Source of the DNA: a virus | Length of the DNA stretch: 64,000 nucleotides | Strand: one strand, 5' to 3' | Virus record (IMG/VR): IMGVR_UViG_3300036859_000309 | Location: 1 to 64,000 of that record | In this document: piece after piece, positions 1 through 64,000 of the stretch | Layout: each line of letters begins with the position of its first letter | How positions within the stretch are numbered: position 1 is the first letter of the stretch | Program-made: the position numbers and the translations under genes | The notes under the pieces: generated by a model | The model's database searches: none | Told to the model about the DNA's origin: nothing | What the model saw: only the letters and a program-made list of their open reading frames with translations

Positions 1-82
1 TGGAGCGAGAGAGTTTTTTGCTCTGGGGTGGAAATTTCGGCCATGGGGCAGTTTATGTACAGAAACCAGATTTCGGCAAGCC

Positions 83-478
83 ATGGCTAGACCTCCCTTC
101 AAACCCACCGCGGTCATGCGCGCGAAGGTCGCATCGTCGGCCGGTGCCGGCGTAAGCCACGAGCAGATCGCGATTGCCCTCGGGATCTCCCGGACGACCC
201 TGCTGAAGCACTTCGGGACCGAGCTTTCGCGCGCTGCGTACTCCCGCCAGATGGATGTGGCACATGCCATGTACCTTGCCGCGAAGAAGGGGAACGTCGC
301 CGCGCAGAAGGCCTACATGGCCATGACCCCCAAGGCATCTGCGCTGCCTTTGCCGGCGCCAGAAGCCGAGAAATCGCCCAAGCTGGGCAAGAAGGAGCAA
401 GCCAACGCCGACGCGCAGGTCGCGCAGGTCGGCACTGACTGGGATTCGCTGCTCCAGATGCCTGCGCTGCCGCAGTGA
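83..478 (+). CDS. terS: Terminase small subunit (putative)
   Basis: 131-residue protein directly upstream of, and overlapping, the large terminase gene. Residues about 20-45 form a helix-turn-helix (SHEQIAIALGISRTTLLKHF) of the kind small terminases use to bind the packaging site. The middle is helical and alanine-rich, as expected for an oligomerisation segment. The C-terminal third is rich in Pro, Ala and Lys. The role is inferred from position and the HTH. No strong ribosome site precedes the ATG; neither upstream ATG (43, 55) is in frame. The 82 bases before it contain no gene and could hold a packaging site, which I cannot identify. Confidence 0.75.
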   Translation: MARPPFKPTAVMRAKVASSAGAGVSHEQIAIALGISRTTLLKHFGTELSRAAYSRQMDVAHAMYLAAKKGNVAAQKAYMAMTPKASALPLPAPEAEKSPKLGKKEQANADAQVAQVGTDWDSLLQMPALPQ

Positions 479-2154
479 GCTGGAACCTGTCCTGCCTGGA
501 CTGGGCTGATCGCCTGAAGGCAGGACGGTCGCTCGTGCCGAATCTGCCGCTGAACACGGCGGAAGGCGATCGAGCAGTGGCGGTGTTCAACAAGCTGCGC
601 CTGGCCGATGTGCCGGGTACGCCGACCATGGCCGAGGCCGGCGGAGACTGGTTCCGCGACGTGGTGCGGGCGCTCTGGGGCTCGCTGGACCCGGTGACCC
701 GGGCCCGCGCGATCCGTGAACTGCTGCTCCTGGTGCCGAAGAAGAACTCGAAGACGACGAACGGCGCGCTCCTGATGCTCACAGCGCTGCTGCTCAACCA
801 GCGGCCGAACGCGTCGCTGATCATGACGGCGCCGGTGCAAGACGTGGCGCAGCTGGCGTTCGACGCGGCCGCCGGCGCGATCGCCCTCGACGATGTGCTG
901 TCGAAGAAGCTGCACGTGCGGGACCACCTGAAGACGATCATCCACCGGGAGACGAAGGCCGAGCTGCAGATCATGTCGTTCGACCCGGCGGCTCTGACCG
1001 GCCAGAAGCCGGTGGCGGCGCTGATCGACGAATTGCACGTCGTCGCGAAGATGTCCAAGGCGGCGAGCGCCATCCGCCAGCTGCGTGGCGGCATGCTGCC
1101 GTACCCGGAGGCCTTCATGGCCTTCATCACGACGCAGAGCGAAGAGACTCCTTCCGGTGTGTTCCGGGCCGAGCTGATGAAGGCACGTGCGATCCGCGAC
1201 GGGCGCCAGGATGGCGCGATGCTGCCCGTGCTGTACGAGCTGCCGGAGGAGATTCAGCAGAAGGCCGACGAGTGGAAGAACCCGCGGTATTGGCCGATGG
1301 TCACGCCGAACGCCGGCCGGTCTATCACCATCGAGCGGCTCGTCGAGGACATGAAGACTGCCGAGTCCACGAGCGAAGAAGAGCTCCGCGCCTGGGCTTC
1401 GCAGCACCTGAACATCGAGATCGGCCTCGCGCTGCATTCCGACCGATGGACCGGCGCAGATTTCTGGGAGGCTTGCGCGGACCCGGCGCTGGCGGATCTC
1501 GACGATCTGCTCGACCGCTGCGAGGTGGTGGTGGTCGGGATCGACGGCGGCGGCCTGGATGACCTGTTGGGCTTGGCCGTTGTGGGGCGCGAGAAGGAAA
1601 CACGGAAGTGGCTGCAGTGGTCGCGCGGTTGGGCGCATGAGATCGTGCTCGAGCGGCGCAAGCAGATCGCGCCGCGGCTCCAAGACTTCGCCGCCGCCGG
1701 TGACCTCGTGATCGTGAAGCAGCCCGGTCAGGACGTTGCCGAGGTGGCCGACATTGTGTGCCGCATCCAGAAACGCGGCCTGCTGCCGGAGAAGAATGCG
1801 ATCGGCGTCGACCCGGCGGGCATTGGTGACATCGTGGACGAGCTCACGGCCCCCGAGCGCGGCATCAAGCTGGACCAGATCATCGGCATCTCGCAGGGCT
1901 GGAAGCTGAACGGCGCGATCAAGACGACAGAGCGAAAGCTGGCCGGCGACGAAATGGCCCACGGTGGCAGCCCGCTGATGACCTGGTGCGTCGGCAATGC
2001 GAAGTCCGAGCCGACCGGCAACGCGGTCCTGATAACGAAGAAGGCGTCCGGTTCCGCAAAGATCGACCCGCTAATGGCCACCTTCAACGCCGTCAGCCTG
2101 ATGGCACTCAACCCCGAATCGACGCAGAAGCGCTTCCAGTTGTTTTTTGCTTGA
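475..2154 (+). CDS. terL: Terminase large subunit
   Basis: 559-residue DNA-packaging motor of the HK97-type family. The N-terminal ATPase has a Walker A (VPKKNSKT, near residue 90), a Walker B (ALIDE, near 185) and a coupling motif (FITTQS). The C-terminal nuclease shows acidic clusters at VVGIDGGGLDD and KIDP near the end. The GTG start overlaps the small-subunit stop (GTGA), implying translational coupling. Length is normal for the family and I see no lesion. It works with the portal encoded at 5539 to cut and pump DNA into proheads. Confidence 0.95.
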   Translation: MSWNLSCLDWADRLKAGRSLVPNLPLNTAEGDRAVAVFNKLRLADVPGTPTMAEAGGDWFRDVVRALWGSLDPVTRARAIRELLLLVPKKNSKTTNGALLMLTALLLNQRPNASLIMTAPVQDVAQLAFDAAAGAIALDDVLSKKLHVRDHLKTIIHRETKAELQIMSFDPAALTGQKPVAALIDELHVVAKMSKAASAIRQLRGGMLPYPEAFMAFITTQSEETPSGVFRAELMKARAIRDGRQDGAMLPVLYELPEEIQQKADEWKNPRYWPMVTPNAGRSITIERLVEDMKTAESTSEEELRAWASQHLNIEIGLALHSDRWTGADFWEACADPALADLDDLLDRCEVVVVGIDGGGLDDLLGLAVVGREKETRKWLQWSRGWAHEIVLERRKQIAPRLQDFAAAGDLVIVKQPGQDVAEVADIVCRIQKRGLLPEKNAIGVDPAGIGDIVDELTAPERGIKLDQIIGISQGWKLNGAIKTTERKLAGDEMAHGGSPLMTWCVGNAKSEPTGNAVLITKKASGSAKIDPLMATFNAVSLMALNPESTQKRFQLFFA

Positions 2155-2157
2155 GCT

Positions 2158-2778
2158 ATGCACCTGATCTACGTTCTAAAAAACCCGGACGGAGACGTCC
2201 GCTACATAGGTCAGACAACGAACGCGAAGAAGCGGCTGGGGTCGCACATTTCATCTGCTCGGCACGGAACTCGGACTCGTGCGGCTCGTTGGATCCGTTC
2301 GCTCGACCAGCATGGCGCAGCGCCAACCATGGAAGTAATTCACCGGGTTGCCGGCGATGTCCGCTGGCAAACCATGGAGCGTCTTCTGATTGCGGCCGCG
2401 GTCGCTTGGGACATGCAGTTGATGAATGGAACGGCCGGTGGCGACGGCGTAGACCTTTGCGCCGAAGATCGGGACCGGGTCAAGAAACTCCGGCACGCTG
2501 GCCTATTAAAGCCCGGCGTGCAAGCGCGCAAGAGCCGAAGCCTAGGCGAGATCTGGGCACGCGATGACGTGCGCGACAAGTGGATAGCGTCTCTCAAGGC
2601 AGCAGCAACCGGAGCCGACGCACGCGCGCGCCTACTCGCAGCGGCGAAAGCTCCACGCAGTGAAGAAGGAAAGAAGGCGCAAGCCGACGGACGCACTGCG
2701 TATTGGGCGAATCCCGCCAACCGAGAACGCCAGGCAGAGCGCATGCGCGCAATCGGTCGTGCCAACGCCAAGACGTAG
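2158..2778 (+). CDS. GIY-YIG homing-type endonuclease
   Basis: 206-residue protein whose N-terminus carries the GIY-YIG nuclease signature: IYVL near residue 4, RYIGQT near 15, an Arg near 27 and a candidate catalytic Glu in TMERLL. The rest is basic, with repeats of short Lys/Arg/Ala segments resembling the DNA-binding tails of free-standing homing endonucleases. It starts three bases after the terminase stop and is followed by its own terminator, so it looks like an insertion between packaging and head genes. GIY-YIG enzymes cut DNA at long sites; the target here is unknown. Confidence 0.85.
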   Translation: MHLIYVLKNPDGDVRYIGQTTNAKKRLGSHISSARHGTRTRAARWIRSLDQHGAAPTMEVIHRVAGDVRWQTMERLLIAAAVAWDMQLMNGTAGGDGVDLCAEDRDRVKKLRHAGLLKPGVQARKSRSLGEIWARDDVRDKWIASLKAAATGADARARLLAAAKAPRSEEGKKAQADGRTAYWANPANRERQAERMRAIGRANAKT

Positions 2779-2802
2779 GCCGCCATTAACCACACCACTT
2801 TC

Positions 2803-2827
2803 AGGCCCGCACCTCGCGGGCCTTTTT
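2803..2827 (+). terminator. Rho-independent terminator
   Basis: Perfect 8-bp stem (AGGCCCGC / GCGGGCCT) with a 5-base loop followed by five T. It closes the terminase and endonuclease unit; the protease gene starts 15 bases later. Confidence 0.85.
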
Positions 2828-2841
2828 CATTGGAGCAGCAC

Positions 2842-3447
2842 ATGAAGCGTGCCTACGCAACCATCGAGATCAAAGCTACCGACGGCGCCGCGGGAGAGAA
2901 GCGGACCTTCACCGGTATCGCGTCGACGCCGACCACCGACCGCATGGGCGACATCGTCGAACCCAAGGGGGCGATCTTCCGGCTCCCGATCCCGCTCCTG
3001 TGGCAGCACCGCAGCGGCGAGCCCATCGGATGGATCACCGCCGCCAAGGTGACCGACAAGGGCATCGAGATCGCCGGCGAAGTGGCGGACGTCCCGGAAG
3101 AGGGCAAGCTGAAGGAGCGCCTGCTGGAAGCGTGGCAGTCGCTGAAATACAAGCTCGTGCGCGGCCTCTCCATCGGCTTCGATCCGATCGAGCACACGCA
3201 GATCGATGGCACCTGGGGCCAACGGTTCACGAAATGGGAGTGGCTCGAACTGTCCGCCGTGACGATCCCGGCGAACGGCGACTGCTCCATCGACGCAATC
3301 AAGTCGGCCGACCAGGCCATCCGTCGTGCCGCGTCTGGCGCGCGGCCTGTCGTCCGACTCGACCCCGCTGGCTCGACCAGCAAATCCCTTCCCGGCGCCT
3401 CGGGAAACAAGTCTCCTCGCCGTCCCGGCGCTGTGTATCTCAACTGA
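2842..3447 (+). CDS. HK97-family prohead protease
   Basis: 201-residue capsid maturation serine protease (peptidase U35 type). The N-terminus shows the expected pattern: FTGIASTPTTDRMGD, followed by the LLWQH motif whose His is the likely catalytic residue, and later LSIGF and ELSAVTIPAN. The ATG at 2842 is chosen because GGAG lies six bases upstream; an in-frame TTG at 2830 is less likely. The C-terminal 45 residues are low-complexity. It should cleave the capsid delta domain of the protein encoded next, and probably itself, during prohead maturation. Confidence 0.9.
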   Translation: MKRAYATIEIKATDGAAGEKRTFTGIASTPTTDRMGDIVEPKGAIFRLPIPLLWQHRSGEPIGWITAAKVTDKGIEIAGEVADVPEEGKLKERLLEAWQSLKYKLVRGLSIGFDPIEHTQIDGTWGQRFTKWEWLELSAVTIPANGDCSIDAIKSADQAIRRAASGARPVVRLDPAGSTSKSLPGASGNKSPRRPGAVYLN

Positions 3448-3460
3448 AGGAATCGACATC

Positions 3461-5029
3461 ATGAAACTCTCTCGCAACCACCTGGCCATCGGCTTCCTCG
3501 CCGTGGCCGCAGTCGCGGCTGTCGCCGCCCTGGCTGGCTTCCCGCTGGTCCACTACCTCCCCGCCGACATGCTGGCGGCCCTCGGCGCGCTCGGCGCCAT
3601 CCCGTTCGCCGGCGAGGTGAAAACCATCGGCGAGCAGATGACGGCATTCGCCGCCAAGCGCCAGGCCGCGGCCGACCGCATGAACGAGATCATGTCGAAG
3701 GCTATGGATGAAGGCCGTTCGCTCGACGAATCGGAAGACGAGGAATACACCGGCCTCGGTGCGGATCTGAAGACGATCGACGCCCACCTGCTTCGCCTCA
3801 AGGAGCACGAAGCCGTGATGGTCTCCAAGGCTGTGCCGGTCGTGGTGGACGGTGGCACCGAAGGAGACGGCAGCCGTGGCGTCGAGCTGCGCGGTGGCGT
3901 TCTGAGCATCAAGCGCAACCTGCCGCCCGGCATCCGCTTCACGCGCTTCGCGCTGTCGATGGCTGCGGCCAAGGGCAACATCATGCAGGCGCACGAGATC
4001 GCGAAGATCCGCTTCAAGGACACGCCGGAGGTGGCCAACTCGCTGCAGGTCGCTGTGCAGATGGGTTCGACCGCTGCGCTGAACCAAAAGGCCGCCGTCG
4101 CTGCCGGTACCACGACCGACCCGTCCTGGGCTGGCCCGCTGGTGCAGTACAACGACATGGAAGCCGAGTTCATCGGTCTCCTGCGCCCCATGACCATCCT
4201 GGGCAAGATGAATCAGCTCCACCAGGTGCCGTTCATGATGCGCACCGCGCGCCAGCTGACCGGCGTCTCCGGCTCGTTCGTGGGTGAAGGCGCTCCGAAA
4301 CCTGTCGGCAAGCAGACCTATGACAACGTGACCCTTGGCTTCGCCAAGGCCGCGGTGATCGTGGTCATGACCGACGAGCTGGTGCGCTTCAGCACCCCGA
4401 ACGCCGAGGTGCGCGCTCGTGACGACATGCTGAAGGGCATCTCGAGCTACCTCGACCTGCGGTTCATCGACCCGAACTACAGCGGCGTCGCGAACGTGTC
4501 GCCGGCGTCGATCACCAACGGCGCCCGTCGCGTCCAGTCGAGTGGCAGTACCCTGGCAGCGATCGATACCGACGTGGCAGCGGCCTTCCAGGAGTTCACC
4601 AACTCGAACGTCGATCCGTCGACATCCGTGTGGGTGATGTCGGCCGCGACGGCGCTGCGCCTGTCGATGAAGCGCACCACGCAGGATGAACTGGCGTTCC
4701 CCGAAATCAGCATGACGGGCGGCCGCTGGTACGGTCTGCCGGTGATCACCTCCAGCGCCGCCGGCGCCTCGAGCGGCTCGCCGAACGAGAAGCAGATCGC
4801 CCTGGTGACGCAGGGTGAAGTGCTGTTTGCCGACGACGGCGGCATCTCGATCGACATGTCGACCGAAGCGTCGGTGCAGATGGACGACGCGCCGGCGGCC
4901 GGTGCGCAGTCGCTGGTCAGCCTCTGGCAGAACAACCTCATCGGTATTCGTGCCGAGCGCTACATCAACTGGGCGCCGCGCCGCACGGGCAGCCTGGGCC
5001 AGGTTCTCATCGAGAACGTGAACTACTGA
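3461..5029 (+). CDS. HK97-type major capsid protein with hydrophobic N-terminus
   Basis: 522-residue shell protein. Residues 55-112 form a charged, helical delta (scaffold) domain. The HK97 fold follows from about residue 145 and ends in a typical P-domain/A-domain region (NNLIGIRAERYINW near the C-terminus). The ATG at 3461 has GAAGGA nine bases upstream. The oddity is residues 8-50, which are strongly hydrophobic and could form a membrane segment, ahead of the delta domain. The protease at 2842 presumably removes everything before the mature shell domain. Confidence 0.92.
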   Translation: MKLSRNHLAIGFLAVAAVAAVAALAGFPLVHYLPADMLAALGALGAIPFAGEVKTIGEQMTAFAAKRQAAADRMNEIMSKAMDEGRSLDESEDEEYTGLGADLKTIDAHLLRLKEHEAVMVSKAVPVVVDGGTEGDGSRGVELRGGVLSIKRNLPPGIRFTRFALSMAAAKGNIMQAHEIAKIRFKDTPEVANSLQVAVQMGSTAALNQKAAVAAGTTTDPSWAGPLVQYNDMEAEFIGLLRPMTILGKMNQLHQVPFMMRTARQLTGVSGSFVGEGAPKPVGKQTYDNVTLGFAKAAVIVVMTDELVRFSTPNAEVRARDDMLKGISSYLDLRFIDPNYSGVANVSPASITNGARRVQSSGSTLAAIDTDVAAAFQEFTNSNVDPSTSVWVMSAATALRLSMKRTTQDELAFPEISMTGGRWYGLPVITSSAAGASSGSPNEKQIALVTQGEVLFADDGGISIDMSTEASVQMDDAPAAGAQSLVSLWQNNLIGIRAERYINWAPRRTGSLGQVLIENVNY

Positions 5030-5048
5030 TCCAGGTCAGGTGAACACT

Positions 5049-5072
5049 CCCCGGCGGCTTCGGCTGCCGGGG
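5049..5072 (+). other. Stem-loop after the capsid gene
   Basis: A 7-bp GC-rich stem (CCCCGGC / GCCGGGG) with a 10-base loop, without a following T run. It could be a weak terminator or an mRNA-stabilising hairpin behind the highly expressed capsid gene. It is not a clear intrinsic terminator. Confidence 0.5.
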
Positions 5073-5097
5073 AGGCCCCCAATTCCGGAGAATGCAT

Positions 5098-5535
5098 ATG
5101 CTCTACAAGACCAGAGTCATGGTTGCGCTGGCGGATTTTCCGCACGGCGCCGACCTCCTGCGCCAAGGCGATACGTTCATCGCGACGGAGATCGACGCCC
5201 AGTACTACCTGTCGCGCAAGAAGGCCAAGGTCGCGGAAGAGCCGGCACTGGCACCGACGCACGCGGCGACCCCAGCACCAGCGCCAGCACCCGCTCCGGC
5301 CTCAGAGCCAGAGCCCCAGCCGGAACAGCAGGCCGACCCAGTCGATGACTCGGCGCCCATGGATACGACGGTGGGCGCCCCCGCTGCAGCGGCAGACAAC
5401 GTGCCGGCAGCGGAATCGCAGCCGGTCGACCAGGAGCAGAGCCCTTCCGTTGCCGAAGCACCAGCGCCAGCGCCGGCTCCCATCGCCCCGCGCCGCGGTC
5501 GTGGGCGCCAATCGGCCAGCACGGCGAAAGAGTAA
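5098..5535 (+). CDS. Small head-region protein with Ala/Pro-rich tail
   Basis: 145 residues. The first 45 form a compact domain (MLYKTRVMVALADFPHG, then GDTFIATEIDAQYYLSRKKA) like small proteins that often sit beside capsid genes. The remaining 100 are Ala/Pro/Glu repeats ending in a basic tail. CCGGAG lies seven bases before the ATG at 5098; the ATG at 5092 is too close to that site. It may be a head decoration or connector-associated protein, but I do not recognise a family. Confidence 0.6.
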   Translation: MLYKTRVMVALADFPHGADLLRQGDTFIATEIDAQYYLSRKKAKVAEEPALAPTHAATPAPAPAPAPASEPEPQPEQQADPVDDSAPMDTTVGAPAAAADNVPAAESQPVDQEQSPSVAEAPAPAPAPIAPRRGRGRQSASTAKE

Positions 5536-5538
5536 GCG

Positions 5539-6942
5539 GTGCGCTTCCTCGGCCTGCAACTGACTCGCGCGCGGCCTGCAGAGGTCGCGGACGAACTCGT
5601 TCCCACTGGTCAGAAGGCAGCGGTGTCCCCGCTCAGCTTTCGCGATGTGTGGGGCAAGGTGTACGAGTCGTTCGCGGGCGCCTGGCAGCGCAATATCACG
5701 ATCGACAACAAGGAGTCGATCCTCGCCTTCAGCGCGGTGTACGCGTGCGTGACCCGCATCGCGAACGACATCGCGAAGATGCGCATCATGCTGACGGAGA
5801 CCCAACCCGACGGCACCTGGTTGGAAGTCGGCGAGTCGCCGTACTGGAAGGCGCTGAAGAAGCCGAACGCCTACCAGAACCGCATCCAGTTCCTGATCGA
5901 CTGGATCTGCATGAAGCTGATCCACGGCAATGCCTACATCCTGAAGGAGCGCGAGGAGGGCCGCGGCCTGGTCAAGGCCCTCTACGTCTTGGACTCGCGC
6001 CGCGTGAAGCCCCTGGTCACCGAAGACGGCTCGGTCTATTACCAGATCTCCAGCGACCAGCTCGCAGGCCTGCAGCATGGCGCGACACTTCCGGCGAGCG
6101 AGATCATCCATGATCGCTGCCCGACGCTATGGCACCCGCTTTGCGGCGTGCCGCCGATCTATGCCTGCGCGCGCTCGGCGACGCAGGGCAACCGCATCCA
6201 GACCAACAGCGCAACCTTCTTCGACAACATGAGCCGGCCCAGCGGCATCCTGACCGCACCCGGGTTGATCGACGATGTCACTGCCGTCCGTCTGAAGCAG
6301 GATTGGGAACAGAACTTTGGCGGTGGCAACCTCGGCCGCTTGGCTGTGGCGGGAAACGACCTCAAGTACATCCCGATCACGATCCCGGCCGAGCAAGCGC
6401 AACTCATCCAGCAGCTGAACTGGACGGTTGAAGATGTGGCTCGCGCCTTTGGCATGCCGCTCTACAAGATCAACAGCGGCCCGGTACCTACCAGCAACAA
6501 TGTCGAGGCGCTGCAGCAGCAGTACTACACCGACTGCCTGCAGGTGCTGATCGAATCGATCGAGCTGTGCCTTGACGAAGGCCTGGCGCTGCCCACCAAG
6601 TACGGTACCCGCATGGATCTCGACGGCCTCGTGCGCATGGACAGCACGGCGCAGATCGACTTCCTGGAGAAGGCGGTCAAGGGGATCATGTCGGCCGACG
6701 AGGCGCGCAAGAAGATCAACCTGCCGCCGACACCTGGCGGCAGGAACGTGCTCACGCAGCAGCAGAACTACTCGCTCGGTGCGCTGGCCAAGCGCGATGC
6801 GAAAGAGGATCCGTTCTCAGCAGCAAAGCCGACAGCCGCGGCGCCGGCGCCCAATGCCGCAGATCCAGATGGCGAAGCGGCTGCTGCCGCGCAAGCGCGC
6901 GAGCTGATAGCCGAAATCCGCAAGGGGTTCGAACTTGCCTGA
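5539..6942 (+). CDS. Portal protein, HK97 family
   Basis: 467-residue dodecamer-forming portal. Family features include FSAVYACVTRIANDIA near residue 65, an IHGNAYI segment near 130, and VEDVARAFGMPLYKI near 300. The C-terminal 60 residues are Ala-rich and probably flexible. It starts with GTG four bases after the previous stop. In most HK97-like phages the portal precedes protease and capsid; here it follows them, so the head block has been rearranged. It docks the terminase and the connector proteins encoded from 8922 onwards. Confidence 0.93.
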   Translation: MRFLGLQLTRARPAEVADELVPTGQKAAVSPLSFRDVWGKVYESFAGAWQRNITIDNKESILAFSAVYACVTRIANDIAKMRIMLTETQPDGTWLEVGESPYWKALKKPNAYQNRIQFLIDWICMKLIHGNAYILKEREEGRGLVKALYVLDSRRVKPLVTEDGSVYYQISSDQLAGLQHGATLPASEIIHDRCPTLWHPLCGVPPIYACARSATQGNRIQTNSATFFDNMSRPSGILTAPGLIDDVTAVRLKQDWEQNFGGGNLGRLAVAGNDLKYIPITIPAEQAQLIQQLNWTVEDVARAFGMPLYKINSGPVPTSNNVEALQQQYYTDCLQVLIESIELCLDEGLALPTKYGTRMDLDGLVRMDSTAQIDFLEKAVKGIMSADEARKKINLPPTPGGRNVLTQQQNYSLGALAKRDAKEDPFSAAKPTAAAPAPNAADPDGEAAAAAQARELIAEIRKGFELA

Positions 6943-6983
6943 GGCTCCGCGCCCCTCGGCGACCCCGGCACTACGCCGCTGAC

Positions 6984-8342
6984 GTGTCCTTTGAAGAACA
7001 CCTGAAAGCCAACCGCATGGACATCAAGCAACTCGGAGCCGAGGTCGTGAGGGCATGCCGGGAATTCGTCGAACAGAAGTTCGGCGTCCTCTCCAAGCAG
7101 CTCGACGAACTCAAGTTTCGCCTCGATGCGTTGCCGATGCCCAAGGACGGGTCTCCCGGCCGCGACGGCGTGGATGGCAAGGATGGACCACCCGGAGCTG
7201 ACGGCCAGAAGGGCGAGCCTGGACCTGACGGGGCGCCCGGCCGTGACGGCAAGGACGGTGCGCCTGGAGAGGCTGGCGTCAAGGGAGATGTCGGGCCTGA
7301 GGGAGCACCGGGTCGCGATGGCGCGCCAGGCGAGCGCGGCGAAGCGGGCGAGAAGGGCGCGGATGGGCTCCGGGGTGAACAGGGGCCGCGCGGAGAGAAG
7401 GGCGACCCCGGCGAAGCTGGCCAGCGTGGGGAAAAAGGCGAACGAGGCGAGCCCGGCATGGCCGGGGCCGATGGGCTGCCAGGAAAAGACGGGGTCCCTG
7501 GTGCCGACGGGGAACGGGGCGAGCGTGGCGAGAAGGGTGATCCTGGCGAAAAGGGAGAGAAAGGCGATCGGGGGGAGCGCGGCGAGCCCGGTCTTCCCGG
7601 AGAAGCTGGCACCCCTGGTGAACGCGGCCTGCCGGGCGAGAGGGGCATGGACGGCAAGAGCATCACGGTCGATGACGTTGAGCCGGTGCTCGCTGTAATT
7701 GTCGAGAAGGCCGTCGCGGCCCTGCCGAAGGCGAAGGACGGCGAGAGCGTGCCAATCGACCAGGTGCAACGCATGATCGATGAGGCCGTCGCCAAGGCGA
7801 TGGCTGCGGTGCGCATCCCCAAGGACGGCGAGCACGGCCGCGACGCTCTGGACATCGAGATCCTGCCGGCGATCAACGAAAGTCGGCGGTACGCGCGCGG
7901 CACCTACGCCAGCCACAACGGTGGCCTTTGGCGCGCGATGCGATCGACGGAGGGCATGGACGGCTGGGAGTGCATCGTCGACGGTGACCACGAGGACACG
8001 ATCGAGCTCGGCGCCGATCTCCGAACTTTCACCCTGCGCAAGGTCAAGAGCAGCGGCCGGGTGATGGAAAAGGCGTTCACCGTGCCGGTGATGATCTACC
8101 GCGGCGTGTTCAAGGCCGACCAGACATACGAGCCTGGCGACGCAGTGACATGGGATGGCGCAGTGTGGATCGCACAGGCCAAGAACAGCGACAAGCCGCC
8201 GGCTGAGAGCTGGCGCTTGGCCGTCAAGCGCGCAATGGACGGGCGCAACGGTCTGAGGGGCGAGAAGGGCGAGCGCGGCGCCCTCGGGCGCGCCGGCCGC
8301 GATCTCACGCAGATTGATCCTGCCACGGGCACGAAGTGGTGA
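6984..8342 (+). CDS. Collagen-like protein with carbohydrate-binding-type domain
   Basis: 452 residues. Residues 15-50 are a helical, probably trimerising stalk. Residues about 52-225 are nearly uninterrupted Gly-X-Y triplets, many GEKGE/GERGE, a collagen-like triple helix. A mixed domain follows, and near residue 370 comes YEPGDAVTWDGAVWIAQA, which resembles small chitin/carbohydrate-binding modules. A second short Gly-X-Y run sits near the C-terminus. The GTG at 6984 gives the longest form; ATG 7017 is an alternative. Its position between portal and connector suggests a virion fibre or head decoration. Confidence 0.8.
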   Translation: MSFEEHLKANRMDIKQLGAEVVRACREFVEQKFGVLSKQLDELKFRLDALPMPKDGSPGRDGVDGKDGPPGADGQKGEPGPDGAPGRDGKDGAPGEAGVKGDVGPEGAPGRDGAPGERGEAGEKGADGLRGEQGPRGEKGDPGEAGQRGEKGERGEPGMAGADGLPGKDGVPGADGERGERGEKGDPGEKGEKGDRGERGEPGLPGEAGTPGERGLPGERGMDGKSITVDDVEPVLAVIVEKAVAALPKAKDGESVPIDQVQRMIDEAVAKAMAAVRIPKDGEHGRDALDIEILPAINESRRYARGTYASHNGGLWRAMRSTEGMDGWECIVDGDHEDTIELGADLRTFTLRKVKSSGRVMEKAFTVPVMIYRGVFKADQTYEPGDAVTWDGAVWIAQAKNSDKPPAESWRLAVKRAMDGRNGLRGEKGERGALGRAGRDLTQIDPATGTKW

Positions 8343-8956
8343 TGTGGACCGTCCCCCCGCTTTGGCGCGGCCGAACCGTGGCCATCCTGGCCAGCGGGCC
8401 CAGCATGTCTCAGGAAGTGGCCGACCTGGTGCGATCGGCCGGCATCAGGGCCATTGCCATAAACAACACCTACCGGCTCGCGCCTTGGGCAGACATGCTC
8501 TACGCCGCAGACGCGCAGTGGTGGCGCGAGCACCCGTCGGCGCAGGAATTTCCAGGTCTGCGGGTCAGCGTTTCGGCGATGCCTGGGGTGCACCAGCTGC
8601 AGAACACCGGCACCGAAGGTTTCGAGCCGCATCGGATGGGTGTGCGCACCGGAGGCAACAGCGGGTACCAGGCGCTTCACATCGCGATCCACGGCGAGGC
8701 TCAGCGCATCCTGCTGTGTGGCTTCGACATGAGCAACCGCGGCGGCTTGCACTGGCATGGCGCGCATCCAGCGCCGCTGCGCAACACGGACGACCATTCC
8801 TATACCCGATGGGTGGCGCGTTTCGCCGCCCTGAAGGACATCGGCCCCGAGATCATAAATTGCACCCCCGGCTCGGCGATCACCTGCTTCCCGAGCATGG
8901 ACCTCCACGAGGCGCTGGACCATGAACATCACAGTCGTCACGCCGCCGCTGTTTGA
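8342..8956 (+). CDS. DUF115/sialyltransferase-like Rossmann protein
   Basis: 204 residues; the ATG overlaps the preceding stop (TGATG). It has a Rossmann-like start (VAILASGPSMSQE), a middle AINNTYRLAPWAD, and a conserved late motif GGNSGYQALHIAI followed by ILLCGFDMS. This arrangement resembles DUF115 (Maf-like) and GT42-type proteins that modify surface sugars; similar proteins occur in phages. It overlaps the connector gene by 35 bases, so it belongs to the head operon. Enzymatic activity and substrate are unknown. Confidence 0.55.
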   Translation: MWTVPPLWRGRTVAILASGPSMSQEVADLVRSAGIRAIAINNTYRLAPWADMLYAADAQWWREHPSAQEFPGLRVSVSAMPGVHQLQNTGTEGFEPHRMGVRTGGNSGYQALHIAIHGEAQRILLCGFDMSNRGGLHWHGAHPAPLRNTDDHSYTRWVARFAALKDIGPEIINCTPGSAITCFPSMDLHEALDHEHHSRHAAAV

Positions 8957-9578
8957 GCCGGTGACGGTTGCGGAGGCTGCACAGCATCTGCGCTGGGACC
9001 CGGAGCTCGAAGGCTCGCCCCCGGAGGAGGTCTTTCCGCTGCAGTCACTGCTCGAGCGCAACATCCGCACCGCCCGCGAGTTCGTAGAGAAGGGCACGCG
9101 CCGCGCGCTGGTAGAGCAGACCATTCGTCTTTCCGGCAGCGCTTGGGGCTCCGCGCCGGGCGGCCGCTTCCGCGATTGCCGGCGCTATGTCGAGCTGCTG
9201 CGGCCGCCGCTCATCGAGGTCTTGTCGCTCCAGTACTACGACGGAGCCAACGTGCTGCAGACGGTCGATCCGGCCAACTACTACGTGAGCGACGACCTGG
9301 TGCCGCGCCTTTACACCAGCACGGGCTACGCGTTCCCGATGTTCTATGAGCGCGACGACGCGGTTCGGGTGACCTATCGGGTGGGCTACGCGCCGGAAGC
9401 GGCGTCACCGATGACCCAGAAGGCCGCGGCCGCCAACGTGCCGTCGATGCTGAAGGACGCGATCCTGCTGCATGTGCAGATCTTGTCGGATCGCTTCGAC
9501 CGGAACGAGCGCGAGGACCTGGAGCGCGCGCGGGACGCGTTGATCACCCACAACCGCGTGCACACGTTCTCTGCATGA
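8922..9578 (+). CDS. Head-tail connector, gp6-like
   Basis: 218-residue adaptor that should bind under the portal. The N-terminal pattern PVTVAEAAQHLRWD, a helical stretch of about 30 residues, then the LLRPPLIEVLSLQYYD strand pair and a YYVSDDLVPRLY segment match the gp6/gp15-type connector family. The C-terminal helix (LKDAILLHVQIL) is also typical. It ends four bases into the next gene (ATGA). Confidence 0.85.
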   Translation: MNITVVTPPLFEPVTVAEAAQHLRWDPELEGSPPEEVFPLQSLLERNIRTAREFVEKGTRRALVEQTIRLSGSAWGSAPGGRFRDCRRYVELLRPPLIEVLSLQYYDGANVLQTVDPANYYVSDDLVPRLYTSTGYAFPMFYERDDAVRVTYRVGYAPEAASPMTQKAAAANVPSMLKDAILLHVQILSDRFDRNEREDLERARDALITHNRVHTFSA

Positions 9579-9943
9579 GCAGCTACGTCCAGGCCCAGAA
9601 GCTCAATCGGCGCATCACGATCGAGCGCAAGACCACGGCGAAGGACTCCTTCGGCCAGACGCAGATGGTGTGGCTGCTCGTGTGCAAGATGTGGGCGGCG
9701 GAGAAGTCGATCACCGGTAGCGGCTTCGTGAACCAGGAGTTCGCGACCGCCGGCACCGAGGTGAGCCGTGCGACGGCCAGTTTCCGGGTGCGCCGGCGTG
9801 CCGGCATCAGTGCAGGCATGCGGGTGGTCGAGCGTCGCAAGGGTTGGCCGACTACCTATTACGACATCAAGGTGGTGCTGCCCGACCTGCAGGACGGACG
9901 GTTCATGGATCTCGGCGTCGCCACCGGGGCAAACGAGGGCTGA
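9575..9943 (+). CDS. Head closure / head-tail joining protein
   Basis: 122 residues, with the beta-barrel layout of SPP1 gp16-type stopper proteins: LNRRITIERKTT, a WAAEKSITG turn, RRRAGISAGMRVVER and a final YYDIKVVLPD strand. ATGA overlap with the connector gene. It should seal the connector and contact the tail. Confidence 0.85.
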   Translation: MSSYVQAQKLNRRITIERKTTAKDSFGQTQMVWLLVCKMWAAEKSITGSGFVNQEFATAGTEVSRATASFRVRRRAGISAGMRVVERRKGWPTTYYDIKVVLPDLQDGRFMDLGVATGANEG

Positions 9944-9945
9944 TC

Positions 9946-10494
9946 ATGGCAAACGGGCGCAACCCGCGGCGGCGCCTCGGCCGAGGTTCTAGGCCGTCCG
10001 GCCCGGCGACCTTCCGGAAGGACACGATCGACATCGGCATTGTCAGCAACGTCACAGAATCGCTGGCAGCCCTGGAGGCTGGTATTCGCGAGAAGGTGCT
10101 GCGGTCGGCAGCGCGCGCCGGCGCCCTGGTCTTCTACACCGAGATGCGCCTCCGGGTGCCGGTGAAGTCCGGCGAGCTCTACAAGGCCATCTACCACTAC
10201 CACGACGACAAGGGCTCAACCGGCGCGCGGCAGACCTACTTCGTCGGCCCGAACAAGGTCAAGGCACCGCACTGGCACCAGGTCGAGTTTGGGCATTGGC
10301 AGGTCAACGTGGTGGTGAGGCTGCCGAACGGCCGGCTCGCCGCGACCAAGGAGCGCTTGGCGACGCCGAAGTGGATTCCTGCGAACCCCTATGTGCGGCC
10401 GACCTGGGAAGCGAAGAAGAACGCCGCGCTCTCCGCCTCCAAGCTGCGCATGGGTGAGCGGCTGAAGGAACTAATGAGGGAACTGCAATCATGA
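9946..10494 (+). CDS. HK97 gp10-like tail-completion protein
   Basis: 182 residues. After a basic N-terminal tail the family core begins at about residue 40 (LEAGIREKVLRSAARAGA) and continues with VPVKSGELYKAIY and the conserved HWHQVEFG. A basic C-terminus with PANPYVRPTWE is typical of the family. The ATG at 9946 is the first after the preceding stop. It probably acts in the neck between head closure and tail terminator. Confidence 0.8.
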   Translation: MANGRNPRRRLGRGSRPSGPATFRKDTIDIGIVSNVTESLAALEAGIREKVLRSAARAGALVFYTEMRLRVPVKSGELYKAIYHYHDDKGSTGARQTYFVGPNKVKAPHWHQVEFGHWQVNVVVRLPNGRLAATKERLATPKWIPANPYVRPTWEAKKNAALSASKLRMGERLKELMRELQS

Positions 10495-10847
10495 CCGTGC
10501 CAGCCCTCGTGTCTGCACTGGAGCCGTTGTTCGCCGGCGGCGTGTGGCCGCTGCGGGCCGACCAGGGCACCCCTATGCCGTACCTGACGTTCCAGCGGGT
10601 CGGTGGCCAACCTTCGAACACCTTCTGCGGCAATACCGACAAGGAGAACGGTCGTTGGCAGTTCAACGCCTGGGCCAGAACCTCGGAGCAAGCCGACTCG
10701 CTGATGAAGCAGGTGAAGGCGATCGTTTGCGACCAGGCAACCTTCTGCGGCGTATCGCTCGGCGAGCGCGAATGGGTCGAAGGCTACGACACGCGCACCT
10801 TCGGCGCCCGTCAGGACTTTTCCATCTGGTGGGCTACCACCGGATGA
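10491..10847 (+). CDS. DUF3168-family tail terminator-like protein
   Basis: 118 residues starting at an ATGA overlap. The signature MPYLTFQRVGG, then GRWQFNAWARTSEQAD and a final short strand is typical of DUF3168 proteins (gp17/gpU-like), which cap the tail tube at the head-proximal end. Its position just before the tail genes supports this. Confidence 0.8.
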   Translation: MTVPALVSALEPLFAGGVWPLRADQGTPMPYLTFQRVGGQPSNTFCGNTDKENGRWQFNAWARTSEQADSLMKQVKAIVCDQATFCGVSLGEREWVEGYDTRTFGARQDFSIWWATTG

Positions 10848-11386
10848 TGAAAGCCGCAGAGAAGTGCTGCTCGAGGTGCGGCGACGTGAAGGCGATGGAT
10901 CAGTTCGGTCTCCACAAAGGGAAGCCGCACACGTATTGCAAGGCATGTCGGCGGCTGGAATGCGCAGAGTGGCGCGCGCGCAATAAGGGCTACCGAGCAG
11001 CGTACTACGCCAAGAACGCAGCTGCAGAGAACAGCCGCCCGCGTCCCGACAAGAAGGCCTACTGCGAACGGAATCGGGAAACGATCAACCAACGGTCATT
11101 GGCGTGGGCAAAGGCAAACCCGGGGAAAGCGGCTGCGAGAGCTATGCGTCGGATTGCGACTGCAAAGCGGGCGACGCCACTCTGGGCATCCAAGGAACGC
11201 ATTGATGCCGTTTACGCGCTTGCGGCACGCCTGACGCGAGAAACCGGCGTTTCGCACCACGTGGACCACATCGTTCCACTCACCAGCCGTCTGGTGTGTG
11301 GCCTACATGTTGAATGGAACCTGCAGGTGCTTCCCGCGAGGGAGAACCTCGAAAAGAGCAATCGGAGCTGGCCACAAAAGCCATAG
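10844..11386 (+). CDS. HNH homing-type endonuclease with zinc ribbon
   Basis: 180 residues. The N-terminus has a zinc ribbon (CSRCG near residue 9 and YCKAC near 30), the middle is basic, and the C-terminus carries an HNH core: HHVDHIVPLTS, then HVEWNLQVLP and ENLEKSNR. The His-Asn-His residues are present, so it should be active. It sits between two essential tail genes, has an ATGA start overlap and is followed by a terminator, the pattern of an inserted homing endonuclease. Confidence 0.85.
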   Translation: MMKAAEKCCSRCGDVKAMDQFGLHKGKPHTYCKACRRLECAEWRARNKGYRAAYYAKNAAAENSRPRPDKKAYCERNRETINQRSLAWAKANPGKAAARAMRRIATAKRATPLWASKERIDAVYALAARLTRETGVSHHVDHIVPLTSRLVCGLHVEWNLQVLPARENLEKSNRSWPQKP

Positions 11387-11405
11387 ACCTCGACTGCACC
11401 AAGCT

Positions 11406-11436
11406 AGCCGCCACGGGCAACCGTAGCGGCTTTTTT
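11406..11436 (+). terminator. Rho-independent terminator
   Basis: Stem AGCCGC / GCGGCT with an inner ACGG / CCGT pairing and six T. It separates the head/neck operon from the tail tube gene. Confidence 0.85.
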
Positions 11437-11489
11437 CATGCCCTTTCCGGGCGATTGCAAGTGGCTGAAAGGCCCGAAAGGAAACTGCC

Positions 11490-11936
11490 ATGCCCTCCGA
11501 AGTAGTCCTCGTCCAGGGTCTCTCGATCCGCATCTCCAACAACGAAGTGACGGAGCTCAACCAGAGCCCGTCGCCGGCCTCGGCGGTACTCGATTGCATC
11601 GGCCGCGAGATCCAGTACCAAGGCGGTACCGCGACCGAGATCGACGTCACCACCTTCTGCTCGACCGCCAAGGAATTCCGCCTCGGCCTGGAGGACAGCG
11701 GCACCATGACGGTCTCCGGGCACTGGAAGCAAGGCAACGCCGCGCACGCGGTGATCCGGCAGGCGGCCGCCGACAAGCTCTCGCGCCTGATCGAGGTCGA
11801 GTTCGCAGACGGCTCAATCTTCCGATGCCTGGCCTTCGTGTCGCAGCGGTCCTGGTCAGCAGCCGTCGACGGCGTTGTCACCGCGACCTTCAACTTCCGC
11901 CTGACCGGCGCGACCGAAGAGATCGACCCGGCCTGA
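11490..11936 (+). CDS. Major tail tube protein
   Basis: 148 residues with AAAGGA seven bases upstream. The beta-rich sequence includes a tube-like loop region (STAKEFRLGLEDSGTMTVSG) and a C-terminal strand (GVVTATFNFRLTG), as in lambda gpV N-domain/TTP-type tail tube proteins. It lacks the extra Ig-like C-terminal domain of lambda gpV. It should polymerise as hexameric rings around the tape measure. Placement ahead of the chaperone genes would be canonical but for the sugar-modification cassette between them. Confidence 0.8.
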   Translation: MPSEVVLVQGLSIRISNNEVTELNQSPSPASAVLDCIGREIQYQGGTATEIDVTTFCSTAKEFRLGLEDSGTMTVSGHWKQGNAAHAVIRQAAADKLSRLIEVEFADGSIFRCLAFVSQRSWSAAVDGVVTATFNFRLTGATEEIDPA

Positions 11937-11941
11937 TACGC

Positions 11942-12706
11942 ATGCGCGCGCAATGCTCCCTGCCGGACGGCCCGAACTACCGCAAGGCAGAGTTCGTGGC
12001 CGGCCTCCGCGCGGCCGGCTACGAGGTCGAGGGTCGCATTGGACGCCCGACCCCGGCCGACATCCTGGTCATCTGGAATCGCACGGCGTCGCGCGAGCTC
12101 GAGGCGCTGCGCTTCGAGTATGCGGGCGCGCGGGTGTTGGTCTGCGAGAACGGCTACCTCGGCAAGGAGTGGCGCGGGCTCAAGTGGTTCGCCATGGCCT
12201 GGGGCCATCACCTGGGCGCCGGACTCTGGCCAGATTGCGGGCCCGAGCGTTGGGATTCCTGGGGCGTCGAGCTCTCGCCCTGGCGCACGAGCGGCCAGGA
12301 GACGGTAATCCTCGCGCAGCGCGGTATCGGCGAGCGCGGCATCGCATCGCCGCCGAACTGGGCGCAGGACGTGCAACGCCGCATCGGCGCCCGGATCCGG
12401 CAGCACCCTGGCGCGGAGGCGCCGGCGGTTCCGCTCAGCGAAGACCTGAAGGACGCTTCCTCCGTCGTGACCTTCCATAGCGCCGCGGCGCTGAAGGCGC
12501 TGATTCTCGGCGTCCCCGTCTGGCATGCGTTCGACCGATGGATCGGTGCGCGCGCGGCGCGGCCGCTATCGGAATTCGGCGGTGAGCCGAAGCGGGATGA
12601 CGGTGATCGCCTCGCCATGTTCCGGCGGCTCGCCTGGGCGATGTGGAGCGTCGATGAAGTTCGAAGCGGCGAACCATTCCGGAGGCTCGCATGCATGTCC
12701 TCATGA
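11942..12706 (+). CDS. Glycosyltransferase-like protein, cassette gene 1
   Basis: 254 residues. The N-terminal half has Rossmann-like strands (ADILVIWNR, GARVLVCENGYLG). The C-terminal half contains SSVVTFHSAAALKALILGVP, the pattern by which GT-B capsular-polysaccharide and Kdo-type transferases hold the donor. I infer a sugar transferase or capsule-synthesis-type enzyme; donor and acceptor are unknown. It starts six bases after the tail tube gene and overlaps the next cassette gene by 16 bases. Confidence 0.55.
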   Translation: MRAQCSLPDGPNYRKAEFVAGLRAAGYEVEGRIGRPTPADILVIWNRTASRELEALRFEYAGARVLVCENGYLGKEWRGLKWFAMAWGHHLGAGLWPDCGPERWDSWGVELSPWRTSGQETVILAQRGIGERGIASPPNWAQDVQRRIGARIRQHPGAEAPAVPLSEDLKDASSVVTFHSAAALKALILGVPVWHAFDRWIGARAARPLSEFGGEPKRDDGDRLAMFRRLAWAMWSVDEVRSGEPFRRLACMSS

Positions 12707-13524
12707 CAGGAAAAGGGACCAGCGGCAGCTGGGCTATTCGCGGCGTGCAGCTCGGCCAGACGATCGGCGCCGCTGTCATCCCGAACGCGCTGGATGTTGC
12801 GCCATACGACCTCGCGGTGCTCGTGAAGCGACCGACGGCTGATCTGCTGCAGCGCCTGCGTCGGGCGAACGTTCGGATCATCTGGGACGTGGTGGACGCA
12901 TATCCGCAGCCGGCCGGCAACGCATGGGGAAAGGAGCGCTGCCTCGACTGGCTGGAAGAGATGTTCGTGATGATCCAGCCGGCCGGGATCGTGGCGGCGA
13001 CCGAGGCCATGGCGAACGACTGCACTCGCTTCGGAGTGCCTGTGCTGGCGCTTCCGCACCACGCGCGGCCAGGCCTGAGGGCCAATCCGGTGCGGCCGGT
13101 CAAGGTGGTGGGCTACGAAGGCGGGGAGCACTACCTCGGCTGGTGGCGCGAAGTGATCGAGGCGGAATGCGCCCGGCGCGGCTGGCAATTCGTGATGCAG
13201 CCGGCCGAGCTCGCGGACGTCGACATCGTGCTCGCGCTCCGAGACGCCTGTGGCTACGCGCCGCGGCACTGGAAAAGCAACGTGAAGCTGGCGAACGCCC
13301 AAGGCAGCGGGACGCCGGTGATCTGCGGGCGTGAGGCCGGGTACCTCGAGACGCAGAGCGGCGCTGAGCGCTGGGCGGATACGCCAGAAGAGCTGACCGA
13401 GGCGTTCGATGCGCTGGAGCCGACCGAAGTGCGCTTCGCTGCCTCCCGTCTGCTGAAGGATGCCGCGCCGACCATCGATTCAATCGCGGAGACCTACCTT
13501 TCATGGCTTCGATCGAAATTCTGA
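12691..13524 (+). CDS. GT-B-type glycosyltransferase, cassette gene 2
   Basis: 277 residues. It resembles a short GT4-type enzyme: an N-terminal domain containing IIWDVVDAYPQP, and a C-terminal domain with NAQGSGTPVICGREAGYLE, matching the nucleotide-sugar binding loop (G-x-P-V-x-x...E). The N-terminal domain is smaller than in cellular enzymes. Overlaps at both ends imply co-translation with its neighbours. Acceptor unknown; possibly a virion protein or a host surface glycan. Confidence 0.6.
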   Translation: MHVLMTGKGTSGSWAIRGVQLGQTIGAAVIPNALDVAPYDLAVLVKRPTADLLQRLRRANVRIIWDVVDAYPQPAGNAWGKERCLDWLEEMFVMIQPAGIVAATEAMANDCTRFGVPVLALPHHARPGLRANPVRPVKVVGYEGGEHYLGWWREVIEAECARRGWQFVMQPAELADVDIVLALRDACGYAPRHWKSNVKLANAQGSGTPVICGREAGYLETQSGAERWADTPEELTEAFDALEPTEVRFAASRLLKDAAPTIDSIAETYLSWLRSKF

Positions 13525-14294
13525 GGGCGCGCCACCAATCGCCGACCGGCGAGGGGATGCTGAGGGCGCTGGCTGCGGCCGCTAAGGATGCCGGCGACCA
13601 GGTCACCGAGACCAGCAAGTTCAAGGGCGCCAGCGACTGGCTCGTTCTCTTCGGAGTCGGGGCCGACGTCAACAACCGGGCGCGCAAGGCGCAGATCGCG
13701 CGCGGCGCCCGCGCGCTGCTCTGGGACATGGGTTACATGGAACGGAAGAAGGTGGTCGGCCACTTGCGCATGTCGATCAACACGGACCATCCGCCGCAGT
13801 ACTTGGACCAAACCTCAGGCGACGCCAGTCGCTTCGATCCATTGGGCATCGCCCTGAGAGAGGACCACGACCCGGACGGCCCGATCCTGCTCATCGGCCT
13901 CGGTCGCAAGTCGCGCGCGTATCTCGGGCAGCCGAACTGGGAGGCCAAGAACTACGCAGCGCTGGCTGCGCGGTTCCCTGGGCGGCCAATCGTCTATCGG
14001 CCAAAGGGTGAGGACGACCTCGTGCTGCCTTGCAAGAAAGACGGCACGACGCCAATCGAGGATCTGCTGCGCGGCGCCGCGCTGGTGGTGTGCAGGCACA
14101 GCAACGTCGCGGTAGATGCCGCGATCGCCGGCGTGCCATTCGAGGCAGAGGACGGTGCCGCGATGTGGCTGCAGCAGCGGGAGTTCACGCCCGAGAACCG
14201 ACTGGAGTTTCTGCGCCGGCTGGCCTGGTGGCAGTGGAAATCGACCGAAGCGGCGCAGGCCTGGGCCTTCGCCAAGGGGATCACATGCGCTTGA
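13503..14294 (+). CDS. Glycosyltransferase-like protein, cassette gene 3
   Basis: 263 residues. After a variable N-terminus it has the strand ILLIGLGRKSRAYLG and, near residue 195, ALVVCRHSNVAVDAAIAGVP, again a GT-B donor-site pattern similar to that of cassette gene 1. The two may be distant paralogues. It overlaps the preceding gene by 22 bases and the methyltransferase gene by 10. Function inferred from the motif and context only. Confidence 0.5.
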   Translation: MASIEILRARHQSPTGEGMLRALAAAAKDAGDQVTETSKFKGASDWLVLFGVGADVNNRARKAQIARGARALLWDMGYMERKKVVGHLRMSINTDHPPQYLDQTSGDASRFDPLGIALREDHDPDGPILLIGLGRKSRAYLGQPNWEAKNYAALAARFPGRPIVYRPKGEDDLVLPCKKDGTTPIEDLLRGAALVVCRHSNVAVDAAIAGVPFEAEDGAAMWLQQREFTPENRLEFLRRLAWWQWKSTEAAQAWAFAKGITCA

Positions 14295-14788
14295 ATATCG
14301 GATGCGGCGGCCGTCGGCTGCCTGGGTACACGGGCGTGGACGCTGTGGAGCGCCCGGCTGCGGACATCATCGCGCCAGCTCACAAGGTGCCACTCGCTGA
14401 CGGTGTCGCCGAAGAGGTACTGGCAGTTCACTTGGTCGAGCACATCCTGCCTTGGGAACTCAAGGCGGCGCTCGCTGAATGGCATCGCCTGCTGCGGCCG
14501 CGTGGACTCCTGGTGCTCGAGCTTCCGGATCTGCTGAAGTGCTGCCGAAACATCTTGGACGGACGGGCGAAGGGCGGGAAGCACCCTGACCAGCTCGGAA
14601 TGTGGGGCTTGTTCGGCGACAACCGCTACGAAGACCCTTACATGCTGCACCGCTGGGCCTACACCTTCTCGACGCTGGCGCCGATCGTCGAAGAGGCAGG
14701 CTTCACAAGCATCGTGGAACGGACCACGCAATTCCATCCCGCGGGGCGTGAGCATCGCGATTTCAGGCTCGAAGCGCGCAAGGCCTGA
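14285..14788 (+). CDS. SAM-dependent methyltransferase, cassette gene 4
   Basis: 167-residue class I methyltransferase of the short type found in polysaccharide clusters. Motif I is LNIGCGGRRLPGYTGVD at the N-terminus, followed by VHLVEHIL and LRPRGLLVLELPD. The rest of the core is complete. Among glycosyltransferases, its likely substrate is a sugar hydroxyl or a glycan intermediate, but this is inference. Confidence 0.75.
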   Translation: MRLNIGCGGRRLPGYTGVDAVERPAADIIAPAHKVPLADGVAEEVLAVHLVEHILPWELKAALAEWHRLLRPRGLLVLELPDLLKCCRNILDGRAKGGKHPDQLGMWGLFGDNRYEDPYMLHRWAYTFSTLAPIVEEAGFTSIVERTTQFHPAGREHRDFRLEARKA

Positions 14789-14792
14789 AGGC

Positions 14793-15464
14793 ATGCTCAA
14801 CATCTATTTCGGCCACGACGAGCGGGCCGAGGCGGGTACGACCGTGTTCGTTCGCTCGGTAATCGCGACCACGCGGCAGCCTCTGTCGCTCACGCCCATC
14901 ACCAGGATGAACCTCGGTGCGCAGCCTGAGGGCTCTAACGCCTTCACGTTTCGGCGTTTCCTGGTGCCCTACCTGCAGGACTGGACTGGCTGGGCTGTGT
15001 TCGTGGACGGCAGCGACATGCTGTGCCGTGCCGATCTTGGCGAGATGCTGGCCCTGGCCGACCATCGAATGGCCGTTCAGGTGGTGAAGCACGACTACCA
15101 GACCAAGCACCCGCGCAAGTACCGCGGCACGGCCATGGAGGCCGACAACGCGGACTACGAGCGCAAGCAGTGGGCGAGTGTCATGCTGATCAACTGCAAC
15201 CACTTCGGCTGGCGCAAGCTGACGCCGGAGTACGTGGCCAAGGCGGACCCCTTGCACTTGCTGCAGCTGAGATTCCTGCCTGACGAACGAATCGGCGCGC
15301 TGCCGGCCGAGTGGAACTGGCTGGCCGACGAGCACGGCGTGAACGCTGACGCCAAGTTGCTGCACTTCACGGCAGGCATCCCCGCATTCTCCGAACACCA
15401 CGACGCGCCCATGGCGGACGAATGGCGCGCGCACCTTTATTTCTCAACCACAGCCACCGGCTAA
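14793..15464 (+). CDS. GT-A-like glycosyltransferase, cassette gene 5
   Basis: 223 residues. It starts with a short nucleotide-sugar domain (MLNIYFGHDERAEAG), then FRRFLVPYL and AVFVDGSDMLCRADL, a DxD-type metal and donor motif as in GT8-like enzymes. Later come SVMLINCNHFGWRKL and AEWNWLADE, also typical. It ends five bases before the tail chaperone gene, so the cassette is transcribed with the tail operon. Confidence 0.65.
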   Translation: MLNIYFGHDERAEAGTTVFVRSVIATTRQPLSLTPITRMNLGAQPEGSNAFTFRRFLVPYLQDWTGWAVFVDGSDMLCRADLGEMLALADHRMAVQVVKHDYQTKHPRKYRGTAMEADNADYERKQWASVMLINCNHFGWRKLTPEYVAKADPLHLLQLRFLPDERIGALPAEWNWLADEHGVNADAKLLHFTAGIPAFSEHHDAPMADEWRAHLYFSTTATG

Positions 15465-15469
15465 GCAAC

Positions 15470-15913
15470 ATGAAATTCGACATCGACGCGCTCGAGCAAT
15501 CGACCAACACCACCTTCGACTTGATCGTCGGCCACAAGGACGCCGGCAAAGACGCCGAAGGCAAGCCCATGCAGGGCGATCCGGTCGGATTCAAGGTGCT
15601 GGGCCCCGGCAGTGACCAATACAACAAGGTCGAGCGGGACATCCAGATCCTGAACATCAAAGAGGCGAACACCCGCAAGGCGCCCCTGGACATGAAGACC
15701 GACGAGGGCGCCGCCGTCGCGGCCGACGGTGGCGATATGCGCCGCGACCTGGTGATCTTTGCCTGCACGGTGGGCTGGTTTGGCTTCGAAGCCAACGGCC
15801 AGCCGGCCGAGTTCAGCCGCGAGAACCTCGCTCGCGTGCTCAAGGCTAGGCCGAACTGGGCGCGCCGGCTGCTCAACGCCATCGAGAACGAGGCAAATTT
15901 CGAAGGGGCCTGA
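15470..15913 (+). CDS. Tail assembly chaperone (gpG-like)
   Basis: 147-residue protein immediately upstream of the tape measure gene, the standard position of gpG-type chaperones that load on the tape measure before tube assembly. The sequence is acidic and compact (MKFDIDALEQST, VERDIQILN). Near its end the message has a slippery heptamer, and the -1 frame stays open to 16344, giving a longer gpGT-like product. ATG 15470 is the first start after the cassette. Confidence 0.8.
   Translation: MKFDIDALEQSTNTTFDLIVGHKDAGKDAEGKPMQGDPVGFKVLGPGSDQYNKVERDIQILNIKEANTRKAPLDMKTDEGAAVAADGGDMRRDLVIFACTVGWFGFEANGQPAEFSRENLARVLKARPNWARRLLNAIENEANFEGA
15895..15901 (+). promoter_or_regulatory. -1 programmed frameshift site
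   Basis: AAATTTC lies in frame as A-AAT-TTC, a canonical X-XXY-YYZ slippery heptamer, 10 bases before the chaperone stop. The -1 frame has no stop from 15850 to 16344 and no start suited to independent translation. This matches lambda G/GT. Confidence 0.8.
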
Positions 15914-16344
15914 CGGCGGCCCTGCTTGAGTTCGCCCGCGCGCATTTCGCGCTGTCAAAGCCCGATCCGAAGACGGGCAAGACCCGGCTCAAGCTGCTGA
16001 TCGAGATCCGGGAACAGACCGGTGTCGTTGCTCCCGAGCTGGAGCGGCTGCCGGCGCTCCCGATCGAAACCGCCCACGTGTGGGAGTGGTACCAGGACCT
16101 GAGCGCGGCCCGCGGCGCGGGCTTCAGCATCAACGCCATCGCCTGGACGGATATGTGGGCGTTCTTCGACCTGAAGCGCTTCCGTCCGGAGCCCTGGGAA
16201 GTGCAGGCGATCCGAGCGCTTGACGACGCATTCCTGATGAGTCGGCTCGATGCGACCACCAGCGCCGTAGCGGGTGCGAAGACCCTGAAGAACCAGATGA
16301 CGGGCAACGCCGCCAGGAATGGCGCGCCGCCAACGGGGAAGTGA
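15901..16344 (+). CDS. Frameshift extension of tail chaperone (gpT-like part)
   Basis: 147 codons reached by -1 slippage at 15895-15901, giving a fusion of about 291 residues with the first 144 of the chaperone. The extension contains a helical, Trp-rich stretch (WEWYQDLSAARGAGFS, then WTDMWAFFDLKRF), as expected for T domains that bind tail tube protein. A GTG at 16078 would give only the last 88 residues. Downstream is the tape measure gene, starting two bases after this stop. Confidence 0.75.
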   Translation, partial: RRGLTAALLEFARAHFALSKPDPKTGKTRLKLLIEIREQTGVVAPELERLPALPIETAHVWEWYQDLSAARGAGFSINAIAWTDMWAFFDLKRFRPEPWEVQAIRALDDAFLMSRLDATTSAVAGAKTLKNQMTGNAARNGAPPTGK

Positions 16345-16345
16345 T

Positions 16346-19300
16346 ATGGCAGATGTGATTGGCCAAGCAGTCATCGAGGTCACAGCGGACGCCAGCGGTG
16401 TCAGCGCGGGCATCGCGCAGGCTACGCAGGCAGTAAAAGCCTTCGAGCAGGCCGCCGTCAGCTCCGGCACGAAGGCCGGCGCGGCGCTGACCAAGGCGAC
16501 GAAGGACACCAGCGTCACGTCCGCGCAGCTCACGCGCGAGCAAGAGCGGCTGATCTCCACGATCGACAGATACAGCCAGACCGTGGGCAAGACTCGCGGC
16601 GAAGTGCTCGAGCTGCGGGCCGCGCAGGGCGGCGTGACATCCCAGGTCCAGGCGCAGATCGCCGCGATCAAGGCCGCCGAGGCGGCCCAAGCTGCGGCCG
16701 CTCAGACCACGGCCAAGCAGGCGGAGGCCCAGAGGGATCTCGCGCGTGCGCAGCGCGAGGCTGCCCAGGCTCAGACCAGGAAGGAGGACTTCGTCAGTTC
16801 GCTGCGTCTGCAGGCAGATTCGATCGGCAAGACGCGCTCGCAGCTCCTGGAACTGCAGGCCGCGCAGTTGGGCGTCACGGCGCAAGCGGCTCCCTTCATC
16901 GCGAGGATTCGCGAATCCGAGGCGGCGCTGGGGAAGGGCGGCAAGGAACTGAACAAGTACGGCCAGAGCGCCGCCCAGACGGCTGCGGCGCTTCGAGGAG
17001 TACCGGCGCAGGTCACCGACATCGTCACCTCGCTGCAGGGCGGCCAGGCGCCGCTCACGGTCTTTTTGCAGCAGGGCGGCCAGCTGCGCGACATGTTCGG
17101 CGGGGTCACGCCGGCGGCAAAGGCGCTGGGCGGCGCGCTGTTGGGGCTGATCAATCCCTTCACCGTCGTCGCGGCGGCCGTCGCGACGCTAGGAGTCGCC
17201 TACTTCCAGGGCTCCAAGGAAGCCGACGACTACCGCAAAGCGCTGGTGCTCACCGGCAACGTTGCGGGCTTGACGACCGCGCAGCTGCAGATCATGGCCC
17301 GGAACATCGATGCGTCGGTGGGGACTCAGCACCAGGCGGCCGAGGCACTGGCGGCCATCGCGGCGACTGGCCAGGTTGCCGGTACCGACCTGGAGAAGTT
17401 CGGGGCCACGGCGGTCCGGATCAGCCGCACTGTGGGCACCAGCATCGAGGACACCGCAAAGCAGTTCGCTGAGCTCGGCAAGGACCCCGTCAGGGCCAGC
17501 GAGAAGCTCAACGAGAGCATGAACTACCTGACCCTGGCGGTGTATGACCAGATCAGGGCAGCGCAGGAGAACGGCCGCGAACAGGAGGCCGCATCGATCG
17601 CGCAGAACGCCTATGCCGATGCGATGGACAAGCGCACGGCCAAGCTCGAGGCGAACCTCGGCATCATCCAGCGCGCTTGGCGCACCGTGTCTGATGTTGC
17701 CAAGGAGGGCTGGGACCAGATCCTCGGCATCGGCCGCCCGGACGGTCCCGGCGAGAACGCCATGCCGCGGTGGAGCGCGGCCGCGCTGGCGCCTGCCCTG
17801 CTGCCGGGTGAGATCGGGCGCGGCCTGCGGGGCCTGATCAGCAACGCGACCACGAGCGATGCAGATCGCGAAGCCGCCGCCGAGACGCGCCGCCTTGCTG
17901 CCCGTTCGGCCACCGCCGAAGCTGCGATGGAGCGCGAGCAGGCCATTACGAACAAGATGCAGATCGATGCCCGCAAGCGCCTCGACGAGCAGAAGAAGGC
18001 TACTCGCTCCCGCGCCGAGCAGCGTGCCGACGAGATCAAGCAGCTCGATCGGGATGCCAAGGCTGTCGGGCTCAGCAGCGACGAGTACAACAAGCGCGTC
18101 GCCGCCATCAACGAGAAGTACAAGGACCCGAAGGGCCCGAAGGCGCGTGAGTTCCAGGACGATGCGGCGACCAAGTACCTGATGCAGCTGCGGGAGACCG
18201 AGGCATCCCTGAAAGAGCAGCTGACGCAGAACGAGAAGCTCACCGCGTCTCAGCGTGAGCTGGCCAGGTTCGAGCAGCAGATCGCGGACATCAAGGAAAA
18301 GAAGACCCTCACGGCCGATCAAAAGAGCCTGCTGGCCAACCAGTCGGCGATCGAGGCGCAGCTGAAGAAGAACGTCGAGATCGAGAACGAGGTCAAGGCA
18401 CGGGAAAAGGCGACGAAGGAGCTCGAGAAGCAGAAGAAGCAGGCGGACGACTTCGCTCGCACGATCCAGGGCATCAACATTTCGATCGAGTCGTCGGCGC
18501 AGAGCCGAGGGGAGCAGCAGGATCGCAGTCTCGCCGCGTTCGGCCTAGGCGACCGTGCCCGCCAAGAGGTCGAGGCTCAGCGTTCGATCAGGACCGAGTA
18601 CGAGCGCTATCTGCGACAGCTCACGAAGGATGCCGCTGAGAAGAACCAGCTCGGCTCCGACGCCTACAAGGAGGAGGTCGACAAGATCAAGGCCTCCCTC
18701 GACGAGCAGATCGCCAACCTGCAGAACTACTTCGATCGCGAAAAGGCCCTTCGCGAAGACTGGCGCACCGGCGCGGCCACAGCGCTGGCCAACTACATCG
18801 ACGAGATCGATAACGCTTCGAAAAGAACCCAGGACCTGGTCACGAACAGCCTCGGCGGAGTCACCGATGGCATCACCGGGCTGCTCACCGGCGACAAGGG
18901 ATCCTCCTTCAAGGACATCGGCAAGCGCATCGCCGAGCAGATCACGCGCGGCATTGTCGAGCAGCAGATCACCAAGCCACTGGCCGAATGGCTGCAGGGA
19001 AGCCTGAAGGACGGGGACTCGCTGATCGGCAATTTGCTCGGTGGCCTCACGAGCAACAAGGCGACCGGTGAGAACTGGCTTGGCTTCCTCGGCCTGGGCG
19101 GCTCGAAATCCAGCTCGTCGGGTGCCGGCGCAGGCCTGGCCAGCGTCTCCACGAGCTCGAATACAGCGGCCACCTCCCTGGTGAGCCTGGCCGAGGCAGC
19201 GAACCAGGCCAGCTTCTCCTTGGGCGGTAACGGTTCGTCCGGACTGGGTGGTTCCGGCGGTGGATTCCTGGACTCCCTGGTCAGCGGTATCGCCGGCGCC

Positions 19301-19657
19301 TTCGGCGGCTTCTCCAACAGCGCGGCGACTTCGATGGCGAATGCCGCGGGCACCGGCCTTGATGGGCTATTCCGCTACACCAACAACTTTGCCGGCAGGG
19401 CGTTCGGCGGCGCGGCGAATGCCGGCTCCATGTACGAAGTCGCCGAGAACGGTCCCGAGCTCCTGACGATGGGCAACAAGACGCTGCTCATGATGGGCAA
19501 GGAATCCGGACAGGTCACGCCCATGAAGTCACAGGGACGCTCGATCTCGGTGAAAAACACCTTTGTGCTGCAGCAGCCGGCCAGTCGTGAAACCCAGGCG
19601 CAGATCTCGCGTCGCACCGGGCAATCGGTCGATGTCGCCATCCGGAGGAACTCATGA
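16346..19657 (+). CDS. Tail tape measure protein
   Basis: 1103 residues, the longest gene of the window, as expected for a ruler that sets tail length. The N-terminal 200 residues are Ala/Gln-rich helix. A lambda gpH-like segment follows (GVPAQVTDIVTSLQGGQAPL, FLQQGGQL, a hydrophobic stretch near 270-295). Residues 500-850 are charged coiled coil. The C-terminal part is Gly/Ser-rich with a late AENGPELL motif typical of gpH-like proteins. GGGGAAG precedes the ATG at 16346. It carries no obvious lysozyme or peptidase domain. Confidence 0.95.
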   Translation: MADVIGQAVIEVTADASGVSAGIAQATQAVKAFEQAAVSSGTKAGAALTKATKDTSVTSAQLTREQERLISTIDRYSQTVGKTRGEVLELRAAQGGVTSQVQAQIAAIKAAEAAQAAAAQTTAKQAEAQRDLARAQREAAQAQTRKEDFVSSLRLQADSIGKTRSQLLELQAAQLGVTAQAAPFIARIRESEAALGKGGKELNKYGQSAAQTAAALRGVPAQVTDIVTSLQGGQAPLTVFLQQGGQLRDMFGGVTPAAKALGGALLGLINPFTVVAAAVATLGVAYFQGSKEADDYRKALVLTGNVAGLTTAQLQIMARNIDASVGTQHQAAEALAAIAATGQVAGTDLEKFGATAVRISRTVGTSIEDTAKQFAELGKDPVRASEKLNESMNYLTLAVYDQIRAAQENGREQEAASIAQNAYADAMDKRTAKLEANLGIIQRAWRTVSDVAKEGWDQILGIGRPDGPGENAMPRWSAAALAPALLPGEIGRGLRGLISNATTSDADREAAAETRRLAARSATAEAAMEREQAITNKMQIDARKRLDEQKKATRSRAEQRADEIKQLDRDAKAVGLSSDEYNKRVAAINEKYKDPKGPKAREFQDDAATKYLMQLRETEASLKEQLTQNEKLTASQRELARFEQQIADIKEKKTLTADQKSLLANQSAIEAQLKKNVEIENEVKAREKATKELEKQKKQADDFARTIQGINISIESSAQSRGEQQDRSLAAFGLGDRARQEVEAQRSIRTEYERYLRQLTKDAAEKNQLGSDAYKEEVDKIKASLDEQIANLQNYFDREKALREDWRTGAATALANYIDEIDNASKRTQDLVTNSLGGVTDGITGLLTGDKGSSFKDIGKRIAEQITRGIVEQQITKPLAEWLQGSLKDGDSLIGNLLGGLTSNKATGENWLGFLGLGGSKSSSSGAGAGLASVSTSSNTAATSLVSLAEAANQASFSLGGNGSSGLGGSGGGFLDSLVSGIAGAFGGFSNSAATSMANAAGTGLDGLFRYTNNFAGRAFGGAANAGSMYEVAENGPELLTMGNKTLLMMGKESGQVTPMKSQGRSISVKNTFVLQQPASRETQAQISRRTGQSVDVAIRRNS

Positions 19658-20580
19658 GCGGCATCGTCGTGTACGAGGATGTGATCGTGCCGGAGTGCGT
19701 GATCATGGCCGGCGCATCTGGTAAGCAGCGCCGCCAGAACGATCGATCTGTCAACCAGGGCGGCTACGCGACCGTCAACGTCGTGAACGACAAGACGCTG
19801 CGCGAGTATCTGCTGGGCGTCAAGCCGATGGAGTTGGATCTTTGGCAGGAGATCGAGGGCCTCTACGAGGTGACCGATGCAGGCGCTTACGGGATGCTCC
19901 TCAAGGACCCTAAGGACTCTTCGGTAACGGTGGCCACCGGCGCGTTGCAAGGCTACATGGCAGGCGTCGAGTTCGGCACTCCTGGCTTCGGCAACGGGAC
20001 GCCCCTCTATGGTCTTCGCCAGCTGAAGAAGGCGGCGAGTTCGACACGCACGAAGGCCGTCGTGCGCACGCGGCCGAACGGAACGCCATCGCTCTTCCGA
20101 GGCAGCTCGCCGGTGACGATCGGCGCCGCCCCAGGCAATGCGTCGCTCAGCGCCGCGCCTGTCTACGTTACGTTCGTGGCAGATGCGTCCCAGAACGTGA
20201 ATGCGGTCACTGTCGGGGCCACGACTCAGGTCACGCTCGCCGCCGGGCTAGCCGGTCTCGTGATCGGTGGGCGCCTCTGGCTGCAGGACCTGACCGGTGC
20301 CGATGCAGCGCTGCTGAACAACCTGAGCCACCAGATCACCAACATCGCAGGCGCGGTCTACACGCTGGCCACGAACACGGGTGGCAAGACCATTAACGCC
20401 GCCGGCACCGGCAAGAAGTATCCGCAGCCTGACGAGGCGCTTACCTGGTCTGGCTCGTTCCATGTGCCGGTGCAGTTTGCCGAAGACGACATGGATTGGG
20501 ATCTCATCAGGCCAGGCGATGATGAGGATCGTCTGGTTGCCGGGCCTTCGATCCGGCTCATCGAGATTCGCGAAGCATGA
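19654..20580 (+). CDS. Distal tail protein, DUF2460-like
   Basis: 308 residues, ATGA overlap with the tape measure. The beginning matches tail-tip ring proteins (VPECVIMAGASGKQRRQN, then GGYATVNVVND). The middle inserts a Ser/Thr/Ala-rich beta domain, and the C-terminus (SFHVPVQFAEDDMDWDLI, IRLIEIRE) is the DUF2460 signature also found in GTA gp12. It should form the ring that joins the tube to the hub encoded next. Confidence 0.75.
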   Translation: MSGIVVYEDVIVPECVIMAGASGKQRRQNDRSVNQGGYATVNVVNDKTLREYLLGVKPMELDLWQEIEGLYEVTDAGAYGMLLKDPKDSSVTVATGALQGYMAGVEFGTPGFGNGTPLYGLRQLKKAASSTRTKAVVRTRPNGTPSLFRGSSPVTIGAAPGNASLSAAPVYVTFVADASQNVNAVTVGATTQVTLAAGLAGLVIGGRLWLQDLTGADAALLNNLSHQITNIAGAVYTLATNTGGKTINAAGTGKKYPQPDEALTWSGSFHVPVQFAEDDMDWDLIRPGDDEDRLVAGPSIRLIEIREA

Positions 20581-21440
20581 GCAAGACGATCTCGGTTGCG
20601 CTGAAGGCGCACTACGGCCTGAACTCGACCACGATCTCCCGCCAATGGAGGTTCGAGCGCCGGGACGGCGAGGTGGTGCGCGTCACAACCTGCGCACGCG
20701 ACCTCCTGATCAACGGTGAGGTCTACCGCGCCAAGGAAGGCCTGAACCCGACCGCAATCAGCCAGGAGGCGACCGCTGCTGTCGCGAACTCCGAAGTCAA
20801 CGGCACCATGGCGGCCGAGAGCGTCGACGAGGAGGAGTTGTTCGCCGGGCTCTGGGATGGCGCCTTCGTCACGGTGTTCGAGGTGAACTTCCGTGACCTG
20901 TCGATGGGCATCCTGTCGTTGCAGAGCGGGAACATCGGAGACGTCAAGGCCGGCCGGAGCGCCTTCACTGCTGAGGTGCGCGGGGTGACCCAGTCGCTTC
21001 AGAAGGTGGTTGGCCGGGTGTTCACGAAGGGCTGCCCTTGGAAGTTCGGCGACCCGGATACCTGCCGGAAGGATCTCGCGCCGCTGACCGTCACCGGCTC
21101 CCTGACGGCCTTCACTGACCTGCGGACCTTCACCGACAGCACGCGCGCCGAGGTCGCAGATTACTTCGGTGCCGGCGTGATCACGTTCACAAGCGGAGAG
21201 AACGATGGGTTCTCTATGGAGATCTATTCCTTCGGCTCGGGTGTCTTCGTCCTGCATCTGCCGCTGCCGTTCAATCCGGCCGTCGGTGACACCTACTCTT
21301 TGACCCCGGGTTGCCGTAAGCGCTTCGACGAGGACTGCCGCACCAAATGGGGCAACGGCCCCAACTTCGGCGGCTTCCCGCTGGTGCCGGGCTCAGACAA
21401 GGTGCTCGGCCTGGGCGGCACGGAAGGGACGAATCTATGA
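20577..21440 (+). CDS. Tail hub protein, DUF2163-like
   Basis: 287 residues, ATGA overlap. It is the counterpart of GTA gp13: an N-terminal beta domain, WDGAFVTVFEVNF in the middle, a conserved FTKGCPWKFGDPDTCRKDL cysteine segment, and a C-terminal GCRKRFDEDCRTKWGNGPNF. The four cysteines could bind a metal cluster, as seen in tail hubs. It functions with the NlpC/P60 protein and the tip protein downstream. Confidence 0.8.
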   Translation: MSKTISVALKAHYGLNSTTISRQWRFERRDGEVVRVTTCARDLLINGEVYRAKEGLNPTAISQEATAAVANSEVNGTMAAESVDEEELFAGLWDGAFVTVFEVNFRDLSMGILSLQSGNIGDVKAGRSAFTAEVRGVTQSLQKVVGRVFTKGCPWKFGDPDTCRKDLAPLTVTGSLTAFTDLRTFTDSTRAEVADYFGAGVITFTSGENDGFSMEIYSFGSGVFVLHLPLPFNPAVGDTYSLTPGCRKRFDEDCRTKWGNGPNFGGFPLVPGSDKVLGLGGTEGTNL

Positions 21441-21625
21441 GCGAAAAGTCGACCTACGGCAATGGGCCTCCGATGCTCTATGGCACCGAACGCATCGGCG
21501 GCCATGCGATGCCGATCGCCGAGTTTCTTTCGTTCGTGCAGGAGGCACCAACTGTGGCGCCGCTCGACATCGTCCGCGCAGCCGCAACGGCGCATGAAGT
21601 TCTGCGCCGAGCCGCCCAGCCATGA
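21437..21625 (+). CDS. Small tail protein sharing a tip-protein motif
   Basis: 62 residues, coupled at both ends by ATGA overlaps. Residues 5-25 (STYGNGPPMLYGTERIGG) closely repeat residues 53-72 of the tip protein encoded at 22101 (STYGAGIPILYGTERIGG); the DNA is clearly similar too. The remaining residues are unlike it. It may be a duplicated fragment that became a small baseplate component, or a remnant. Function unknown. Confidence 0.55.
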   Translation: MSEKSTYGNGPPMLYGTERIGGHAMPIAEFLSFVQEAPTVAPLDIVRAAATAHEVLRRAAQP

Positions 21626-22104
21626 CTACCTCCGAACTCATCAACGGGGCGCCACAGGGCGCCCTTTCTGTTTCTGGGGCCCACATCGTCACCGCGGCAC
21701 GCGCGCATCTTGGCGTCACCTGGATGCATCAGGGCCGCAGCCGTGAAGGCGTCGACTGCCTCGGGCTAGTGCTGCTCGTCGCGCACCAGTTCGCGCTGAC
21801 CGACTTCGACACCCGCGACTACGCGCGCCAAGCCAAGGACGAATCGATGCTCGAGCAGTGCCGCGAGCACCTGTTCGAGATCCCGCGCGCCGCCGCGCAG
21901 CCGGGTGATGTCGCCGTGATGCGCTTCGCCAACAACCGGCACATCGGCATCTTCGGTGATTACGTGCACGGCGGCCTGTCCCTGATTCACGCCTTCTCTC
22001 AGGCCCCACGAAAGGTCGTAGAGCACCGCTTCTCCGACGACTGGCTGCGCGGCTATGGCGCTTCGCTGATGGGCTGCTTCCGCTTCCCTGGGATCTCCGC
22101 ATGA
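21622..22104 (+). CDS. Tail NlpC/P60-type cell-wall peptidase
   Basis: 160 residues. The NlpC/P60 triad is visible: catalytic Cys in GVDCLGLVLL, His in NNRHIGIFGDY and a polar residue in the following SLIHAF. This corresponds to GTA gp14 and lambda gpK-like proteins, which open the host peptidoglycan during DNA entry. Overlaps the small gene before it and the tip gene after it (both ATGA). Confidence 0.9.
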   Translation: MTTSELINGAPQGALSVSGAHIVTAARAHLGVTWMHQGRSREGVDCLGLVLLVAHQFALTDFDTRDYARQAKDESMLEQCREHLFEIPRAAAQPGDVAVMRFANNRHIGIFGDYVHGGLSLIHAFSQAPRKVVEHRFSDDWLRGYGASLMGCFRFPGISA

Positions 22105-25100
22105 GCATGCAATCCGTCCTCGGCGTCGTCGGTGGCGTCGTCGGGTCGTTCTTCGGTTATCCGCAGCTCGGCTTCGTGGTCGGGTCCCTGGTGGGCGGTC
22201 TGCTGACGCCCAAGGAGAAGACGGAAGGACCGCGCCTCGATGATCTGAAGGTCCAGGTCAGCACCTACGGCGCAGGAATTCCGATCCTTTATGGAACGGA
22301 GCGCATCGGCGGCAATGTCATCTGGTCGACCGACAAGATCGAGACATCAACCACAGAGGAGGCAGGGAAGGGGGGCGGCGCGGAGCACACCAGTTACCGC
22401 TACTTCGTGCACATGCGCATCGCCTTGTGCGAGACGCCGCGCGATGGGTCGACGGTCAATCTGGTCAAGATCTACAAGGACGGCAAGCTGATTTGGGACG
22501 ACAGCACGGGCATTTCAGTAGGCTCTGCGCTGGCCAGTGCCGAGAACCCCTATTCGTTCTTCACGCTGTACCAGGGTCACTCGGACCAACTGCCGGACGC
22601 TGTAGAGGAAATCTACCAAGGCGGCCCCGGCACTTTGCCTGCATACCGCGGGGTCGTCTCAATCTCGATGAAGGCGATCGAGTGCCCGGGAGGTCGGGTG
22701 CCGCAGTTCTCGTTCGTGCTCTCGACGAATGCCACGGCTTCGAGCGAGCGCCTTTTGTACGGTCTTGCCGAGGGCGACGGGGACAGCGACGCCGCGATGG
22801 TCAACGGCGAGGCCGTTCAGATCGAAAACTACCCGGCCGTTAACTCGTCGGCCGTCCGCGTCACGCGCATTCAGCGTGGGGCCTCTGTTTCCCCTCCGTC
22901 CGCGCTAACCACCCTGACGACTGCGGCTGTGCATTGGGCGGTCGTCCCGGTGAGCGGATCGAACGCAGCCAAGGCGATCCACCCTTATTCAGTTTCCGGG
23001 GCGAACTTCGCTTACGGCCTCGTTAATTTCGACGCCGGCACAGAGACGGAGTTGATCGCCGGCACGACTTCGAGCGCATGGTGCGTGCTGAATGCTGAAT
23101 ATGCGATCGAGGATCAGGTCTCAGGCACCTATCTCCTAAAGGACGCGGCACAGGTCGTGCTTTTGCCGGCAGGAACCGTCGTCTCTCTGCCGGCCAGCCC
23201 TCGCGGCGTTGGCTATTACGAAGAGTACATCTATGTGGTGACGTTCACCTCTAGCAAGTTTCAGCTTGTGAAGATGGACTCTTCCGGCACGGTCATCAGC
23301 ACGATCGAGAATCCCACCATCATGGCCACCGGCCCGGTGGTTCGGGTGATCACCAAAGCCACGGGCGTCTATGTCGTGGCCCTGACAACGGACAGCCTTG
23401 GAAATCGGCCAGTCTGGAAGGTCGGGACTGCCTGGGACTTGCTTTGCGTCGATACAGGCGTCATCAACTGGTCGGCGAACTACGCAGACGTTGATTGCAA
23501 CGATACCTATTGCCTGATCGGGCCGGCCCAGAACGACACAGGGGTCGGTCAGGTGTCATATCAGATGGTTCGGTTTAGCGCCATCTCCATAGATGAGGTC
23601 AAGGTCTCGGACATCATCGCCGACCAGTGCGAGCGCGCGGGAGAGACGCGCTATGACGTCAGCGGTATTCCTGATGCCGACACGCTGCACGGCTACAAGC
23701 TCCAGAACCCGGCCAGCGCGCGCAACAACATCGATCCGCTGCTTACTGCCTTCGCGATCTACATGGTCGACGAAGACGGGCTTATCAAGTTCAAGAAGTA
23801 TGAGGACATCACCTCAGAAGCCACGATCTCCTATGACGAGCTCGGTCAGGCAGAGGATGGTTCGGAGCCAGCGGATGCAATGCCGCTCAACCGAGCACAG
23901 GAGATTGATCTACCGCGCAGCGTTGCTGTCAGCTATGTCGAGGAGACATTCGACTACCAGACGGCAACCGAGAAAGAAACGCGCCAGGTCACAGAGGCAA
24001 ACGAGGATCTGACGATCGAACTGCCGATCGCGACCGACTCCGACCGCGCCAAGAAGGTCGCGCAGATGATCCTGTTCGCGCGCTGGCGCGCACAGAACAC
24101 GCGCAGCCTGAAGGTCTCGCGCAAATACGCCTTCCTCAGCCCTGGCGATGGAATCACGGTTGAATACCCGCGCGGCACCTCTCGTCTGTGGCGGATCATG
24201 AGTCAGACCGACACGGGTGCGCTGATCGAGCTAAACGTCGAGCCTGGCGATGCGGAGATATACACACAGACCGCCATCGGAGCGAACGACTACGTGCAGC
24301 AGGAGGTTGCAGACCTAGAGCCAGCCACGCGGACGCAGATTATCGACTCGGCCATCCTCCGGGACGAAGACAACAACGCAGGCCCTTACGTCGCGTTCGA
24401 TGCAGCCGGTTCAGGATGGTCTGGCGCCGAGCTTTTCGTCGGAAATGACGATAGCGACCTGACCTCCCGCGGAACGGTTTCTACGAATGCCCCGATCGGC
24501 TTCTCTGAGGATGCACTGGGAACCTTCGGCAGCCGCGTGGTCGTTGACACCATCAATACGCTTACGGTGAGCATGGGGGACGACACGCTGAGCAGCATTA
24601 CGCGGGACGTTCTCCTGGCAGGCACGAGCAACGTCGCCGCCATCGGGGCACCTGGCCGGTGGGAGTTGATCAAGTTTCAGACCGCCGACAGTCTCGGATC
24701 GGGCCGCTACACCCTGTCAACTTTCATGCGCGGACTGAAGGGCACAGAGTGGGCACGCAGTACTCATGCCGTTGGCGACATCTTCGTGCTTCTGGTGCCG
24801 TCCGGGATGCTGCGCCCGTCATCAGACGCCGGGACGGTAGGAATGCCGCGCAGCTATCGCGGCATCTCCAAGGGTCGCAGCGTCGATTCTGTTGCCTCCA
24901 TCGTCTACGCCAACACGGGAGAGGGCCTCAAGCCACTGGCGCCGTGGGATGCCCGAAAGTCGGTCTCCGCGAGCAATGACCAGACGCTGACATGGCAGCG
25001 GCGAACGCGCCTGTCTTCCAACTTCCTGCGAGGCGTCGTACCTCTGGGAGAAACCACCGAAACCTATGAAGTCGAGTTCTACACAAGCGGCGGCTTTACC

Positions 25101-25262
25101 ACGCTGGCCGGCACCTTGAGCGCCAATTCAACACGATCCCTGCTGGTCACGAGCGCACAGCAGACGGCCATGGGCCTGACGCCTGGTGCCACGCTCAACG
25201 TCCGCATCTATCAAGTAAGCGACGCGATCGGCCGCGGTCGCTCGTTCCAAGGAGTGATCTAA
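22101..25262 (+). CDS. Tail tip / host-specificity protein (gpJ-like, phage-tail_3 type)
   Basis: 1053 residues. The N-terminus has a hydrophobic Gly-rich segment (VLGVVGGVVGSFFGYPQLGF), then the conserved YGAGIPILYGTERIGGNV motif of tail-tip proteins. Residues 500-700 hold the phage-tail_3/GTA gp15-like core (IADQCERAG, LKVSRKYAFLSPGD). The C-terminal 250 residues include FN3-like beta domains (YEVEFYTSGGFTTLAG). It should form the central tip that contacts receptors or the fibre encoded next. Confidence 0.85.
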   Translation: MSMQSVLGVVGGVVGSFFGYPQLGFVVGSLVGGLLTPKEKTEGPRLDDLKVQVSTYGAGIPILYGTERIGGNVIWSTDKIETSTTEEAGKGGGAEHTSYRYFVHMRIALCETPRDGSTVNLVKIYKDGKLIWDDSTGISVGSALASAENPYSFFTLYQGHSDQLPDAVEEIYQGGPGTLPAYRGVVSISMKAIECPGGRVPQFSFVLSTNATASSERLLYGLAEGDGDSDAAMVNGEAVQIENYPAVNSSAVRVTRIQRGASVSPPSALTTLTTAAVHWAVVPVSGSNAAKAIHPYSVSGANFAYGLVNFDAGTETELIAGTTSSAWCVLNAEYAIEDQVSGTYLLKDAAQVVLLPAGTVVSLPASPRGVGYYEEYIYVVTFTSSKFQLVKMDSSGTVISTIENPTIMATGPVVRVITKATGVYVVALTTDSLGNRPVWKVGTAWDLLCVDTGVINWSANYADVDCNDTYCLIGPAQNDTGVGQVSYQMVRFSAISIDEVKVSDIIADQCERAGETRYDVSGIPDADTLHGYKLQNPASARNNIDPLLTAFAIYMVDEDGLIKFKKYEDITSEATISYDELGQAEDGSEPADAMPLNRAQEIDLPRSVAVSYVEETFDYQTATEKETRQVTEANEDLTIELPIATDSDRAKKVAQMILFARWRAQNTRSLKVSRKYAFLSPGDGITVEYPRGTSRLWRIMSQTDTGALIELNVEPGDAEIYTQTAIGANDYVQQEVADLEPATRTQIIDSAILRDEDNNAGPYVAFDAAGSGWSGAELFVGNDDSDLTSRGTVSTNAPIGFSEDALGTFGSRVVVDTINTLTVSMGDDTLSSITRDVLLAGTSNVAAIGAPGRWELIKFQTADSLGSGRYTLSTFMRGLKGTEWARSTHAVGDIFVLLVPSGMLRPSSDAGTVGMPRSYRGISKGRSVDSVASIVYANTGEGLKPLAPWDARKSVSASNDQTLTWQRRTRLSSNFLRGVVPLGETTETYEVEFYTSGGFTTLAGTLSANSTRSLLVTSAQQTAMGLTPGATLNVRIYQVSDAIGRGRSFQGVI

Positions 25263-26624
25263 ATGTCAGGTTCCACATCCCTGCTGCCCGGCGTAGTCGA
25301 AGGCACCGGGGCCGTTACTACCGTCAATGAGACGTTCGACGCCGCATCGCCGGCAACGATCGGGGCTCGCAACGCCACTACGTCGAGCCTTCTGACGTGG
25401 GGCTACTTCGGAGGTCGCATCAGCGGCGTGGATCGGGCCAACGGCACCGTCACGCTGACCGCCAGCGCCACGAACTATGTCGTGATGAAGAAGTCGGACC
25501 TCGTGGTTTCGGTGTCGACCGCAACCACGAACTGGAACGACAGCGCCAACTACTGGCGCCTGTACTCGATCGTGACCAACGCCACGACGGCAACGTCCTG
25601 GATTGACGAGCGATTCGGGACTGCCGGGCTCTTCCCTCCGGGTGGTGCAGGTGGCGCGGGCCTGACGAACTTTACTGAGTCGGTCAACACCTCCGCTCCG
25701 AATGCCACGGTGCCGGTCGTGCAGTTGCTCGCGACCAACGCCGCGACGAATGTCGATGTCGCGCTCTCGCCGAAGGGTACTGGCGCGATCACGGTGAAGG
25801 TCGCCGACAACGGCACCACAAACGGCAACAAGCGAGGGACTGGCGCGGTCGATCTGCAGACTGACCTGAACGGCACCGCCGCGAACGTGGCTTCCGGTAT
25901 CAAGTCATTCCTTTTGGGTGGCTTGGGGAACAAGGCGACAGGCGACAACGGCGGCGTCTTGGGTGGAACGAACAACACCAGCAGCAACGCTTCGGCAGTC
26001 GTCGCAGGAGGAACCTCCAACACCGCCAGCGCTTCGGGTGGCTTCATTGGGGGCGGGACCGGCAACGCCGCGAGTACAGGCAACTACAACGCAGTCCTCG
26101 GCGGCAATACCAATACGGCCAGCGGCAGCAGCAACGCCGTGGTGACTGGAGGCCAGAACAACTTGGCCGATGCCCTCAACTCCAGCGCCTCGGGTCACTA
26201 CGCGACCACGCGTGGAGTGATCGGCTGCAAGGCGCATTCGAGCCACTCCCAATCTGGCAGCGCCGGCCTGCGCCAGAAGAGGGAGGCCGTGCTGCAACTG
26301 AACACGGCCAATGCGACGCCAGCCGCGATGACGACCAACGCTGCAGCCTCCGCAGCGACGAACCAGTTCAACCTGGTCACCGGCAGCGGCCTCAAGGTCA
26401 GGGGTCAGGTCATGGTGCGCAACACCGCCAACGGCGACTGCGGTTGGTGGGACATCAGCGGCGCCTGCAAGAACGTCGGCGGCACGGTGACCCTCTCCGG
26501 TACGCCCGTCATCAGCGCTTACGCCGGGGAAGCGAGCCTGAACACCTGCGCGGTCGCCATCGTGGCCGACAACACGGCCAAAGCTCTCCAGGTCCAAGTC
26601 ACCGGCATCGCGATCGTCACCTGA
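25263..26624 (+). CDS. Tail fibre with YadA-head-like repeats
   Basis: 453 residues, starting directly after the tip gene stop. The N-terminal 190 residues are beta-rich and Thr/Asn/Ala-rich. Residues about 210-310 are irregular GG-N-x-A/T-S repeats (GGLGNKATGDNGGVLGG, GGTSNTASASGGF, GGNTNTASGSSNAV) like left-handed YadA head repeats, so a trimer is likely. The C-terminal domain (VTLSGTPVISAYAGE) resembles fibre tips. Probable receptor-binding protein; ligand unknown. Confidence 0.75.
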   Translation: MSGSTSLLPGVVEGTGAVTTVNETFDAASPATIGARNATTSSLLTWGYFGGRISGVDRANGTVTLTASATNYVVMKKSDLVVSVSTATTNWNDSANYWRLYSIVTNATTATSWIDERFGTAGLFPPGGAGGAGLTNFTESVNTSAPNATVPVVQLLATNAATNVDVALSPKGTGAITVKVADNGTTNGNKRGTGAVDLQTDLNGTAANVASGIKSFLLGGLGNKATGDNGGVLGGTNNTSSNASAVVAGGTSNTASASGGFIGGGTGNAASTGNYNAVLGGNTNTASGSSNAVVTGGQNNLADALNSSASGHYATTRGVIGCKAHSSHSQSGSAGLRQKREAVLQLNTANATPAAMTTNAAASAATNQFNLVTGSGLKVRGQVMVRNTANGDCGWWDISGACKNVGGTVTLSGTPVISAYAGEASLNTCAVAIVADNTAKALQVQVTGIAIVT

Positions 26625-26649
26625 TGCCGCCCCCATGGAGCCCACCCCA

Positions 26650-27153
26650 ATGAGCCCTTTCGTCGCCGACCTTCGCAAGTACGCCTTGCAAGCGAAGAGC
26701 ATCCCGCTGAATCAAGACAAGGTCGAAGTCCGAATCTACGCGGCGTTGCTCACCGCAGTCGCCGGCTACTTTCTCATCGGTGAGCCGATTCTTGATCTGC
26801 TCACGGTGCCGCAGTCGCCCATCCGCAGCGTGGCAGGCCTGGCGCCATCGATCTGGTGCGTGGTCGCTGCCTTCACGATCTGCGCACTCGGCCTGCTGCC
26901 ACACCTTCTGATGCTGCTGTTCAATCCGACGGCTCTTTGGAGAAAGTGGCCGCGCAGCGTGGCAGCAAAGTCGGCCCTTGGCGCGGCGGTGATCTGGATC
27001 TACCTCATGAACCTTTCCCTCCCGATGGACCTCGGTGCCATCGAGTGGACCTATGGGCTGCGCGCGCTCGGCGCACTGCTGCTCTCCTTCAGCTACGGCT
27101 ACTCCGTTAACGCCCAACAGGGACGCGAGATCCTCCATGCAAAAAGCGACTAG
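26650..27153 (+). CDS. Membrane protein, four predicted segments (holin-region)
   Basis: 167 residues with hydrophobic segments at about 26-48, 65-92, 108-126 and 132-152. ATG 26650 is preferred because GGAG lies nine bases upstream; an ATG at 26635 is also in frame. It overlaps the next membrane-protein gene by 17 bases and precedes the endolysin, so a lysis role (holin, antiholin or accessory) is plausible but unproven. Confidence 0.6.
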   Translation: MSPFVADLRKYALQAKSIPLNQDKVEVRIYAALLTAVAGYFLIGEPILDLLTVPQSPIRSVAGLAPSIWCVVAAFTICALGLLPHLLMLLFNPTALWRKWPRSVAAKSALGAAVIWIYLMNLSLPMDLGAIEWTYGLRALGALLLSFSYGYSVNAQQGREILHAKSD

Positions 27154-27631
27154 CCGTCTCCTCGTGGCATGGCTGCTGTGCTACAGCGCCTTGACATACG
27201 CCGCGTCCAGCCTCGCGCAGGACGTCGCCCAGTACGACTGGGCATCGCTGTTGTGCGCATTTGCCGCGGGCCTCCTCGGCGGAGCCGGGCGCACGATCCT
27301 GACGCTCGTCAGCGATAAAGAGTTCGTCGGCAACATACGGCTCGTGCTGGTGAAGGACCTGGTGGTTGCAATGATCGGAGGCGGCTTCGCCTACATCGCG
27401 ATCCAGGGATACAACGGCATCGCGGCTGGCTTGACCATCGTCTCGCTCCCGCAGATCGCTCGCGACTTCCGGATCCTCATCATCGTCGTCGCCGGCGCCT
27501 CGCGCGGCCGCTGGCTGGGGGTCGTCGATCGGTTCACCACCGATGCAATCGCCAATGCGCGTCAGAAGCTGCGCGGCGGCGCGCCGGTCGATCCGCCGAG
27601 CTCCGCGGCGATGCCGCTATCCGATAAGTGA
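27137..27631 (+). CDS. Putative holin
   Basis: 164 residues. An N-terminal hydrophobic segment (LLVAWLLCYSALTYAAS) is followed by two more (LLCAFAAGLLGGAG and VVAMIGGGFAYIAIQG) and a fourth weaker one (ILIIVVAGAS). The C-terminus is charged and ends in a Pro/Ser tail. Size, membrane content and position eight bases before the endolysin gene fit a holin that times lysis by opening the inner membrane. Confidence 0.6.
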   Translation: MQKATSRLLVAWLLCYSALTYAASSLAQDVAQYDWASLLCAFAAGLLGGAGRTILTLVSDKEFVGNIRLVLVKDLVVAMIGGGFAYIAIQGYNGIAAGLTIVSLPQIARDFRILIIVVAGASRGRWLGVVDRFTTDAIANARQKLRGGAPVDPPSSAAMPLSDK

Positions 27632-27639
27632 GGTCGACC

Positions 27640-28266
27640 ATGAAGACTCGTTCCGAACTCGAATGGGCCCGCATCCTGATCGCGTGCGGCGTCAGGCAGA
27701 TCACGGCCGCCAGATGGTCACCGGCGTTCGCGATGCTGTTGAAGGGCGATGCGCTTAGCGCAGGCGATGCTGAGCTCGATGACTTCCTCGGCCAGGTCCT
27801 GCACGAGTGCAATTTCCTTGAGCGGCTGGAGGAGGGGCTCAACTACAGCACGCCGGGGCGCCTGATGGCCGTGTGGCCGTCGCGCTTCCCCTCGCTCGAG
27901 TCCGAGCGCCCGTACCTGCGCAATCCCGAGGCCTTGGCGAACAAGGTCTACGGCGGCCGGATGGGCAACGTCGAGCCGGGCGACGGCTGGAAGTACCGTG
28001 GCAGGGGGCCGATCCAGCTCACCGGCCGCGACAACTACGCCGCCACCGGCGCCGCGATCGGCGTCGACCTGGTGGGAAATCCTGGCCTGATGACGACGCC
28101 TGCTGTCGGGCTGGAAGCGACCATTCGATGGTGGGAGCGAACGGTGCCCGACTCGGTGATGGGAAACTTGCCGGCGGTCACCAAGCGCGTGAACGGCGGC
28201 ACCACCGGCATCGCCGAGCGCCGGCACATCACCGAGGCAGCCGCACGAGCGCTGGCCGCGTCATGA
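27640..28266 (+). CDS. GH19 chitinase-like endolysin
   Basis: 208-residue muralytic enzyme. The GH19 fold is shown by FLGQVLHECNFLERLEEGLN, with a catalytic Glu in LHECNF and a second in ERLEEGL, and by YRGRGPIQLTGRDNY, the conserved substrate-binding block. A late NGGTTGIAERR motif is also typical. No signal peptide or membrane anchor is present, so it depends on a holin. ATG 27640 has a GTGAGG site upstream. It degrades peptidoglycan at the end of the lytic cycle. Confidence 0.92.
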   Translation: MKTRSELEWARILIACGVRQITAARWSPAFAMLLKGDALSAGDAELDDFLGQVLHECNFLERLEEGLNYSTPGRLMAVWPSRFPSLESERPYLRNPEALANKVYGGRMGNVEPGDGWKYRGRGPIQLTGRDNYAATGAAIGVDLVGNPGLMTTPAVGLEATIRWWERTVPDSVMGNLPAVTKRVNGGTTGIAERRHITEAAARALAAS

Positions 28267-28313
28267 GCGCGATCTGGTGGGCCATGTGGTGGCGTCCCTG
28301 GGGCTGGTGGTGA
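28263..28313 (+). CDS. 16-residue tryptophan-rich peptide ORF
   Basis: MSAIWWAMWWRPWGWW, seven Trp in 16 residues. Its ATG overlaps the endolysin stop (ATGA), the same coupling used through the lysis operon. It partly overlaps the start of the next ORF in another frame. It may be a small membrane-active peptide, a translational coupler, or an accident of a TGG-rich stretch. No homologue is known to me. Confidence 0.3.
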   Translation: MSAIWWAMWWRPWGWW

Positions 28314-28513
28314 TCACGTCGCAGCAGCCTGGCGTTCCGCTGCCGTACTTCCTCGCGGAAGCGGTGGCGCACCCGACCCCATACGACCATCCGCAGGACG
28401 CCGACAAGCCGGACGGCCTGAGCCTCAACACGTGCGTGGCCTGCAACAACGTCTTCCGCGGTTTGCGGACCCGCGTCACCTGCCACGTCTGCGCGCGGCC
28501 GCTCGAGCTATGA
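28277..28513 (+). CDS. Small protein with zinc-ribbon cysteines
   Basis: 78 residues from a GTG start. A hydrophobic N-terminus (VVASLGLVVIT) is followed by a Pro-rich middle and a C-terminal treble of CVAC and CHVC, a likely zinc ribbon. It overlaps the spanin gene by four bases. Function unknown; the start is uncertain because the region overlaps a Trp-rich ORF in another frame. Confidence 0.5.
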   Translation: MGHVVASLGLVVITSQQPGVPLPYFLAEAVAHPTPYDHPQDADKPDGLSLNTCVACNNVFRGLRTRVTCHVCARPLEL

Positions 28514-28875
28514 ATCCTCTCTCCAAGTACCTGATCATCGGCCTGGGCATCCTGCTGGGTCTGAGCGCGCTCACGAACATCGGCTTGACCAAGGCCTACT
28601 TGAAGGCCCGAGATGCGAAGACGCAGGCGATTGCCGATCGCGACAGTGCGCGCGGCGCGGCGACGGCGTGCAGCGATGCCACGGAGGCCTTGGCCGAGCT
28701 GTCGAACAAGCGTCACAAGGAGGGCGAGGCCGCGCGCGTGGCCGCTGAGAAGAGGGCGCGCGGCTGGCAGCAGACCGCGCAGCGCATCCTGACCTCTCCT
28801 CAGAAGGTGCCCGGCAACGTGTGCGCCAGCGCGCAGGCTGAGGTCGACGAAGAACTCGCGGGGAGAGAGCCATGA
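28510..28875 (+). CDS. Rz-like inner-membrane spanin
   Basis: 121 residues with an N-terminal transmembrane anchor (YLIIGLGILLGLSALTNIGL) and a periplasmic, charged coiled-coil region, the layout of Rz-type i-spanins. It overlaps the following lipoprotein gene (ATGA), as Rz and Rz1 genes usually do. It should bridge to that lipoprotein and disrupt the outer membrane after endolysin action. Confidence 0.75.
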   Translation: MNPLSKYLIIGLGILLGLSALTNIGLTKAYLKARDAKTQAIADRDSARGAATACSDATEALAELSNKRHKEGEAARVAAEKRARGWQQTAQRILTSPQKVPGNVCASAQAEVDEELAGREP

Positions 28876-29177
28876 AGCGCAGCACGAGGCGAATCCTGCT
28901 CGACCTCTCCATGGTGGCGCTGATCGTCCTGGCGGCGTCGCTCATGACCGGGTGCAGCGCCACCGGGGGCGCCCTCAACGTGAAGACGGCCGTGGGCGTC
29001 GAATGCAAGGCGCTGAAGCCCGAGCGCCCCGTCTTCGCGACTGAGGGGCTGCGCAAGGGCGCCGATGTCGAGCAATACGTGCGCGCCGCGCGCGCTGAGC
29101 GGCTGCAGCGCGACGGCTACGAAGAGAAGCTACGCGCGGCGCTCGCCGAGTGCATCGCACCCATCGCGAAGCCCTGA
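28872..29177 (+). CDS. Rz1-like outer-membrane lipoprotein spanin
   Basis: 101 residues with a lipoprotein signal: basic start (KRSTRRILLDL), hydrophobic core and lipobox LMTGC ending at Cys 27. The mature chain is rather long and not Pro-rich for an Rz1, but its position directly after the i-spanin supports o-spanin function. Confidence 0.7.
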   Translation: MKRSTRRILLDLSMVALIVLAASLMTGCSATGGALNVKTAVGVECKALKPERPVFATEGLRKGADVEQYVRAARAERLQRDGYEEKLRAALAECIAPIAKP

Positions 29178-29196
29178 CCACCTGGACCCCATGCCC

Positions 29197-29219
29197 GCCG
29201 CCGGCCTTGGCGGCTTTTT
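29197..29219 (+). terminator. Rho-independent terminator
   Basis: Stem GCCGCC / GGCGGC, 6-base loop, five T. It ends the lysis operon; the proline-rich protein gene starts 21 bases later. Confidence 0.85.
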
Positions 29220-29239
29220 CATTTCTGAAGGATGCCCCC

Positions 29240-31702
29240 ATGAGTCTGATCAAGATCGCCATCAGCCAGGCCAACGACAGTGGCCAGTTCGGCGAGCCCG
29301 TCACCTTCGTGTTTGAGTCGCTTGGCGTGGCGCTCCCACCCGCTCCTGCACCAGAGCCCCCGGCCCCTCCGCCTGCGCCTGAACCGCCAGCGCCACCCCC
29401 CGCACCGGAACCGCCTCCTCCACCACCTCCGCCTCCGGCGACCGTGATCAACGAGTTCGTTGCCAGCACGTCGAGCGTGTCCCCGGGCGACCTCGTGACG
29501 CTTTCGTGGGAGACCGACAATGCCACTGGGGTCGAGATTTCCAACGACCAGGACACCGATGTGGTACTGGGAGGTCCATCCGGTTCCTACTACACATACC
29601 CGCAGGCCGCGACCCTGTTCACCCTCAAGGCGATTGGTGCCGCCGGCGAAGTCCAGTCCATCGTGTTCGTGGGCATCAACGCCGCAGAACCGCCCCCAGC
29701 GCCTCCGCCAGCCCCGGAGCCACCTGCACCCCCACCTCCACCTCCGGCAGCCCCGCCACCGGGCCCCGGGCCCGTCGTTGGTGACATCGTCGACGCCAAC
29801 GGTCAGATTGTGCAGTCGGCCTACGTGGCCGTCGCCAAGGACTGGACTGGGCCTGTCGCGATGCACATGCGATACGGCGAAGCTTCGGTGGTGAACGACG
29901 CGCCCGAGCTGCCCCTCGCTCCCATCGTTGGGACGATCACCGATGGTTATGGCGGCGGGCGCTCCCTGTACCAGTTCGGCGGCCCCGAGGACACGTCGAT
30001 GGGCGACTATGTCAATAACTCCGGTGCCGGCCTCGTGCTGGGCGCCACCTTGCTCGAATCGGTCGTGCGCCTGACCACGATGGCGAAGGATCGGGGTTGC
30101 ATCTCGCTCAACCCGGATGTGTTCTGGCAGGACGGCCGCGACCCGGTGCCGCAGCAGCTGCGCGACTACATCGCCGCAGGCATCTTGCGCCTCGACGACA
30201 AGCCGGTCTACCAGATTCGCCATGCTGGCCCGGGCGATACGGGCGTGACGCGCAACTCGGTCGTGGCCACCCAGGGCACCGAGACGCGAGGTGCGGTGAT
30301 CTTCAACATCGGCACCGCCACCGCTCCGGGCAGTCTGGCCCATGTGCAGCTCCCGGTGGGCTACTCCGTCACCTCGATGGACGTGAGCGACTGCAACGAG
30401 TTCGTCTACGCCACGGCATGGAACTGGATCGACGGCAACGGCTACGTGATCGTGATAGCACTCGGCTGCATCCGTCCCTATCAGCAGATCGACGACCCGC
30501 TGCCGTGGCATGAGTGGTGGAACGAGTGGCAGTGTGGGGTCAAGCCAGGGCTGTTCAACCAAGGCAACATCGGCTTCATGAAGATCATGGGCTACGTGCC
30601 GCTGCCTGACAGCATGAAGGCCCCCACATGCTGCCGCGTGATGACCGGTGTGACCGGCTTCTCCACCATCGTGGCCCAGGGCGCCGACCCCGGCAATGTC
30701 GCCGAGCTGGCCTACCCGCTGAAGGACAACTTGGCGAAGTTCCAGCCCGGTGGTTCGTGGTATGAAACCTATGCCAAGGATGGCCTGCTGATCGTGGGGA
30801 GCTACTCCGAGAAGAACCAGTGCCTGATCGATCTGAAGCCCCTGATCGGCTACATGAACAACATGTACTTCGGTTCGCCCTCCAACAACGCGCAGACCCA
30901 GTTGCCGAATGTGGGCATGGCCGAGAACCAGTGGCCGTTCTTTCTTCCTGCGAGCAGCCCCCACCTGCCGAAGGTCATCAAGGTCGAGGACGCGGGTGGT
31001 CGCGTGCGGGCGATTGTCAGCACGATCGGCTACGGGTACTGGAACAAGTACAACGAGCGACGCAACCCGACACCGACCTTCACCGGCTGGCGGCCCGATC
31101 CCCGCATCCCGGCCTTCTGGACGGTGCTGGCCGAGGGCAAGGTCACCATCCACGAGGTGGGCAAGTGGGTGATGGGCTGCAAGCCGGTGCGCCAGACGAC
31201 TCCAATCACCGAGGTGCCCGGCACGCCCACCGCCGCGGAGATTCGCAAGATCGGCGAGGTGACCGGCCTGGGCGCGAACCTCACGCACGCGGGCAATGTG
31301 AAGGACTTCCCGGTGGACATGCAGGGCATCGCCTGGAGTCCGGAAGAGGGCGACAACAAGCCGCACGCGATGAGCCACATGCTGATGCTCTGCGTGCGCG
31401 GCGAGCGCGCTGTGAAGTTCATCCAGTTCTCGCTGCTCGACGGCGGCAAGACGGCATTCCCGCGCTTCGTGCTGAAGGACAAGGATCTCGATCCGATGTG
31501 GGCCGAGCTGGCGGACTCCTACGACCAGCGCACCGGCAGCCTGGCAGTGTGTGATGGCCAGGGCTACCTGAAGAGCTTCCGCGTGCTGCCCTTCAGCTAC
31601 CGCGGCAAGAGCTACCCGCTGCCTCCTGAAGGCGCTCAGCGCTGCGGCCGCTTCTCGGTGGCGGCCCCGATGCTGTCCTACTCGATGGGCAACGTTCCCT
31701 GA
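29240..31702 (+). CDS. Large protein with two Pro-rich linkers, unknown function
   Basis: 820 residues; ATG with GAAGGA seven bases upstream. Residues 1-30 form a small domain, 31-66 are a Pro/Ala/Glu linker, 67-150 an Ig-like beta domain (SVSPGDLVTLSWETDN), 151-178 a second Pro-rich linker, and 180-820 one large domain without a recognised family. That domain has many Trp, Gly and Tyr residues and several Cys (SDCNEFVYATAWNWIDGNG, WHEWWNEWQCG). No signal peptide. It lies between its own terminators, so it may be a separately expressed virion or host-interaction protein. Confidence 0.6.
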   Translation: MSLIKIAISQANDSGQFGEPVTFVFESLGVALPPAPAPEPPAPPPAPEPPAPPPAPEPPPPPPPPPATVINEFVASTSSVSPGDLVTLSWETDNATGVEISNDQDTDVVLGGPSGSYYTYPQAATLFTLKAIGAAGEVQSIVFVGINAAEPPPAPPPAPEPPAPPPPPPAAPPPGPGPVVGDIVDANGQIVQSAYVAVAKDWTGPVAMHMRYGEASVVNDAPELPLAPIVGTITDGYGGGRSLYQFGGPEDTSMGDYVNNSGAGLVLGATLLESVVRLTTMAKDRGCISLNPDVFWQDGRDPVPQQLRDYIAAGILRLDDKPVYQIRHAGPGDTGVTRNSVVATQGTETRGAVIFNIGTATAPGSLAHVQLPVGYSVTSMDVSDCNEFVYATAWNWIDGNGYVIVIALGCIRPYQQIDDPLPWHEWWNEWQCGVKPGLFNQGNIGFMKIMGYVPLPDSMKAPTCCRVMTGVTGFSTIVAQGADPGNVAELAYPLKDNLAKFQPGGSWYETYAKDGLLIVGSYSEKNQCLIDLKPLIGYMNNMYFGSPSNNAQTQLPNVGMAENQWPFFLPASSPHLPKVIKVEDAGGRVRAIVSTIGYGYWNKYNERRNPTPTFTGWRPDPRIPAFWTVLAEGKVTIHEVGKWVMGCKPVRQTTPITEVPGTPTAAEIRKIGEVTGLGANLTHAGNVKDFPVDMQGIAWSPEEGDNKPHAMSHMLMLCVRGERAVKFIQFSLLDGGKTAFPRFVLKDKDLDPMWAELADSYDQRTGSLAVCDGQGYLKSFRVLPFSYRGKSYPLPPEGAQRCGRFSVAAPMLSYSMGNVP

Positions 31703-31727
31703 GCAAGGTTCCTGCTGTCACAACGTG

Positions 31728-31753
31728 GCCCCCGGCTTTGGCCGGGGGCTTTT
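31728..31753 (+). terminator. Rho-independent terminator
   Basis: Nine-bp stem GCCCCCGGC / GCCGGGGGC with four T, ending transcription of the 820-residue gene. Confidence 0.85.
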
Positions 31754-31782
31754 CTCATTGGGCTCGCATCGTCGCTGAAATG

Positions 31783-31805
31783 AAAAAAGCCGCCCGAAGG
31801 CGGCT
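31783..31805 (-). terminator. Terminator of the pilin gene
   Basis: AGCCGCC / GGCGGCT stem with a CGAA loop; read leftward it is followed by six T. It lies 20 bases beyond the pilin stop codon and faces the terminator at 31728. Confidence 0.85.
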
Positions 31806-31824
31806 TTGCAAGTCGGGTGCGAGA

Positions 31825-32307
31825 TCAGATGGGCGCGCCGGTCGCACCGCAGGTCTTGGGAAGAATCGACGCGTCGACGTTCGATTCGCAGGTCCACTTC
31901 GAACCATTGACCGAGTAGACGAGGTGGTAGGTCATGGTCTTGCTGACCAACTTGGGGTTCACGCCAGTTGCTTTGAACGTGGCCATGACAGTGCAGCCTC
32001 CGGTAGCGGCCGCCGTACCAGCACTGGTCACGCTCAGCACGTACTTGCCGGTGATGGCGGTCGCAATACCGATATCGCCAACTGCGGCGGCAGCATTCGC
32101 CGGGCACGTGTTGTCTTGCGGGAAGCTCAACTCGATATTCTTCTTGACGCCGTCGGCGAGCGTTGCGGCTTCGGTCAACTGGGCCTTGGCGGTGTAGTCC
32201 TGATAGGCGGGCAGCGCGACAGCGGCCAGGATGCCGATGATGGCCACCACGATCATCAACTCGATGAGGGTGAAGCCGCGTTGAGCGGAGCGAATAGCAC
32301 GGTTCAT
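31825..32307 (-). CDS. Type IVa major pilin (PilA/PilE-like)
   Basis: 160-residue prepilin. An 11-residue basic leader ends in Gly, followed by [20 protein letters not shown]; cleavage by the host prepilin peptidase would leave Phe1 and Glu5. The mature helix, Ala/Gly/Thr-rich globular domain and C-terminal disulfide region (KWTCESN ... LPKTCG) are complete, as in proteobacterial type IVa pilins. AGGAG precedes the ATG by seven bases. It has its own sigma-54-like promoter and terminator. Pilins are not phage structural proteins, so this is probably a lysogenic conversion gene altering host pili. Confidence 0.93.
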
Positions 32308-32354
32308 ATGGAAACTCCTAGTAGTGATGCCGGGAACTCCGGACGCCTGACATG

Positions 32355-32371
32355 TGCAGCATGCATGCCAA
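32355..32371 (-). promoter_or_regulatory. Sigma-54-type promoter of the pilin gene
   Basis: Leftward TTGGCATGCATGCTGCA has GG and GC exactly ten bases apart and matches the YTGGCACG-N4-TTGCW consensus at all but two defined positions. Transcription would start near 32344, about 37 bases before the pilin ATG. Chromosomal pilin genes commonly use sigma-54 with PilR. Confidence 0.75.
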
Positions 32372-32451
32372 GACAAGCTTGACCGTTGCCCCCCAAAAAA
32401 TGAGAACTACTGCATGACGGCGCGTGACACGATCCGGCTCTGACTGACAAA

Positions 32452-32793
32452 ATGCGTCACATGAGAGCACATTTTGTTTCTGTTGTCGCCATGCTGCTTG
32501 CCGGCTGCACTCCCGGCGCGACCGAGCATGCAGGGACGCCTTCAGATTTCGGCGCCGCCATTGTGGCCTCGGCACTTGCGTCAGCAATGAAGGAATGCAG
32601 TTTGGCAGGTTATGAAGACCTTGCCACCTGCATAGAAGCGCCCATGGCAATCGCTGGGGGCGCCCGCAGAGCAGCCCTGGTAGCACAGGATATGAGCCTC
32701 ACCTACGCTGCCGCATGCGGCGAATCGCTCGGCGCCCAGCGGTGCGACGACATGCTCATGAGCGCGTATGTCAGCGCTCAGGCTCTTCGCTGA
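32452..32793 (+). CDS. Small predicted lipoprotein
   Basis: 113 residues. The signal sequence (MRAHFVSVVAMLLAGC) ends in a lipobox LAGC. The mature part is Ala-rich with four further Cys. It is transcribed divergently from the pilin gene. ATG 32452 or 32461 are both possible. It could be a surface or exclusion protein carried with the pilin; no family recognised. Its end overlaps the end of the convergent regulator gene by 23 bases. Confidence 0.6.
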   Translation: MRHMRAHFVSVVAMLLAGCTPGATEHAGTPSDFGAAIVASALASAMKECSLAGYEDLATCIEAPMAIAGGARRAALVAQDMSLTYAAACGESLGAQRCDDMLMSAYVSAQALR

Positions 32794-33172
32794 GCGCCTG
32801 AAGCGTCTTAGCCACCTCGAGCAACTCGTCGGGGTTGTCGATGAAGTGCTTAACCGCAATGCGGGCCATTGGTCTCTTTTCCGGCGGCATCATCTCCAGG
32901 CTCTCTCGCAAGTAGCGCAGGCAACCCAAGAGCGTGAGCCCCTCCGCAGATGGCGTTTCGCCGTTCCTGCAGAACCATCCGGCCCGGCCTGGGAGCGCCT
33001 CAATCTTGTCCATGGTCGCATCGCTGATCGGTCGGATGCCGGCCTGCATGCCGCGGATCTGCTCGCCTGATTTGTGGCCGATCGCTTCGCCCAGAGCGCG
33101 GCTACTGCCCATCTCCTGAACGATCAGCGCAAGGCGCTTTCGTCGCCACGTCAAAACCTCTTCTTGATTCAT
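32771..33172 (-). CDS. HTH regulator-like protein
   Basis: 133 residues. The N-terminal half (ALIVQEMGSSRALGEAIGHK, then SGEQIRGMQAGIRPISDATM) looks like a Cro/CI-type HTH with the usual helix spacing. The C-terminus is helical and acidic. Distinct from the main repressor at 54662. It may regulate the cargo genes or act as an accessory repressor. Confidence 0.55.
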   Translation of the reverse strand: MNQEEVLTWRRKRLALIVQEMGSSRALGEAIGHKSGEQIRGMQAGIRPISDATMDKIEALPGRAGWFCRNGETPSAEGLTLLGCLRYLRESLEMMPPEKRPMARIAVKHFIDNPDELLEVAKTLQALSEEPER

Positions 33173-33198
33173 GGCACGGCACGATACCACTGCTCCGT

Positions 33199-33486
33199 CT
33201 AGGCGCTCCGAGTCTCGCAGTACCACGTCTGATGCACCCAGGCGCCACCGGCTGACCGCTCGACACCCGCGAAGCTGATCGTGTCGCTGTAGATCGCGGC
33301 GAGCACGGGCCGGTATAGCAGGCCGTACGGCTCCTGCATCTGCCCGGGCCCGCTCTCGTAGAGACCGAGCTTCGGCAGCGCGCCAGGGACCAGCTGCAGC
33401 ATGCCGTGCGCCCACTCTTGATCGGCGAACTCTCGATTGGAGAGCTTGCGGCCGTCCCGATAGCGGCGCTTCATCCTGACTCGCAT
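33199..33486 (-). CDS. Hypothetical protein
   Basis: 95 residues from ATG 33486 (ATG 33474 is an alternative). Basic N-terminus, then QEWAHGMLQLVPGALPKLGL and a C-terminal segment rich in aromatic residues (GAWVHQTWYCET). No family recognised. It lies between the regulator and the ligase gene and is divergent from the ligase. Confidence 0.5.
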   Translation of the reverse strand: MRVRMKRRYRDGRKLSNREFADQEWAHGMLQLVPGALPKLGLYESGPGQMQEPYGLLYRPVLAAIYSDTISFAGVERSAGGAWVHQTWYCETRSA

Positions 33487-33533
33487 CGAGGAAGCATAGC
33501 GCCGACCACCCCCGCGCGCGCCATACTGGCGCC

Positions 33534-34169
33534 ATGCTGCAGTTGGCCGAGATCTCCCCGATGCTCCTGGACGAGCGGCCGCTGCCCTGGGGCGACCCGG
33601 CCTGGATCTACGAGCTGAAGTTCGACGGCTACCGCGTGCTGGCGGAGTTCGGGAGCGGGGCGGCGCAGCTGCGCACACGCAGAGGGGCCGATTGCACTGC
33701 GTGGTTCCCGGAGGTGGCGCAGAGCTTGGCCGAATTGAAGGGTGGTCCGCACATCTGCGACGGTGAGGTCTGCGTGCTCGACGAGCACGGCCGCAGCGAC
33801 TTCAATCGGCTGCAGGACCGAGCCAGGCGCAGGGGTTGGTACAAGGGCGCAGATTCGGTGACCTTCTGCGTCTTCGACCTCCTTGTCGAGAACGGGAAGG
33901 ATCTGACCGGACTGCCCTTGCTAAAGCGAAAGGCGCGGCTGATGAAGCGCCTACCCGGCGCGCTGCCTTCGATCTTGCCTGTCAGCTACTTTCCCGCGGA
34001 TGAGGCTCGGCAGATCTTCGATGTGGCTGTGCACCAGCTGAAGCTCGAGGGGCTGGTGGCCAAGCGCCTGGACAGCGTTTACCGACCGGGCGTCCGCTCG
34101 AGCGATTGGGTGAAGGTGAAGCGCAAGGGGGCGGTGCCGGCGGAGCGATTCAAGCGATCGCCGCGGTGA
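33534..34169 (+). CDS. ATP-dependent DNA ligase, adenylation domain only
   Basis: 211 residues. The nucleotidyltransferase motifs are in order: KFDGYR (motif I, lysine to be adenylated), FDLL region, DGEVCVLD (motif III), EGLVAKR (motif IV) and WVKVKRK (motif V). The OB-fold that normally follows is missing; the protein ends about ten residues after motif V. It resembles LigD/Lig B-type catalytic cores. It may be a minimal ligase or a truncated one. It lies alone on the + strand beside the putative attP. Confidence 0.8.
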   Translation: MLQLAEISPMLLDERPLPWGDPAWIYELKFDGYRVLAEFGSGAAQLRTRRGADCTAWFPEVAQSLAELKGGPHICDGEVCVLDEHGRSDFNRLQDRARRRGWYKGADSVTFCVFDLLVENGKDLTGLPLLKRKARLMKRLPGALPSILPVSYFPADEARQIFDVAVHQLKLEGLVAKRLDSVYRPGVRSSDWVKVKRKGAVPAERFKRSPR

Positions 34170-34174
34170 CGTCT

Positions 34175-34200
34175 GCGTTCGAATCCCGCAGTGTCGGCCT
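34175..34200 (+). other. Putative attP core (tRNA 3'-end-like)
   Basis: GCGTTCGAATCCCGCAG followed by TGTCGGCC resembles a T-arm plus acceptor strand of a tRNA gene, without the rest of a tRNA. It lies 240 bases upstream of a P4-type integrase gene, a class that often recombines at tRNA 3' ends. No second att copy is visible in the window. Confidence 0.4.
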
Positions 34201-34302
34201 ACTCATGGCACCGCGCAGGGTACGGGGCGCCTAACCCGTTGTCACGCTTCGCTTTCTGGCTTCCTCCGGTTCCGCCAAGAACAATCCCAGAGCCTCCCTA
34301 AG

Positions 34303-34334
34303 AACCCCGCGCGCTACCCGCCGCGGGGTTTTTT
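34303..34334 (+). terminator. Rho-independent terminator
   Basis: Nine-bp stem AACCCCGCG / CGCGGGGTT, 10-base loop, then a T run. It insulates the integrase gene from rightward transcription. Confidence 0.85.
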
Positions 34335-34401
34335 CATTGGGGGAACCCTCATAATCGCCCCCACGAAACCCCGGCCAGTCTCGCCCTAGCTCACCGCTCG
34401 G

Positions 34402-34440
34402 CATGGTATCGGGGATGGCATCGAGGAGGCCGATACCATG
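34402..34440 (+). promoter_or_regulatory. Inverted repeat covering the integrase start
   Basis: CATGGTATCGG (34402-34412) and CCGATACCATG (34430-34440) are perfect 11-bp inverted arms. The 17-base loop holds the GAGGAGG ribosome site, and the right arm contains the integrase ATG. It could be an mRNA hairpin controlling translation or an operator. Confidence 0.7.
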
Positions 34441-35628
34441 GGTTTGACCGCAAAGGCGGTGGAGGCGGCCAAGCCGCGCGAGAAGGGTTACAAGCTGGCG
34501 GATGGGCAGGGCCTGTATCTGTTCGTGACCCCGGCGGGCGGCAAGAGCTGGCGGGCCAACTACACCGAGGCCGGCAAACAGAAGACCCGGACCTATGGGC
34601 GCTGGCCGGATATGGGCCTCTCGGATGCGAGGAAGGCGCACGCCGGCGCCAAGGAAGCGCCGAAGCTCGAGGCCAAGGCCGTGCCCACCTTCGAGGCCGC
34701 GGCGCGCGAGTGGCTCAAGATCAAGCTGCCCTCGCTGTCCAACACGAAGCACCAGATCCAGGTCGAGAACACGCTGGAGCGCTTCGTCTTTCCGTCGATC
34801 GGTACGATGCCCATCGACGCGATACCACGCACCAAGCTGGTCGACGTGGTACGGGCGGCCCAGGCTGGCGACAGGATCGAGACCGCGCACCGCGTGGCCG
34901 GGCGCATTACCGCGGTCTTCGATCATGCGCAGGACGTGGGCCACATCGAGAGCCACGGCGCCGCGGGGCTCACCCGGGTGCTGGTGGCGCGCAAGACCAA
35001 GAAGCCCATGGCCAGCATCCCCCCGACCGAAGCGGGGGCGCTGCTGCGCGCGATCGACGACTATGACGAGCCGATCACCCGGCTTGGCCTCTGGCTGCTG
35101 GCGTACACCTTCGTGCGCGTGGGCGAGCTGCGCGGCATGGCCTGGTCGGAGTTCAAGGAAGATGGCGCCGTGTGGGTGGTTCCCGCCGATCGCGTGAAGG
35201 GCGACGAGGAGAAGGCCCTGCCGCACGTGGTGCCGATGTCGCGCCAGGCGCGCGCCGTGGTCGAGCAGCTGCGGCTGCTGACGGGCGAAAAGGCGCTGGT
35301 GCTCGACTCAACCCTGCGCCCGGGGCATCCACTGTCGGAGAACACCTTCCTGTTCGCCCTGTACCGGCTGGGCTACCGTGGGCGCATGACGGCCCACGGG
35401 TTCCGCGCGCTGGCGTCGACGGTGCTCAATGAGCAGTCCGGATTCCCGCATGACGTCATCGAGCGCCAGCTGCAGCACAAGGAAACGGACGCGGTGCGCG
35501 CGGCGTACAACCGGGCGCAGTACCTCACGCAGCGGCGTGCTCTGATGCAGTGGTGGTCGGATTGGCTTGAGGAGCAATGCAAGCATGCAGGTCCGCCACG
35601 CGCCAGCGGGTCATCCCCGCCACCTTGA
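34438..35628 (+). CDS. int: Tyrosine integrase, P4 type
   Basis: 396-residue site-specific recombinase. The N-terminal DUF4102-like DNA-binding domain (LTAKAVEAAKP, YKLADGQGLYLFV) is followed by a core-binding domain and a catalytic domain with Arg in FVRVGELRG, HGFR, LQHKE and the nucleophile Tyr near AYNRAQYL. All catalytic residues are present. The ATG lies within an inverted repeat. It should integrate the phage at a host attB, probably a tRNA gene. Its 3' end overlaps the excisionase-like gene on the other strand by 104 bases. Confidence 0.92.
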   Translation: MGLTAKAVEAAKPREKGYKLADGQGLYLFVTPAGGKSWRANYTEAGKQKTRTYGRWPDMGLSDARKAHAGAKEAPKLEAKAVPTFEAAAREWLKIKLPSLSNTKHQIQVENTLERFVFPSIGTMPIDAIPRTKLVDVVRAAQAGDRIETAHRVAGRITAVFDHAQDVGHIESHGAAGLTRVLVARKTKKPMASIPPTEAGALLRAIDDYDEPITRLGLWLLAYTFVRVGELRGMAWSEFKEDGAVWVVPADRVKGDEEKALPHVVPMSRQARAVVEQLRLLTGEKALVLDSTLRPGHPLSENTFLFALYRLGYRGRMTAHGFRALASTVLNEQSGFPHDVIERQLQHKETDAVRAAYNRAQYLTQRRALMQWWSDWLEEQCKHAGPPRASGSSPPP

Positions 35629-35737
35629 CGGGCTGCGGCAGCTTGTTCTCACCGACCTTGCGCCAGAACGTCGACTGGCCCATGGACAGCATCCTCGCGG
35701 CCTCGGCGGCCGTGACCAGGATCTTCGAGTCGGTCAT
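35525..35737 (-). CDS. xis: Excisionase-like AlpA/MerR-type HTH protein
   Basis: 70 residues. AAEAARMLSMGQSTFWRKV followed by LPQPVKVAGMTRWRVADL is the winged HTH of AlpA-family regulators and excisionases. AAGGA lies upstream of the ATG. It is the last gene of the leftward operon and converges on the integrase gene, a natural place for a directionality factor. Confidence 0.75.
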   Translation of the reverse strand: MTDSKILVTAAEAARMLSMGQSTFWRKVGENKLPQPVKVAGMTRWRVADLHACIAPQANPTTTASEHAAA

Positions 35738-36348
35738 CCCTTGATTCCTTTCTGCATGGCTTCGCGGCATCCGACGCCGCACCGCGGGGCGATGGTGCCG
35801 GAGCGCATGCATTTGAACGGCGCCACCGCGTCGCCCTCGCCGGTCTCCAGCGACTCGAGTTCGGGCACCGGCTCTCGCGGCCGCGCGGCAACGTCCTCGC
35901 GCCCCGCTGGCCGCTCGGCCTGGGATGCTGCGAGGTAGGCGATGATCTTGGCGGCAAAGTCGGCGTGCATCTCTATGCAGCCCTCGCCATTCACGTAGCG
36001 AAGGCAATGCTTCAATCCCTCAGCCAACTCGCTCGGCTCCCCCACTGGTGCTGGCCGCTCGGATTGCTGGCCGGCGAGGGCGAGGATTGTTCTCGCTTCA
36101 TCGCGGTAGCTTTTTCGACTGAGAGCCACCATGGAAACGCCGTAGCCGTGGCTATCGAACAAGGCGTCGATCTGCTCATCTGTCGGCTCGGCCTGCTGCC
36201 CGGAGGGCGCTTTCGGTGCGGCGGCCAGCATTGCGGCATAAGCGGCGGGAAAGTTGCGGATGTGGGTATTCGCCCCTTCCATTGCGTTCTCGAACGCGTC
36301 CACCATTCGATCTGTCGGCTCCACGGGGAGCAGCTTCCACTCGTCCAT
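35734..36348 (-). CDS. Accessory early protein, Ea22-like mosaic
   Basis: 204 residues of mosaic type common in leftward operons. The N-terminus (WKLLPVEPTDRMVDAFENA) resembles the ends of Ead/Ea22 proteins; a middle block (PTDEQIDALFDSHGYG, SRKSYRDEARTILALAG) recurs in such mosaics. Three Cys near the C-terminus. GGGAG precedes the ATG. No function is known. Confidence 0.55.
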   Translation of the reverse strand: MDEWKLLPVEPTDRMVDAFENAMEGANTHIRNFPAAYAAMLAAAPKAPSGQQAEPTDEQIDALFDSHGYGVSMVALSRKSYRDEARTILALAGQQSERPAPVGEPSELAEGLKHCLRYVNGEGCIEMHADFAAKIIAYLAASQAERPAGREDVAARPREPVPELESLETGEGDAVAPFKCMRSGTIAPRCGVGCREAMQKGIKG

Positions 36349-37770
36349 TTAGGCTCCCTTCGCATTTCGGGCGATGTCGATGGCGGCTCGGATGTCTTGG
36401 TTCACTGCCGCATGCAAGCCTCCGATGCGGAAGCGCAAGGAAGGTAGAAGCTCCACGGTCGCGCCTCGCTGTTGCAGGTAGTCGAGGCGTGCCGTGTCTT
36501 GCTGCGCAGGCTCGGCACGCTCATTCAATGCCCGCCGAAGCCGTTCACCCTCCATCGGGGTCAGCACGTTCTCGGACGTGGATGTCGGCCCTTCGATCGT
36601 GATCTTGATTCGGTTGCCCAGTTCGTTGGTGAACTCGCGGGTGATCGCAGGCGCCTGCTTTTCAGTGGGTGGGGGATCGGTAGCGTCGGCAACGGCCTTC
36701 AGGCACTCGTTCCAGCCACGCTGGTAGGCATCCTGGCTGCGCTTGTTCCAGAGCTTTGGCGGGATGCACTTGCCCACGGTGACGCCCATGCTGCCGCGAG
36801 GCGCGCAGTCGTGGAGGGCGTCCCATTGCTCGCCCAGAATCTGCTGTGCACGTCCGAAGCCGATTGCCCGGCCGATCTTCAGCAGGTGCTCGGCCACGTT
36901 GGCGCCGAACATGAGAGCGTCCAGTGGATCGCATGGCACCGGCTTCATGTCTTGCTGCGCAGGCTCGGTCGTGGTGGGGGGAGTGGAGTTGCCTCGTGCA
37001 CGCTCGTGTTCTCGGAAGATTTCCAGACGTTCGGCGTAACTCATGCCCCGCTCGTTCAGCGAGGTCGAGACGATGTAGCCGCCAAACCGAATCATCTGGT
37101 CGTCGGTCCACGCCTCCGCTGGGGCTGCTGGCGCTTGCCGGGAGAGGGCAGCGAGCTTATCCAGTGTCATGTAGAACGCGACTCGGCTTCCCATGGTGCG
37201 CTCGTGGTTGCGCCCGTAGTTGGTGTGGTCGTCGGACAGCGCAAGGTAGGCGTCTTTCACGCGCTGAAGTTGCTCTTCAGCCTCTCCAGCACTGCTGCTC
37301 TGGCTGGGCTCTGCTGAGAGCCTACGCAATGCGGCTTCGATCTCAACAGAGCCACCGTGGAAAGCGACGGTGTCGATAGCCTTGTCCAGCGGGATCACCG
37401 GCTCTGCGACTTGCTCGGGAACGTAGCCATGCATCGAGCGCCACACATCGCCGTAGGCCTTCACAACGTGAACGTGATCGCAGTACGGGTGCTCTGCCAT
37501 CACGCGGCCAAGATGATCGCCAGCGCCGCGCAGAATCTCCATGACGAAGTTGAACGGCACGGCTGCGGCGCTCTGTGCCGGCTCTCCGGCTGGTCGCGTG
37601 CCAAAGCGGGCGAGGATGGCGCGTACCGCATCGGGCGTGTACAGGTCGCCGTAGTAGAACTGCCGGCCATCGGTGAATGCGATTTCGCCGAATGGGTCCA
37701 TGTGTGCGTCGCCTTTTGGAAGCTCGGGCTGCACACTGGCCGGCTCTGCAGGGGGTAGGGTGGTGCTCAT
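36349..37770 (-). CDS. Large mosaic early protein with repeated EPAQQD linkers
   Basis: 473 residues built of short modules joined by Glu/Pro/Ala/Gln linkers (TTEPAQQDM, AEPAQQDTARL). Recognisable pieces: RLDYLQQRGATVELLP at the C-terminus, an Ead-like end (HAAVNQDIRAAIDIARNA), and WTDDQMIRFGGYIVSTSLNE in the middle. Probably assembled by recombination among Ea22-type genes. ATG 37770 is coupled by ATGA to the J-domain gene upstream. Role unknown. Confidence 0.55.
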   Translation of the reverse strand: MSTTLPPAEPASVQPELPKGDAHMDPFGEIAFTDGRQFYYGDLYTPDAVRAILARFGTRPAGEPAQSAAAVPFNFVMEILRGAGDHLGRVMAEHPYCDHVHVVKAYGDVWRSMHGYVPEQVAEPVIPLDKAIDTVAFHGGSVEIEAALRRLSAEPSQSSSAGEAEEQLQRVKDAYLALSDDHTNYGRNHERTMGSRVAFYMTLDKLAALSRQAPAAPAEAWTDDQMIRFGGYIVSTSLNERGMSYAERLEIFREHERARGNSTPPTTTEPAQQDMKPVPCDPLDALMFGANVAEHLLKIGRAIGFGRAQQILGEQWDALHDCAPRGSMGVTVGKCIPPKLWNKRSQDAYQRGWNECLKAVADATDPPPTEKQAPAITREFTNELGNRIKITIEGPTSTSENVLTPMEGERLRRALNERAEPAQQDTARLDYLQQRGATVELLPSLRFRIGGLHAAVNQDIRAAIDIARNAKGA

Positions 37771-38417
37771 GAGCGTTCCTTCAGCGCGGCATCCCGCGCA
37801 GTGTTGATCTCGGCCATGCGCTCGGCGGTGCCGCCCTTGTCGGGGTGGTGCTGGCTGGAGAGGCTGCGCCAGGCCGCCGCGATGGTCTGGACGCCGGCGT
37901 CGCGCGGCACGCCGAGCACCTCCCACCAGGGCCGCGCCATGCCGGCCACGATCGGCGGCGGCAGGGCGGTGAATCCGGTGAAGGCCCGCTCCAGCACGAT
38001 GGCCCCGCCGTGGCGCTCGATGGCTCGCATGGCTTCGATCGTGGCGGCCAGGGCCGCGATGTTCTGCTCGACTCTGGTGTAGCAGTCGATGGCCATGCAG
38101 CGGGGCGCCGCGCTCCAGGGATCGTTCCAGTAGACCGCGGCGCCAGGGTCGGCCGGCTGGGACTGATCGGAGCGGGGCAGCCCGTCTAGGCGCAGGCGCA
38201 GGTTCGTGCTCAGCACCAAGTCATCGTCGCGCACGGCCATGCGCCCGAGCTCCTCGCGCAGGCGCTGCGTCGCGCCCGCCACGGTGATTGGCTGGGAGGT
38301 GCGCCACGAGTTGCCCTCGCGGGTGCGAGCGGTACCGAAGCGGCCGGAGGTGCGCTGCACTGGCGCGGTGCGCTTCCAGCCGGGCGGCCAGCTCAGTGGA
38401 TAGGCTGTGATGGTCAA
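37767..38417 (-). CDS. J-domain (DnaJ-like) protein
   Basis: 216 residues starting at TTG with GGAGA upstream; no better start is present. Residues 155-205 form a J domain: WWEVLGVPRDAGVQTIAAAW then SSQHHPDKGG, with the HPD tripeptide that stimulates DnaK ATPase. The N-terminal 150 residues are unlike known proteins. It could recruit host DnaK for replication, repressor or defence-related remodelling. Confidence 0.75.
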   Translation of the reverse strand: MTITAYPLSWPPGWKRTAPVQRTSGRFGTARTREGNSWRTSQPITVAGATQRLREELGRMAVRDDDLVLSTNLRLRLDGLPRSDQSQPADPGAAVYWNDPWSAAPRCMAIDCYTRVEQNIAALAATIEAMRAIERHGGAIVLERAFTGFTALPPPIVAGMARPWWEVLGVPRDAGVQTIAAAWRSLSSQHHPDKGGTAERMAEINTARDAALKERS

Positions 38418-38641
38418 AGATCTCTCCAGGTAATGCAGCCGGCGCTCGAGCACTGGCCGGTCGTGCGGCCATCGATCGCGGAGGCGGAATAGGTCAGGCG
38501 CCCCTTGCACTTCGGACAGGCCATGGAGGCGCGCACGTCGGCGGCCGGCCGGAAGTCAGGGGCCGGGCAGTGCTCGGTGCGCACCGCGGCCATCGCGCGC
38601 GCTGTGGCGCTGGCCAGGGCGGCGAAGTGCTTCGTGGTCAT
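38414..38641 (-). CDS. Small zinc-finger protein
   Basis: 75 residues. CPKCKG near residue 42 and CSSAGC near 64 form a probable zinc ribbon. Four-base overlaps with both neighbours. Function unknown. Confidence 0.6.
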   Translation of the reverse strand: MTTKHFAALASATARAMAAVRTEHCPAPDFRPAADVRASMACPKCKGRLTYSASAIDGRTTGQCSSAGCITWRDL

Positions 38642-38940
38642 TCGATCGCCCTGCCGCAGCAGTCGCATTGGTTGCTGTCGAGTTCCTCGGGCCCGTGCTC
38701 GGCCTGGCAAACGCAGTAATGCTCGTCGTACTCGTCCGGATCGCCCAGCAGCTCCTCGCCATCGTCCAGGTCGGCGCCTTCACGCCAGGCGGCGCGGTCT
38801 TCGAGTTCGGCACGGTGATCACGCTCGGCCAACTCCTCGGCCGCTTCCTCCGGGCTGATGTCGGCGCGCAGCTGCTCACGGCGCAGGCGCTCCATGTCGG
38901 CCTCGTGCGCCAGGTCGCGCTCTTCGGGCTGCGTGCTCAT
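38638..38940 (-). CDS. Acidic protein with C-terminal cysteine cluster
   Basis: 100 residues, very rich in Glu, Asp and Arg through residue 75, then CVC and CDCC near the C-terminus, a likely zinc site. Coupled to its neighbours by four-base overlaps. No family recognised. Confidence 0.55.
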   Translation of the reverse strand: MSTQPEERDLAHEADMERLRREQLRADISPEEAAEELAERDHRAELEDRAAWREGADLDDGEELLGDPDEYDEHYCVCQAEHGPEELDSNQCDCCGRAIE

Positions 38941-39461
38941 TGCGCGCTGCCCTCCATCGCTTGCTGGATGGCGGCGGCCGTGAAGGGCATCAGCCTGCAG
39001 GTGCTCGGCAGCATCAGCGGGTGCTGCGGGTAGCCGCTGCGCGTGATGCGCAGGCATTTCGGCTCGTCGCCCAGCGCTGCGCGGATCAGCGGCAGCACGA
39101 TCTGCGGCCGCTCAAGGCCTGCGGCGTTCGAGCCCCAGGCGACGCAGGTAGCGCCAGAGCGGCGCACCGCCTCGGCAATGTGCTGATCGTTGTCCGGGCC
39201 GACCTGGTAGCCCGCGCGCCGCAGGTCCTCGGGCTTCGTCGCCCGGAAGGCGAAGAGGTTCACCACGTCGATCGCTCCAAAGCCGTGCTCCTGCGCGAAC
39301 CTCACGCAGCGGCGGATCGTGGCGTCATCCTGGTCCGCGTCTGCCGTCGACGGGTTCAGCATCACGAACACCAGCGGCTTGCGAGCTCCGTCCTCGGTCC
39401 AATCGCGGCCGAGCCGGTACCGGAACGTGCCGCACGGGGAGAGCTGGGCGGTGCGCTTCAT
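38937..39461 (-). CDS. DUF1643 protein
   Basis: 174 residues. The DUF1643 pattern is clear: FRYRLGRDWTEDG, VFVMLNPSTADADQDDATIR, VVNLFAFRATKPEDL and CVAWGSNA. These proteins are widespread in phages and bacteria; activity is unknown, though the fold may be nuclease or glycosylase-like. ATGA overlaps link it to adjacent genes. Confidence 0.85.
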   Translation of the reverse strand: MKRTAQLSPCGTFRYRLGRDWTEDGARKPLVFVMLNPSTADADQDDATIRRCVRFAQEHGFGAIDVVNLFAFRATKPEDLRRAGYQVGPDNDQHIAEAVRRSGATCVAWGSNAAGLERPQIVLPLIRAALGDEPKCLRITRSGYPQHPLMLPSTCRLMPFTAAAIQQAMEGSAQ

Positions 39462-40333
39462 TCGTCGCTCCCGGATTGCGCCAGAGCCTTCTGCAGGTCG
39501 GTGGCCAGCTGCTGGTCCTTCGCGCTGGAGAACAGGACGCTGTAGCTCCAGGTGCAGTCGCGGAACACTCGCCCATCCTCGAAGTCTTCGAGGCACGACA
39601 GGATGCAGTTCGCGATGTCCTTGTCCTCGGTGGTCTCGATCTGGAAGCGGCCAAGCGCCGAGCTGACGCGGTAGGCGCCTTCTGACCAGTCGCTGCGGGT
39701 CTGCTGCATGGCCACGGCCAGGTCGAGCCGCTGGTCACGCGAGCGCAGCGCCTCCAGCACGTCGGACCATGACGACTCGATCGGAAGCTCGTAGCGCAGC
39801 AGCATGGCCGCGAGCTCCATGTCTGCCTTGCGGCGCTCCACCACGGCGGCGGCCTCGCGCGCCCGCTTCTCGTCCGCTGCCTTGGCCTCCTGCTCGGCGC
39901 GTTCGGCGTAGGCCTGGTATTCCTTGAGCATGCGCTCGTAGGTGTGCGTGGCCATCTCGAAGCCGTCGGTGGTCGGGCAGTGCCTGCGCAGGTCGCTCAG
40001 GTAGCCGGCATCGTGGCGGATGGTCTTCGGGTACCGGGCGCGGGAGTTCCGGTCGCGCTCGCTGTACGACGTGGGCATGCCGACCTCGGACATCAGCGCC
40101 TCGACGCGCGCACGTACCGCTTTGTTCGCCTCCAGGGCCGGCAGGTTCTTCTTATGCGTGGCGACGTCGCGCGCACGTGCCGCCTCGAGCTCGGACAGTG
40201 CTCGCGTGGCCACGGCGCGCGGGTTGCCGGAGCTGTATGAGCTCATGCTGCTGGCGTAGCTGCTGGGGCTGGCCATGCACTTGCCGATGGCGTTGCACAG
40301 CTCGACGGCCTGGATCTTGACCGACTCACTCAT
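39458..40333 (-). CDS. Hypothetical coiled-coil protein
   Basis: 291 residues. Helical throughout; residues 125-175 are a charged coiled coil (YAERAEQEAKAADEKRAREA). N-terminal Ser-rich segment, C-terminal segment with three Cys. No family recognised. It may act with the recombination genes of this operon. Confidence 0.5.
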   Translation of the reverse strand: MSESVKIQAVELCNAIGKCMASPSSYASSMSSYSSGNPRAVATRALSELEAARARDVATHKKNLPALEANKAVRARVEALMSEVGMPTSYSERDRNSRARYPKTIRHDAGYLSDLRRHCPTTDGFEMATHTYERMLKEYQAYAERAEQEAKAADEKRAREAAAVVERRKADMELAAMLLRYELPIESSWSDVLEALRSRDQRLDLAVAMQQTRSDWSEGAYRVSSALGRFQIETTEDKDIANCILSCLEDFEDGRVFRDCTWSYSVLFSSAKDQQLATDLQKALAQSGSDE

Positions 40334-40707
40334 GGTTCGACCTCGAAGAAGCCCAGCGCGCCCTTCAGCGGCTGGAAGGGGAGGGGCTTAGCATTGGCGA
40401 GCACGAAGCCCACGGCGCCCATGTACCAGGGCGAGTCGCTATGCTCGACGCAGTCGACGACGTCGACCTGGCCGACGATTCCGCCTCGTTCTAAGGCTTC
40501 GTAAGGCGGAACGTGCGGCCTCGTCTGCGCGGGCAGCTTGGTCACCAAGAACATCACCACGTCCTGGTATTCGCGGCGCGTCATCGCCTGACCGGCGTGC
40601 ACAAGGATCGTCCCGCGCTCGCGCGTGCGCCAGCTGCGGTTCTCGATGTCCTTGTGGCCGTTGACGATCAGCCACGCCCACGGCTGGCGGATGGAGAGCG
40701 CCTTCAT
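40330..40707 (-). CDS. ASCH-domain protein
   Basis: 125 residues matching the ASCH/PUA-like fold: MKALSIRQPWAWLIVNGHKD, then RTRERGTILVHAGQ and GGIVGQVDVVDCV. Such proteins bind RNA or modified nucleotides. ATGA overlap with the Gp37/Gp68 gene upstream. Target unknown. Confidence 0.85.
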   Translation of the reverse strand: MKALSIRQPWAWLIVNGHKDIENRSWRTRERGTILVHAGQAMTRREYQDVVMFLVTKLPAQTRPHVPPYEALERGGIVGQVDVVDCVEHSDSPWYMGAVGFVLANAKPLPFQPLKGALGFFEVEP

Positions 40708-41822
40708 GCCGGCACCTCGTTCCACTCGCGGCCGTCCAGCAGGCGGCCGGCGCCCTTCTTACCGATGCGGTCCATGGTCTGGCGGAAGGGGTTCGGGCCT
40801 CCTGGGGTCCACGCACCGGCATAGGTGAACATGCCCGACTCGACCTTCGTGCGATCGCGCTCGTAGAGATCGCCGCCGGGTCCGCCGTTGCCAGGCGCCC
40901 AGGCGCCCCATTGCTTGAACAGGTAGGCGATGCCGTGCGCCTGGGCGAAGTCGCGCGCGGCGCGGTGCCAGTCCGGATGCGACGGCCGCGCCTTGTGGCC
41001 GCTCTCGCCCCCGCTGATGAGCTGCTTCAGGAACTCCCAGCCGGCCCAGTCCACTGGGCCGAGCGCCGGCTCGTAGCTCGCGAAGGTCTTCCAGCCCGCG
41101 GCCGCGATGCGCTGCATGTGCGGGCGCAGCTCGTCTGCGCGCTGCTGATCTTCAACCGTGCAGCCGATGAAGACGTTGGGCATGGGCCAGTAGTTCGTCG
41201 CCTCTCCGCGCCAGTCGCTCCAGTCCGGGTAGATGCCGTCTGCGATATTGCCGGCAGACACGCGGTTGTGCGCCCACCGGTAGGCGGCGTGGGAAACGAG
41301 TTTGCGGAACCGCGAGTCCAAGAGCAGGGTCGCCATGCGCGCGCCGCGCTTCGTCAGCACCATGAAGGTGTGCGGGCCGCTGAGCATGTTCGGCAACTTG
41401 ATCTGCACTTCCTCGGCGGCGGCGTGCATCTTGTAGGTGCCGCCGGGCGTAAAGCCGTCCTGTTCGCGATGGAACGGCCCAGTCGCGCCGGCCACGGCCA
41501 TCACGCCGAACATCTCAGCGATCTGCTCCGGCGTCAGCGCTTCGTGCGCGACGTCGCCCATGCTGGTGAGGAACCACCGGCCGGGCCGGCGCACCGTCAG
41601 CGGCTTCACCAGGTCGGCCTCGCTGAAGTTGACCTTGCCGGTCCACTTACCCTTGCCGCCTGCGCGCACCGCGACGCCGCGGTACTTCTCTTGGCCCATG
41701 GCCTCGAGGCGCGCAGCCATCAGGGCGGCGTAGCAGTTGGCGCACGCAGGCGAGACGGCATCGCAACCGACAACCGGCGTCCAGGTGTGATCGCACCATT
41801 CGATCTTCGTGGTGCTGGTCAT
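40704..41822 (-). CDS. Phage Gp37/Gp68 family protein (DUF5131)
   Basis: 372 residues. The N-terminus TKIEWCDHTWTPVVGC and ACANCYA contains the clustered cysteines typical of the family, followed by GRWFLTSMGDVAHE and FMVLTKRGARM. The Cys pattern recalls radical-SAM-like iron-sulfur proteins, but the reaction is not established. Common in phage early operons. Last four bases overlap the ASCH gene. Confidence 0.85.
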   Translation of the reverse strand: MTSTTKIEWCDHTWTPVVGCDAVSPACANCYAALMAARLEAMGQEKYRGVAVRAGGKGKWTGKVNFSEADLVKPLTVRRPGRWFLTSMGDVAHEALTPEQIAEMFGVMAVAGATGPFHREQDGFTPGGTYKMHAAAEEVQIKLPNMLSGPHTFMVLTKRGARMATLLLDSRFRKLVSHAAYRWAHNRVSAGNIADGIYPDWSDWRGEATNYWPMPNVFIGCTVEDQQRADELRPHMQRIAAAGWKTFASYEPALGPVDWAGWEFLKQLISGGESGHKARPSHPDWHRAARDFAQAHGIAYLFKQWGAWAPGNGGPGGDLYERDRTKVESGMFTYAGAWTPGGPNPFRQTMDRIGKKGAGRLLDGREWNEVPA

Positions 41823-42562
41823 GATCCCTCCGGCTGGGTCAGCGGCGGCTCTGGCGGCTCCATGTCCGCGAAGCTGGCCACCATGCGCTCATGGAACGCG
41901 ACGGAGCTCTTTTCCCAGACGAACTCCTCCAGGTGCACATCGGCGCTTATCTCGCGCAGGATGTGCGTGGCGCAAGTCCAGGCCTTCGCCTCGTCTTTCG
42001 CTTCGTTCGTCATGGTCGGCGAGGCCTCGATCGCGCCAAGGTATGGGCAGGTGCGGCATTCCTTGCCGAGCGCGCAGCGCAGATGGTTGTCGGGCAGCGG
42101 CGTTGCCGGGCGCGGATCGTGGCCGCACATCTTCCATGCTGAGGGCAGGCCGCGCCGCTCATGTTCGAACAGCAGGATCATGCGCGGCACCTCGTCGGCC
42201 AGGCGCATGGCCTCGTACATCATCTTCGGCCAGTCCTTGCTGCGGCCATCGGTCGGGCGCTGGTAGAAGTCGCTGTCGGAGAACCTGTTGATGGCGCCGT
42301 GCCAGTCTCTGGTGCCGCAGCCGCGGCGATCAGTGCTCAAGTCGTCGGGCCGCGTGAATTTGTAGCCGCGGATGTACTCGCGGCCCACCTTCAGCGCATC
42401 GATGACGGTGCCGCGGGCGCTGGCGTAGCGGCGGAGATTCACGCCGGCATCCAGGCGGTCGCGCTGCTCCTGAGTGAGCTGTTCACGGTCGAGAGGCGAT
42501 CCGCGCCATAGCTTTTCATGGTCGATCCGATCAGCGAGCGAGCGGAGTTCTTCTGGCTTCAT
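41819..42562 (-). CDS. Hypothetical protein with Cys cluster
   Basis: 247 residues. A cluster CALGKECRTCPY near residue 165, with an earlier C-G-H-D and a later CATH, could bind zinc or an iron-sulfur cluster. The rest is hydrophilic. Coupled by ATGA overlap to the DUF5131 gene, with which it may work. A divergent + strand gene begins 30 bases away. Confidence 0.55.
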   Translation of the reverse strand: MKPEELRSLADRIDHEKLWRGSPLDREQLTQEQRDRLDAGVNLRRYASARGTVIDALKVGREYIRGYKFTRPDDLSTDRRGCGTRDWHGAINRFSDSDFYQRPTDGRSKDWPKMMYEAMRLADEVPRMILLFEHERRGLPSAWKMCGHDPRPATPLPDNHLRCALGKECRTCPYLGAIEASPTMTNEAKDEAKAWTCATHILREISADVHLEEFVWEKSSVAFHERMVASFADMEPPEPPLTQPEGS

Positions 42563-42591
42563 ACTGCGGGCCTCAATTGATGGAGGTGGAA

Positions 42592-42825
42592 ATGGAAGAC
42601 CCGAAGGTGCTCACGATGGAAGTCACGAAGAACGGCGAGACGTTGAACTGCGAGGCGACATTCACCTCGCGTCACTGGGCAGCCAAGATCCGGGATGAGC
42701 AAGGCAACTTGCGTGGCGAGGTCTCGATGGTTTTTCACGGGGCGCCGCTGCATGGCCAGGCGTTGGAAGCAGCTGTCCACGACTGGGTATGGGGCTGCGT
42801 TCGAAACAACGTCGGCTTCTCTTGA
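42592..42825 (+). CDS. Small + strand protein in the leftward operon
   Basis: 77 residues from an ATG preceded by a strong GGAGG five bases away. Beta-rich sequence (VLTMEVTKNGETLNCEATF) with two Trp near the C-terminus. It is the only protein gene on this strand between 35.6 and 55.2 kb, so it needs its own promoter. Function unknown. Confidence 0.55.
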   Translation: MEDPKVLTMEVTKNGETLNCEATFTSRHWAAKIRDEQGNLRGEVSMVFHGAPLHGQALEAAVHDWVWGCVRNNVGFS

Positions 42826-42848
42826 CGCTGTAGTCCGGTGGGTCTGTA

Positions 42849-44542
42849 TCACGCTGCCCTCCGCTGCGGCTTATCCCACAGGTCGCTGTAGTTCGCCGCG
42901 GTGACGGCACGCTGCAGCCCGGGCGGCACGGCGTTTCCGATCATGGCCACCTGCTGGGTCTTGGTGAACATGCGGCCGTCGTGGCCGCGGTCGATGACGT
43001 ATTGGCGCGGGAAGCCCGTGGCGTTGGCCAGCTCGCGCGGCACCAGCATGCGCAGGCAGATGTCGACCACCGCCCACGGCTCGCCGCGGATCCAGACGGT
43101 CACCAGCGCCAGCCGGTCCTTCGTGGTGATGGTGTGGACCGGCTCGCGCAGGTCGCCCCATTGGCCGCCGGCGCCGTAGTAGCGGATCAGGAAAGCGGCG
43201 CAGCGCAGAGCGCCGGCCTCAGCATCGGGCGCGAGGTGGTACTCGACCAGGCCGTGGTGCTGGCCGCCAGCGCTCACCGTGCGTAGCGGCTCATCCAGCG
43301 GCCGCGCGTCGCAGTTGCCGCGCAGGTGCGCCAGGTGTGCGGTGACCAAGCGCTGGTTCGCGCCCTTTGTCATGATCGTGGACAGCGGGCCCTCCAGGCT
43401 GTGCGCCGGCAGCGCGTTGCCGAAGCCGTTGGCCTGCTCGACGAAGGCGGTCACCAGCGCATGCTTGGCGCCGCCGGCGACGACCGTGCCGAGCGGCTGC
43501 TCGATGTCGAGCGCCCGCGGCGCCTGGCCAGTGCGCTCGCCGTAGCCTGTCTGCACCAGGACCGGCGTTGCGAGCATGAACTCGCCGCGCTGAGCGGTAG
43601 TCACGGTGCGCAGCGGCTCGCGGATGTCGTGGACCCGGACCCCGCCGCTGTGCGTTACCGGCACGATGAAGGGATCGCTGCTGTCCAGCACGAAGCGTTT
43701 CATGCCGTGGGCCACGCGCCGGCAGGTGGCATCCGCCAGCGGCTTCGGCCGGTCGAAGATGCTGCGGGACGGCAGGTTGAAGTCGATGCACTCGGCGGCC
43801 GAGCGCCACTTCTTCACCCCCTTGGCGGGCTTGCGCGCGTGCGTCGCCTCGGGCCACTGGATGGGCAGGCCGTCGCGGCGCGCGACCATGAAGAGCCGCG
43901 TGCGTGTGGTGGGCACGCCATAGTCGGCGGCGCGCAGCAGTCGGTGCTCGATCACATAGCCCTGGCTGCGCAGGATGGCCAGGAAGCGCTCCCAGGTCTG
44001 GCCCTGGCGCTTCGGGTCTGGCACCAGGTGCTGCAGGCGCCGCGGCACGTATTCGCCGGGCGCCGCCACGGTGCCGTCGAGCTTGATGACGCGGCCCGTG
44101 GCCTTGTCGCGCTTGGCGATCAGCGGGCCCCATTTCCGGATTTGATCAACGTTCTCAAGGGTGATGACATCGGGGCAGGCCTGGCCGGCCCAGCGCACCA
44201 CCACCCAGGACAGCGACCGGATCTCGGTGTCGCGCGGCTGGCCGCCCAGCGCCTGGCTGAAGTGCGTGCAATCCGGGCTCGCGTGGAAGTAGCCCGCCGG
44301 CCGGCCGCCGGCCGGCCGCCGGTCAGTTCGCGCGGGCACAGCTCGCGAACGTCCTTGCGGTAGTGGCGGGTCTGCGGGTGGTTGACGGCGTGGCACGAGA
44401 CGGCGTCGTCGTTGTGGTTGACGGCGATGTCCACGTGCCGGCCGATCGCCTGCTCGATGCCGGTGCAGCTGCCGCCGGAGCCGGCGAACAGCACGATCAC
44501 CAGCTTCGCGGCGAGGTTGAGGACGAACTGGGGCGAGATCAT
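42849..44542 (-). pseudogene. C5-cytosine DNA methyltransferase, frame-split by 11-bp repeat
   Basis: Two frames make one enzyme. The first (44542 to about 44323) holds the start and motif I (VIVLFAGSGGSCTGIEQA). The second (about 44294 to 42849) holds the catalytic PDC of SPDCTHFS, motif VI ENVDQ, a target-recognition region and the C-terminal GNAVPP motif. They meet at a tandem CGCCGGCCGGC repeat; removing one 11-base unit would give an uninterrupted 560-residue protein. As read, translation gives a 140-residue truncated product ending at 44120. It may be phase-variable, mutated, or a sequence error. Confidence 0.8.
44295..44322 (+). repeat. 11-bp tandem repeat in the methyltransferase gene
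   Basis: CGCCGGCCGGC twice (44295-44305, 44306-44316) plus a partial third copy CGCCGG. Loss of one unit, or gain of two, restores the reading frame of the methyltransferase. Confidence 0.9.
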
Positions 44543-44709
44543 GCAGTCGCGCCCCCCGCGTCCTGGCCAGCAAACTCATACGCGACCTCGAGCACGGCCT
44601 CGATCGGGATGGCCAGCGCCTGCGCGGCCACGGCACAGCATTCCTCGATGTCCGAGGCGCCGAGATCTTGGGCGCGGTCGAGTGCCGCGCGGACCTTGTC
44701 TTTGCTCAC
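44539..44709 (-). CDS. 56-residue protein upstream of the methyltransferase
   Basis: GTG start just after the preceding gene stop; its own stop overlaps the methyltransferase start (ATGA). Helical and acidic (ASDIEECCAVAAQALAIPIE). No family recognised; coupling on both sides supports that it is translated. Confidence 0.55.
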   Translation of the reverse strand: MSKDKVRAALDRAQDLGASDIEECCAVAAQALAIPIEAVLEVAYEFAGQDAGGATA

Positions 44710-44711
44710 GA

Positions 44712-45422
44712 TCACGACTCGCTGCCCTGCTGGTCGTCGGTGCCGGCGTCAACATCCTGCGTGCCGCCTTCGTCGTCGGCGCCTGCCGCGCCGTGCTGCG
44801 CCGCGAAGATGTCGCCGGCATCCGGATCGCTGCCGCCCTCGCCAGGAGGGGCAGCCGGCGGCGGCGTATCAGGCTTGCCGGCCCGGTAGCCCTTCTTCGC
44901 CGGGATGAGGTCTGCTGGTGCGAGCAGCATGGCGGAGATCTCGCCTTCCGACGCCAGGCCCGACAGCTCGCCGTAGATGTCGTTGTCCTGCAGCTCCTCG
45001 CCGTTGTACTGGATCGTTCCCTTGATGGTGACGCTGCCGCCTTCGTTGAGCTCGTAGTGCAGGTTGGCCAGCACCACGTCGGTGAAGTCGACGTGCGCAT
45101 CGTCGATGCCGTAGTCCCAGATGAAGCGGTAGCCGCGCCACTTCTCGCCCTTGGCGTAGCTGTAGGCGAGGGGTAGCTTGGGGTGGCGCAGGTTCGGCAG
45201 CGGGATGATGATGTCGGGCAGCGGCTCCTGGCCGTCCTTCAGCGCCTTGTTGCAGTAGTGGTGTTCGCGCAGGCCCGGTTCGATCAGGTCGAGCAGCGTG
45301 TTCTCGCCGGTGAGCGCGAAGGCGATGTCGATGGCCCGCACCCGCTCCTCGCCGTGCAGCTCGCGGCGCGGGTTGGCGTTGGTGATCAGAATCTGCGTGG
45401 GCTTTTCGAGTTGGAAGGGCAT
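44712..45422 (-). CDS. Hypothetical early protein with acidic tail
   Basis: 236 residues. The first 180 form an ordered domain (MPFQLEKPTQILITNANPRR, DYGIDDAHVDFTDVVLANL). The last 50 are Pro/Gly/Asp-rich and acidic. Acidic tails of this kind occur on single-strand DNA-binding proteins, but I see no other evidence for that. It lies between methyltransferase and adenylosuccinate synthetase genes. Confidence 0.5.
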   Translation of the reverse strand: MPFQLEKPTQILITNANPRRELHGEERVRAIDIAFALTGENTLLDLIEPGLREHHYCNKALKDGQEPLPDIIIPLPNLRHPKLPLAYSYAKGEKWRGYRFIWDYGIDDAHVDFTDVVLANLHYELNEGGSVTIKGTIQYNGEELQDNDIYGELSGLASEGEISAMLLAPADLIPAKKGYRAGKPDTPPPAAPPGEGGSDPDAGDIFAAQHGAAGADDEGGTQDVDAGTDDQQGSES

Positions 45423-45448
45423 GAGGGCTCCGGGTGAGGTTGTGAAGG

Positions 45449-46498
45449 TCAGGAAACGCGCTCGACGTCGGTGCGCGTCGGTCCGAAGCTGCGCAGCGCG
45501 CAGGGCGTGTCCAAGGTGTGCTGATCGCAGTGCGTCAGGACCAGGTTGAAATCGGGGGAGCCGAAGTCATCAGCGCAACGGGCGCGCAGCTGGTCGGCAT
45601 CGAGGTGAGCGAAGCGAAGCGCGCCCTGGTATGGGTGGTCGACGTTCGTGTCGTCTGTGAACCGAAGCGCCGGATCTTCATGGGCCAGCGGGCCGGCGCC
45701 ATGCCGCGTCACGTAGGTGCGGCTGACGTAGTAGGCGTCGATCTGGTCGATCCCAGCCGAGGCGCAGAGCTTGCGCACGTTGTGCATCCCCGTCTTGGAA
45801 TGCGTGACGTGCGGCCAGTACTCTTTGCGGTCCTGGTCCAGCATCAGTCCCTGGGCACCCTCGAATACAGGATCGACGCATTGGCCGATGCCGGCTGGGT
45901 GCACCGCCTGCGCGAACTTCTCGCACCCGTGCACGAAGGCTTCGATCATGGCTTCGGCGTCCTCGATGGGCTTCCCGCTGCGGAAGGTTGCCCACTTGCC
46001 GCAGATCTCGCGCAGCTTTTCCTTGAGGCGCCCCGGCTGGCCGTGCCAGAGGTCGGACATCGTGATCGACAGGATCTGGCTGCGCTGAATGGTCTCGTGA
46101 ATGCCCAGGCCCACGCTACCGTGTCGCTTCGCGCCGCGGGAATCCTCCTTGCGCTGGTTGATGATCATGTCGGCGAAGGTGGTGACACGGCACTCAGGCG
46201 AAGCGAAGACCATCGGATGCACGCCCAGGTGATGAAGCGCGTCCATCTCCTTGAAGAACATCAGCGGGTTCACCACGAAGTACTCCGACAGGAACGTGGG
46301 CACGCCGCAGAACGCGCCGGCGCCGACGTGCTGGAACACGTGGCGCTGCCCTTCTGGCGTGACGACGGTGTGGCCTGCTTGGCTGCCACCGTTGAACCGC
46401 ACCACAACGCCGGCGCCCTGCGTGGAGCACAGGTAGTCCGTGATGAGACCCTTACCTTCATCGCCGAACGAAGCCCCGACTACCACCCTCGCGCGCAT
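45449..46498 (-). CDS. Adenylosuccinate synthetase homologue (PurA/PurZ family)
   Basis: 349 residues, shorter than bacterial PurA (about 430). GTP-site loop GDEGKGL with Asp13, IMP-site GGSQAGHTVV with its His, FEGAQGLMLD and TRHGAGPL are all present. PurA joins IMP and aspartate; phage PurZ makes the aminoadenine precursor from dGMP. From memory, PurZ proteins replace catalytic Asp13 by Ser; here Asp is kept, so substrate cannot be assigned. ATG overlaps the stop of the VWA gene. No DatZ or MazZ partner is visible. Confidence 0.85.
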   Translation of the reverse strand: MRARVVVGASFGDEGKGLITDYLCSTQGAGVVVRFNGGSQAGHTVVTPEGQRHVFQHVGAGAFCGVPTFLSEYFVVNPLMFFKEMDALHHLGVHPMVFASPECRVTTFADMIINQRKEDSRGAKRHGSVGLGIHETIQRSQILSITMSDLWHGQPGRLKEKLREICGKWATFRSGKPIEDAEAMIEAFVHGCEKFAQAVHPAGIGQCVDPVFEGAQGLMLDQDRKEYWPHVTHSKTGMHNVRKLCASAGIDQIDAYYVSRTYVTRHGAGPLAHEDPALRFTDDTNVDHPYQGALRFAHLDADQLRARCADDFGSPDFNLVLTHCDQHTLDTPCALRSFGPTRTDVERVS

Positions 46499-47409
46499 CA
46501 GGACGCTCCCAGGAGCTTCGGAGCTGACGTGCCGCGCGGCAGGTGCTTGACCGCATCCAGCACGACGCGACCGCCGGCGCCCCAGGCCCGGGCCGATGCC
46601 TCGGCGTCGCGGCCCTCGGCCACTTCGATCGCGCTGACGATCGTCTCGGCGAGCTGGCGGTGGTCAGCCAGGCGGATGACACGCTCGCCCAGCAACTCTC
46701 GCCATCCGGTGAGAACGCGATCGAGGTTCCGGCGGGCGTGGCCGCCTTCCTCGATCACGATGTGGAAGACGTCGTACTTGCGCTGCGCGAGCTCCAGCAG
46801 ATCGCGGGTCGAGAGGTCGGCTTCGATGTCGTCGCCGATGAAGGTCTTGATCTGCGCCTTGGTCAGCGGACCAGGGATCTCCTCATCGCCCACCGTGAAG
46901 AGGTAGCCACGCTTGCCACGCTTGACGATGCTGTCGTGCTCGGTATGGAAGGCGGCGAAGTACCAGGGCAGGTTGTAGCTCTCGAAGCCGTTGCCGCCGC
47001 CGCCGTGCTCGAGGTACAGCTGCGTCAGCTGCTCGACGATGCGGTTGTCGGCCTCGAACTGGGATACCTGCAGCGGCGCGCGGTCGTAGTTCGCATCGCC
47101 GATGCCCATGAACATCACGTGCGGGTTCGGCACCGGCTTGCGATCCAGGATGCCGGTAAACAGCGTTCCGAGGCCCTCGCGGGCGATCACGTCGGCGATG
47201 ATGCCCATGCTTCCGGTCACGTCCAGTCCGACGATGATCGGCGTCGCCTGCGGGTTGTCGGCGCTGTCGCGCGATTCGCGCAGCCGCACGCCGAGCGGGT
47301 TGAGCTTCTCGTGCATACCGCTCGAGGTGTAGATCTGGTCGGTGCTCTTGCCGACGGTCGTACTGGAAAACGCGCGGTACGCGCCTGCATCAAACGTTCC
47401 TGCACCCAT
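46498..47409 (-). CDS. VWA-domain protein
   Basis: 303 residues. A MIDAS metal site is visible in GLDVTGSMGIIAD, followed by PHVMFMGIGDANYD, and the rest has the strand/helix spacing of a VWA fold. No signal peptide, so it acts in the cytoplasm. It is coupled directly to the adenylosuccinate synthetase homologue, suggesting a shared complex or pathway. Function unknown. Confidence 0.8.
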   Translation of the reverse strand: MGAGTFDAGAYRAFSSTTVGKSTDQIYTSSGMHEKLNPLGVRLRESRDSADNPQATPIIVGLDVTGSMGIIADVIAREGLGTLFTGILDRKPVPNPHVMFMGIGDANYDRAPLQVSQFEADNRIVEQLTQLYLEHGGGGNGFESYNLPWYFAAFHTEHDSIVKRGKRGYLFTVGDEEIPGPLTKAQIKTFIGDDIEADLSTRDLLELAQRKYDVFHIVIEEGGHARRNLDRVLTGWRELLGERVIRLADHRQLAETIVSAIEVAEGRDAEASARAWGAGGRVVLDAVKHLPRGTSAPKLLGAS

Positions 47410-47466
47410 CTGGGTTTCTCCTTCTTTGGTCCAGCCGATGGAGCGCGGCTAGTTCGCTGTCTTGAG

Positions 47467-48234
47467 TCAGGGCAGGAGGGCTGGCACCGCGCCAGCAACT
47501 GCCTGGCGCGTGGGCACCGATTCGTCGTTCAGGATCGCTGCGGCGCGCGCTGCTTCGCCGGCCCTGCTGCTGGGGCAGGGTGTGCCTGCCGCGGCCATGG
47601 CCTTCTCGATATCCCCCTTTTGGCAGAGCCGCGCGATTGCGGCCTTGGCCAGGCCGGCCGCGCGCAGAGCCTCTGCGTCGTATCGGATGTCGCAGTTCGC
47701 GTCGGTCCAGGTCGAGGCGCCGGACAGGCCCAGGCTTGCAACCTGCACGCCGCCGCTCGTCGACCCCATGCAGGTCCCGTTCGTTGCCGTCAGCGGCGCC
47801 GAATAGGCCGTGTTCACCGGGTTGCGGTCCTGCGCCGGCGCCACGATCAGCGGGTCAGACTTCTCGGTCGCCGCGGCCTGCTTGATCGGCTGCTCGGTCG
47901 GGGCTGCCGGCTTGGCTTCGCCCACTGGCGCCGCGGGCGGCGCGGTGACGTTCACCTTCACGTTGACCGGCGCCGCGTTCACGGTGTTGTTGATGGTGCT
48001 GGTCAGGGACTGGCGCTGCGCCGCGATGGCCGCAGCCTTAGCCCGGGCCTCGGCGCGCGAGGTCGACGTGGCTGAGCCGCCGGCACCGCCCTGGCCGCCG
48101 TTGCCCGGGCTGCCTGCGCAGGGGGAGTTCGCGTTGCCGACGCCGTTGCAGCCGGTATTGTTGCCTTCGCCGCCCGGGGTGGCATGTGCCGCGGTGGCAA
48201 TGAGGATCGCGAGAACGAGGATGGTCTTCTTCAT
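47467..48234 (-). CDS. Secreted protein, Gly/Ala-rich
   Basis: 255 residues with a cleavable signal peptide (MKKTILVLAILIATAAHA). The mature N-terminus is Gly/Asn-rich with two Cys, the middle is Ala/Pro-rich, and the C-terminus has a small Cys-containing domain (TWTDANCDIRYDAEALRAAG). Exported proteins are unusual in this operon; it may act in the periplasm, for example in exclusion. Unknown family. Confidence 0.6.
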   Translation of the reverse strand: MKKTILVLAILIATAAHATPGGEGNNTGCNGVGNANSPCAGSPGNGGQGGAGGSATSTSRAEARAKAAAIAAQRQSLTSTINNTVNAAPVNVKVNVTAPPAAPVGEAKPAAPTEQPIKQAAATEKSDPLIVAPAQDRNPVNTAYSAPLTATNGTCMGSTSGGVQVASLGLSGASTWTDANCDIRYDAEALRAAGLAKAAIARLCQKGDIEKAMAAAGTPCPSSRAGEAARAAAILNDESVPTRQAVAGAVPALLP

Positions 48235-48339
48235 GTTGGTCCTAGGTTGAGAGATGAATAGGTGGGCCGGGGCGCTACTACCCGCCGGGCGCTTCGGGGT
48301 GAATAACTTCCCTGGCGCCTGTTCCAGCCCGAAAGGGGT

Positions 48340-48528
48340 TCAGTCGCTGAAGTGCCTGTCGTGCAGGCGCTCCAGCACGTCGATCTGTCCTTCGGTGAGG
48401 CTGGTGGTGTTGTCGCCGTTGTGGGTCTGGGCCACCACGTTGCGGATAAAGCGGCTCTCCCACTCCGTCACATCCTTGGTGTCGGACAGGCCGGCGACCT
48501 TCTTGACCATGGTGTTGAGGCTCGCCAT
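48340..48528 (-). CDS. Small hypothetical protein
   Basis: 62 residues (MASLNTMVKKVAGLSDTKDV). ESRFIRNVVAQTHNG and ALERLHD-like helices suggest a compact helical protein. Starts three bases after the KTSC gene stop. The 105 bases between it and the secreted protein gene hold no clear terminator. Confidence 0.5.
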   Translation of the reverse strand: MASLNTMVKKVAGLSDTKDVTEWESRFIRNVVAQTHNGDNTTSLTEGQIDVLERLHDRHFSD

Positions 48529-48531
48529 GGT

Positions 48532-48825
48532 TCAGGCAGCAACGGGCGCGGGGAACTTCTTGAACGGCAGGCGCTTGATGTGCTGGCCGAAGTACTTGCC
48601 GATCGACTCGGCGCCGACGAAGTCCGCATAGAGCTGCGGCTCGCAGTTCGGGTAGTGGTAGATCGATTGCGGGCTGCGGATGAAGGTCACCGCCAGGGTC
48701 TTGCGCGCCGGGCAGTAGCCGATCTCCGCGATCTGGCTCGACTCAACCGGGAGCATGGTGATGGGCTGGTACTCCTCGGTCGAGTACGGCTGCGGTTCGA
48801 CGTAGGTCTTGGGCATCGTGGTCAT
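48532..48825 (-). CDS. KTSC-domain protein
   Basis: 97 residues. The C-terminal 60 match the KTSC fold: SSQIAEIGYCPARKTLAVTF, then YHYPNCEPQLYADFV and SIGKYFGQHIK. This domain is often found alone or fused to lysyl-tRNA synthetase-like proteins and in phages; role unknown. Confidence 0.8.
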   Translation of the reverse strand: MTTMPKTYVEPQPYSTEEYQPITMLPVESSQIAEIGYCPARKTLAVTFIRSPQSIYHYPNCEPQLYADFVGAESIGKYFGQHIKRLPFKKFPAPVAA

Positions 48826-48842
48826 TGAAGTGGAGGGATGGG

Positions 48843-50720
48843 TCAGGCGGCTTGCTTGGCCTGGATGGCCTGGACGTGCGCGACGATCGCGGCCAGGATG
48901 TGCGGGTACTCGGCTTCGTGGAACAGCACGGAGCCGCGGTCTTTCTGCCCCGTGAAGCCCAAGGTGCCCAGGCCATCGGCGGTGATCTGCAGGGGCGCGA
49001 TCCGCTCCTTGATCTGGCCGAGGCTCAGCGTCGGCTTGCTGGTGGGCACGGCGGCGGCGCGCGACGGCATTGGGATCACGGTCGGGGCGGGCGCCGGTTC
49101 CTGTGGCGCGGCCGCGGCGGCCTGGGCCGGCGTGGGTACGACGGCTTGTTCGCGCGCCTTGGCCGCGTCGAGTCGCTCCTTCAGGTAGGCACGACCAGCG
49201 AGGAAGGCGGCGGCGACGCGGGGGCGGGAATCGCTCGCCCAATCGGTGCCGGTCGATTCGTAGGTCCCGATGGCCTTCTCGATGTAGGGCACGCTGTCGA
49301 ACTCGATGCGGTGCGCGTGCTTGTCGAAACTGACGATCAGCGCGTCCTCGGCCTCTTGCGCCTCACGCTGCTCGCGCTGCAGCTTCGCCGACTCCTCTGC
49401 GCGGATGCGCTCACGCTCCGCGTCCAGGCGCTTCTGCTCCTTCTCCTTGTGCTCGGCGATGCGCGCCGTCACGAGGGTCGCGAGGTCGTCCGTAGGCTTG
49501 AGGACGATCTGGGCCGTATCGGGAAACAGGGACACGTAGTCCGCGGCCTTCTCGCGCAGCGTGGCCAGGTTGGCCTGGATGCGGTCGGCAGTGGCGCTGG
49601 CGTCAATCTTTGCGTTGGCCAGCACCGTGTCCACGGCGTTCTGCATGCTGTCGAACGAGCGCATGTTCTTGATCGCGCCGCCGAAGTCAGCGGCCACCGG
49701 CGGCATGTAGGGCCTGCCGATGCGGGTGTTCAGGGCGGCGACGTGGTCTCCCAGTGCCTTGATGCCGCCAGCGACGATCTCACCCTTGCGCGACTCCTTG
49801 CGTGCCTTCTCCAGCTTCTCGAGCGCCAGACGCACATCGCGCGCCTCGGCGCTGACTTCGTCCATCGTGCGGAAGAGCAGGTCAATGCTCGCGGTTTGGC
49901 TCAGGGCGTGATCCTTCGCGGCCGCCACGCGCGACTCGATGTCCTCGCACCACTTGCGCGCCTTCGCGCTGTCGGCGAAATCCTGATCGGTCTTCAGGTC
50001 GCGATTGACGCTGCGGATCGCGGTGAGCGCGACCTCCTTGAACTCGGCCAGATTAGATGCGCTGACCTCGCCTCTGAGGACGATGTGCAGCGCCGGCAGC
50101 GACTCGGGCGCGCGGCCGACGACTTCGGCGACCGGCTCGGTCGGCTCGTAGGTGATCAGATCCTGCTCGAACTGGGCCCAGGCTGCGCGGATACGGTCGA
50201 ACCAGGTGGTGTCGGGCTCCACCCAGACGTGGAAGGTGTTCTCGCGCGTGCCGTCCGAGACGGTGAACAGGAGCCGGTCGGCGCCGGTGACCATCAGCAC
50301 CTGCTGGCACTGGGGCATATGTTCCTCGGGAACCTGGCCGGCGCGGACGATGGGCCCGTTCTGAGCGTTCAGGCTCTTGCACTCCCATGCCGTCTCGTCG
50401 AGCATGTCGATGCCGTCGCAGGAGGCGCTGATACGGCCGATCGAGGTGGTGGCGGGATAGAAGCCATCGACTTGAGCAAACTCGACGGCCAGCGGCCGGG
50501 CCAGCGCCTCGATCTCGTGGCCGCGGTCCAGCACGTTGCGCTGGAGCCAGTCGCTGAACTCCTTCGCAATGCCGGTCTTCTTGGCGCGCAGCAGCTCGGT
50601 GCGCGTGGTGGTCTTCGACAGACCCAGCACTGCAGCGATTTCGCTGCCGCCGAAATGGACGAGGCGGAACTCATCCCATGCAGGAGTGCCTTGCGCGAGT
50701 GCGTGAACGGTTCTTTCCAT
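48843..50720 (-). CDS. YqaJ-type recombination exonuclease with long C-terminal region
   Basis: 625 residues. The N-terminal 230 form a YqaJ/lambda Exo nuclease: FGGSEIAAVLGLS, RGHEIEALARP, and the PD-(D/E)XK centre SCDGIDML ... TAWECKSLN. Residues 250-500 are coiled coil, including a Glu/Arg helix near 430-460. The Ala/Pro linker near 530 leads to a small C-terminal domain (LSLGQIKERIAPLQI). ATG 50720 begins with the family start MERTVHALAQGTPAWDEFR. It should degrade 5' strands for annealing by the protein encoded upstream. Confidence 0.85.
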   Translation of the reverse strand: MERTVHALAQGTPAWDEFRLVHFGGSEIAAVLGLSKTTTRTELLRAKKTGIAKEFSDWLQRNVLDRGHEIEALARPLAVEFAQVDGFYPATTSIGRISASCDGIDMLDETAWECKSLNAQNGPIVRAGQVPEEHMPQCQQVLMVTGADRLLFTVSDGTRENTFHVWVEPDTTWFDRIRAAWAQFEQDLITYEPTEPVAEVVGRAPESLPALHIVLRGEVSASNLAEFKEVALTAIRSVNRDLKTDQDFADSAKARKWCEDIESRVAAAKDHALSQTASIDLLFRTMDEVSAEARDVRLALEKLEKARKESRKGEIVAGGIKALGDHVAALNTRIGRPYMPPVAADFGGAIKNMRSFDSMQNAVDTVLANAKIDASATADRIQANLATLREKAADYVSLFPDTAQIVLKPTDDLATLVTARIAEHKEKEQKRLDAERERIRAEESAKLQREQREAQEAEDALIVSFDKHAHRIEFDSVPYIEKAIGTYESTGTDWASDSRPRVAAAFLAGRAYLKERLDAAKAREQAVVPTPAQAAAAAPQEPAPAPTVIPMPSRAAAVPTSKPTLSLGQIKERIAPLQITADGLGTLGFTGQKDRGSVLFHEAEYPHILAAIVAHVQAIQAKQAA

Positions 50721-50737
50721 AATGGTCCTCGGTGGTT

Positions 50738-51772
50738 TCAGGCGCGCAGCTTGGCGAGGCACTCGTCGTAGCAGGCCTCTTCGGCGGCCCGCTCTTCATC
50801 GGTGCGCTGGATGGAATTGGCGAGGTCGAGCGCGGTGTTGAGCGCGTCTTCGTCCTTGGCGGCGCGCAGCTGCTCGAGCACTTCGGCGTGGGACAACTGC
50901 GTCGGGGCCTCGGTGGAGGCCGGTGCGGCCGCAGGCGCTTCTGACGGCTGGGCGCCCTTGGCCAAGCCGCGGATGACTTCCTTCTGCGCGTCGCTAAGCG
51001 GGGTCTTCTGGTTCGCCGAGTTGATCTTGGCGATCACGTCTTCCGGCTTCGTGCCCTTGGTGATGACCTTCTTCCAGATGGCGAGGTTGGCGTCGAAATC
51101 GGCCTGCAGGTAGTAGGTCGGCTCGGCCGGCGCTTGCGCCTGGGCGCCGTCGACCATGTTTTCACGCAAGCCGGCTTCCAGGTCTTCCAGGTCCTGCGAG
51201 AACATGTCGCTGGCCGCCAGGACGTTGAGCACCATGGCGACCTGGGCGCGCTTGTTCGCCATCTTCAGCACCGTGTTGGCGGCGTCGGCAGCCTCGGTGC
51301 GGATCTGCTTCTGGCGGTAGATGCCGTTCTGCCCGCGGCCGAACTTCTCGCGCCTGCGGTCCGGCATAGCCTCGTTCCATTCCTCGTCGCAGATGGACTT
51401 GCGCCACTTGTACTTTTCCTCGGTGCTGGCCGCTTCGCCCATGCCTTCACCAAGGACAACGCCGGTGCCCTGGTGCGAGCCGCGGCACGTGACGCGGTAG
51501 CGGGTGAGATCGGCCGTCGACAGGTCCTCGACCGCGTAGGAAGGCGCGATGTGGAAGACCATGCACAGCAATTCGGCGCCCGGCTTGAGCAGCGTCGGCT
51601 TCGGCGTGCCCGGAATCTTTCCGTAGTGCACGTCGGGCTTCATCACCTCCTTCATGACCTTCTGGATCACGGTGAGGTGGCTGAGCACTTCGGCGACTTC
51701 CATCCGGCCGGAGTGCTGGGCGTGCGCCACTGCGCCGCCCTGTGGTTGTTGGATCGTCAGTACGTTGCTCAT
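50738..51772 (-). CDS. Probable single-strand annealing partner of the exonuclease
   Basis: 344 residues. The core motif VMKPDVHYGKIPGTPKPTLL followed by KPGAELLCMVF is common in mobile elements, often near recombination genes. A later helix MANKRAQVAMVLNVLAASD is conserved in form. The C-terminal 120 residues are Ala/Glu-rich. Assignment as an annealing protein rests on its place just before the YqaJ exonuclease gene. Confidence 0.55.
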   Translation of the reverse strand: MSNVLTIQQPQGGAVAHAQHSGRMEVAEVLSHLTVIQKVMKEVMKPDVHYGKIPGTPKPTLLKPGAELLCMVFHIAPSYAVEDLSTADLTRYRVTCRGSHQGTGVVLGEGMGEAASTEEKYKWRKSICDEEWNEAMPDRRREKFGRGQNGIYRQKQIRTEAADAANTVLKMANKRAQVAMVLNVLAASDMFSQDLEDLEAGLRENMVDGAQAQAPAEPTYYLQADFDANLAIWKKVITKGTKPEDVIAKINSANQKTPLSDAQKEVIRGLAKGAQPSEAPAAAPASTEAPTQLSHAEVLEQLRAAKDEDALNTALDLANSIQRTDEERAAEEACYDECLAKLRA

Positions 51773-51779
51773 GAAGCTC

Positions 51780-51926
51780 TCAGAGGTTGATGAAGAGGGA
51801 GTTGAGGAAGCGCGCGACGTCGCTGCCGAAAAACACCAGGCCGAGAACACCGGCCCAGAGCAGACCGGCCGAGGCGATGAAGTCCAGGTCCTCGGCGGAC
51901 GTGAAGTCGTGGTCCTCGGAGTTCAT
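51780..51926 (-). CDS. 48-residue single-span membrane protein
   Basis: Acidic N-terminus, then hydrophobic segment FIASAGLLWAGVLGLVFFG. Start overlaps the previous gene (ATGA). Unknown function; part of a run of very small coupled genes. Confidence 0.5.
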   Translation of the reverse strand: MNSEDHDFTSAEDLDFIASAGLLWAGVLGLVFFGSDVARFLNSLFINL

Positions 51927-52102
51927 GGCTTGCCTTTCGTGACGGGAGGGCTCATGGGTTGGAGTCGATCGACACGGCCGTCGTACATGTCGGCCAGCGC
52001 GGCGTGGTGCTCTGCGGCCGCGCGGTGCTCGAGCGCGAGCCGGCGCGCTTCGTAGAGCTGCTGCGCGACGACCTTTTCAGGGCTGGTGGGCTTGAAGATC
52101 AC
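51923..52102 (-). CDS. 59-residue helical protein
   Basis: GTG start overlapping the upstream stop (GTGA) and ATGA overlap downstream. Helical, His/Ala/Arg-rich (LALEHRAAAEHHAALADMYD). Unknown function. Confidence 0.5.
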   Translation of the reverse strand: MIFKPTSPEKVVAQQLYEARRLALEHRAAAEHHAALADMYDGRVDRLQPMSPPVTKGKP

Positions 52103-52218
52103 GAGAACAGCCCCGGTGCGTTCGGGCCGAAGACGGCGCGGTCGAGGAAAAAGACGGCCACCGCGGCTACCGCGATCACCAGCAGCGCGACGTTGATGGC
52201 TTGGAGTGCGGCCTTCAT
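52099..52218 (-). CDS. 39-residue single-span membrane protein
   Basis: Segment AINVALLVIAVAAVAVFF spans nearly half the protein. Coupled at both ends by four-base overlaps. Unknown function. Confidence 0.5.
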   Translation of the reverse strand: MKAALQAINVALLVIAVAAVAVFFLDRAVFGPNAPGLFS

Positions 52219-52787
52219 TCGTCCCTCGCCTTCAGCATGGCGTCGGCCAATTGGTAGGCCGCATCGGAGACGCTGGATTCGGCTAAGGGATCTTCGGCGC
52301 TCCAGAGGCAGCCAATCAGAGGTACCATCGCCTTCGCCGCGAAGTAGTCGCGCAGGTCCCGGCCGCCACTGAACGTGCTATCCAACCGCGCCACGACCTC
52401 GGCGTTCATCGAGCGGCCACTCGCCTTGGCCGCCGCTTCGATCTTCTCGCGCAGCTCAGGGAGCATCCGCAGCCCAAAAGGCGCGACGTTGCCGGTGGGC
52501 GCAGTTGTGGTGCGAGGCGCGGCCTCTGCCATGAGCGCCCCTGGAATAGCTCGTTTCAGCCACTCGGTGATATCGATGGCGCGCCAGCGAGTGCAGCGCG
52601 TGCCGTACTTCACTGGCTCCGGGAAACCATCGTCCTGGATCTTGCGGCGGATAGTCGTCTCGGATAGGCCAGTCACTGCGACAACGGTCTTGATCTTCAG
52701 CAGCGCATCAGGCGATTGCAGGATCTCAATGGGCTGGGTCAGCCCATCGCTCTTGGACTTAACTTTGGTCACCGCAGCCTCCGTCAT
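52215..52787 (-). CDS. AlpA-type HTH fused to Arc-type ribbon-helix-helix
   Basis: 190 residues. Residues 30-75 are an AlpA/MerR-like HTH (VVAVTGLSETTIRRKIQDD, CTRWRAIDITEWL). Residues 100-140 match Arc: FGLRMLPELREKIEAAAK and SGRSMNAEVVARL. The C-terminal 45 residues are helical. Two DNA-binding domains in one protein suggest a regulator, perhaps of the downstream recombination genes. The tRNA gene begins 13 bases upstream on the opposite strand. Confidence 0.7.
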   Translation of the reverse strand: MTEAAVTKVKSKSDGLTQPIEILQSPDALLKIKTVVAVTGLSETTIRRKIQDDGFPEPVKYGTRCTRWRAIDITEWLKRAIPGALMAEAAPRTTTAPTGNVAPFGLRMLPELREKIEAAAKASGRSMNAEVVARLDSTFSGGRDLRDYFAAKAMVPLIGCLWSAEDPLAESSVSDAAYQLADAMLKARDE

Positions 52788-52800
52788 AATTGGCGACCGA

Positions 52801-52877
52801 CTGCCCGTAGCTCAGTCGGATAGAGCAACAGCCTTCTAAGCTGTGGGTCACAGGTTCGATTCCTGTCGGGCAGGCCA
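52801..52877 (+). tRNA. tRNA-Arg (anticodon UCU)
   Basis: Complete cloverleaf: acceptor CTGCCCG / CGGGCAG, D-arm GCTC / GAGC, anticodon arm ACAGC-CTTCTAA-GCTGT with TCT at 52835-52837, T-arm ACAGG-TTCGATT-CCTGT, discriminator G and an encoded CCA. It reads AGA/AGG, rare in GC-rich genomes. It is on the + strand inside a leftward operon. Confidence 0.95.
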
Positions 52878-52889
52878 TGCGGCGCGCGC

Positions 52890-53321
52890 TCATGCTGCAC
52901 CGCCTTCCTGCTCAGCAGCCTCAGCGAGGACGGCCGCGGCGTCGCGCATGCAAGCCTGGCACTGCTCCTCGGAGGGACGCTCCTGCTCGTTCTCCAGGTC
53001 CTGGGCGAGCATGTTGGCGTGCAACGCCTGGAGCGCGCCGAAGAGCCGCCGCTTCATGGCGATGTGGTAGGCCATCCGCCGGTTCAGCTTCTCGGGCGTA
53101 TCAGGCCCGGCGCTCTTTGGCAGATCGATGTCGATGTCCCGGTACTCCTGGCCGCGCAGGGCGAACTGCGCGCGCTGCTCAATCCAACGCAGGCGCCGCG
53201 TTTGGCTGCGGCTGCGCGCAGCGGTTCGCGCGATGTGGTCCAGCGCCTGGGCCAGGATCAGCGGGTCGACCTTGGTCGCGGCCTCATAGGCGCGTGGGAA
53301 CTCGTGCGTGACGTGGGTCAT
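52890..53321 (-). CDS. Hypothetical early protein
   Basis: 143 residues from ATG 53321. Helical, with an Arg-rich middle (ARSRSQTRRLRWIEQRAQF) and acidic C-terminus with a CQAC pair. ATGA overlap with the upstream gene. Unknown function. Confidence 0.55.
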   Translation of the reverse strand: MTHVTHEFPRAYEAATKVDPLILAQALDHIARTAARSRSQTRRLRWIEQRAQFALRGQEYRDIDIDLPKSAGPDTPEKLNRRMAYHIAMKRRLFGALQALHANMLAQDLENEQERPSEEQCQACMRDAAAVLAEAAEQEGGAA

Positions 53322-53605
53322 GCCGCGCTCCCGATGGCCTTGGCGCGCCACCGCGAGATCTCCTCGTTGTGCGCGGCGACTTCGGCGTCCGTGGGAACCT
53401 CATTCATCGCGCGCACCAACTCAGCCGCCGCTTCCCTGCAGCCCTGCTTCTCCAGGAAATGCCGCAGAACGCTTTCCAGACCACCGAGGAAGCCGTATAC
53501 CGAACTGCCATGGCCGCCGGTGCGGGCCACGATGGCGTGCCCACTGACGTTGGCGCGCCGGATCTCGTTGACCAGCTGCATCGCGTCGCGCTTGCTGATC
53601 GTCAT
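53318..53605 (-). CDS. Hypothetical early protein
   Basis: 95 residues. A Gly-rich segment (IVARTGGHGSSVYGFLGG) between helices. Four-base overlaps at both ends. No family recognised. Confidence 0.55.
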   Translation of the reverse strand: MTISKRDAMQLVNEIRRANVSGHAIVARTGGHGSSVYGFLGGLESVLRHFLEKQGCREAAAELVRAMNEVPTDAEVAAHNEEISRWRAKAIGSAA

Positions 53606-53805
53606 GCCAGCACCCCAAACAGTGAGTCCTGTGCTGCGATCCGGGCCTCGGTCACTTCATCCTGCTGAAGCTTCACGCCCATGGCGTGAGCGAGCTGTCT
53701 GGAGCGCTCAATCGTGTGCACCAGGGCCTCGCGCTGGGCGGCTTTCTGCTTGCGGTACCGCTGCAGTTGCGCCGGCGTGGTGACGTGGTAGGTCGCGCCG
53801 TTCAC
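53602..53805 (-). CDS. Small basic early protein
   Basis: 67 residues, rich in Gln, Arg and Ala (TPAQLQRYRKQKAAQREALV). Four-base overlaps at both ends. Possible DNA-binding protein; unknown. Confidence 0.5.
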   Translation of the reverse strand: MNGATYHVTTPAQLQRYRKQKAAQREALVHTIERSRQLAHAMGVKLQQDEVTEARIAAQDSLFGVLA

Positions 53806-54089
53806 AGCGAGGCACTCCGGCGAACCTTCATGCGAAGCCGCGAGTTCTCGGCCACCAAGCCGGCGTACTTCGCCTGCAGCGTGACGAGGTCGATGCCCTT
53901 CGAGGCCATCTGCTCCAGCGCGTCGGTGGAGACGTCACGACAGAACTGGACCGCGGCGGCGCGGTGCGCGGCTGTCGAGCTATCGAGGCGGAAGTTCCTC
54001 CCTTCCTTCCAGCCATTGAGCTCGGCCGGCTGCAGCTCAAGGTCCAGCGCCTTTGCGCCAAGAGCCTTGCTCGGGATCACGGTGTGCAT
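53802..54089 (-). CDS. First gene of the leftward operon
   Basis: 95 residues; GAGGAG lies upstream of the ATG. The second half is helical with a basic end (AENSRLRMKVRRS). Being first after the PL-like promoter, it occupies the place of lambda N-type genes, and its Arg-rich C-terminus is notable, but nothing else shows antitermination. Confidence 0.5.
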   Translation of the reverse strand: MHTVIPSKALGAKALDLELQPAELNGWKEGRNFRLDSSTAAHRAAAVQFCRDVSTDALEQMASKGIDLVTLQAKYAGLVAENSRLRMKVRRSASL

Positions 54090-54132
54090 CTGCCCATCTC
54101 CTCTGCACTGAACCTCTCAGTGCCTGATGGAA

Positions 54133-54174
54133 AGTATGGGTCAGCCGTACACTGACAGTCAAGTTGAACCGTAC
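54133..54174 (-). promoter_or_regulatory. PL-like leftward promoter with two operators
   Basis: Read leftward: TTGACT (54162-54157), 18-base spacer, CATACT (54138-54133), start near 54126. Operator GTATGGGTCAGCCGTAC (54134-54150) covers the -10 and spacer; weaker GTCAAGTTGAACCGTAC (54158-54174) covers the -35. The core around the -10 nearly equals that of the rightward promoter. Confidence 0.75.
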
Positions 54175-54203
54175 AGCTTGTTAAGAATAAGAAGTAATTT
54201 GTT

Positions 54204-54220
54204 GTTCGGCTCAGCCGGAC
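54204..54220. promoter_or_regulatory. Third left operator
   Basis: GTTCGGCTCAGCCGGAC, an imperfect 17-bp palindrome of the same family, 46 bp centre-to-centre from its neighbour. Confidence 0.65.
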
Positions 54221-54265
54221 AGGTGGGAATATGGGCGCGCAGCGTGCGCGTCTGGAAGTGGACGT

Positions 54266-54289
54266 AAAAAAGCCCGCGCGTGGCGGGCT
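54266..54289 (-). terminator. Terminator of repressor transcript
   Basis: AGCCCGC / GCGGGCT stem with a five-base loop; read leftward it ends in six T. It stops repressor-operon transcription before PL. Confidence 0.85.
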
Positions 54290-54406
54290 TTGAGGGGGGA
54301 TGGAGGACGAGGCTCGCTGCCTCTCTCTATTTCGAAGCGGGCCTGCATCGTCTCGTTGCCCGCACCTTGCATCGGAGCGGCAAGCAAGTTGTCCATACGC
54401 AAGTCC

Positions 54407-54658
54407 TCAGCGTGTTTCAAGATCGTCGCGAGCGTGTACCAGGGCGGCCAGCTGATCGGATAGGAACATCACGGCGCCCCTTGCGAAGGTTGGGTGACGG
54501 TAGCAGTGCCCGGCGACGTTGGTGATGTAGCGCATCTTCCGCAGCGTGACTGCGAATGCAATGCCCGTGACTTCTCCTTCCTTGGCGAGCTGCAGCAACG
54601 TCTCGAGGGCCTCGACCGTGTCGTGGCTGATGTTGTCGGGGATTAGTCGGTATGGCAC
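54407..54658 (-). CDS. Small protein co-transcribed with the repressor
   Basis: 83 residues, GTG start three bases after the repressor stop. SHDTVEALETLLQLAKEGEV then TGIAFAVTLRKMRY is a pattern I have seen in phage proteins of unknown role. It is expressed with the repressor in lysogens, so it may have an immunity-related function. Confidence 0.6.
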   Translation of the reverse strand: MPYRLIPDNISHDTVEALETLLQLAKEGEVTGIAFAVTLRKMRYITNVAGHCYRHPTFARGAVMFLSDQLAALVHARDDLETR

Positions 54659-54661
54659 GGC

Positions 54662-55159
54662 TCATTCCTGCTTGCGTCCCTTGCTGGACCCCTTGGCGGC
54701 AGGATGGTGCGGCCGGATCCCCTTGCCTCTGTAGGTCTTGGGCGCTGGCGCTGACTCGAGTATGCCGAGATCCGAATGAAGAGAAACAGCTGGGGGTGCC
54801 GGGAGGAACTCTTCGACCCGAGCGTCAGTGACCGCGGGGCCGAGCATCTTGGCCAGCAGCGCCATGCGCTGCTCTTGCGTCAGGGCTTGAATCGCGCTCT
54901 CAGCCTGGATGACCTTGATGTGCTCCTTTACATCGCCAAAGATCAGATCATCAACCGCGATATTCAGTTTCAGGCATATGACGCGAAGCTGATCAGCCTT
55001 TGGGTAGTGGCGCTCTGCCTCCCAATCCGAGACGGATTGCTTCGACGCGTTCTTCCCGTTCTCGCCGGCTCCAAGGCCGAGCTCGACCCCGCTCATCCCC
55101 TTCTCTTGTCGCGCCTTCTTGAGCCGTGCGCCAAATCCAAAACTCTTGCTGTTGCCCAT
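54662..55159 (-). CDS. CI-like repressor, XRE family, no peptidase domain
   Basis: 165 residues. The N-terminal XRE HTH is clear: RLKKARQEKGMSGVELGLGA, SKQSVSDWEAERHYPKADQL, CLKLNIAVDDLIFG. The C-terminal half is helical, then Pro-rich and basic. It lacks the S24 self-cleavage domain of lambda CI, so RecA-triggered autocleavage is not expected. It lies between the two operator clusters, and is the probable immunity repressor. Confidence 0.8.
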   Translation of the reverse strand: MGNSKSFGFGARLKKARQEKGMSGVELGLGAGENGKNASKQSVSDWEAERHYPKADQLRVICLKLNIAVDDLIFGDVKEHIKVIQAESAIQALTQEQRMALLAKMLGPAVTDARVEEFLPAPPAVSLHSDLGILESAPAPKTYRGKGIRPHHPAAKGSSKGRKQE

Positions 55160-55200
55160 CGATTGAGCATAAGGAAGAGCCGAATCATGCAAAATCTGTA

Positions 55201-55252
55201 GTACGGGTGAGCCGGACTGTCCTTGATGCAGTGTGTACGGTTGAGCCATACT
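55201..55252 (+). promoter_or_regulatory. PR-like rightward promoter with two operators
   Basis: TTGATG (55223-55228), 18-base spacer, CATACT (55247-55252). Operators GTACGGGTGAGCCGGAC (55201-55217) and GTACGGTTGAGCCATAC (55235-55251); the second covers the spacer and -10. The predicted start coincides with the cro-like ATG. Confidence 0.75.
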
Positions 55253-55258
55253 ATCGGT

Positions 55259-55501
55259 ATGCGCGACTGGACCATCCTGTTCGACCGGAAGGGCTTTCAA
55301 GCCGCTCTGGCTCGCCGCTTCAACAAGTCGCGAGCCACGATCAATGAATGGCGCAACGGCATCCCGGTTCCGTATTGCGCAGGTGTCGAAGAGGAATGCG
55401 GAGGCGAGTTCACACGTCGCGATTTCCGTCCTGACGACTGGCATTTGATCTGGCCCGAGCTCGTGGGGCCGCCCCCAGCGCCTGAAGCAAAGGCGGCCTG
55501 A
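55259..55501 (+). CDS. Cro/YdaS-like regulator
   Basis: 80 residues. The HTH reads KGFQAALARRFNKSRATINE followed by WRNGIPVP, then VEEECGGEFTRRDFRPDDW, the YdaS-type layout. It is divergent from the repressor and first in the rightward operon. No ribosome site precedes the ATG, which falls at the predicted transcription start, so translation may be leaderless. Confidence 0.8.
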   Translation: MRDWTILFDRKGFQAALARRFNKSRATINEWRNGIPVPYCAGVEEECGGEFTRRDFRPDDWHLIWPELVGPPPAPEAKAA

Positions 55502-55504
55502 GCC

Positions 55505-55735
55505 ATGCGCCGCCCGCGCGCCTCCATCGATTGGGAAACGCTCCTCGCAGCAGCTCTGTTCCTGCTGTGCACCTACGCCACCTGCGCGTTCATCGTCATC
55601 GGCGCCCTCGGGTGGGCGCTGTTCTCGCTGATCTGCGCCTTCGGTTTCTTCCAGGCCCTGATGGGCTTCCTCTCGGCCATGGACGTGCGCAGTCGCGTGC
55701 TCGGCCAGCAGGGGACTGAACACATCGACAGCTGA
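55505..55735 (+). CDS. Small membrane protein
   Basis: 76 residues with two hydrophobic segments (LLAAALFLLCTYATCAFIVI and GWALFSLICAFGFFQAL) separated by a short turn. Follows the cro-like gene by three bases. Function unknown; early membrane proteins may act in exclusion. Confidence 0.6.
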   Translation: MRRPRASIDWETLLAAALFLLCTYATCAFIVIGALGWALFSLICAFGFFQALMGFLSAMDVRSRVLGQQGTEHIDS

Positions 55736-55783
55736 TTCGTAGAGCGACTTGAGCATGCAAAAAATTTTGACCCGCGAAGCCTC

Positions 55784-55797
55784 GCAATGCCTCGCAA
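55784..55797 (-). promoter_or_regulatory. CII-type activator site, PRE-like
   Basis: Read leftward: TTGC-GAGGCA-TTGC, the lambda CII recognition pattern. A weak -10 (CAAAAT) lies 18 bases beyond the N6 segment. It points toward the repressor gene and sits just before the candidate activator gene at 55817, as PRE does in lambda. Confidence 0.5.
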
Positions 55798-55816
55798 ATG
55801 AAAAGAGAGGTATTGC

Positions 55817-56209
55817 GTGACTACCCAGCCAACCCTCATCCGGCCAATCCCACAGCCCGCGGAGATCGCCCGCAAGCACTCCCTGGGGAAGGCCCTGGAG
55901 TACTGCGCCGAACTCGCCGGCTACTCCTACGACAAGCAGCTGGAAGAGGCCCTGCGCAAGCACGGCTCCCCGGTCGACAAGACACAGCTTTCGCGCTGGC
56001 AGCAGGGCAGCGAGGGCATTAAGTGGGAACGCCTGGAGGCCCTGATGGACGTGTGCGGCAATGACGCGCCGATCCTCTGGATGCTTCATCAGCGCGGCTA
56101 CGACCTGGGCAGCGTGCGGCTGCAGGAGTCCGCGACGGAGCGCGAGAACCGGCTCCTGCGCGAAGAGAACGCGGCGCTGCGGCGGGTTCTGCAAGGGGGT
56201 GCCCCATGA
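55817..56209 (+). CDS. CII-like regulator
   Basis: 130 residues; GTG start with GAGAGG six bases upstream. An HTH-like region (KTQLSRWQQGSEGIKWERLE) follows a helical N-terminus, and the last 25 residues are a coiled coil (ESATERENRLLREENAAL), which could form oligomers. Its place after the cro-like gene and beside a TTGC-N6-TTGC site suggests a CII analogue. Confidence 0.6.
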   Translation: MTTQPTLIRPIPQPAEIARKHSLGKALEYCAELAGYSYDKQLEEALRKHGSPVDKTQLSRWQQGSEGIKWERLEALMDVCGNDAPILWMLHQRGYDLGSVRLQESATERENRLLREENAALRRVLQGGAP

Positions 56210-56526
56210 GTCTGGTCGACCCCAAGAACCCCGCGCGCTGGTGCGATGGCTCCCTGCGCAGCCAGGGCAACGGATTCACGAACGGCTTCGGAGATCCCAT
56301 CAACTGGACCATTGCCACCGTGCGTGCGGCGGCCGGTCCAAAGATCTCGGCGGCACACGAGCGCCAGCGCCAAGAAGGCAAGAACCCGGGCGCGTTCTAC
56401 GGCCTGTCCAGGAAGTCCGACGAGAGCCTCCAGACGCGACCCAAGTACTCGGCGCCCATCGAGGGCCGCGAGGCTGGCCTGCTCGCAACCGAGAAGCGCC
56501 AGCGGGCGTCGAAGGCGAGCATCTGA
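56206..56526 (+). CDS. Hypothetical protein
   Basis: 106 residues, hydrophilic, with a Gly/Asn-rich patch (SQGNGFTNGFGDPINWTIA) and basic C-terminus. Coupled by ATGA and TGATG to its neighbours. Possibly a partner of the helicase-methyltransferase; no family recognised. Confidence 0.55.
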   Translation: MSLVDPKNPARWCDGSLRSQGNGFTNGFGDPINWTIATVRAAAGPKISAAHERQRQEGKNPGAFYGLSRKSDESLQTRPKYSAPIEGREAGLLATEKRQRASKASI

Positions 56527-59033
56527 TGGACTACATCGAGTTCCTTCGCTCGAAGATGCCGCTGGCCAGCTTCACTGGCTTCGACGTCGACCTGGAGCAG
56601 ATCAATCCGAACCTGAAGCCACACACGCGCGACATCGTGCGCTGGATGGTGAAGGGCGGCAACCGCGCGGTGTTCGCCAGCTTCGGACTGCACAAGACCG
56701 CGACCCAACTGGAGGCGCTGCGCCTGATCGGGCAGCACCGACCTGGCCTGTGCCTGCAGGTGTTGCCGCTCGGCGTGCGCCAAGAATTTTTTCGCGAGGT
56801 CGAGCAGCGCTTCACCGGCGACTATGCGATCGACTTGCGTTTCATCCGATCGGACAGTGAGATCGACGACGAACGCACGATCTACCTGACGAACTACGAG
56901 AGCGTGCGCGAGGGCAAGATCACGCCCAAGCTGTTTCGCGCGACGAGCCTTGACGAAGCCAGCATCCTGCGCAGCTACGGCAGCAAGACCTATCAGGAGT
57001 TCCTGCCCGCCTTCGCCGAGGTCGAGTTCAAGTTCGCGGCGACTGCGACGCCGGACCCCAACCGCTACAAGGAGCTGATCCACTACGCCGGCTACCTGGG
57101 CGTCATGGATACGGGCCAGGCCCTGACGCGCTTCTTCCAGCGCGACAGCGAGAAGGCCGGCAATCTCACCCTGTACCCCCACAAGGAAGCCGAGTTCTGG
57201 CTGTGGGTGGCCAGCTGGGCAGTGGTCATCACAAAGCCGAGTGACCTCGGCCACAGCGACGACGGCTATGTCCTGCCGGAGCTGGACGTGCGCTGGCACG
57301 AGGTGCCGAGCGACTACACGGCGGCCGGGGCGGACAAGGTGGGGCAGGGCCTGCTGATCCCGAACGTGGCGCTCGGCCTCTCCGCCGCGGCGACCGAGAA
57401 GCGCGACAGCCTGCCGGCGCGCGTGGCGAAGGTGCGCGAGATCGTCGAAGCGGATCCCGCTGACCACTTCATTCTCTGGCACGACCTCGAAGACGAGCGG
57501 CACGCGCTGCAGGAAGCGGTCCCCGAGGCGGTCAGCGTCTGGGGTTCGCAGGACCTAGAAGAACGCGAGGCTCGCATCGTCGGATTCAGCGACGGCGAGC
57601 ACCGGATCCTTTCCACGAAGCCGATCATTGCCGGCAGCGGCTGCAATTTCCAGCGGCACTGCCATCGAGAGGTCTTCGCCGGCATCGGCCACAAATTCAA
57701 CGACTTCATCCAGGCCGTTCACCGGACCTATCGCTTTGGGCAGCAGGGGCGTGTGCGCCTCGACATCGTTCATACAGAGGCCGAGCGCGCAATCAAGGCC
57801 GACCTGCTGGCTAAGTGGCGCCGCCACGACGAGCAGCAGGCGCGCATGGCCGAGTTGGTGCGCACCTACGGCCTTGACCAACTGGCGATGCAAGACACGC
57901 TGGCCAGGACGATCGGCATCGAGCGCCGTGAGGTGTCCGGGGAGCGCTTCACCGTCGCGAATAACGATTGCGTGTTGGAGGCCCAGCTGCGTCCGGCGAA
58001 CTCTGTCGATCTGATTGTGACGAGCTGCCCATTCGCAAACCATTACGAATACACGCCCAGCTACAACGACTTCGGACACACCGAGGACAACTCGCACTTC
58101 TGGGCGCAGATGGACTACCTGACGCCTGAGCTGTTTCGGATCCTGAAGCCGGGCCGCGAGCTGTGCCTGCACGTCAAGGACCGCGTGATGTTCCAGTCGG
58201 TCAGCGGCTTGGGCGCGCCGACGATGGACTATTTCCACGAGGAAGCCTCGTTCCATCTGCGCAAGCACGGCTTCGTGAAGATGGCAGTGATCACGATCAC
58301 CACCGACGTGGTGCGTGAGAACAACCAGACGTATCGCCTTGGCTACAGCGAAATGCTCAAGGACGGCACGAAGATGGGGGCAGGGTGCTCGGAATACCTG
58401 CTCATCTTCCGCAAGCCACAGACCGACTTGGCGCGCGGCTACGCCGATGAACCCGTGACCAAGGATCCAGCCGAATACAGCCTCGCGCGCTGGCAGGTTG
58501 ATGCGCACGACTACTGGCGTTCGAGCGGCAATCGCCTCATGTCGAGCGCTGAGATGGCGGCCATGGGGCCGGCGAAGCTGGCGAAGTTCTTCACGGAAGA
58601 CAGCCTGCGCCGCGTCTATGACTACGAGCGGCATGTCGCGATCGGCGAAGAGCTCGGCGCGCGTGACGCGCTGCCAAAGAAGTTCATGTGCCTGGCGCCC
58701 GGCAGCACGGACCCGAACGTGTGGACGGATGTCCTGCGCATGGACACCCTGAATAGCGAGCAGTCTGCGCGGGCCGTCGAGAAGCACGTCTGCCCACTCC
58801 AATTCGACATCGTTGACCGAGCGATCCGGCGGTATAGCAACCCCGGCGATCTCGTCTATGACCCGTTCCATGGGCTGGGAACCGTCGGCGTCCGTGCGAT
58901 CAAGCTGGGCCGGCGTGCAGGAGGGTCGGAGCTCAATGCCGCCTACTTCGCTGACCAGGTGCACTACCTGAAGGCGGCCGAGCGCGATGCATCCATGCCG
59001 AGCCTCTTCGACCTCGAGGAGCTCGCGGCATGA
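56526..59033 (+). CDS. SF2/SNF2-like helicase fused to DNA methyltransferase
   Basis: 835 residues. Residues 1-490 resemble an SNF2-type helicase: FASFGLHKTATQLEAL (altered motif I), LDEAS near 160 (motif II), and VHRTYRFGQQGRV (motif VI). Residues 490-835 are a DNA amino-methyltransferase: catalytic TSCPF in place of the usual (D/N/S)PP(Y/F), then DPFHGLGTVGVRAIKLGR as SAM motif. Such fusions occur in phages and resemble single-chain restriction-modification motors without a nuclease. It may methylate phage DNA for protection. Confidence 0.8.
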   Translation: MDYIEFLRSKMPLASFTGFDVDLEQINPNLKPHTRDIVRWMVKGGNRAVFASFGLHKTATQLEALRLIGQHRPGLCLQVLPLGVRQEFFREVEQRFTGDYAIDLRFIRSDSEIDDERTIYLTNYESVREGKITPKLFRATSLDEASILRSYGSKTYQEFLPAFAEVEFKFAATATPDPNRYKELIHYAGYLGVMDTGQALTRFFQRDSEKAGNLTLYPHKEAEFWLWVASWAVVITKPSDLGHSDDGYVLPELDVRWHEVPSDYTAAGADKVGQGLLIPNVALGLSAAATEKRDSLPARVAKVREIVEADPADHFILWHDLEDERHALQEAVPEAVSVWGSQDLEEREARIVGFSDGEHRILSTKPIIAGSGCNFQRHCHREVFAGIGHKFNDFIQAVHRTYRFGQQGRVRLDIVHTEAERAIKADLLAKWRRHDEQQARMAELVRTYGLDQLAMQDTLARTIGIERREVSGERFTVANNDCVLEAQLRPANSVDLIVTSCPFANHYEYTPSYNDFGHTEDNSHFWAQMDYLTPELFRILKPGRELCLHVKDRVMFQSVSGLGAPTMDYFHEEASFHLRKHGFVKMAVITITTDVVRENNQTYRLGYSEMLKDGTKMGAGCSEYLLIFRKPQTDLARGYADEPVTKDPAEYSLARWQVDAHDYWRSSGNRLMSSAEMAAMGPAKLAKFFTEDSLRRVYDYERHVAIGEELGARDALPKKFMCLAPGSTDPNVWTDVLRMDTLNSEQSARAVEKHVCPLQFDIVDRAIRRYSNPGDLVYDPFHGLGTVGVRAIKLGRRAGGSELNAAYFADQVHYLKAAERDASMPSLFDLEELAA

Positions 59034-59284
59034 ACCACATCCAGCGCCTCATCGCCGAGATCCGCTCGCTCGACATCGCCGCGCAGGAGAAGCGCATCAA
59101 GCTCTGCGAGGCCTTAGGCGATCGAGACGGTGCCAAGCGGCACGAGCGTGAGATGAACGCCCTGATCGCCGCGCGCTTCGCCCAGATCGAGCAGTTGGAG
59201 CGGCATGGCTGCTGCTACTTCTCGGTCGCCGGCGAGATGTCGCGCATGCAGGACGAAGCAAGGAGGGTCGTCGGTGCCCAATGA
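59030..59284 (+). CDS. Small helical protein
   Basis: 84 residues, ATGA overlap with the fusion gene. Charged coiled helices (HIQRLIAEIRSLDIAAQEKR). It ends 11 bases into the replication gene, for which it carries the ribosome site. Function unknown. Confidence 0.55.
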   Translation: MNHIQRLIAEIRSLDIAAQEKRIKLCEALGDRDGAKRHEREMNALIAARFAQIEQLERHGCCYFSVAGEMSRMQDEARRVVGAQ

Positions 59285-60131
59285 CGCGCGCATCTCGGCA
59301 GAGTTGCCGGGGCATCCCAAGACGAAGAAGCTCATTCGTCGCGCTGGGGCGGCGGCTGGCTGGTTCCTGATTCGCCTCTTCCTGTGGGCCTCCGTTAACC
59401 GGAGCGACGGCGACCTGTCCGGCATGAGCGACGAGGATATCGAGCTTGCCATCGACTGGAATGGCGACCCCGGGGTGTTCGTCCAGGCGCTCGAATCTGT
59501 CGGCTTCCTCGATGGCGCGGAAGGATCGCGCGTCATCCATGACTGGCAGGAACACAACCCATGGGCTGCAGGTGCAGAAATGCGCTCTGCTAAGGCGCGC
59601 TGGAACGCTGCAAAACGTCACCACGGGATTGCTGAAGCTGATCGGCTAGTTCCTGAATACGCTGCTGTTAGGTCTGCTGGCAGCAAGGATTCGGATGCTG
59701 ACAGCAAAAGCGGCGATGCTGGTAGCACTGCTCCGTCTCCGTCTCCGTCTCCGTCTCCGTCTCCGTCTCCGTCTCCGTCTCCGTCTCCGTCTCCGTCTGA
59801 AGGGGGAGCGCCGCCTGCAGCGCCGCCGCCTCCTCCTGCTGCGCCTGGACCGGAAGGCCTTGATCTCGGATTCCAGTTGCCGCCTTGGATGCCGGTCGAG
59901 GCGTGGGAAGGCTACGTTGCCATGCGCAAGAAGCAGCGCAAGCCGATGACCGAACGCGCCCGTGACCTCAAGGTCGCCGAGCTGCAGCGGTTTCGCGAAG
60001 AAGGGCATGACATCGCGGCGATCCTCGACAAGTCCACCTCGAATTGCTGGACTGACATATACGCCCCGAAGGCAGACGAGCGGCGCCACCGCGCCAACGA
60101 CCAGGACGACTGGATGCGGGGTGCCCGATGA
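59274..60131 (+). CDS. Replication initiator / DnaT-like protein with Pro-Ser linker
   Basis: 285 residues; GTG 59274 has AGGAGGG seven bases upstream. Residues 1-120 form a winged-helix-type domain (KTKKLIRRAGAAAGWFLIRL, MSDEDIELAIDW). Residues 150-178 are Pro-Ser repeats from a tandem hexamer. The C-terminal 80 residues (WEGYVAMRKKQRKPMTERA, STSNCWTDIYAPK) match the end of phage replication proteins of the DnaT/O type. With the DnaB-like gene at 60595 it probably starts replication. Confidence 0.7.
   Translation: MPNDARISAELPGHPKTKKLIRRAGAAAGWFLIRLFLWASVNRSDGDLSGMSDEDIELAIDWNGDPGVFVQALESVGFLDGAEGSRVIHDWQEHNPWAAGAEMRSAKARWNAAKRHHGIAEADRLVPEYAAVRSAGSKDSDADSKSGDAGSTAPSPSPSPSPSPSPSPSPSPSPSEGGAPPAAPPPPPAAPGPEGLDLGFQLPPWMPVEAWEGYVAMRKKQRKPMTERARDLKVAELQRFREEGHDIAAILDKSTSNCWTDIYAPKADERRHRANDQDDWMRGAR
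59731..59796 (+). repeat. Tandem hexamer repeat (CTCCGT)11
   Basis: Eleven perfect copies of CTCCGT encoding alternating Pro and Ser. Changes of copy number keep frame and alter only linker length. This low-complexity run stands out from the flanking DNA. Confidence 0.95.
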
Positions 60132-60598
60132 ACCGCTTGTGGTACGCCGTCAATGCCCTCAACCTGCTTGAGTCGCGTCGCCGCGGTATGGCGGCAGAAG
60201 GCCCGGTCGTTGTGTCGATGACGCGGCAGGACGGTTTCGACGCGGCCCCGCTGTACGTCCGCTCGGACGTGCCGGTCGAGCGCCTCGACTGGTCGATGCT
60301 GGTGAACCTCGATGTCTGGGTGTGGGCCGGGCCCTCGGAACCGCTGGACCGCGTAGTCGCGCTGACGGTTTCGATCGCCAAGGTCAAGCCCAAGAGCCTC
60401 TTCCTCCGCTTCGAGGACCGGCGCGGGCACATCCACGACGTGGAAATTGGCAGCGGGACTCACCACCTCGGAGCGCCCGATCACGGAATAGCGCCTGAGC
60501 ACTCCTTCCTGTTCTGCCCCATCAACAGCGCAGGCACGCGCATCGGCCGCGGACTTCAGCAGGCCCTACAGCGCGCCTATCACCGAGACATCGCATGA
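60128..60598 (+). CDS. Hypothetical protein of the replication operon
   Basis: 156 residues, ATGA overlaps at both ends. Mixed alpha/beta sequence (VSMTRQDGFDAAPLYVRSD, then KVKPKSLFLRFEDRRG). No family recognised; its place between initiator and helicase genes suggests a DNA-metabolism role. Confidence 0.55.
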   Translation: MNRLWYAVNALNLLESRRRGMAAEGPVVVSMTRQDGFDAAPLYVRSDVPVERLDWSMLVNLDVWVWAGPSEPLDRVVALTVSIAKVKPKSLFLRFEDRRGHIHDVEIGSGTHHLGAPDHGIAPEHSFLFCPINSAGTRIGRGLQQALQRAYHRDIA

Positions 60599-61674
60599 AC
60601 CTGTTACCGGACTCCATCGACTTCGACTCCTACTTCAAGGCCCAGGACCCGATCCCGGCCAAGGTCAAGCGTGCGAGCGCGTGGCTCGATGCCGTCATCG
60701 ATCGCTTTCACGGCAACGCGGGCCCGAGCACATGGCAATCCACCGGCTTCGGGAAGATGAACGGCTTCTTCGATCTGCGCCCAGGCGAGGTGACGCTTTG
60801 GGCTGGCGTGAACGGGCACGGCAAGACCACATGCCTGTCGCACGTGATGCTGAACGTCATGCGCAAGAAGGGGAGGGTCTGCCTCGCATCGCTGGAGATG
60901 CCGCCATCGGCGTCGATGGCGAAGATGGCGCGCCAGGGCTCAGGACAGGAGGTCCCTGCGGAACAGTTCCTGCGCGACTTCCACGCGTGGACTGATGACC
61001 GCCTGTGGATTTACGACCACGTCGGCAAGGTGAAGGCCGAGCGCATGCTGGCAGTCGCGACCTACGTTCGCAAGGAACTCGGCGTTCAGCACCTGGTAAT
61101 CGACAGCCTGATGAAGTGCGGGCTCGGGTCCGACGACTACAACGGGCAGAAGGACTTCGTCGACAGCCTTTGCGCGATCGCGCGGGACACTGGCCTGCAC
61201 ATCCACCTCGTGGTGCACATGCGCAAGGGCGAGACCGAGCACAAGCCAGCCGACAAGTTCGACGTCAAGGGCGCCGGCGAGATCACCGACTTGGTGGACA
61301 ACCTCCTGATCGTCTGGAAGGACCAGCGGAAGGCTGACCAGATCGAGCAGGCCGAGGCGGCGATCGCGAAGACCAACGATGACAAGCGTCTCGGCGACAA
61401 GGATCGCGCGCAGACGCTGGAGACACAGCGCAAGGCGCTCAGCGATCTGCGCGGCAAACCCGACGCACTGGTGCGCATCGCCAAGCAGCGGCACTTCGAA
61501 TACGAGGGCAAGTTCGTCTTCTGGTTCCACCCGGCCTCGCAGCAGTACCTCGAGCGGCCGTACGGCAAAGCCGACTACCTCGACTCCGACGAGCTGCACG
61601 GCACGGAAAGAGCCGCGACTTCGCGGTCGCCCCTGTTCGACGATGAAGCGGCATACGAGGGGTTCGGTGCATGA
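60595..61674 (+). CDS. DnaB/Twinkle-like replicative helicase (RecA-fold ATPase)
   Basis: 359 residues. Walker A GVNGHGKTT near residue 77, a LEMPP motif near 103, Walker B HLVIDSLMKCG near 165, and VVHMRKGE as the next motif, all typical of DnaB-family helicases. The N-terminal DnaB domain is absent and no primase domain is present. Near residue 250 a charged insertion may form a coiled coil. It should unwind the fork, loaded by the protein encoded at 59274. Confidence 0.85.
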   Translation: MNLLPDSIDFDSYFKAQDPIPAKVKRASAWLDAVIDRFHGNAGPSTWQSTGFGKMNGFFDLRPGEVTLWAGVNGHGKTTCLSHVMLNVMRKKGRVCLASLEMPPSASMAKMARQGSGQEVPAEQFLRDFHAWTDDRLWIYDHVGKVKAERMLAVATYVRKELGVQHLVIDSLMKCGLGSDDYNGQKDFVDSLCAIARDTGLHIHLVVHMRKGETEHKPADKFDVKGAGEITDLVDNLLIVWKDQRKADQIEQAEAAIAKTNDDKRLGDKDRAQTLETQRKALSDLRGKPDALVRIAKQRHFEYEGKFVFWFHPASQQYLERPYGKADYLDSDELHGTERAATSRSPLFDDEAAYEGFGA

Positions 61675-61739
61675 AAAGCAAACCCACGAGCCAGGTGCGC
61701 GTAGCGCGCGGCGGCAAGAGCTCAGGAGGAGACCTGTAG
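61671..61739 (+). CDS. 22-residue ORF
   Basis: Starts at an ATGA overlap and ends on the first base of the next GTG start. Basic and Gly/Ser-rich. It contains the AGGAGG ribosome site of the next gene, so it may serve only as a coupler. Confidence 0.3.
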   Translation: MKSKPTSQVRVARGGKSSGGDL

Positions 61740-62263
61740 TGCAAACCATTGAAGAAATCCGTGCCGCTTGCGAGATCGACGAAGACGGCCACTGGATCTG
61801 GACCGGCGCCGTGCAGAACGGCATGCCGAAGATCTGGGCACCTGACTTCACGAACCTGAATGGAGCGCTGACTTCGCAACTCGGCCGGCGCGCGGTATGG
61901 CATATCGTGAAGCGCCAGGCGATCCCGAAGCGCTGGCGCGTCTACAGCACCTGCAACATCTCGCGCTGCCTCAACCCTCAGTGCTTGGCCTGCGGTCCGA
62001 CCTCGGAGTGGGGGCAGCACCGTGCGGATTCTGATGTCCTGAAGGGCAACGTCCGAGTGGTCATTGCCGGACGCCTCACCGGCCGCTCACGATCGGTGCT
62101 TTCCGCTGATCTGATCGAGCGCATTCAGCTGTCGCCGGAGACCGGCCGCGCGCTTGCCGCTGCGCTGGACATCTCCACTACGACCGTCAGCCGCGCGCGC
62201 CGTGGGCAGACACCGGCGTTCCAGCCGATCGGGGGGTTCACCGCGCTCGGAGGTCGGCAATGA
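61739..62263 (+). CDS. Degenerate HNH-derived protein with C-terminal HTH
   Basis: 174 residues. The first 85 follow the HNH template (GHWIWTGAV, RRAVWHIVKR), and the zinc cysteines are kept in STCNISRCLNPQCLACG. However, the catalytic His positions are Ser and Cys, so cleavage is unlikely. Residues 125-160 form an HTH (LSPETGRALAAALDISTTTV). GTG start with AGGAGG upstream. It is probably a DNA-binding regulator rather than a nuclease. Confidence 0.6.
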   Translation: MQTIEEIRAACEIDEDGHWIWTGAVQNGMPKIWAPDFTNLNGALTSQLGRRAVWHIVKRQAIPKRWRVYSTCNISRCLNPQCLACGPTSEWGQHRADSDVLKGNVRVVIAGRLTGRSRSVLSADLIERIQLSPETGRALAAALDISTTTVSRARRGQTPAFQPIGGFTALGGRQ

Positions 62264-62745
62264 TCGCCTTCACCATCTACGGCGAGCCGGCCAGCAAGGC
62301 CAACAGCCGGGAGCTCGTGACGATCGGCCCGAAGGACGCGCGCCGGACGCTGTTCCGGAAGTCAGATAAGGCCCTCGGCTACGAGCGCGACGCCTTGCGC
62401 CAGATCCCGCCGGCTGCGCGCCAACAGCTCAAGGGGCCCGTCGCCGTCACGATGCGAATCTTCTACGCCACCGAGCGCCCCGACCTCGACGAGTCGCTGA
62501 TCCTGGACATCCTGCAGGACCGCTTCAAGACGACAACGGTGGGCGACACGAAGCGGCGCGACCTCGTGCAGCGCGGCGTCTATTGCAACGACCGCCAGGT
62601 GCGCGAGAAGCACATCTTCCACGGCATCGACCGGCTGCGGCCGCGCACGGAGATCGAGGTCCGGCCGGTGCAGGCATCGCTGCTCGAGGCCGCTGCTCCG
62701 GCGCCAGCGCCTGCGGCTGCAATCCCCGAGGGACTTCCGTTCTAG
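62260..62745 (+). CDS. rusA: RusA-like Holliday junction resolvase
   Basis: 161 residues. The RusA layout is clear: FTIYGEPASKANSRELV at the start, RPDLDESLILDILQD with the catalytic aspartates, and GVYCNDRQVREKH. The C-terminal 25 residues are Ala/Pro-rich. It resolves branched DNA from replication and recombination before packaging. Confidence 0.9.
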   Translation: MIAFTIYGEPASKANSRELVTIGPKDARRTLFRKSDKALGYERDALRQIPPAARQQLKGPVAVTMRIFYATERPDLDESLILDILQDRFKTTTVGDTKRRDLVQRGVYCNDRQVREKHIFHGIDRLRPRTEIEVRPVQASLLEAAAPAPAPAAAIPEGLPF

Positions 62746-62750
62746 TCGCC

Positions 62751-63248
62751 ATGAAACTCGCTGATCGCATCATCGCGCGCGCCACGCGCCGGCCCCCAGA
62801 CTTCATCATCGGCGGCGCCGACGATCCCTACCTGCTGCGCTGGTGGTTGATCCCGCGCAACCGGGTTTTCAACATCTACGTGCATCGGTTTCTCCGCAGC
62901 GACGATGATCGCGCGCTCCACGACCACCCGTGGCTCTTCAACCTGAGCTGGCTGCTATGCAACCGGTACCGCGAATGGTTCCTCAGCACCAGCGTGCCGG
63001 GCGGCCCGCGCGAGTCCGTCGTCCGCAGTGCAGGGGATGTGAAGTTTCGCTGGGGCCCGGCGCCGCACCGCGTCGAGCTGTTTCGCGAGGCGACGCTGAA
63101 GGGCGAACCGATCCCCTGTTGGACGCTGTTCGTCACGGGCCCGCGCGTGCGCGAATGGGGCTTCCTGTGTCCAAAAGGTTGGATGCACTGGAAGAAGTTC
63201 ACGGCGGCCGATGATGCCGGCGCGATCGGCAAGGGATGCGACGCATGA
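62751..63248 (+). CDS. Cupin-like phage protein
   Basis: 165 residues. LRSDDDRALHDHPWLFNLSW and later WGPAPHRVELF carry His/Asp residues in the pattern of a metal-binding cupin. FVTGPRVREWGFLCPKGW and HWKKF complete a block conserved in phage proteins. The reaction is unknown. It overlaps the next gene by four bases. Confidence 0.65.
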   Translation: MKLADRIIARATRRPPDFIIGGADDPYLLRWWLIPRNRVFNIYVHRFLRSDDDRALHDHPWLFNLSWLLCNRYREWFLSTSVPGGPRESVVRSAGDVKFRWGPAPHRVELFREATLKGEPIPCWTLFVTGPRVREWGFLCPKGWMHWKKFTAADDAGAIGKGCDA

Positions 63249-64000
63249 GCGCGCCTCTAGAACTGGGGCAACTCGACCTTGCGGCTAAGCCTGAGGCCGC
63301 GCTGCCGGGGGCCAAGCCGGTGAAGGTCAGCGTGACCACGCGCGACATCAATGCGCACATGCAATCGACCTACACCGAGGCGCAGGGCTATGCCTGCCTC
63401 TTCGAGGTCGCCAACGGGACTGGCAGCAACGCCAACCGCTCGGCGGACATCGTCCTGATGAATCTCTGGCCCAGCCGCGGCATGGACCTGAACGGCTACG
63501 AGGTGAAGACCGCGCGGTCCGACTGGCTGCGCGAGCTTAAGCAGCCCGAGAAGGCCTGGCCCGTAATGCAGTACATGGACCGGTGGTTCCTACTCGCTGC
63601 GCCTGGCGTTGCGAAGCTTGACGAGATCCCATCAAACTGGGGCTTCCAGGAGTTCGACGGAAAGCGCGTGCGAACGCTGAAGCCGGCCCCTAAGCTGGAG
63701 CCGAAGCCCATCACGAAGACCTTCCTGGGGTCACTGCTGCGCCGGCAAGTCCGAGACGCTGACGCGATTGTGACGAGGGCGCTCAGGGAGAAGGAGCGCG
63801 AACTCGACGCCATCGTGGAAGCAAAGGTCGCGCAACGCCTGCGGTCCTCGCGCGATGAGGGCCAGGATCTCCGCGACAAGCTGACAACGATCCGTGACAA
63901 GACAGGCATCGACCTGCTCGGCTGGCAGGCGACTGACACCCAAGTGCACGCCCTCAAGTTCGCGCTGCTGAACGACCCGATGGCATCGTGGAGCGGGCTG
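63245..64000 (+). CDS. PD-(D/E)XK nuclease-like protein (MmcB-like), 3' end outside window
   Basis: 252 residues seen; the reading frame is still open at the window end. The core RSADIVLMNLWPSRG, GYEVKTARSDWLRELK and YMDRWFLLAAPG fits the D-(x)n-ExK nuclease pattern of MmcB-type repair proteins. A helical, basic region follows from residue 155. ATGA overlap with the cupin-like gene. Confidence 0.65.
   Translation, partial: MSAPLELGQLDLAAKPEAALPGAKPVKVSVTTRDINAHMQSTYTEAQGYACLFEVANGTGSNANRSADIVLMNLWPSRGMDLNGYEVKTARSDWLRELKQPEKAWPVMQYMDRWFLLAAPGVAKLDEIPSNWGFQEFDGKRVRTLKPAPKLEPKPITKTFLGSLLRRQVRDADAIVTRALREKERELDAIVEAKVAQRLRSSRDEGQDLRDKLTTIRDKTGIDLLGWQATDTQVHALKFALLNDPMASWSGL

Follow-up and report, generated by a model that had tools for sequence, protein, structure and literature searches.

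In the window, the 64,000-nucleotide stretch of DNA analyzed here, which belongs to a 68.8 kb virus record, five genes for apparent sugar-modifying enzymes separate the tail tube gene from the tail assembly chaperone gene, and the question is what such enzymes do in the tail operon of a phage. Tube and chaperone genes are normally adjacent, as the preliminary description of this locus had said: of 53 relatives in which a tube gene occurs, 47 have a chaperone-like gene of 90–175 aa next to it. That description also proposed that the five-gene cassette (11942–15464) is expressed late, together with the tail, and may glycosylate a virion protein such as the tube, the fibre or the collagen-like protein. 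All five open reading frames are present there and are the exact picks of a codon-usage-trained gene caller, although a sixth member (SIA), which lies outside this interval, had been overlooked. The features of the region are as follows.

GTB1, 11942..12706, plus strand: GT-B protein with a predicted beta-Kdo-transferase-like fold and an HP motif, without the QXXXD nucleophile
GTB2, 12691..13524, plus strand: probable GT-B glycosyltransferase, with weak Pfam matches
GTB3, 13503..14294, plus strand: GTB1 paralogue, with RPK replacing RxHP
MT, 14285..14788, plus strand: class I SAM methyltransferase (Methyltransf_11), with its ATG at 14285
GTA, 14793..15464, plus strand: GT8-type GT-A glycosyltransferase by predicted fold, with conserved D72/D75 and H191-xxx-G-x-P
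SIA, 8342..8956, plus strand: sialyltransferase/MptE-like protein of 204 aa (phrog_4603)
Tail tube protein (TTP), 11490..11936, plus strand: upstream neighbour of the cassette (Pfam Phage_TTP 2e-8, phrog_158 9e-26)
Tail assembly chaperone, 15470..15913, plus strand: downstream neighbour of the cassette (phrog_313 1e-6)
Collagen-like post-portal protein, 6984..8342, plus strand: Pfam Collagen 2e-33, C-terminal domain phrog_1289
Tyrosine integrase, 34438-35628

The phage is temperate, as indicated by the integrase, and has a lambda-like tail with a tape measure gene (TMP_2 match, 5e-76). The cassette runs seamlessly into the tail genes, with overlaps of 16 bases between GTB1 and GTB2, 22 bases between GTB2 and GTB3 and 10 bases between GTB3 and MT, and with gaps of 4–5 bases between TTP and GTB1, between MT and GTA, and between GTA and the chaperone gene. 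This late-operon position supports the proposed expression with the tail. With a Variovorax prophage contig as the reference, the dN/dS values of the cassette genes were 0.14–0.29, compared with 0.10–0.16 in the structural neighbours, that is, within or slightly above the range of the latter. Such purifying values indicate that the genes are real and maintained, and all five are coding and under purifying selection. The nearest relative found was a contig of Variovorax sp. JS1663 (L090).

AlphaFold2 predictions were made in this analysis for GTB1 and GTA, and the fold searches proposed in the preliminary description returned transferase folds for both models. The GTB1 model (pLDDT 90.8) was closest to KpsC (Z 12.7) and WbbB (Z 12.1) by Foldseek/VIA (range 11.3–12.7 for KpsC/WbbB), followed by KrkA (Z 8.9), and all other folds had Z values of at most 6.7. 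The predicted model has the rare GT-B variant fold of the retaining beta-Kdo transferases (GT99/GT107/GT140), and viral models sharing this fold include those of 'capsule polysaccharide biosynthesis' proteins from algal viruses and of a CcrColossus protein. In KpsC (GT107), WbbB (GT99) and KrkA (GT140), an invariant QXXXD motif supplies the nucleophilic Asp, and an HP motif binds CMP (PMC10148158, PMC12887879). GTB1 resembles these enzymes in its predicted fold, in Q126 and in the HP motif (H155-P156), which is invariant in 66 of 66 orthologues, as are E69 and N70. However, the QXXXD site reads QRGIG, with Gly130 in all 66 orthologues where Asp is expected (a register set by motif order, not by residue-level structural superposition), and GTB1 differs further in its length of ~254 aa and in having no profile similarity to these enzymes. 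The motif order EDGFLR-QxxxD-HP of KpsC-like modules from Comamonadaceae matches that of GTB1; hhalign of the GTB1 profile against four such proteins detected no similarity, and PDB profile searches with GTB1 gave no significant match. Because the profile comparison finds nothing, the link between GTB1 and KpsC rests on the predicted fold and motif order. The model suggests that GTB1 probably combines a beta-Kdo-transferase fold with a CMP-sugar site, and the known retaining mechanism is not expected of a protein with Gly in place of the catalytic Asp. The characterized bacterial GTB1-like enzymes modify LPS or capsule, not protein, an observation that counts against glycosylation of the virion by this cassette, as does the absence of the QXXXD nucleophile. 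For GTB3, no Pfam or PHROG profile matched, and its alignment with GTB1 (hhalign probability 99.3%), in which RPK stands where GTB1 has RxHP, identifies the two as paralogues at the level of sequence.

The GTA model (pLDDT 94.8) has a GT-A fold of the GT8 type, with matches to a GT8 protein (3tzt, Z 17.3), WbbM (Z 17.2) and LgtC (Z 16.3), as well as to GlyE. WbbM was also its profile match (0.0011), and its PHROG match, phrog_28018, is functionally unannotated. Among 35 sequences, D75, H191, G195 and P197 were invariant and D72 was conserved in at least 90%, which corresponds to the metal motif and C-terminal His of GT8; the metal motif is spaced DxxD in the window and DCD in the proteins of Caulobacter phages. 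GTA is accordingly modelled as a GT8-type GT-A enzyme that has the fold and the Asp/His metal-site motifs in common with the GT8 family and WbbM (LgtC, GlyE, glycogenin), although its identity to these enzymes is only ~14–16%. MT matched Methyltransf_11 above the cut-off (1e-6) and is assigned by this match to the class I methyltransferases. For GTB2, four of six orthologues matched Pfam Glyco_trans_1_2 (best E 6e-4), a match that fell below the cut-off in the window protein, as did its match to Glyco_trans_4_4 (0.0024), and a PDB profile search with GTB2 gave no significant match; it is probably a GT-B glycosyltransferase. The three GT-B-like proteins, the methyltransferase and the GT-A-like protein originally described were thus upheld for GTB1 (with its paralogue GTB3), MT and GTA, whereas weak Pfam matches make GTB2 a probable GT-B protein.

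The start codon of SIA overlaps the stop codon of the collagen-like gene in the window. SIA matched phrog_4603, alpha-2,3-sialyltransferase (E 6e-45), and Pfam MptE-like (4.9e-5, below the curated cut-off), and its GPS, NSG and H..H motifs were kept across 31 relatives. The comparison of its profile with the solved CstII remained at noise level (E ~0.3), and the sialyltransferase label is best taken as a lead from sequence. The gene following SIA was GTB1 in 56 of 81 scored contigs.

We surveyed the relatives of the cassette in viral contigs (164 of GTB1, 54 of GTB2 and 166 of GTA), and the 119 mapped contigs formed 102 clusters at 90% identity. Across ~100 distinct contigs, the usual order started with a head gene (post-portal or another), followed by SIA, GTB1, frequently a second methyltransferase (MT2), GTB2, GTB3, MT, GTA and a connector (head-tail adaptor) gene. 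Head, connector or tail genes surround the cassette in nearly all mapped contigs; in two contigs (L112 and L116), it is preceded by a nuclease and a helicase, not by structural genes, a placement that counts against a virion role. The survey of related phages suggested in the preliminary description consequently showed the cassette to be widespread in structural-gene regions, although the slot between tube and chaperone was a minority placement, being occupied in only five of the 53 tube-bearing relatives. SIA usually heads the cassette in the relatives, and in the window it lies directly 3΄ of the collagen-like gene; in the window and three other contigs (L093, L122 and L125), SIA is near the head-tail genes and the other five genes are between tube and chaperone. 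The five contigs with the tube/chaperone placement did not form one clade in the trees of GTB1, GTB2 and GTB3, and a single origin of this placement was rejected; the pattern fits repeated insertion or allele exchange. Additional cassette genes in the relatives, namely an FkbM-type methyltransferase, a GT9-like transferase, an FAD oxidoreductase and an SDR, constitute a sugar-tailoring repertoire.

Two further contigs (L094 and L095) shared 67–78% identity with the window in GTB1–GTB3, compared with only 41–45% in SIA, and contained no detectable homologue of the adaptor (HTC1), TTP or chaperone (TAC) of the window. As judged from these sequences, the extension genes move between phages with unrelated tails, apart from SIA, which is less exchanged. 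A variable surface glycan would be expected to leave such gene-by-gene mosaic identity, and the pattern looks like a shuffling of glycan-structure genes. GTB1 was found in only one of 251 Comamonadaceae genomes. In phage records, a nucleotide search with the cassette gave no match and a protein search with GTB2 and GTB3 found none, and no description of this cassette was found in the literature searched. In the giant Caulobacter phages CcrColossus and C1 and their relatives, a homologous order (tail protein, SIA, GTB1, a GTB1 paralogue (GTB1b), GTA) is present in the late region; this set differs in being without GTB2 and an orthologous GTB3 and in preceding the lysis genes, and it is annotated mostly as hypothetical.

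Taken together, we favour, with somewhat more confidence than doubt, the explanation that the cassette is a late-expressed phage island whose enzymes decorate a virion protein with a short, methyl-capped glycan. SIA would prime or recognize the acceptor, GTB1 and GTB3 (both beta-Kdo-transferase-like), GTB2 and GTA would extend the sugar chain, GTA probably from a UDP-hexose, and MT would methylate and thereby cap the glycan. The likeliest users of CMP-activated ulosonic acids would be GTB1 and SIA, and the fold similarity hints at acidic sugars like those on the outer surfaces of bacteria. CMP-Kdo, an LPS precursor, is available in Gram-negative hosts. No CMP-sugar synthetase matched in a search of the phage record in which the positive control did, so the donors would come from the host. 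The exchange of the extension genes apart from SIA suggests that acceptor choice may rest with SIA, and the other five enzymes would act on a sugar already attached. The best-supported acceptor would be the virion, on the evidence of the operon position, of the absence of membrane-spanning segments by hydropathy in the cassette proteins and of a precedent in mycobacteriophages, in which glycans are reported on the C-termini of the capsid and tail tube proteins (PMC12619734 and PMC11256854). For Che8 and its relatives, decoration of capsid and tail tube subunits by phage-encoded glycosyltransferases has been shown or inferred (Freeman 2023 via PMC11256854, PMC12619734), and the glycosyltransferase genes lie near the 3΄ end of the genome in the Maravista relative, whereas the six predicted enzymes described here are encoded within the head-tail operon of proteobacterial phages. 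Unlike the mycobacteriophage systems, the window cassette includes Kdo-transferase-like and sialyltransferase-like proteins. C-terminal Ser/Thr enrichment in the capsid proteins of cassette phages (15% versus 13%, P = 0.025, uncorrected, three tests) was not used, and the tube and portal proteins of these phages showed none.

A narrower form of this explanation, in which the collagen-like post-portal protein is the specific acceptor and the cassette is dedicated to it, is improbable. A gene of the post-portal/collagen family immediately precedes SIA in 33 of 85 distinct contigs, and 54 of the 85 have one no more than four genes away. The stop/start overlap in the window points the same way, and among portal relatives the cassette showed a weak enrichment with collagen (10/12 versus 14/31; Fisher P = 0.039, uncorrected for phylogeny). 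However, many phages that lack the cassette have the protein in a similar place, major capsid, portal, connector or tail genes precede the cassette in other contigs, no hydroxylase was found in the cassette, and the collagen rod, with two Ser and one Thr in 64 GXY triplets, is a poor candidate. A dedicated collagen target was not sustained when 80 portal relatives were compared and the low Ser/Thr content was considered. Among the targets named originally (tube, fibre and collagen-like protein), none is singled out, since the tube slot is a minority placement of a mobile cassette, the unit moves between phages whose tubes are unrelated and the collagen is Ser/Thr-poor.

The acceptor might also lie on the host. 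The cassette would then alter the capsule or the core of the LPS, either at a late stage of infection or during lysogeny, and mask receptors, so that released virions would not be titrated or superinfection would be blocked. We regard this as rather unlikely. In its favour, the solved structures nearest to GTB1 belong to enzymes of O-antigen or capsule, LOS and O-antigen enzymes are among those nearest to GTA, the name given to SIA comes from LOS sialyltransferases, CMP-Kdo feeds into LPS and the phage is temperate. Against it, the proteins show no membrane segments by hydropathy, nearly all relatives have the genes overlapping and set among head-tail genes, and no O-antigen-type flippase, polymerase or acetylase was among the cassette genes examined. 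Glycosylation of phage DNA (hypermodified bases) has a precedent in phage glycosyltransferases (Pyle 2024, cited in PMC12619734), and the genome carries a C5-cytosine methylase, an N6/N4 methylase and a PurZ-like gene. Nevertheless, a thymidylate-synthase-like hydroxymethylase was absent from the record (the control matched), and the cassette lies in the late operon, distant from the nucleotide-metabolism block (40–51 kb); a Tet_JBP (TET/JBP) search of the record gave no match, nor did its controls. We consider DNA to be a very unlikely acceptor.

These results show the cassette to be a real, conserved and exchanged phage island, probably for glycosylation, that is larger than first described. 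Glycosylation of phage virions is already known, having been shown for a few mycobacteriophages, and on the virion reading this cassette is another version of it. Its six enzymes recur in ~100 distinct contigs; among these, a Variovorax prophage and Caulobacter phages that can be cultured would provide Gram-negative models for tests. GTB1, as modelled, may represent a new family of enzymes that have a Kdo-transferase fold but no recognized nucleophile. The cassette is also a case of glycan genes shuffled between unrelated tail operons. As a bolder and distinctly doubtful proposal, many Gram-negative phages might coat their particles with an acidic Kdo-like or sialic-like glycan made from host LPS precursors by a new CMP-sugar GT-B family that retains the Kdo-transferase fold without the catalytic Asp, and extension genes swapped like serotype genes would give such phages changeable, LPS-like virion surfaces.

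Among the tail genes of the window, the following open reading frames were observed:

10844-11386, + strand, HNH endonuclease-like ORF
15850-16344, + strand, open frame 3' of the chaperone gene, one frame off it

The former lies in the 642-base gap from the tail terminator to the tube gene, and its paired Cys motifs and DHIVPL...N ending suggest a protein resembling an HNH endonuclease. The latter is arranged as for a frameshifted chaperone extension, for which it is a candidate only; no slippery site was identified.

In the related Variovorax contig L093, the interval between portal and post-portal genes (2354-5498) is a fast-changing slot, containing two more collagen-like ORFs and a 227-aa ORF. 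Another relative (L123) encodes a BNR-repeat, sialidase-like protein (4004-4990) within its cassette, and in L112 and L116 the cassette is preceded by nuclease and helicase genes, not by structural genes.

The window also carries, in one genome, the following modification-related and DUF genes:

40704-41822, - strand, DUF5131
42849-44339, - strand, C5-cytosine methylase
45449-46498, - strand, PurZ-like adenylosuccinate synthetase (Pfam, 5e-40; phrog_1211, 8e-57)
56526-59033, + strand, N6/N4 methylase-domain protein

No DatZ or MazZ partner genes were identified for the PurZ-like gene. The presence of this synthetase gene suggests that this temperate, integrase-bearing phage has 2-aminoadenine DNA.
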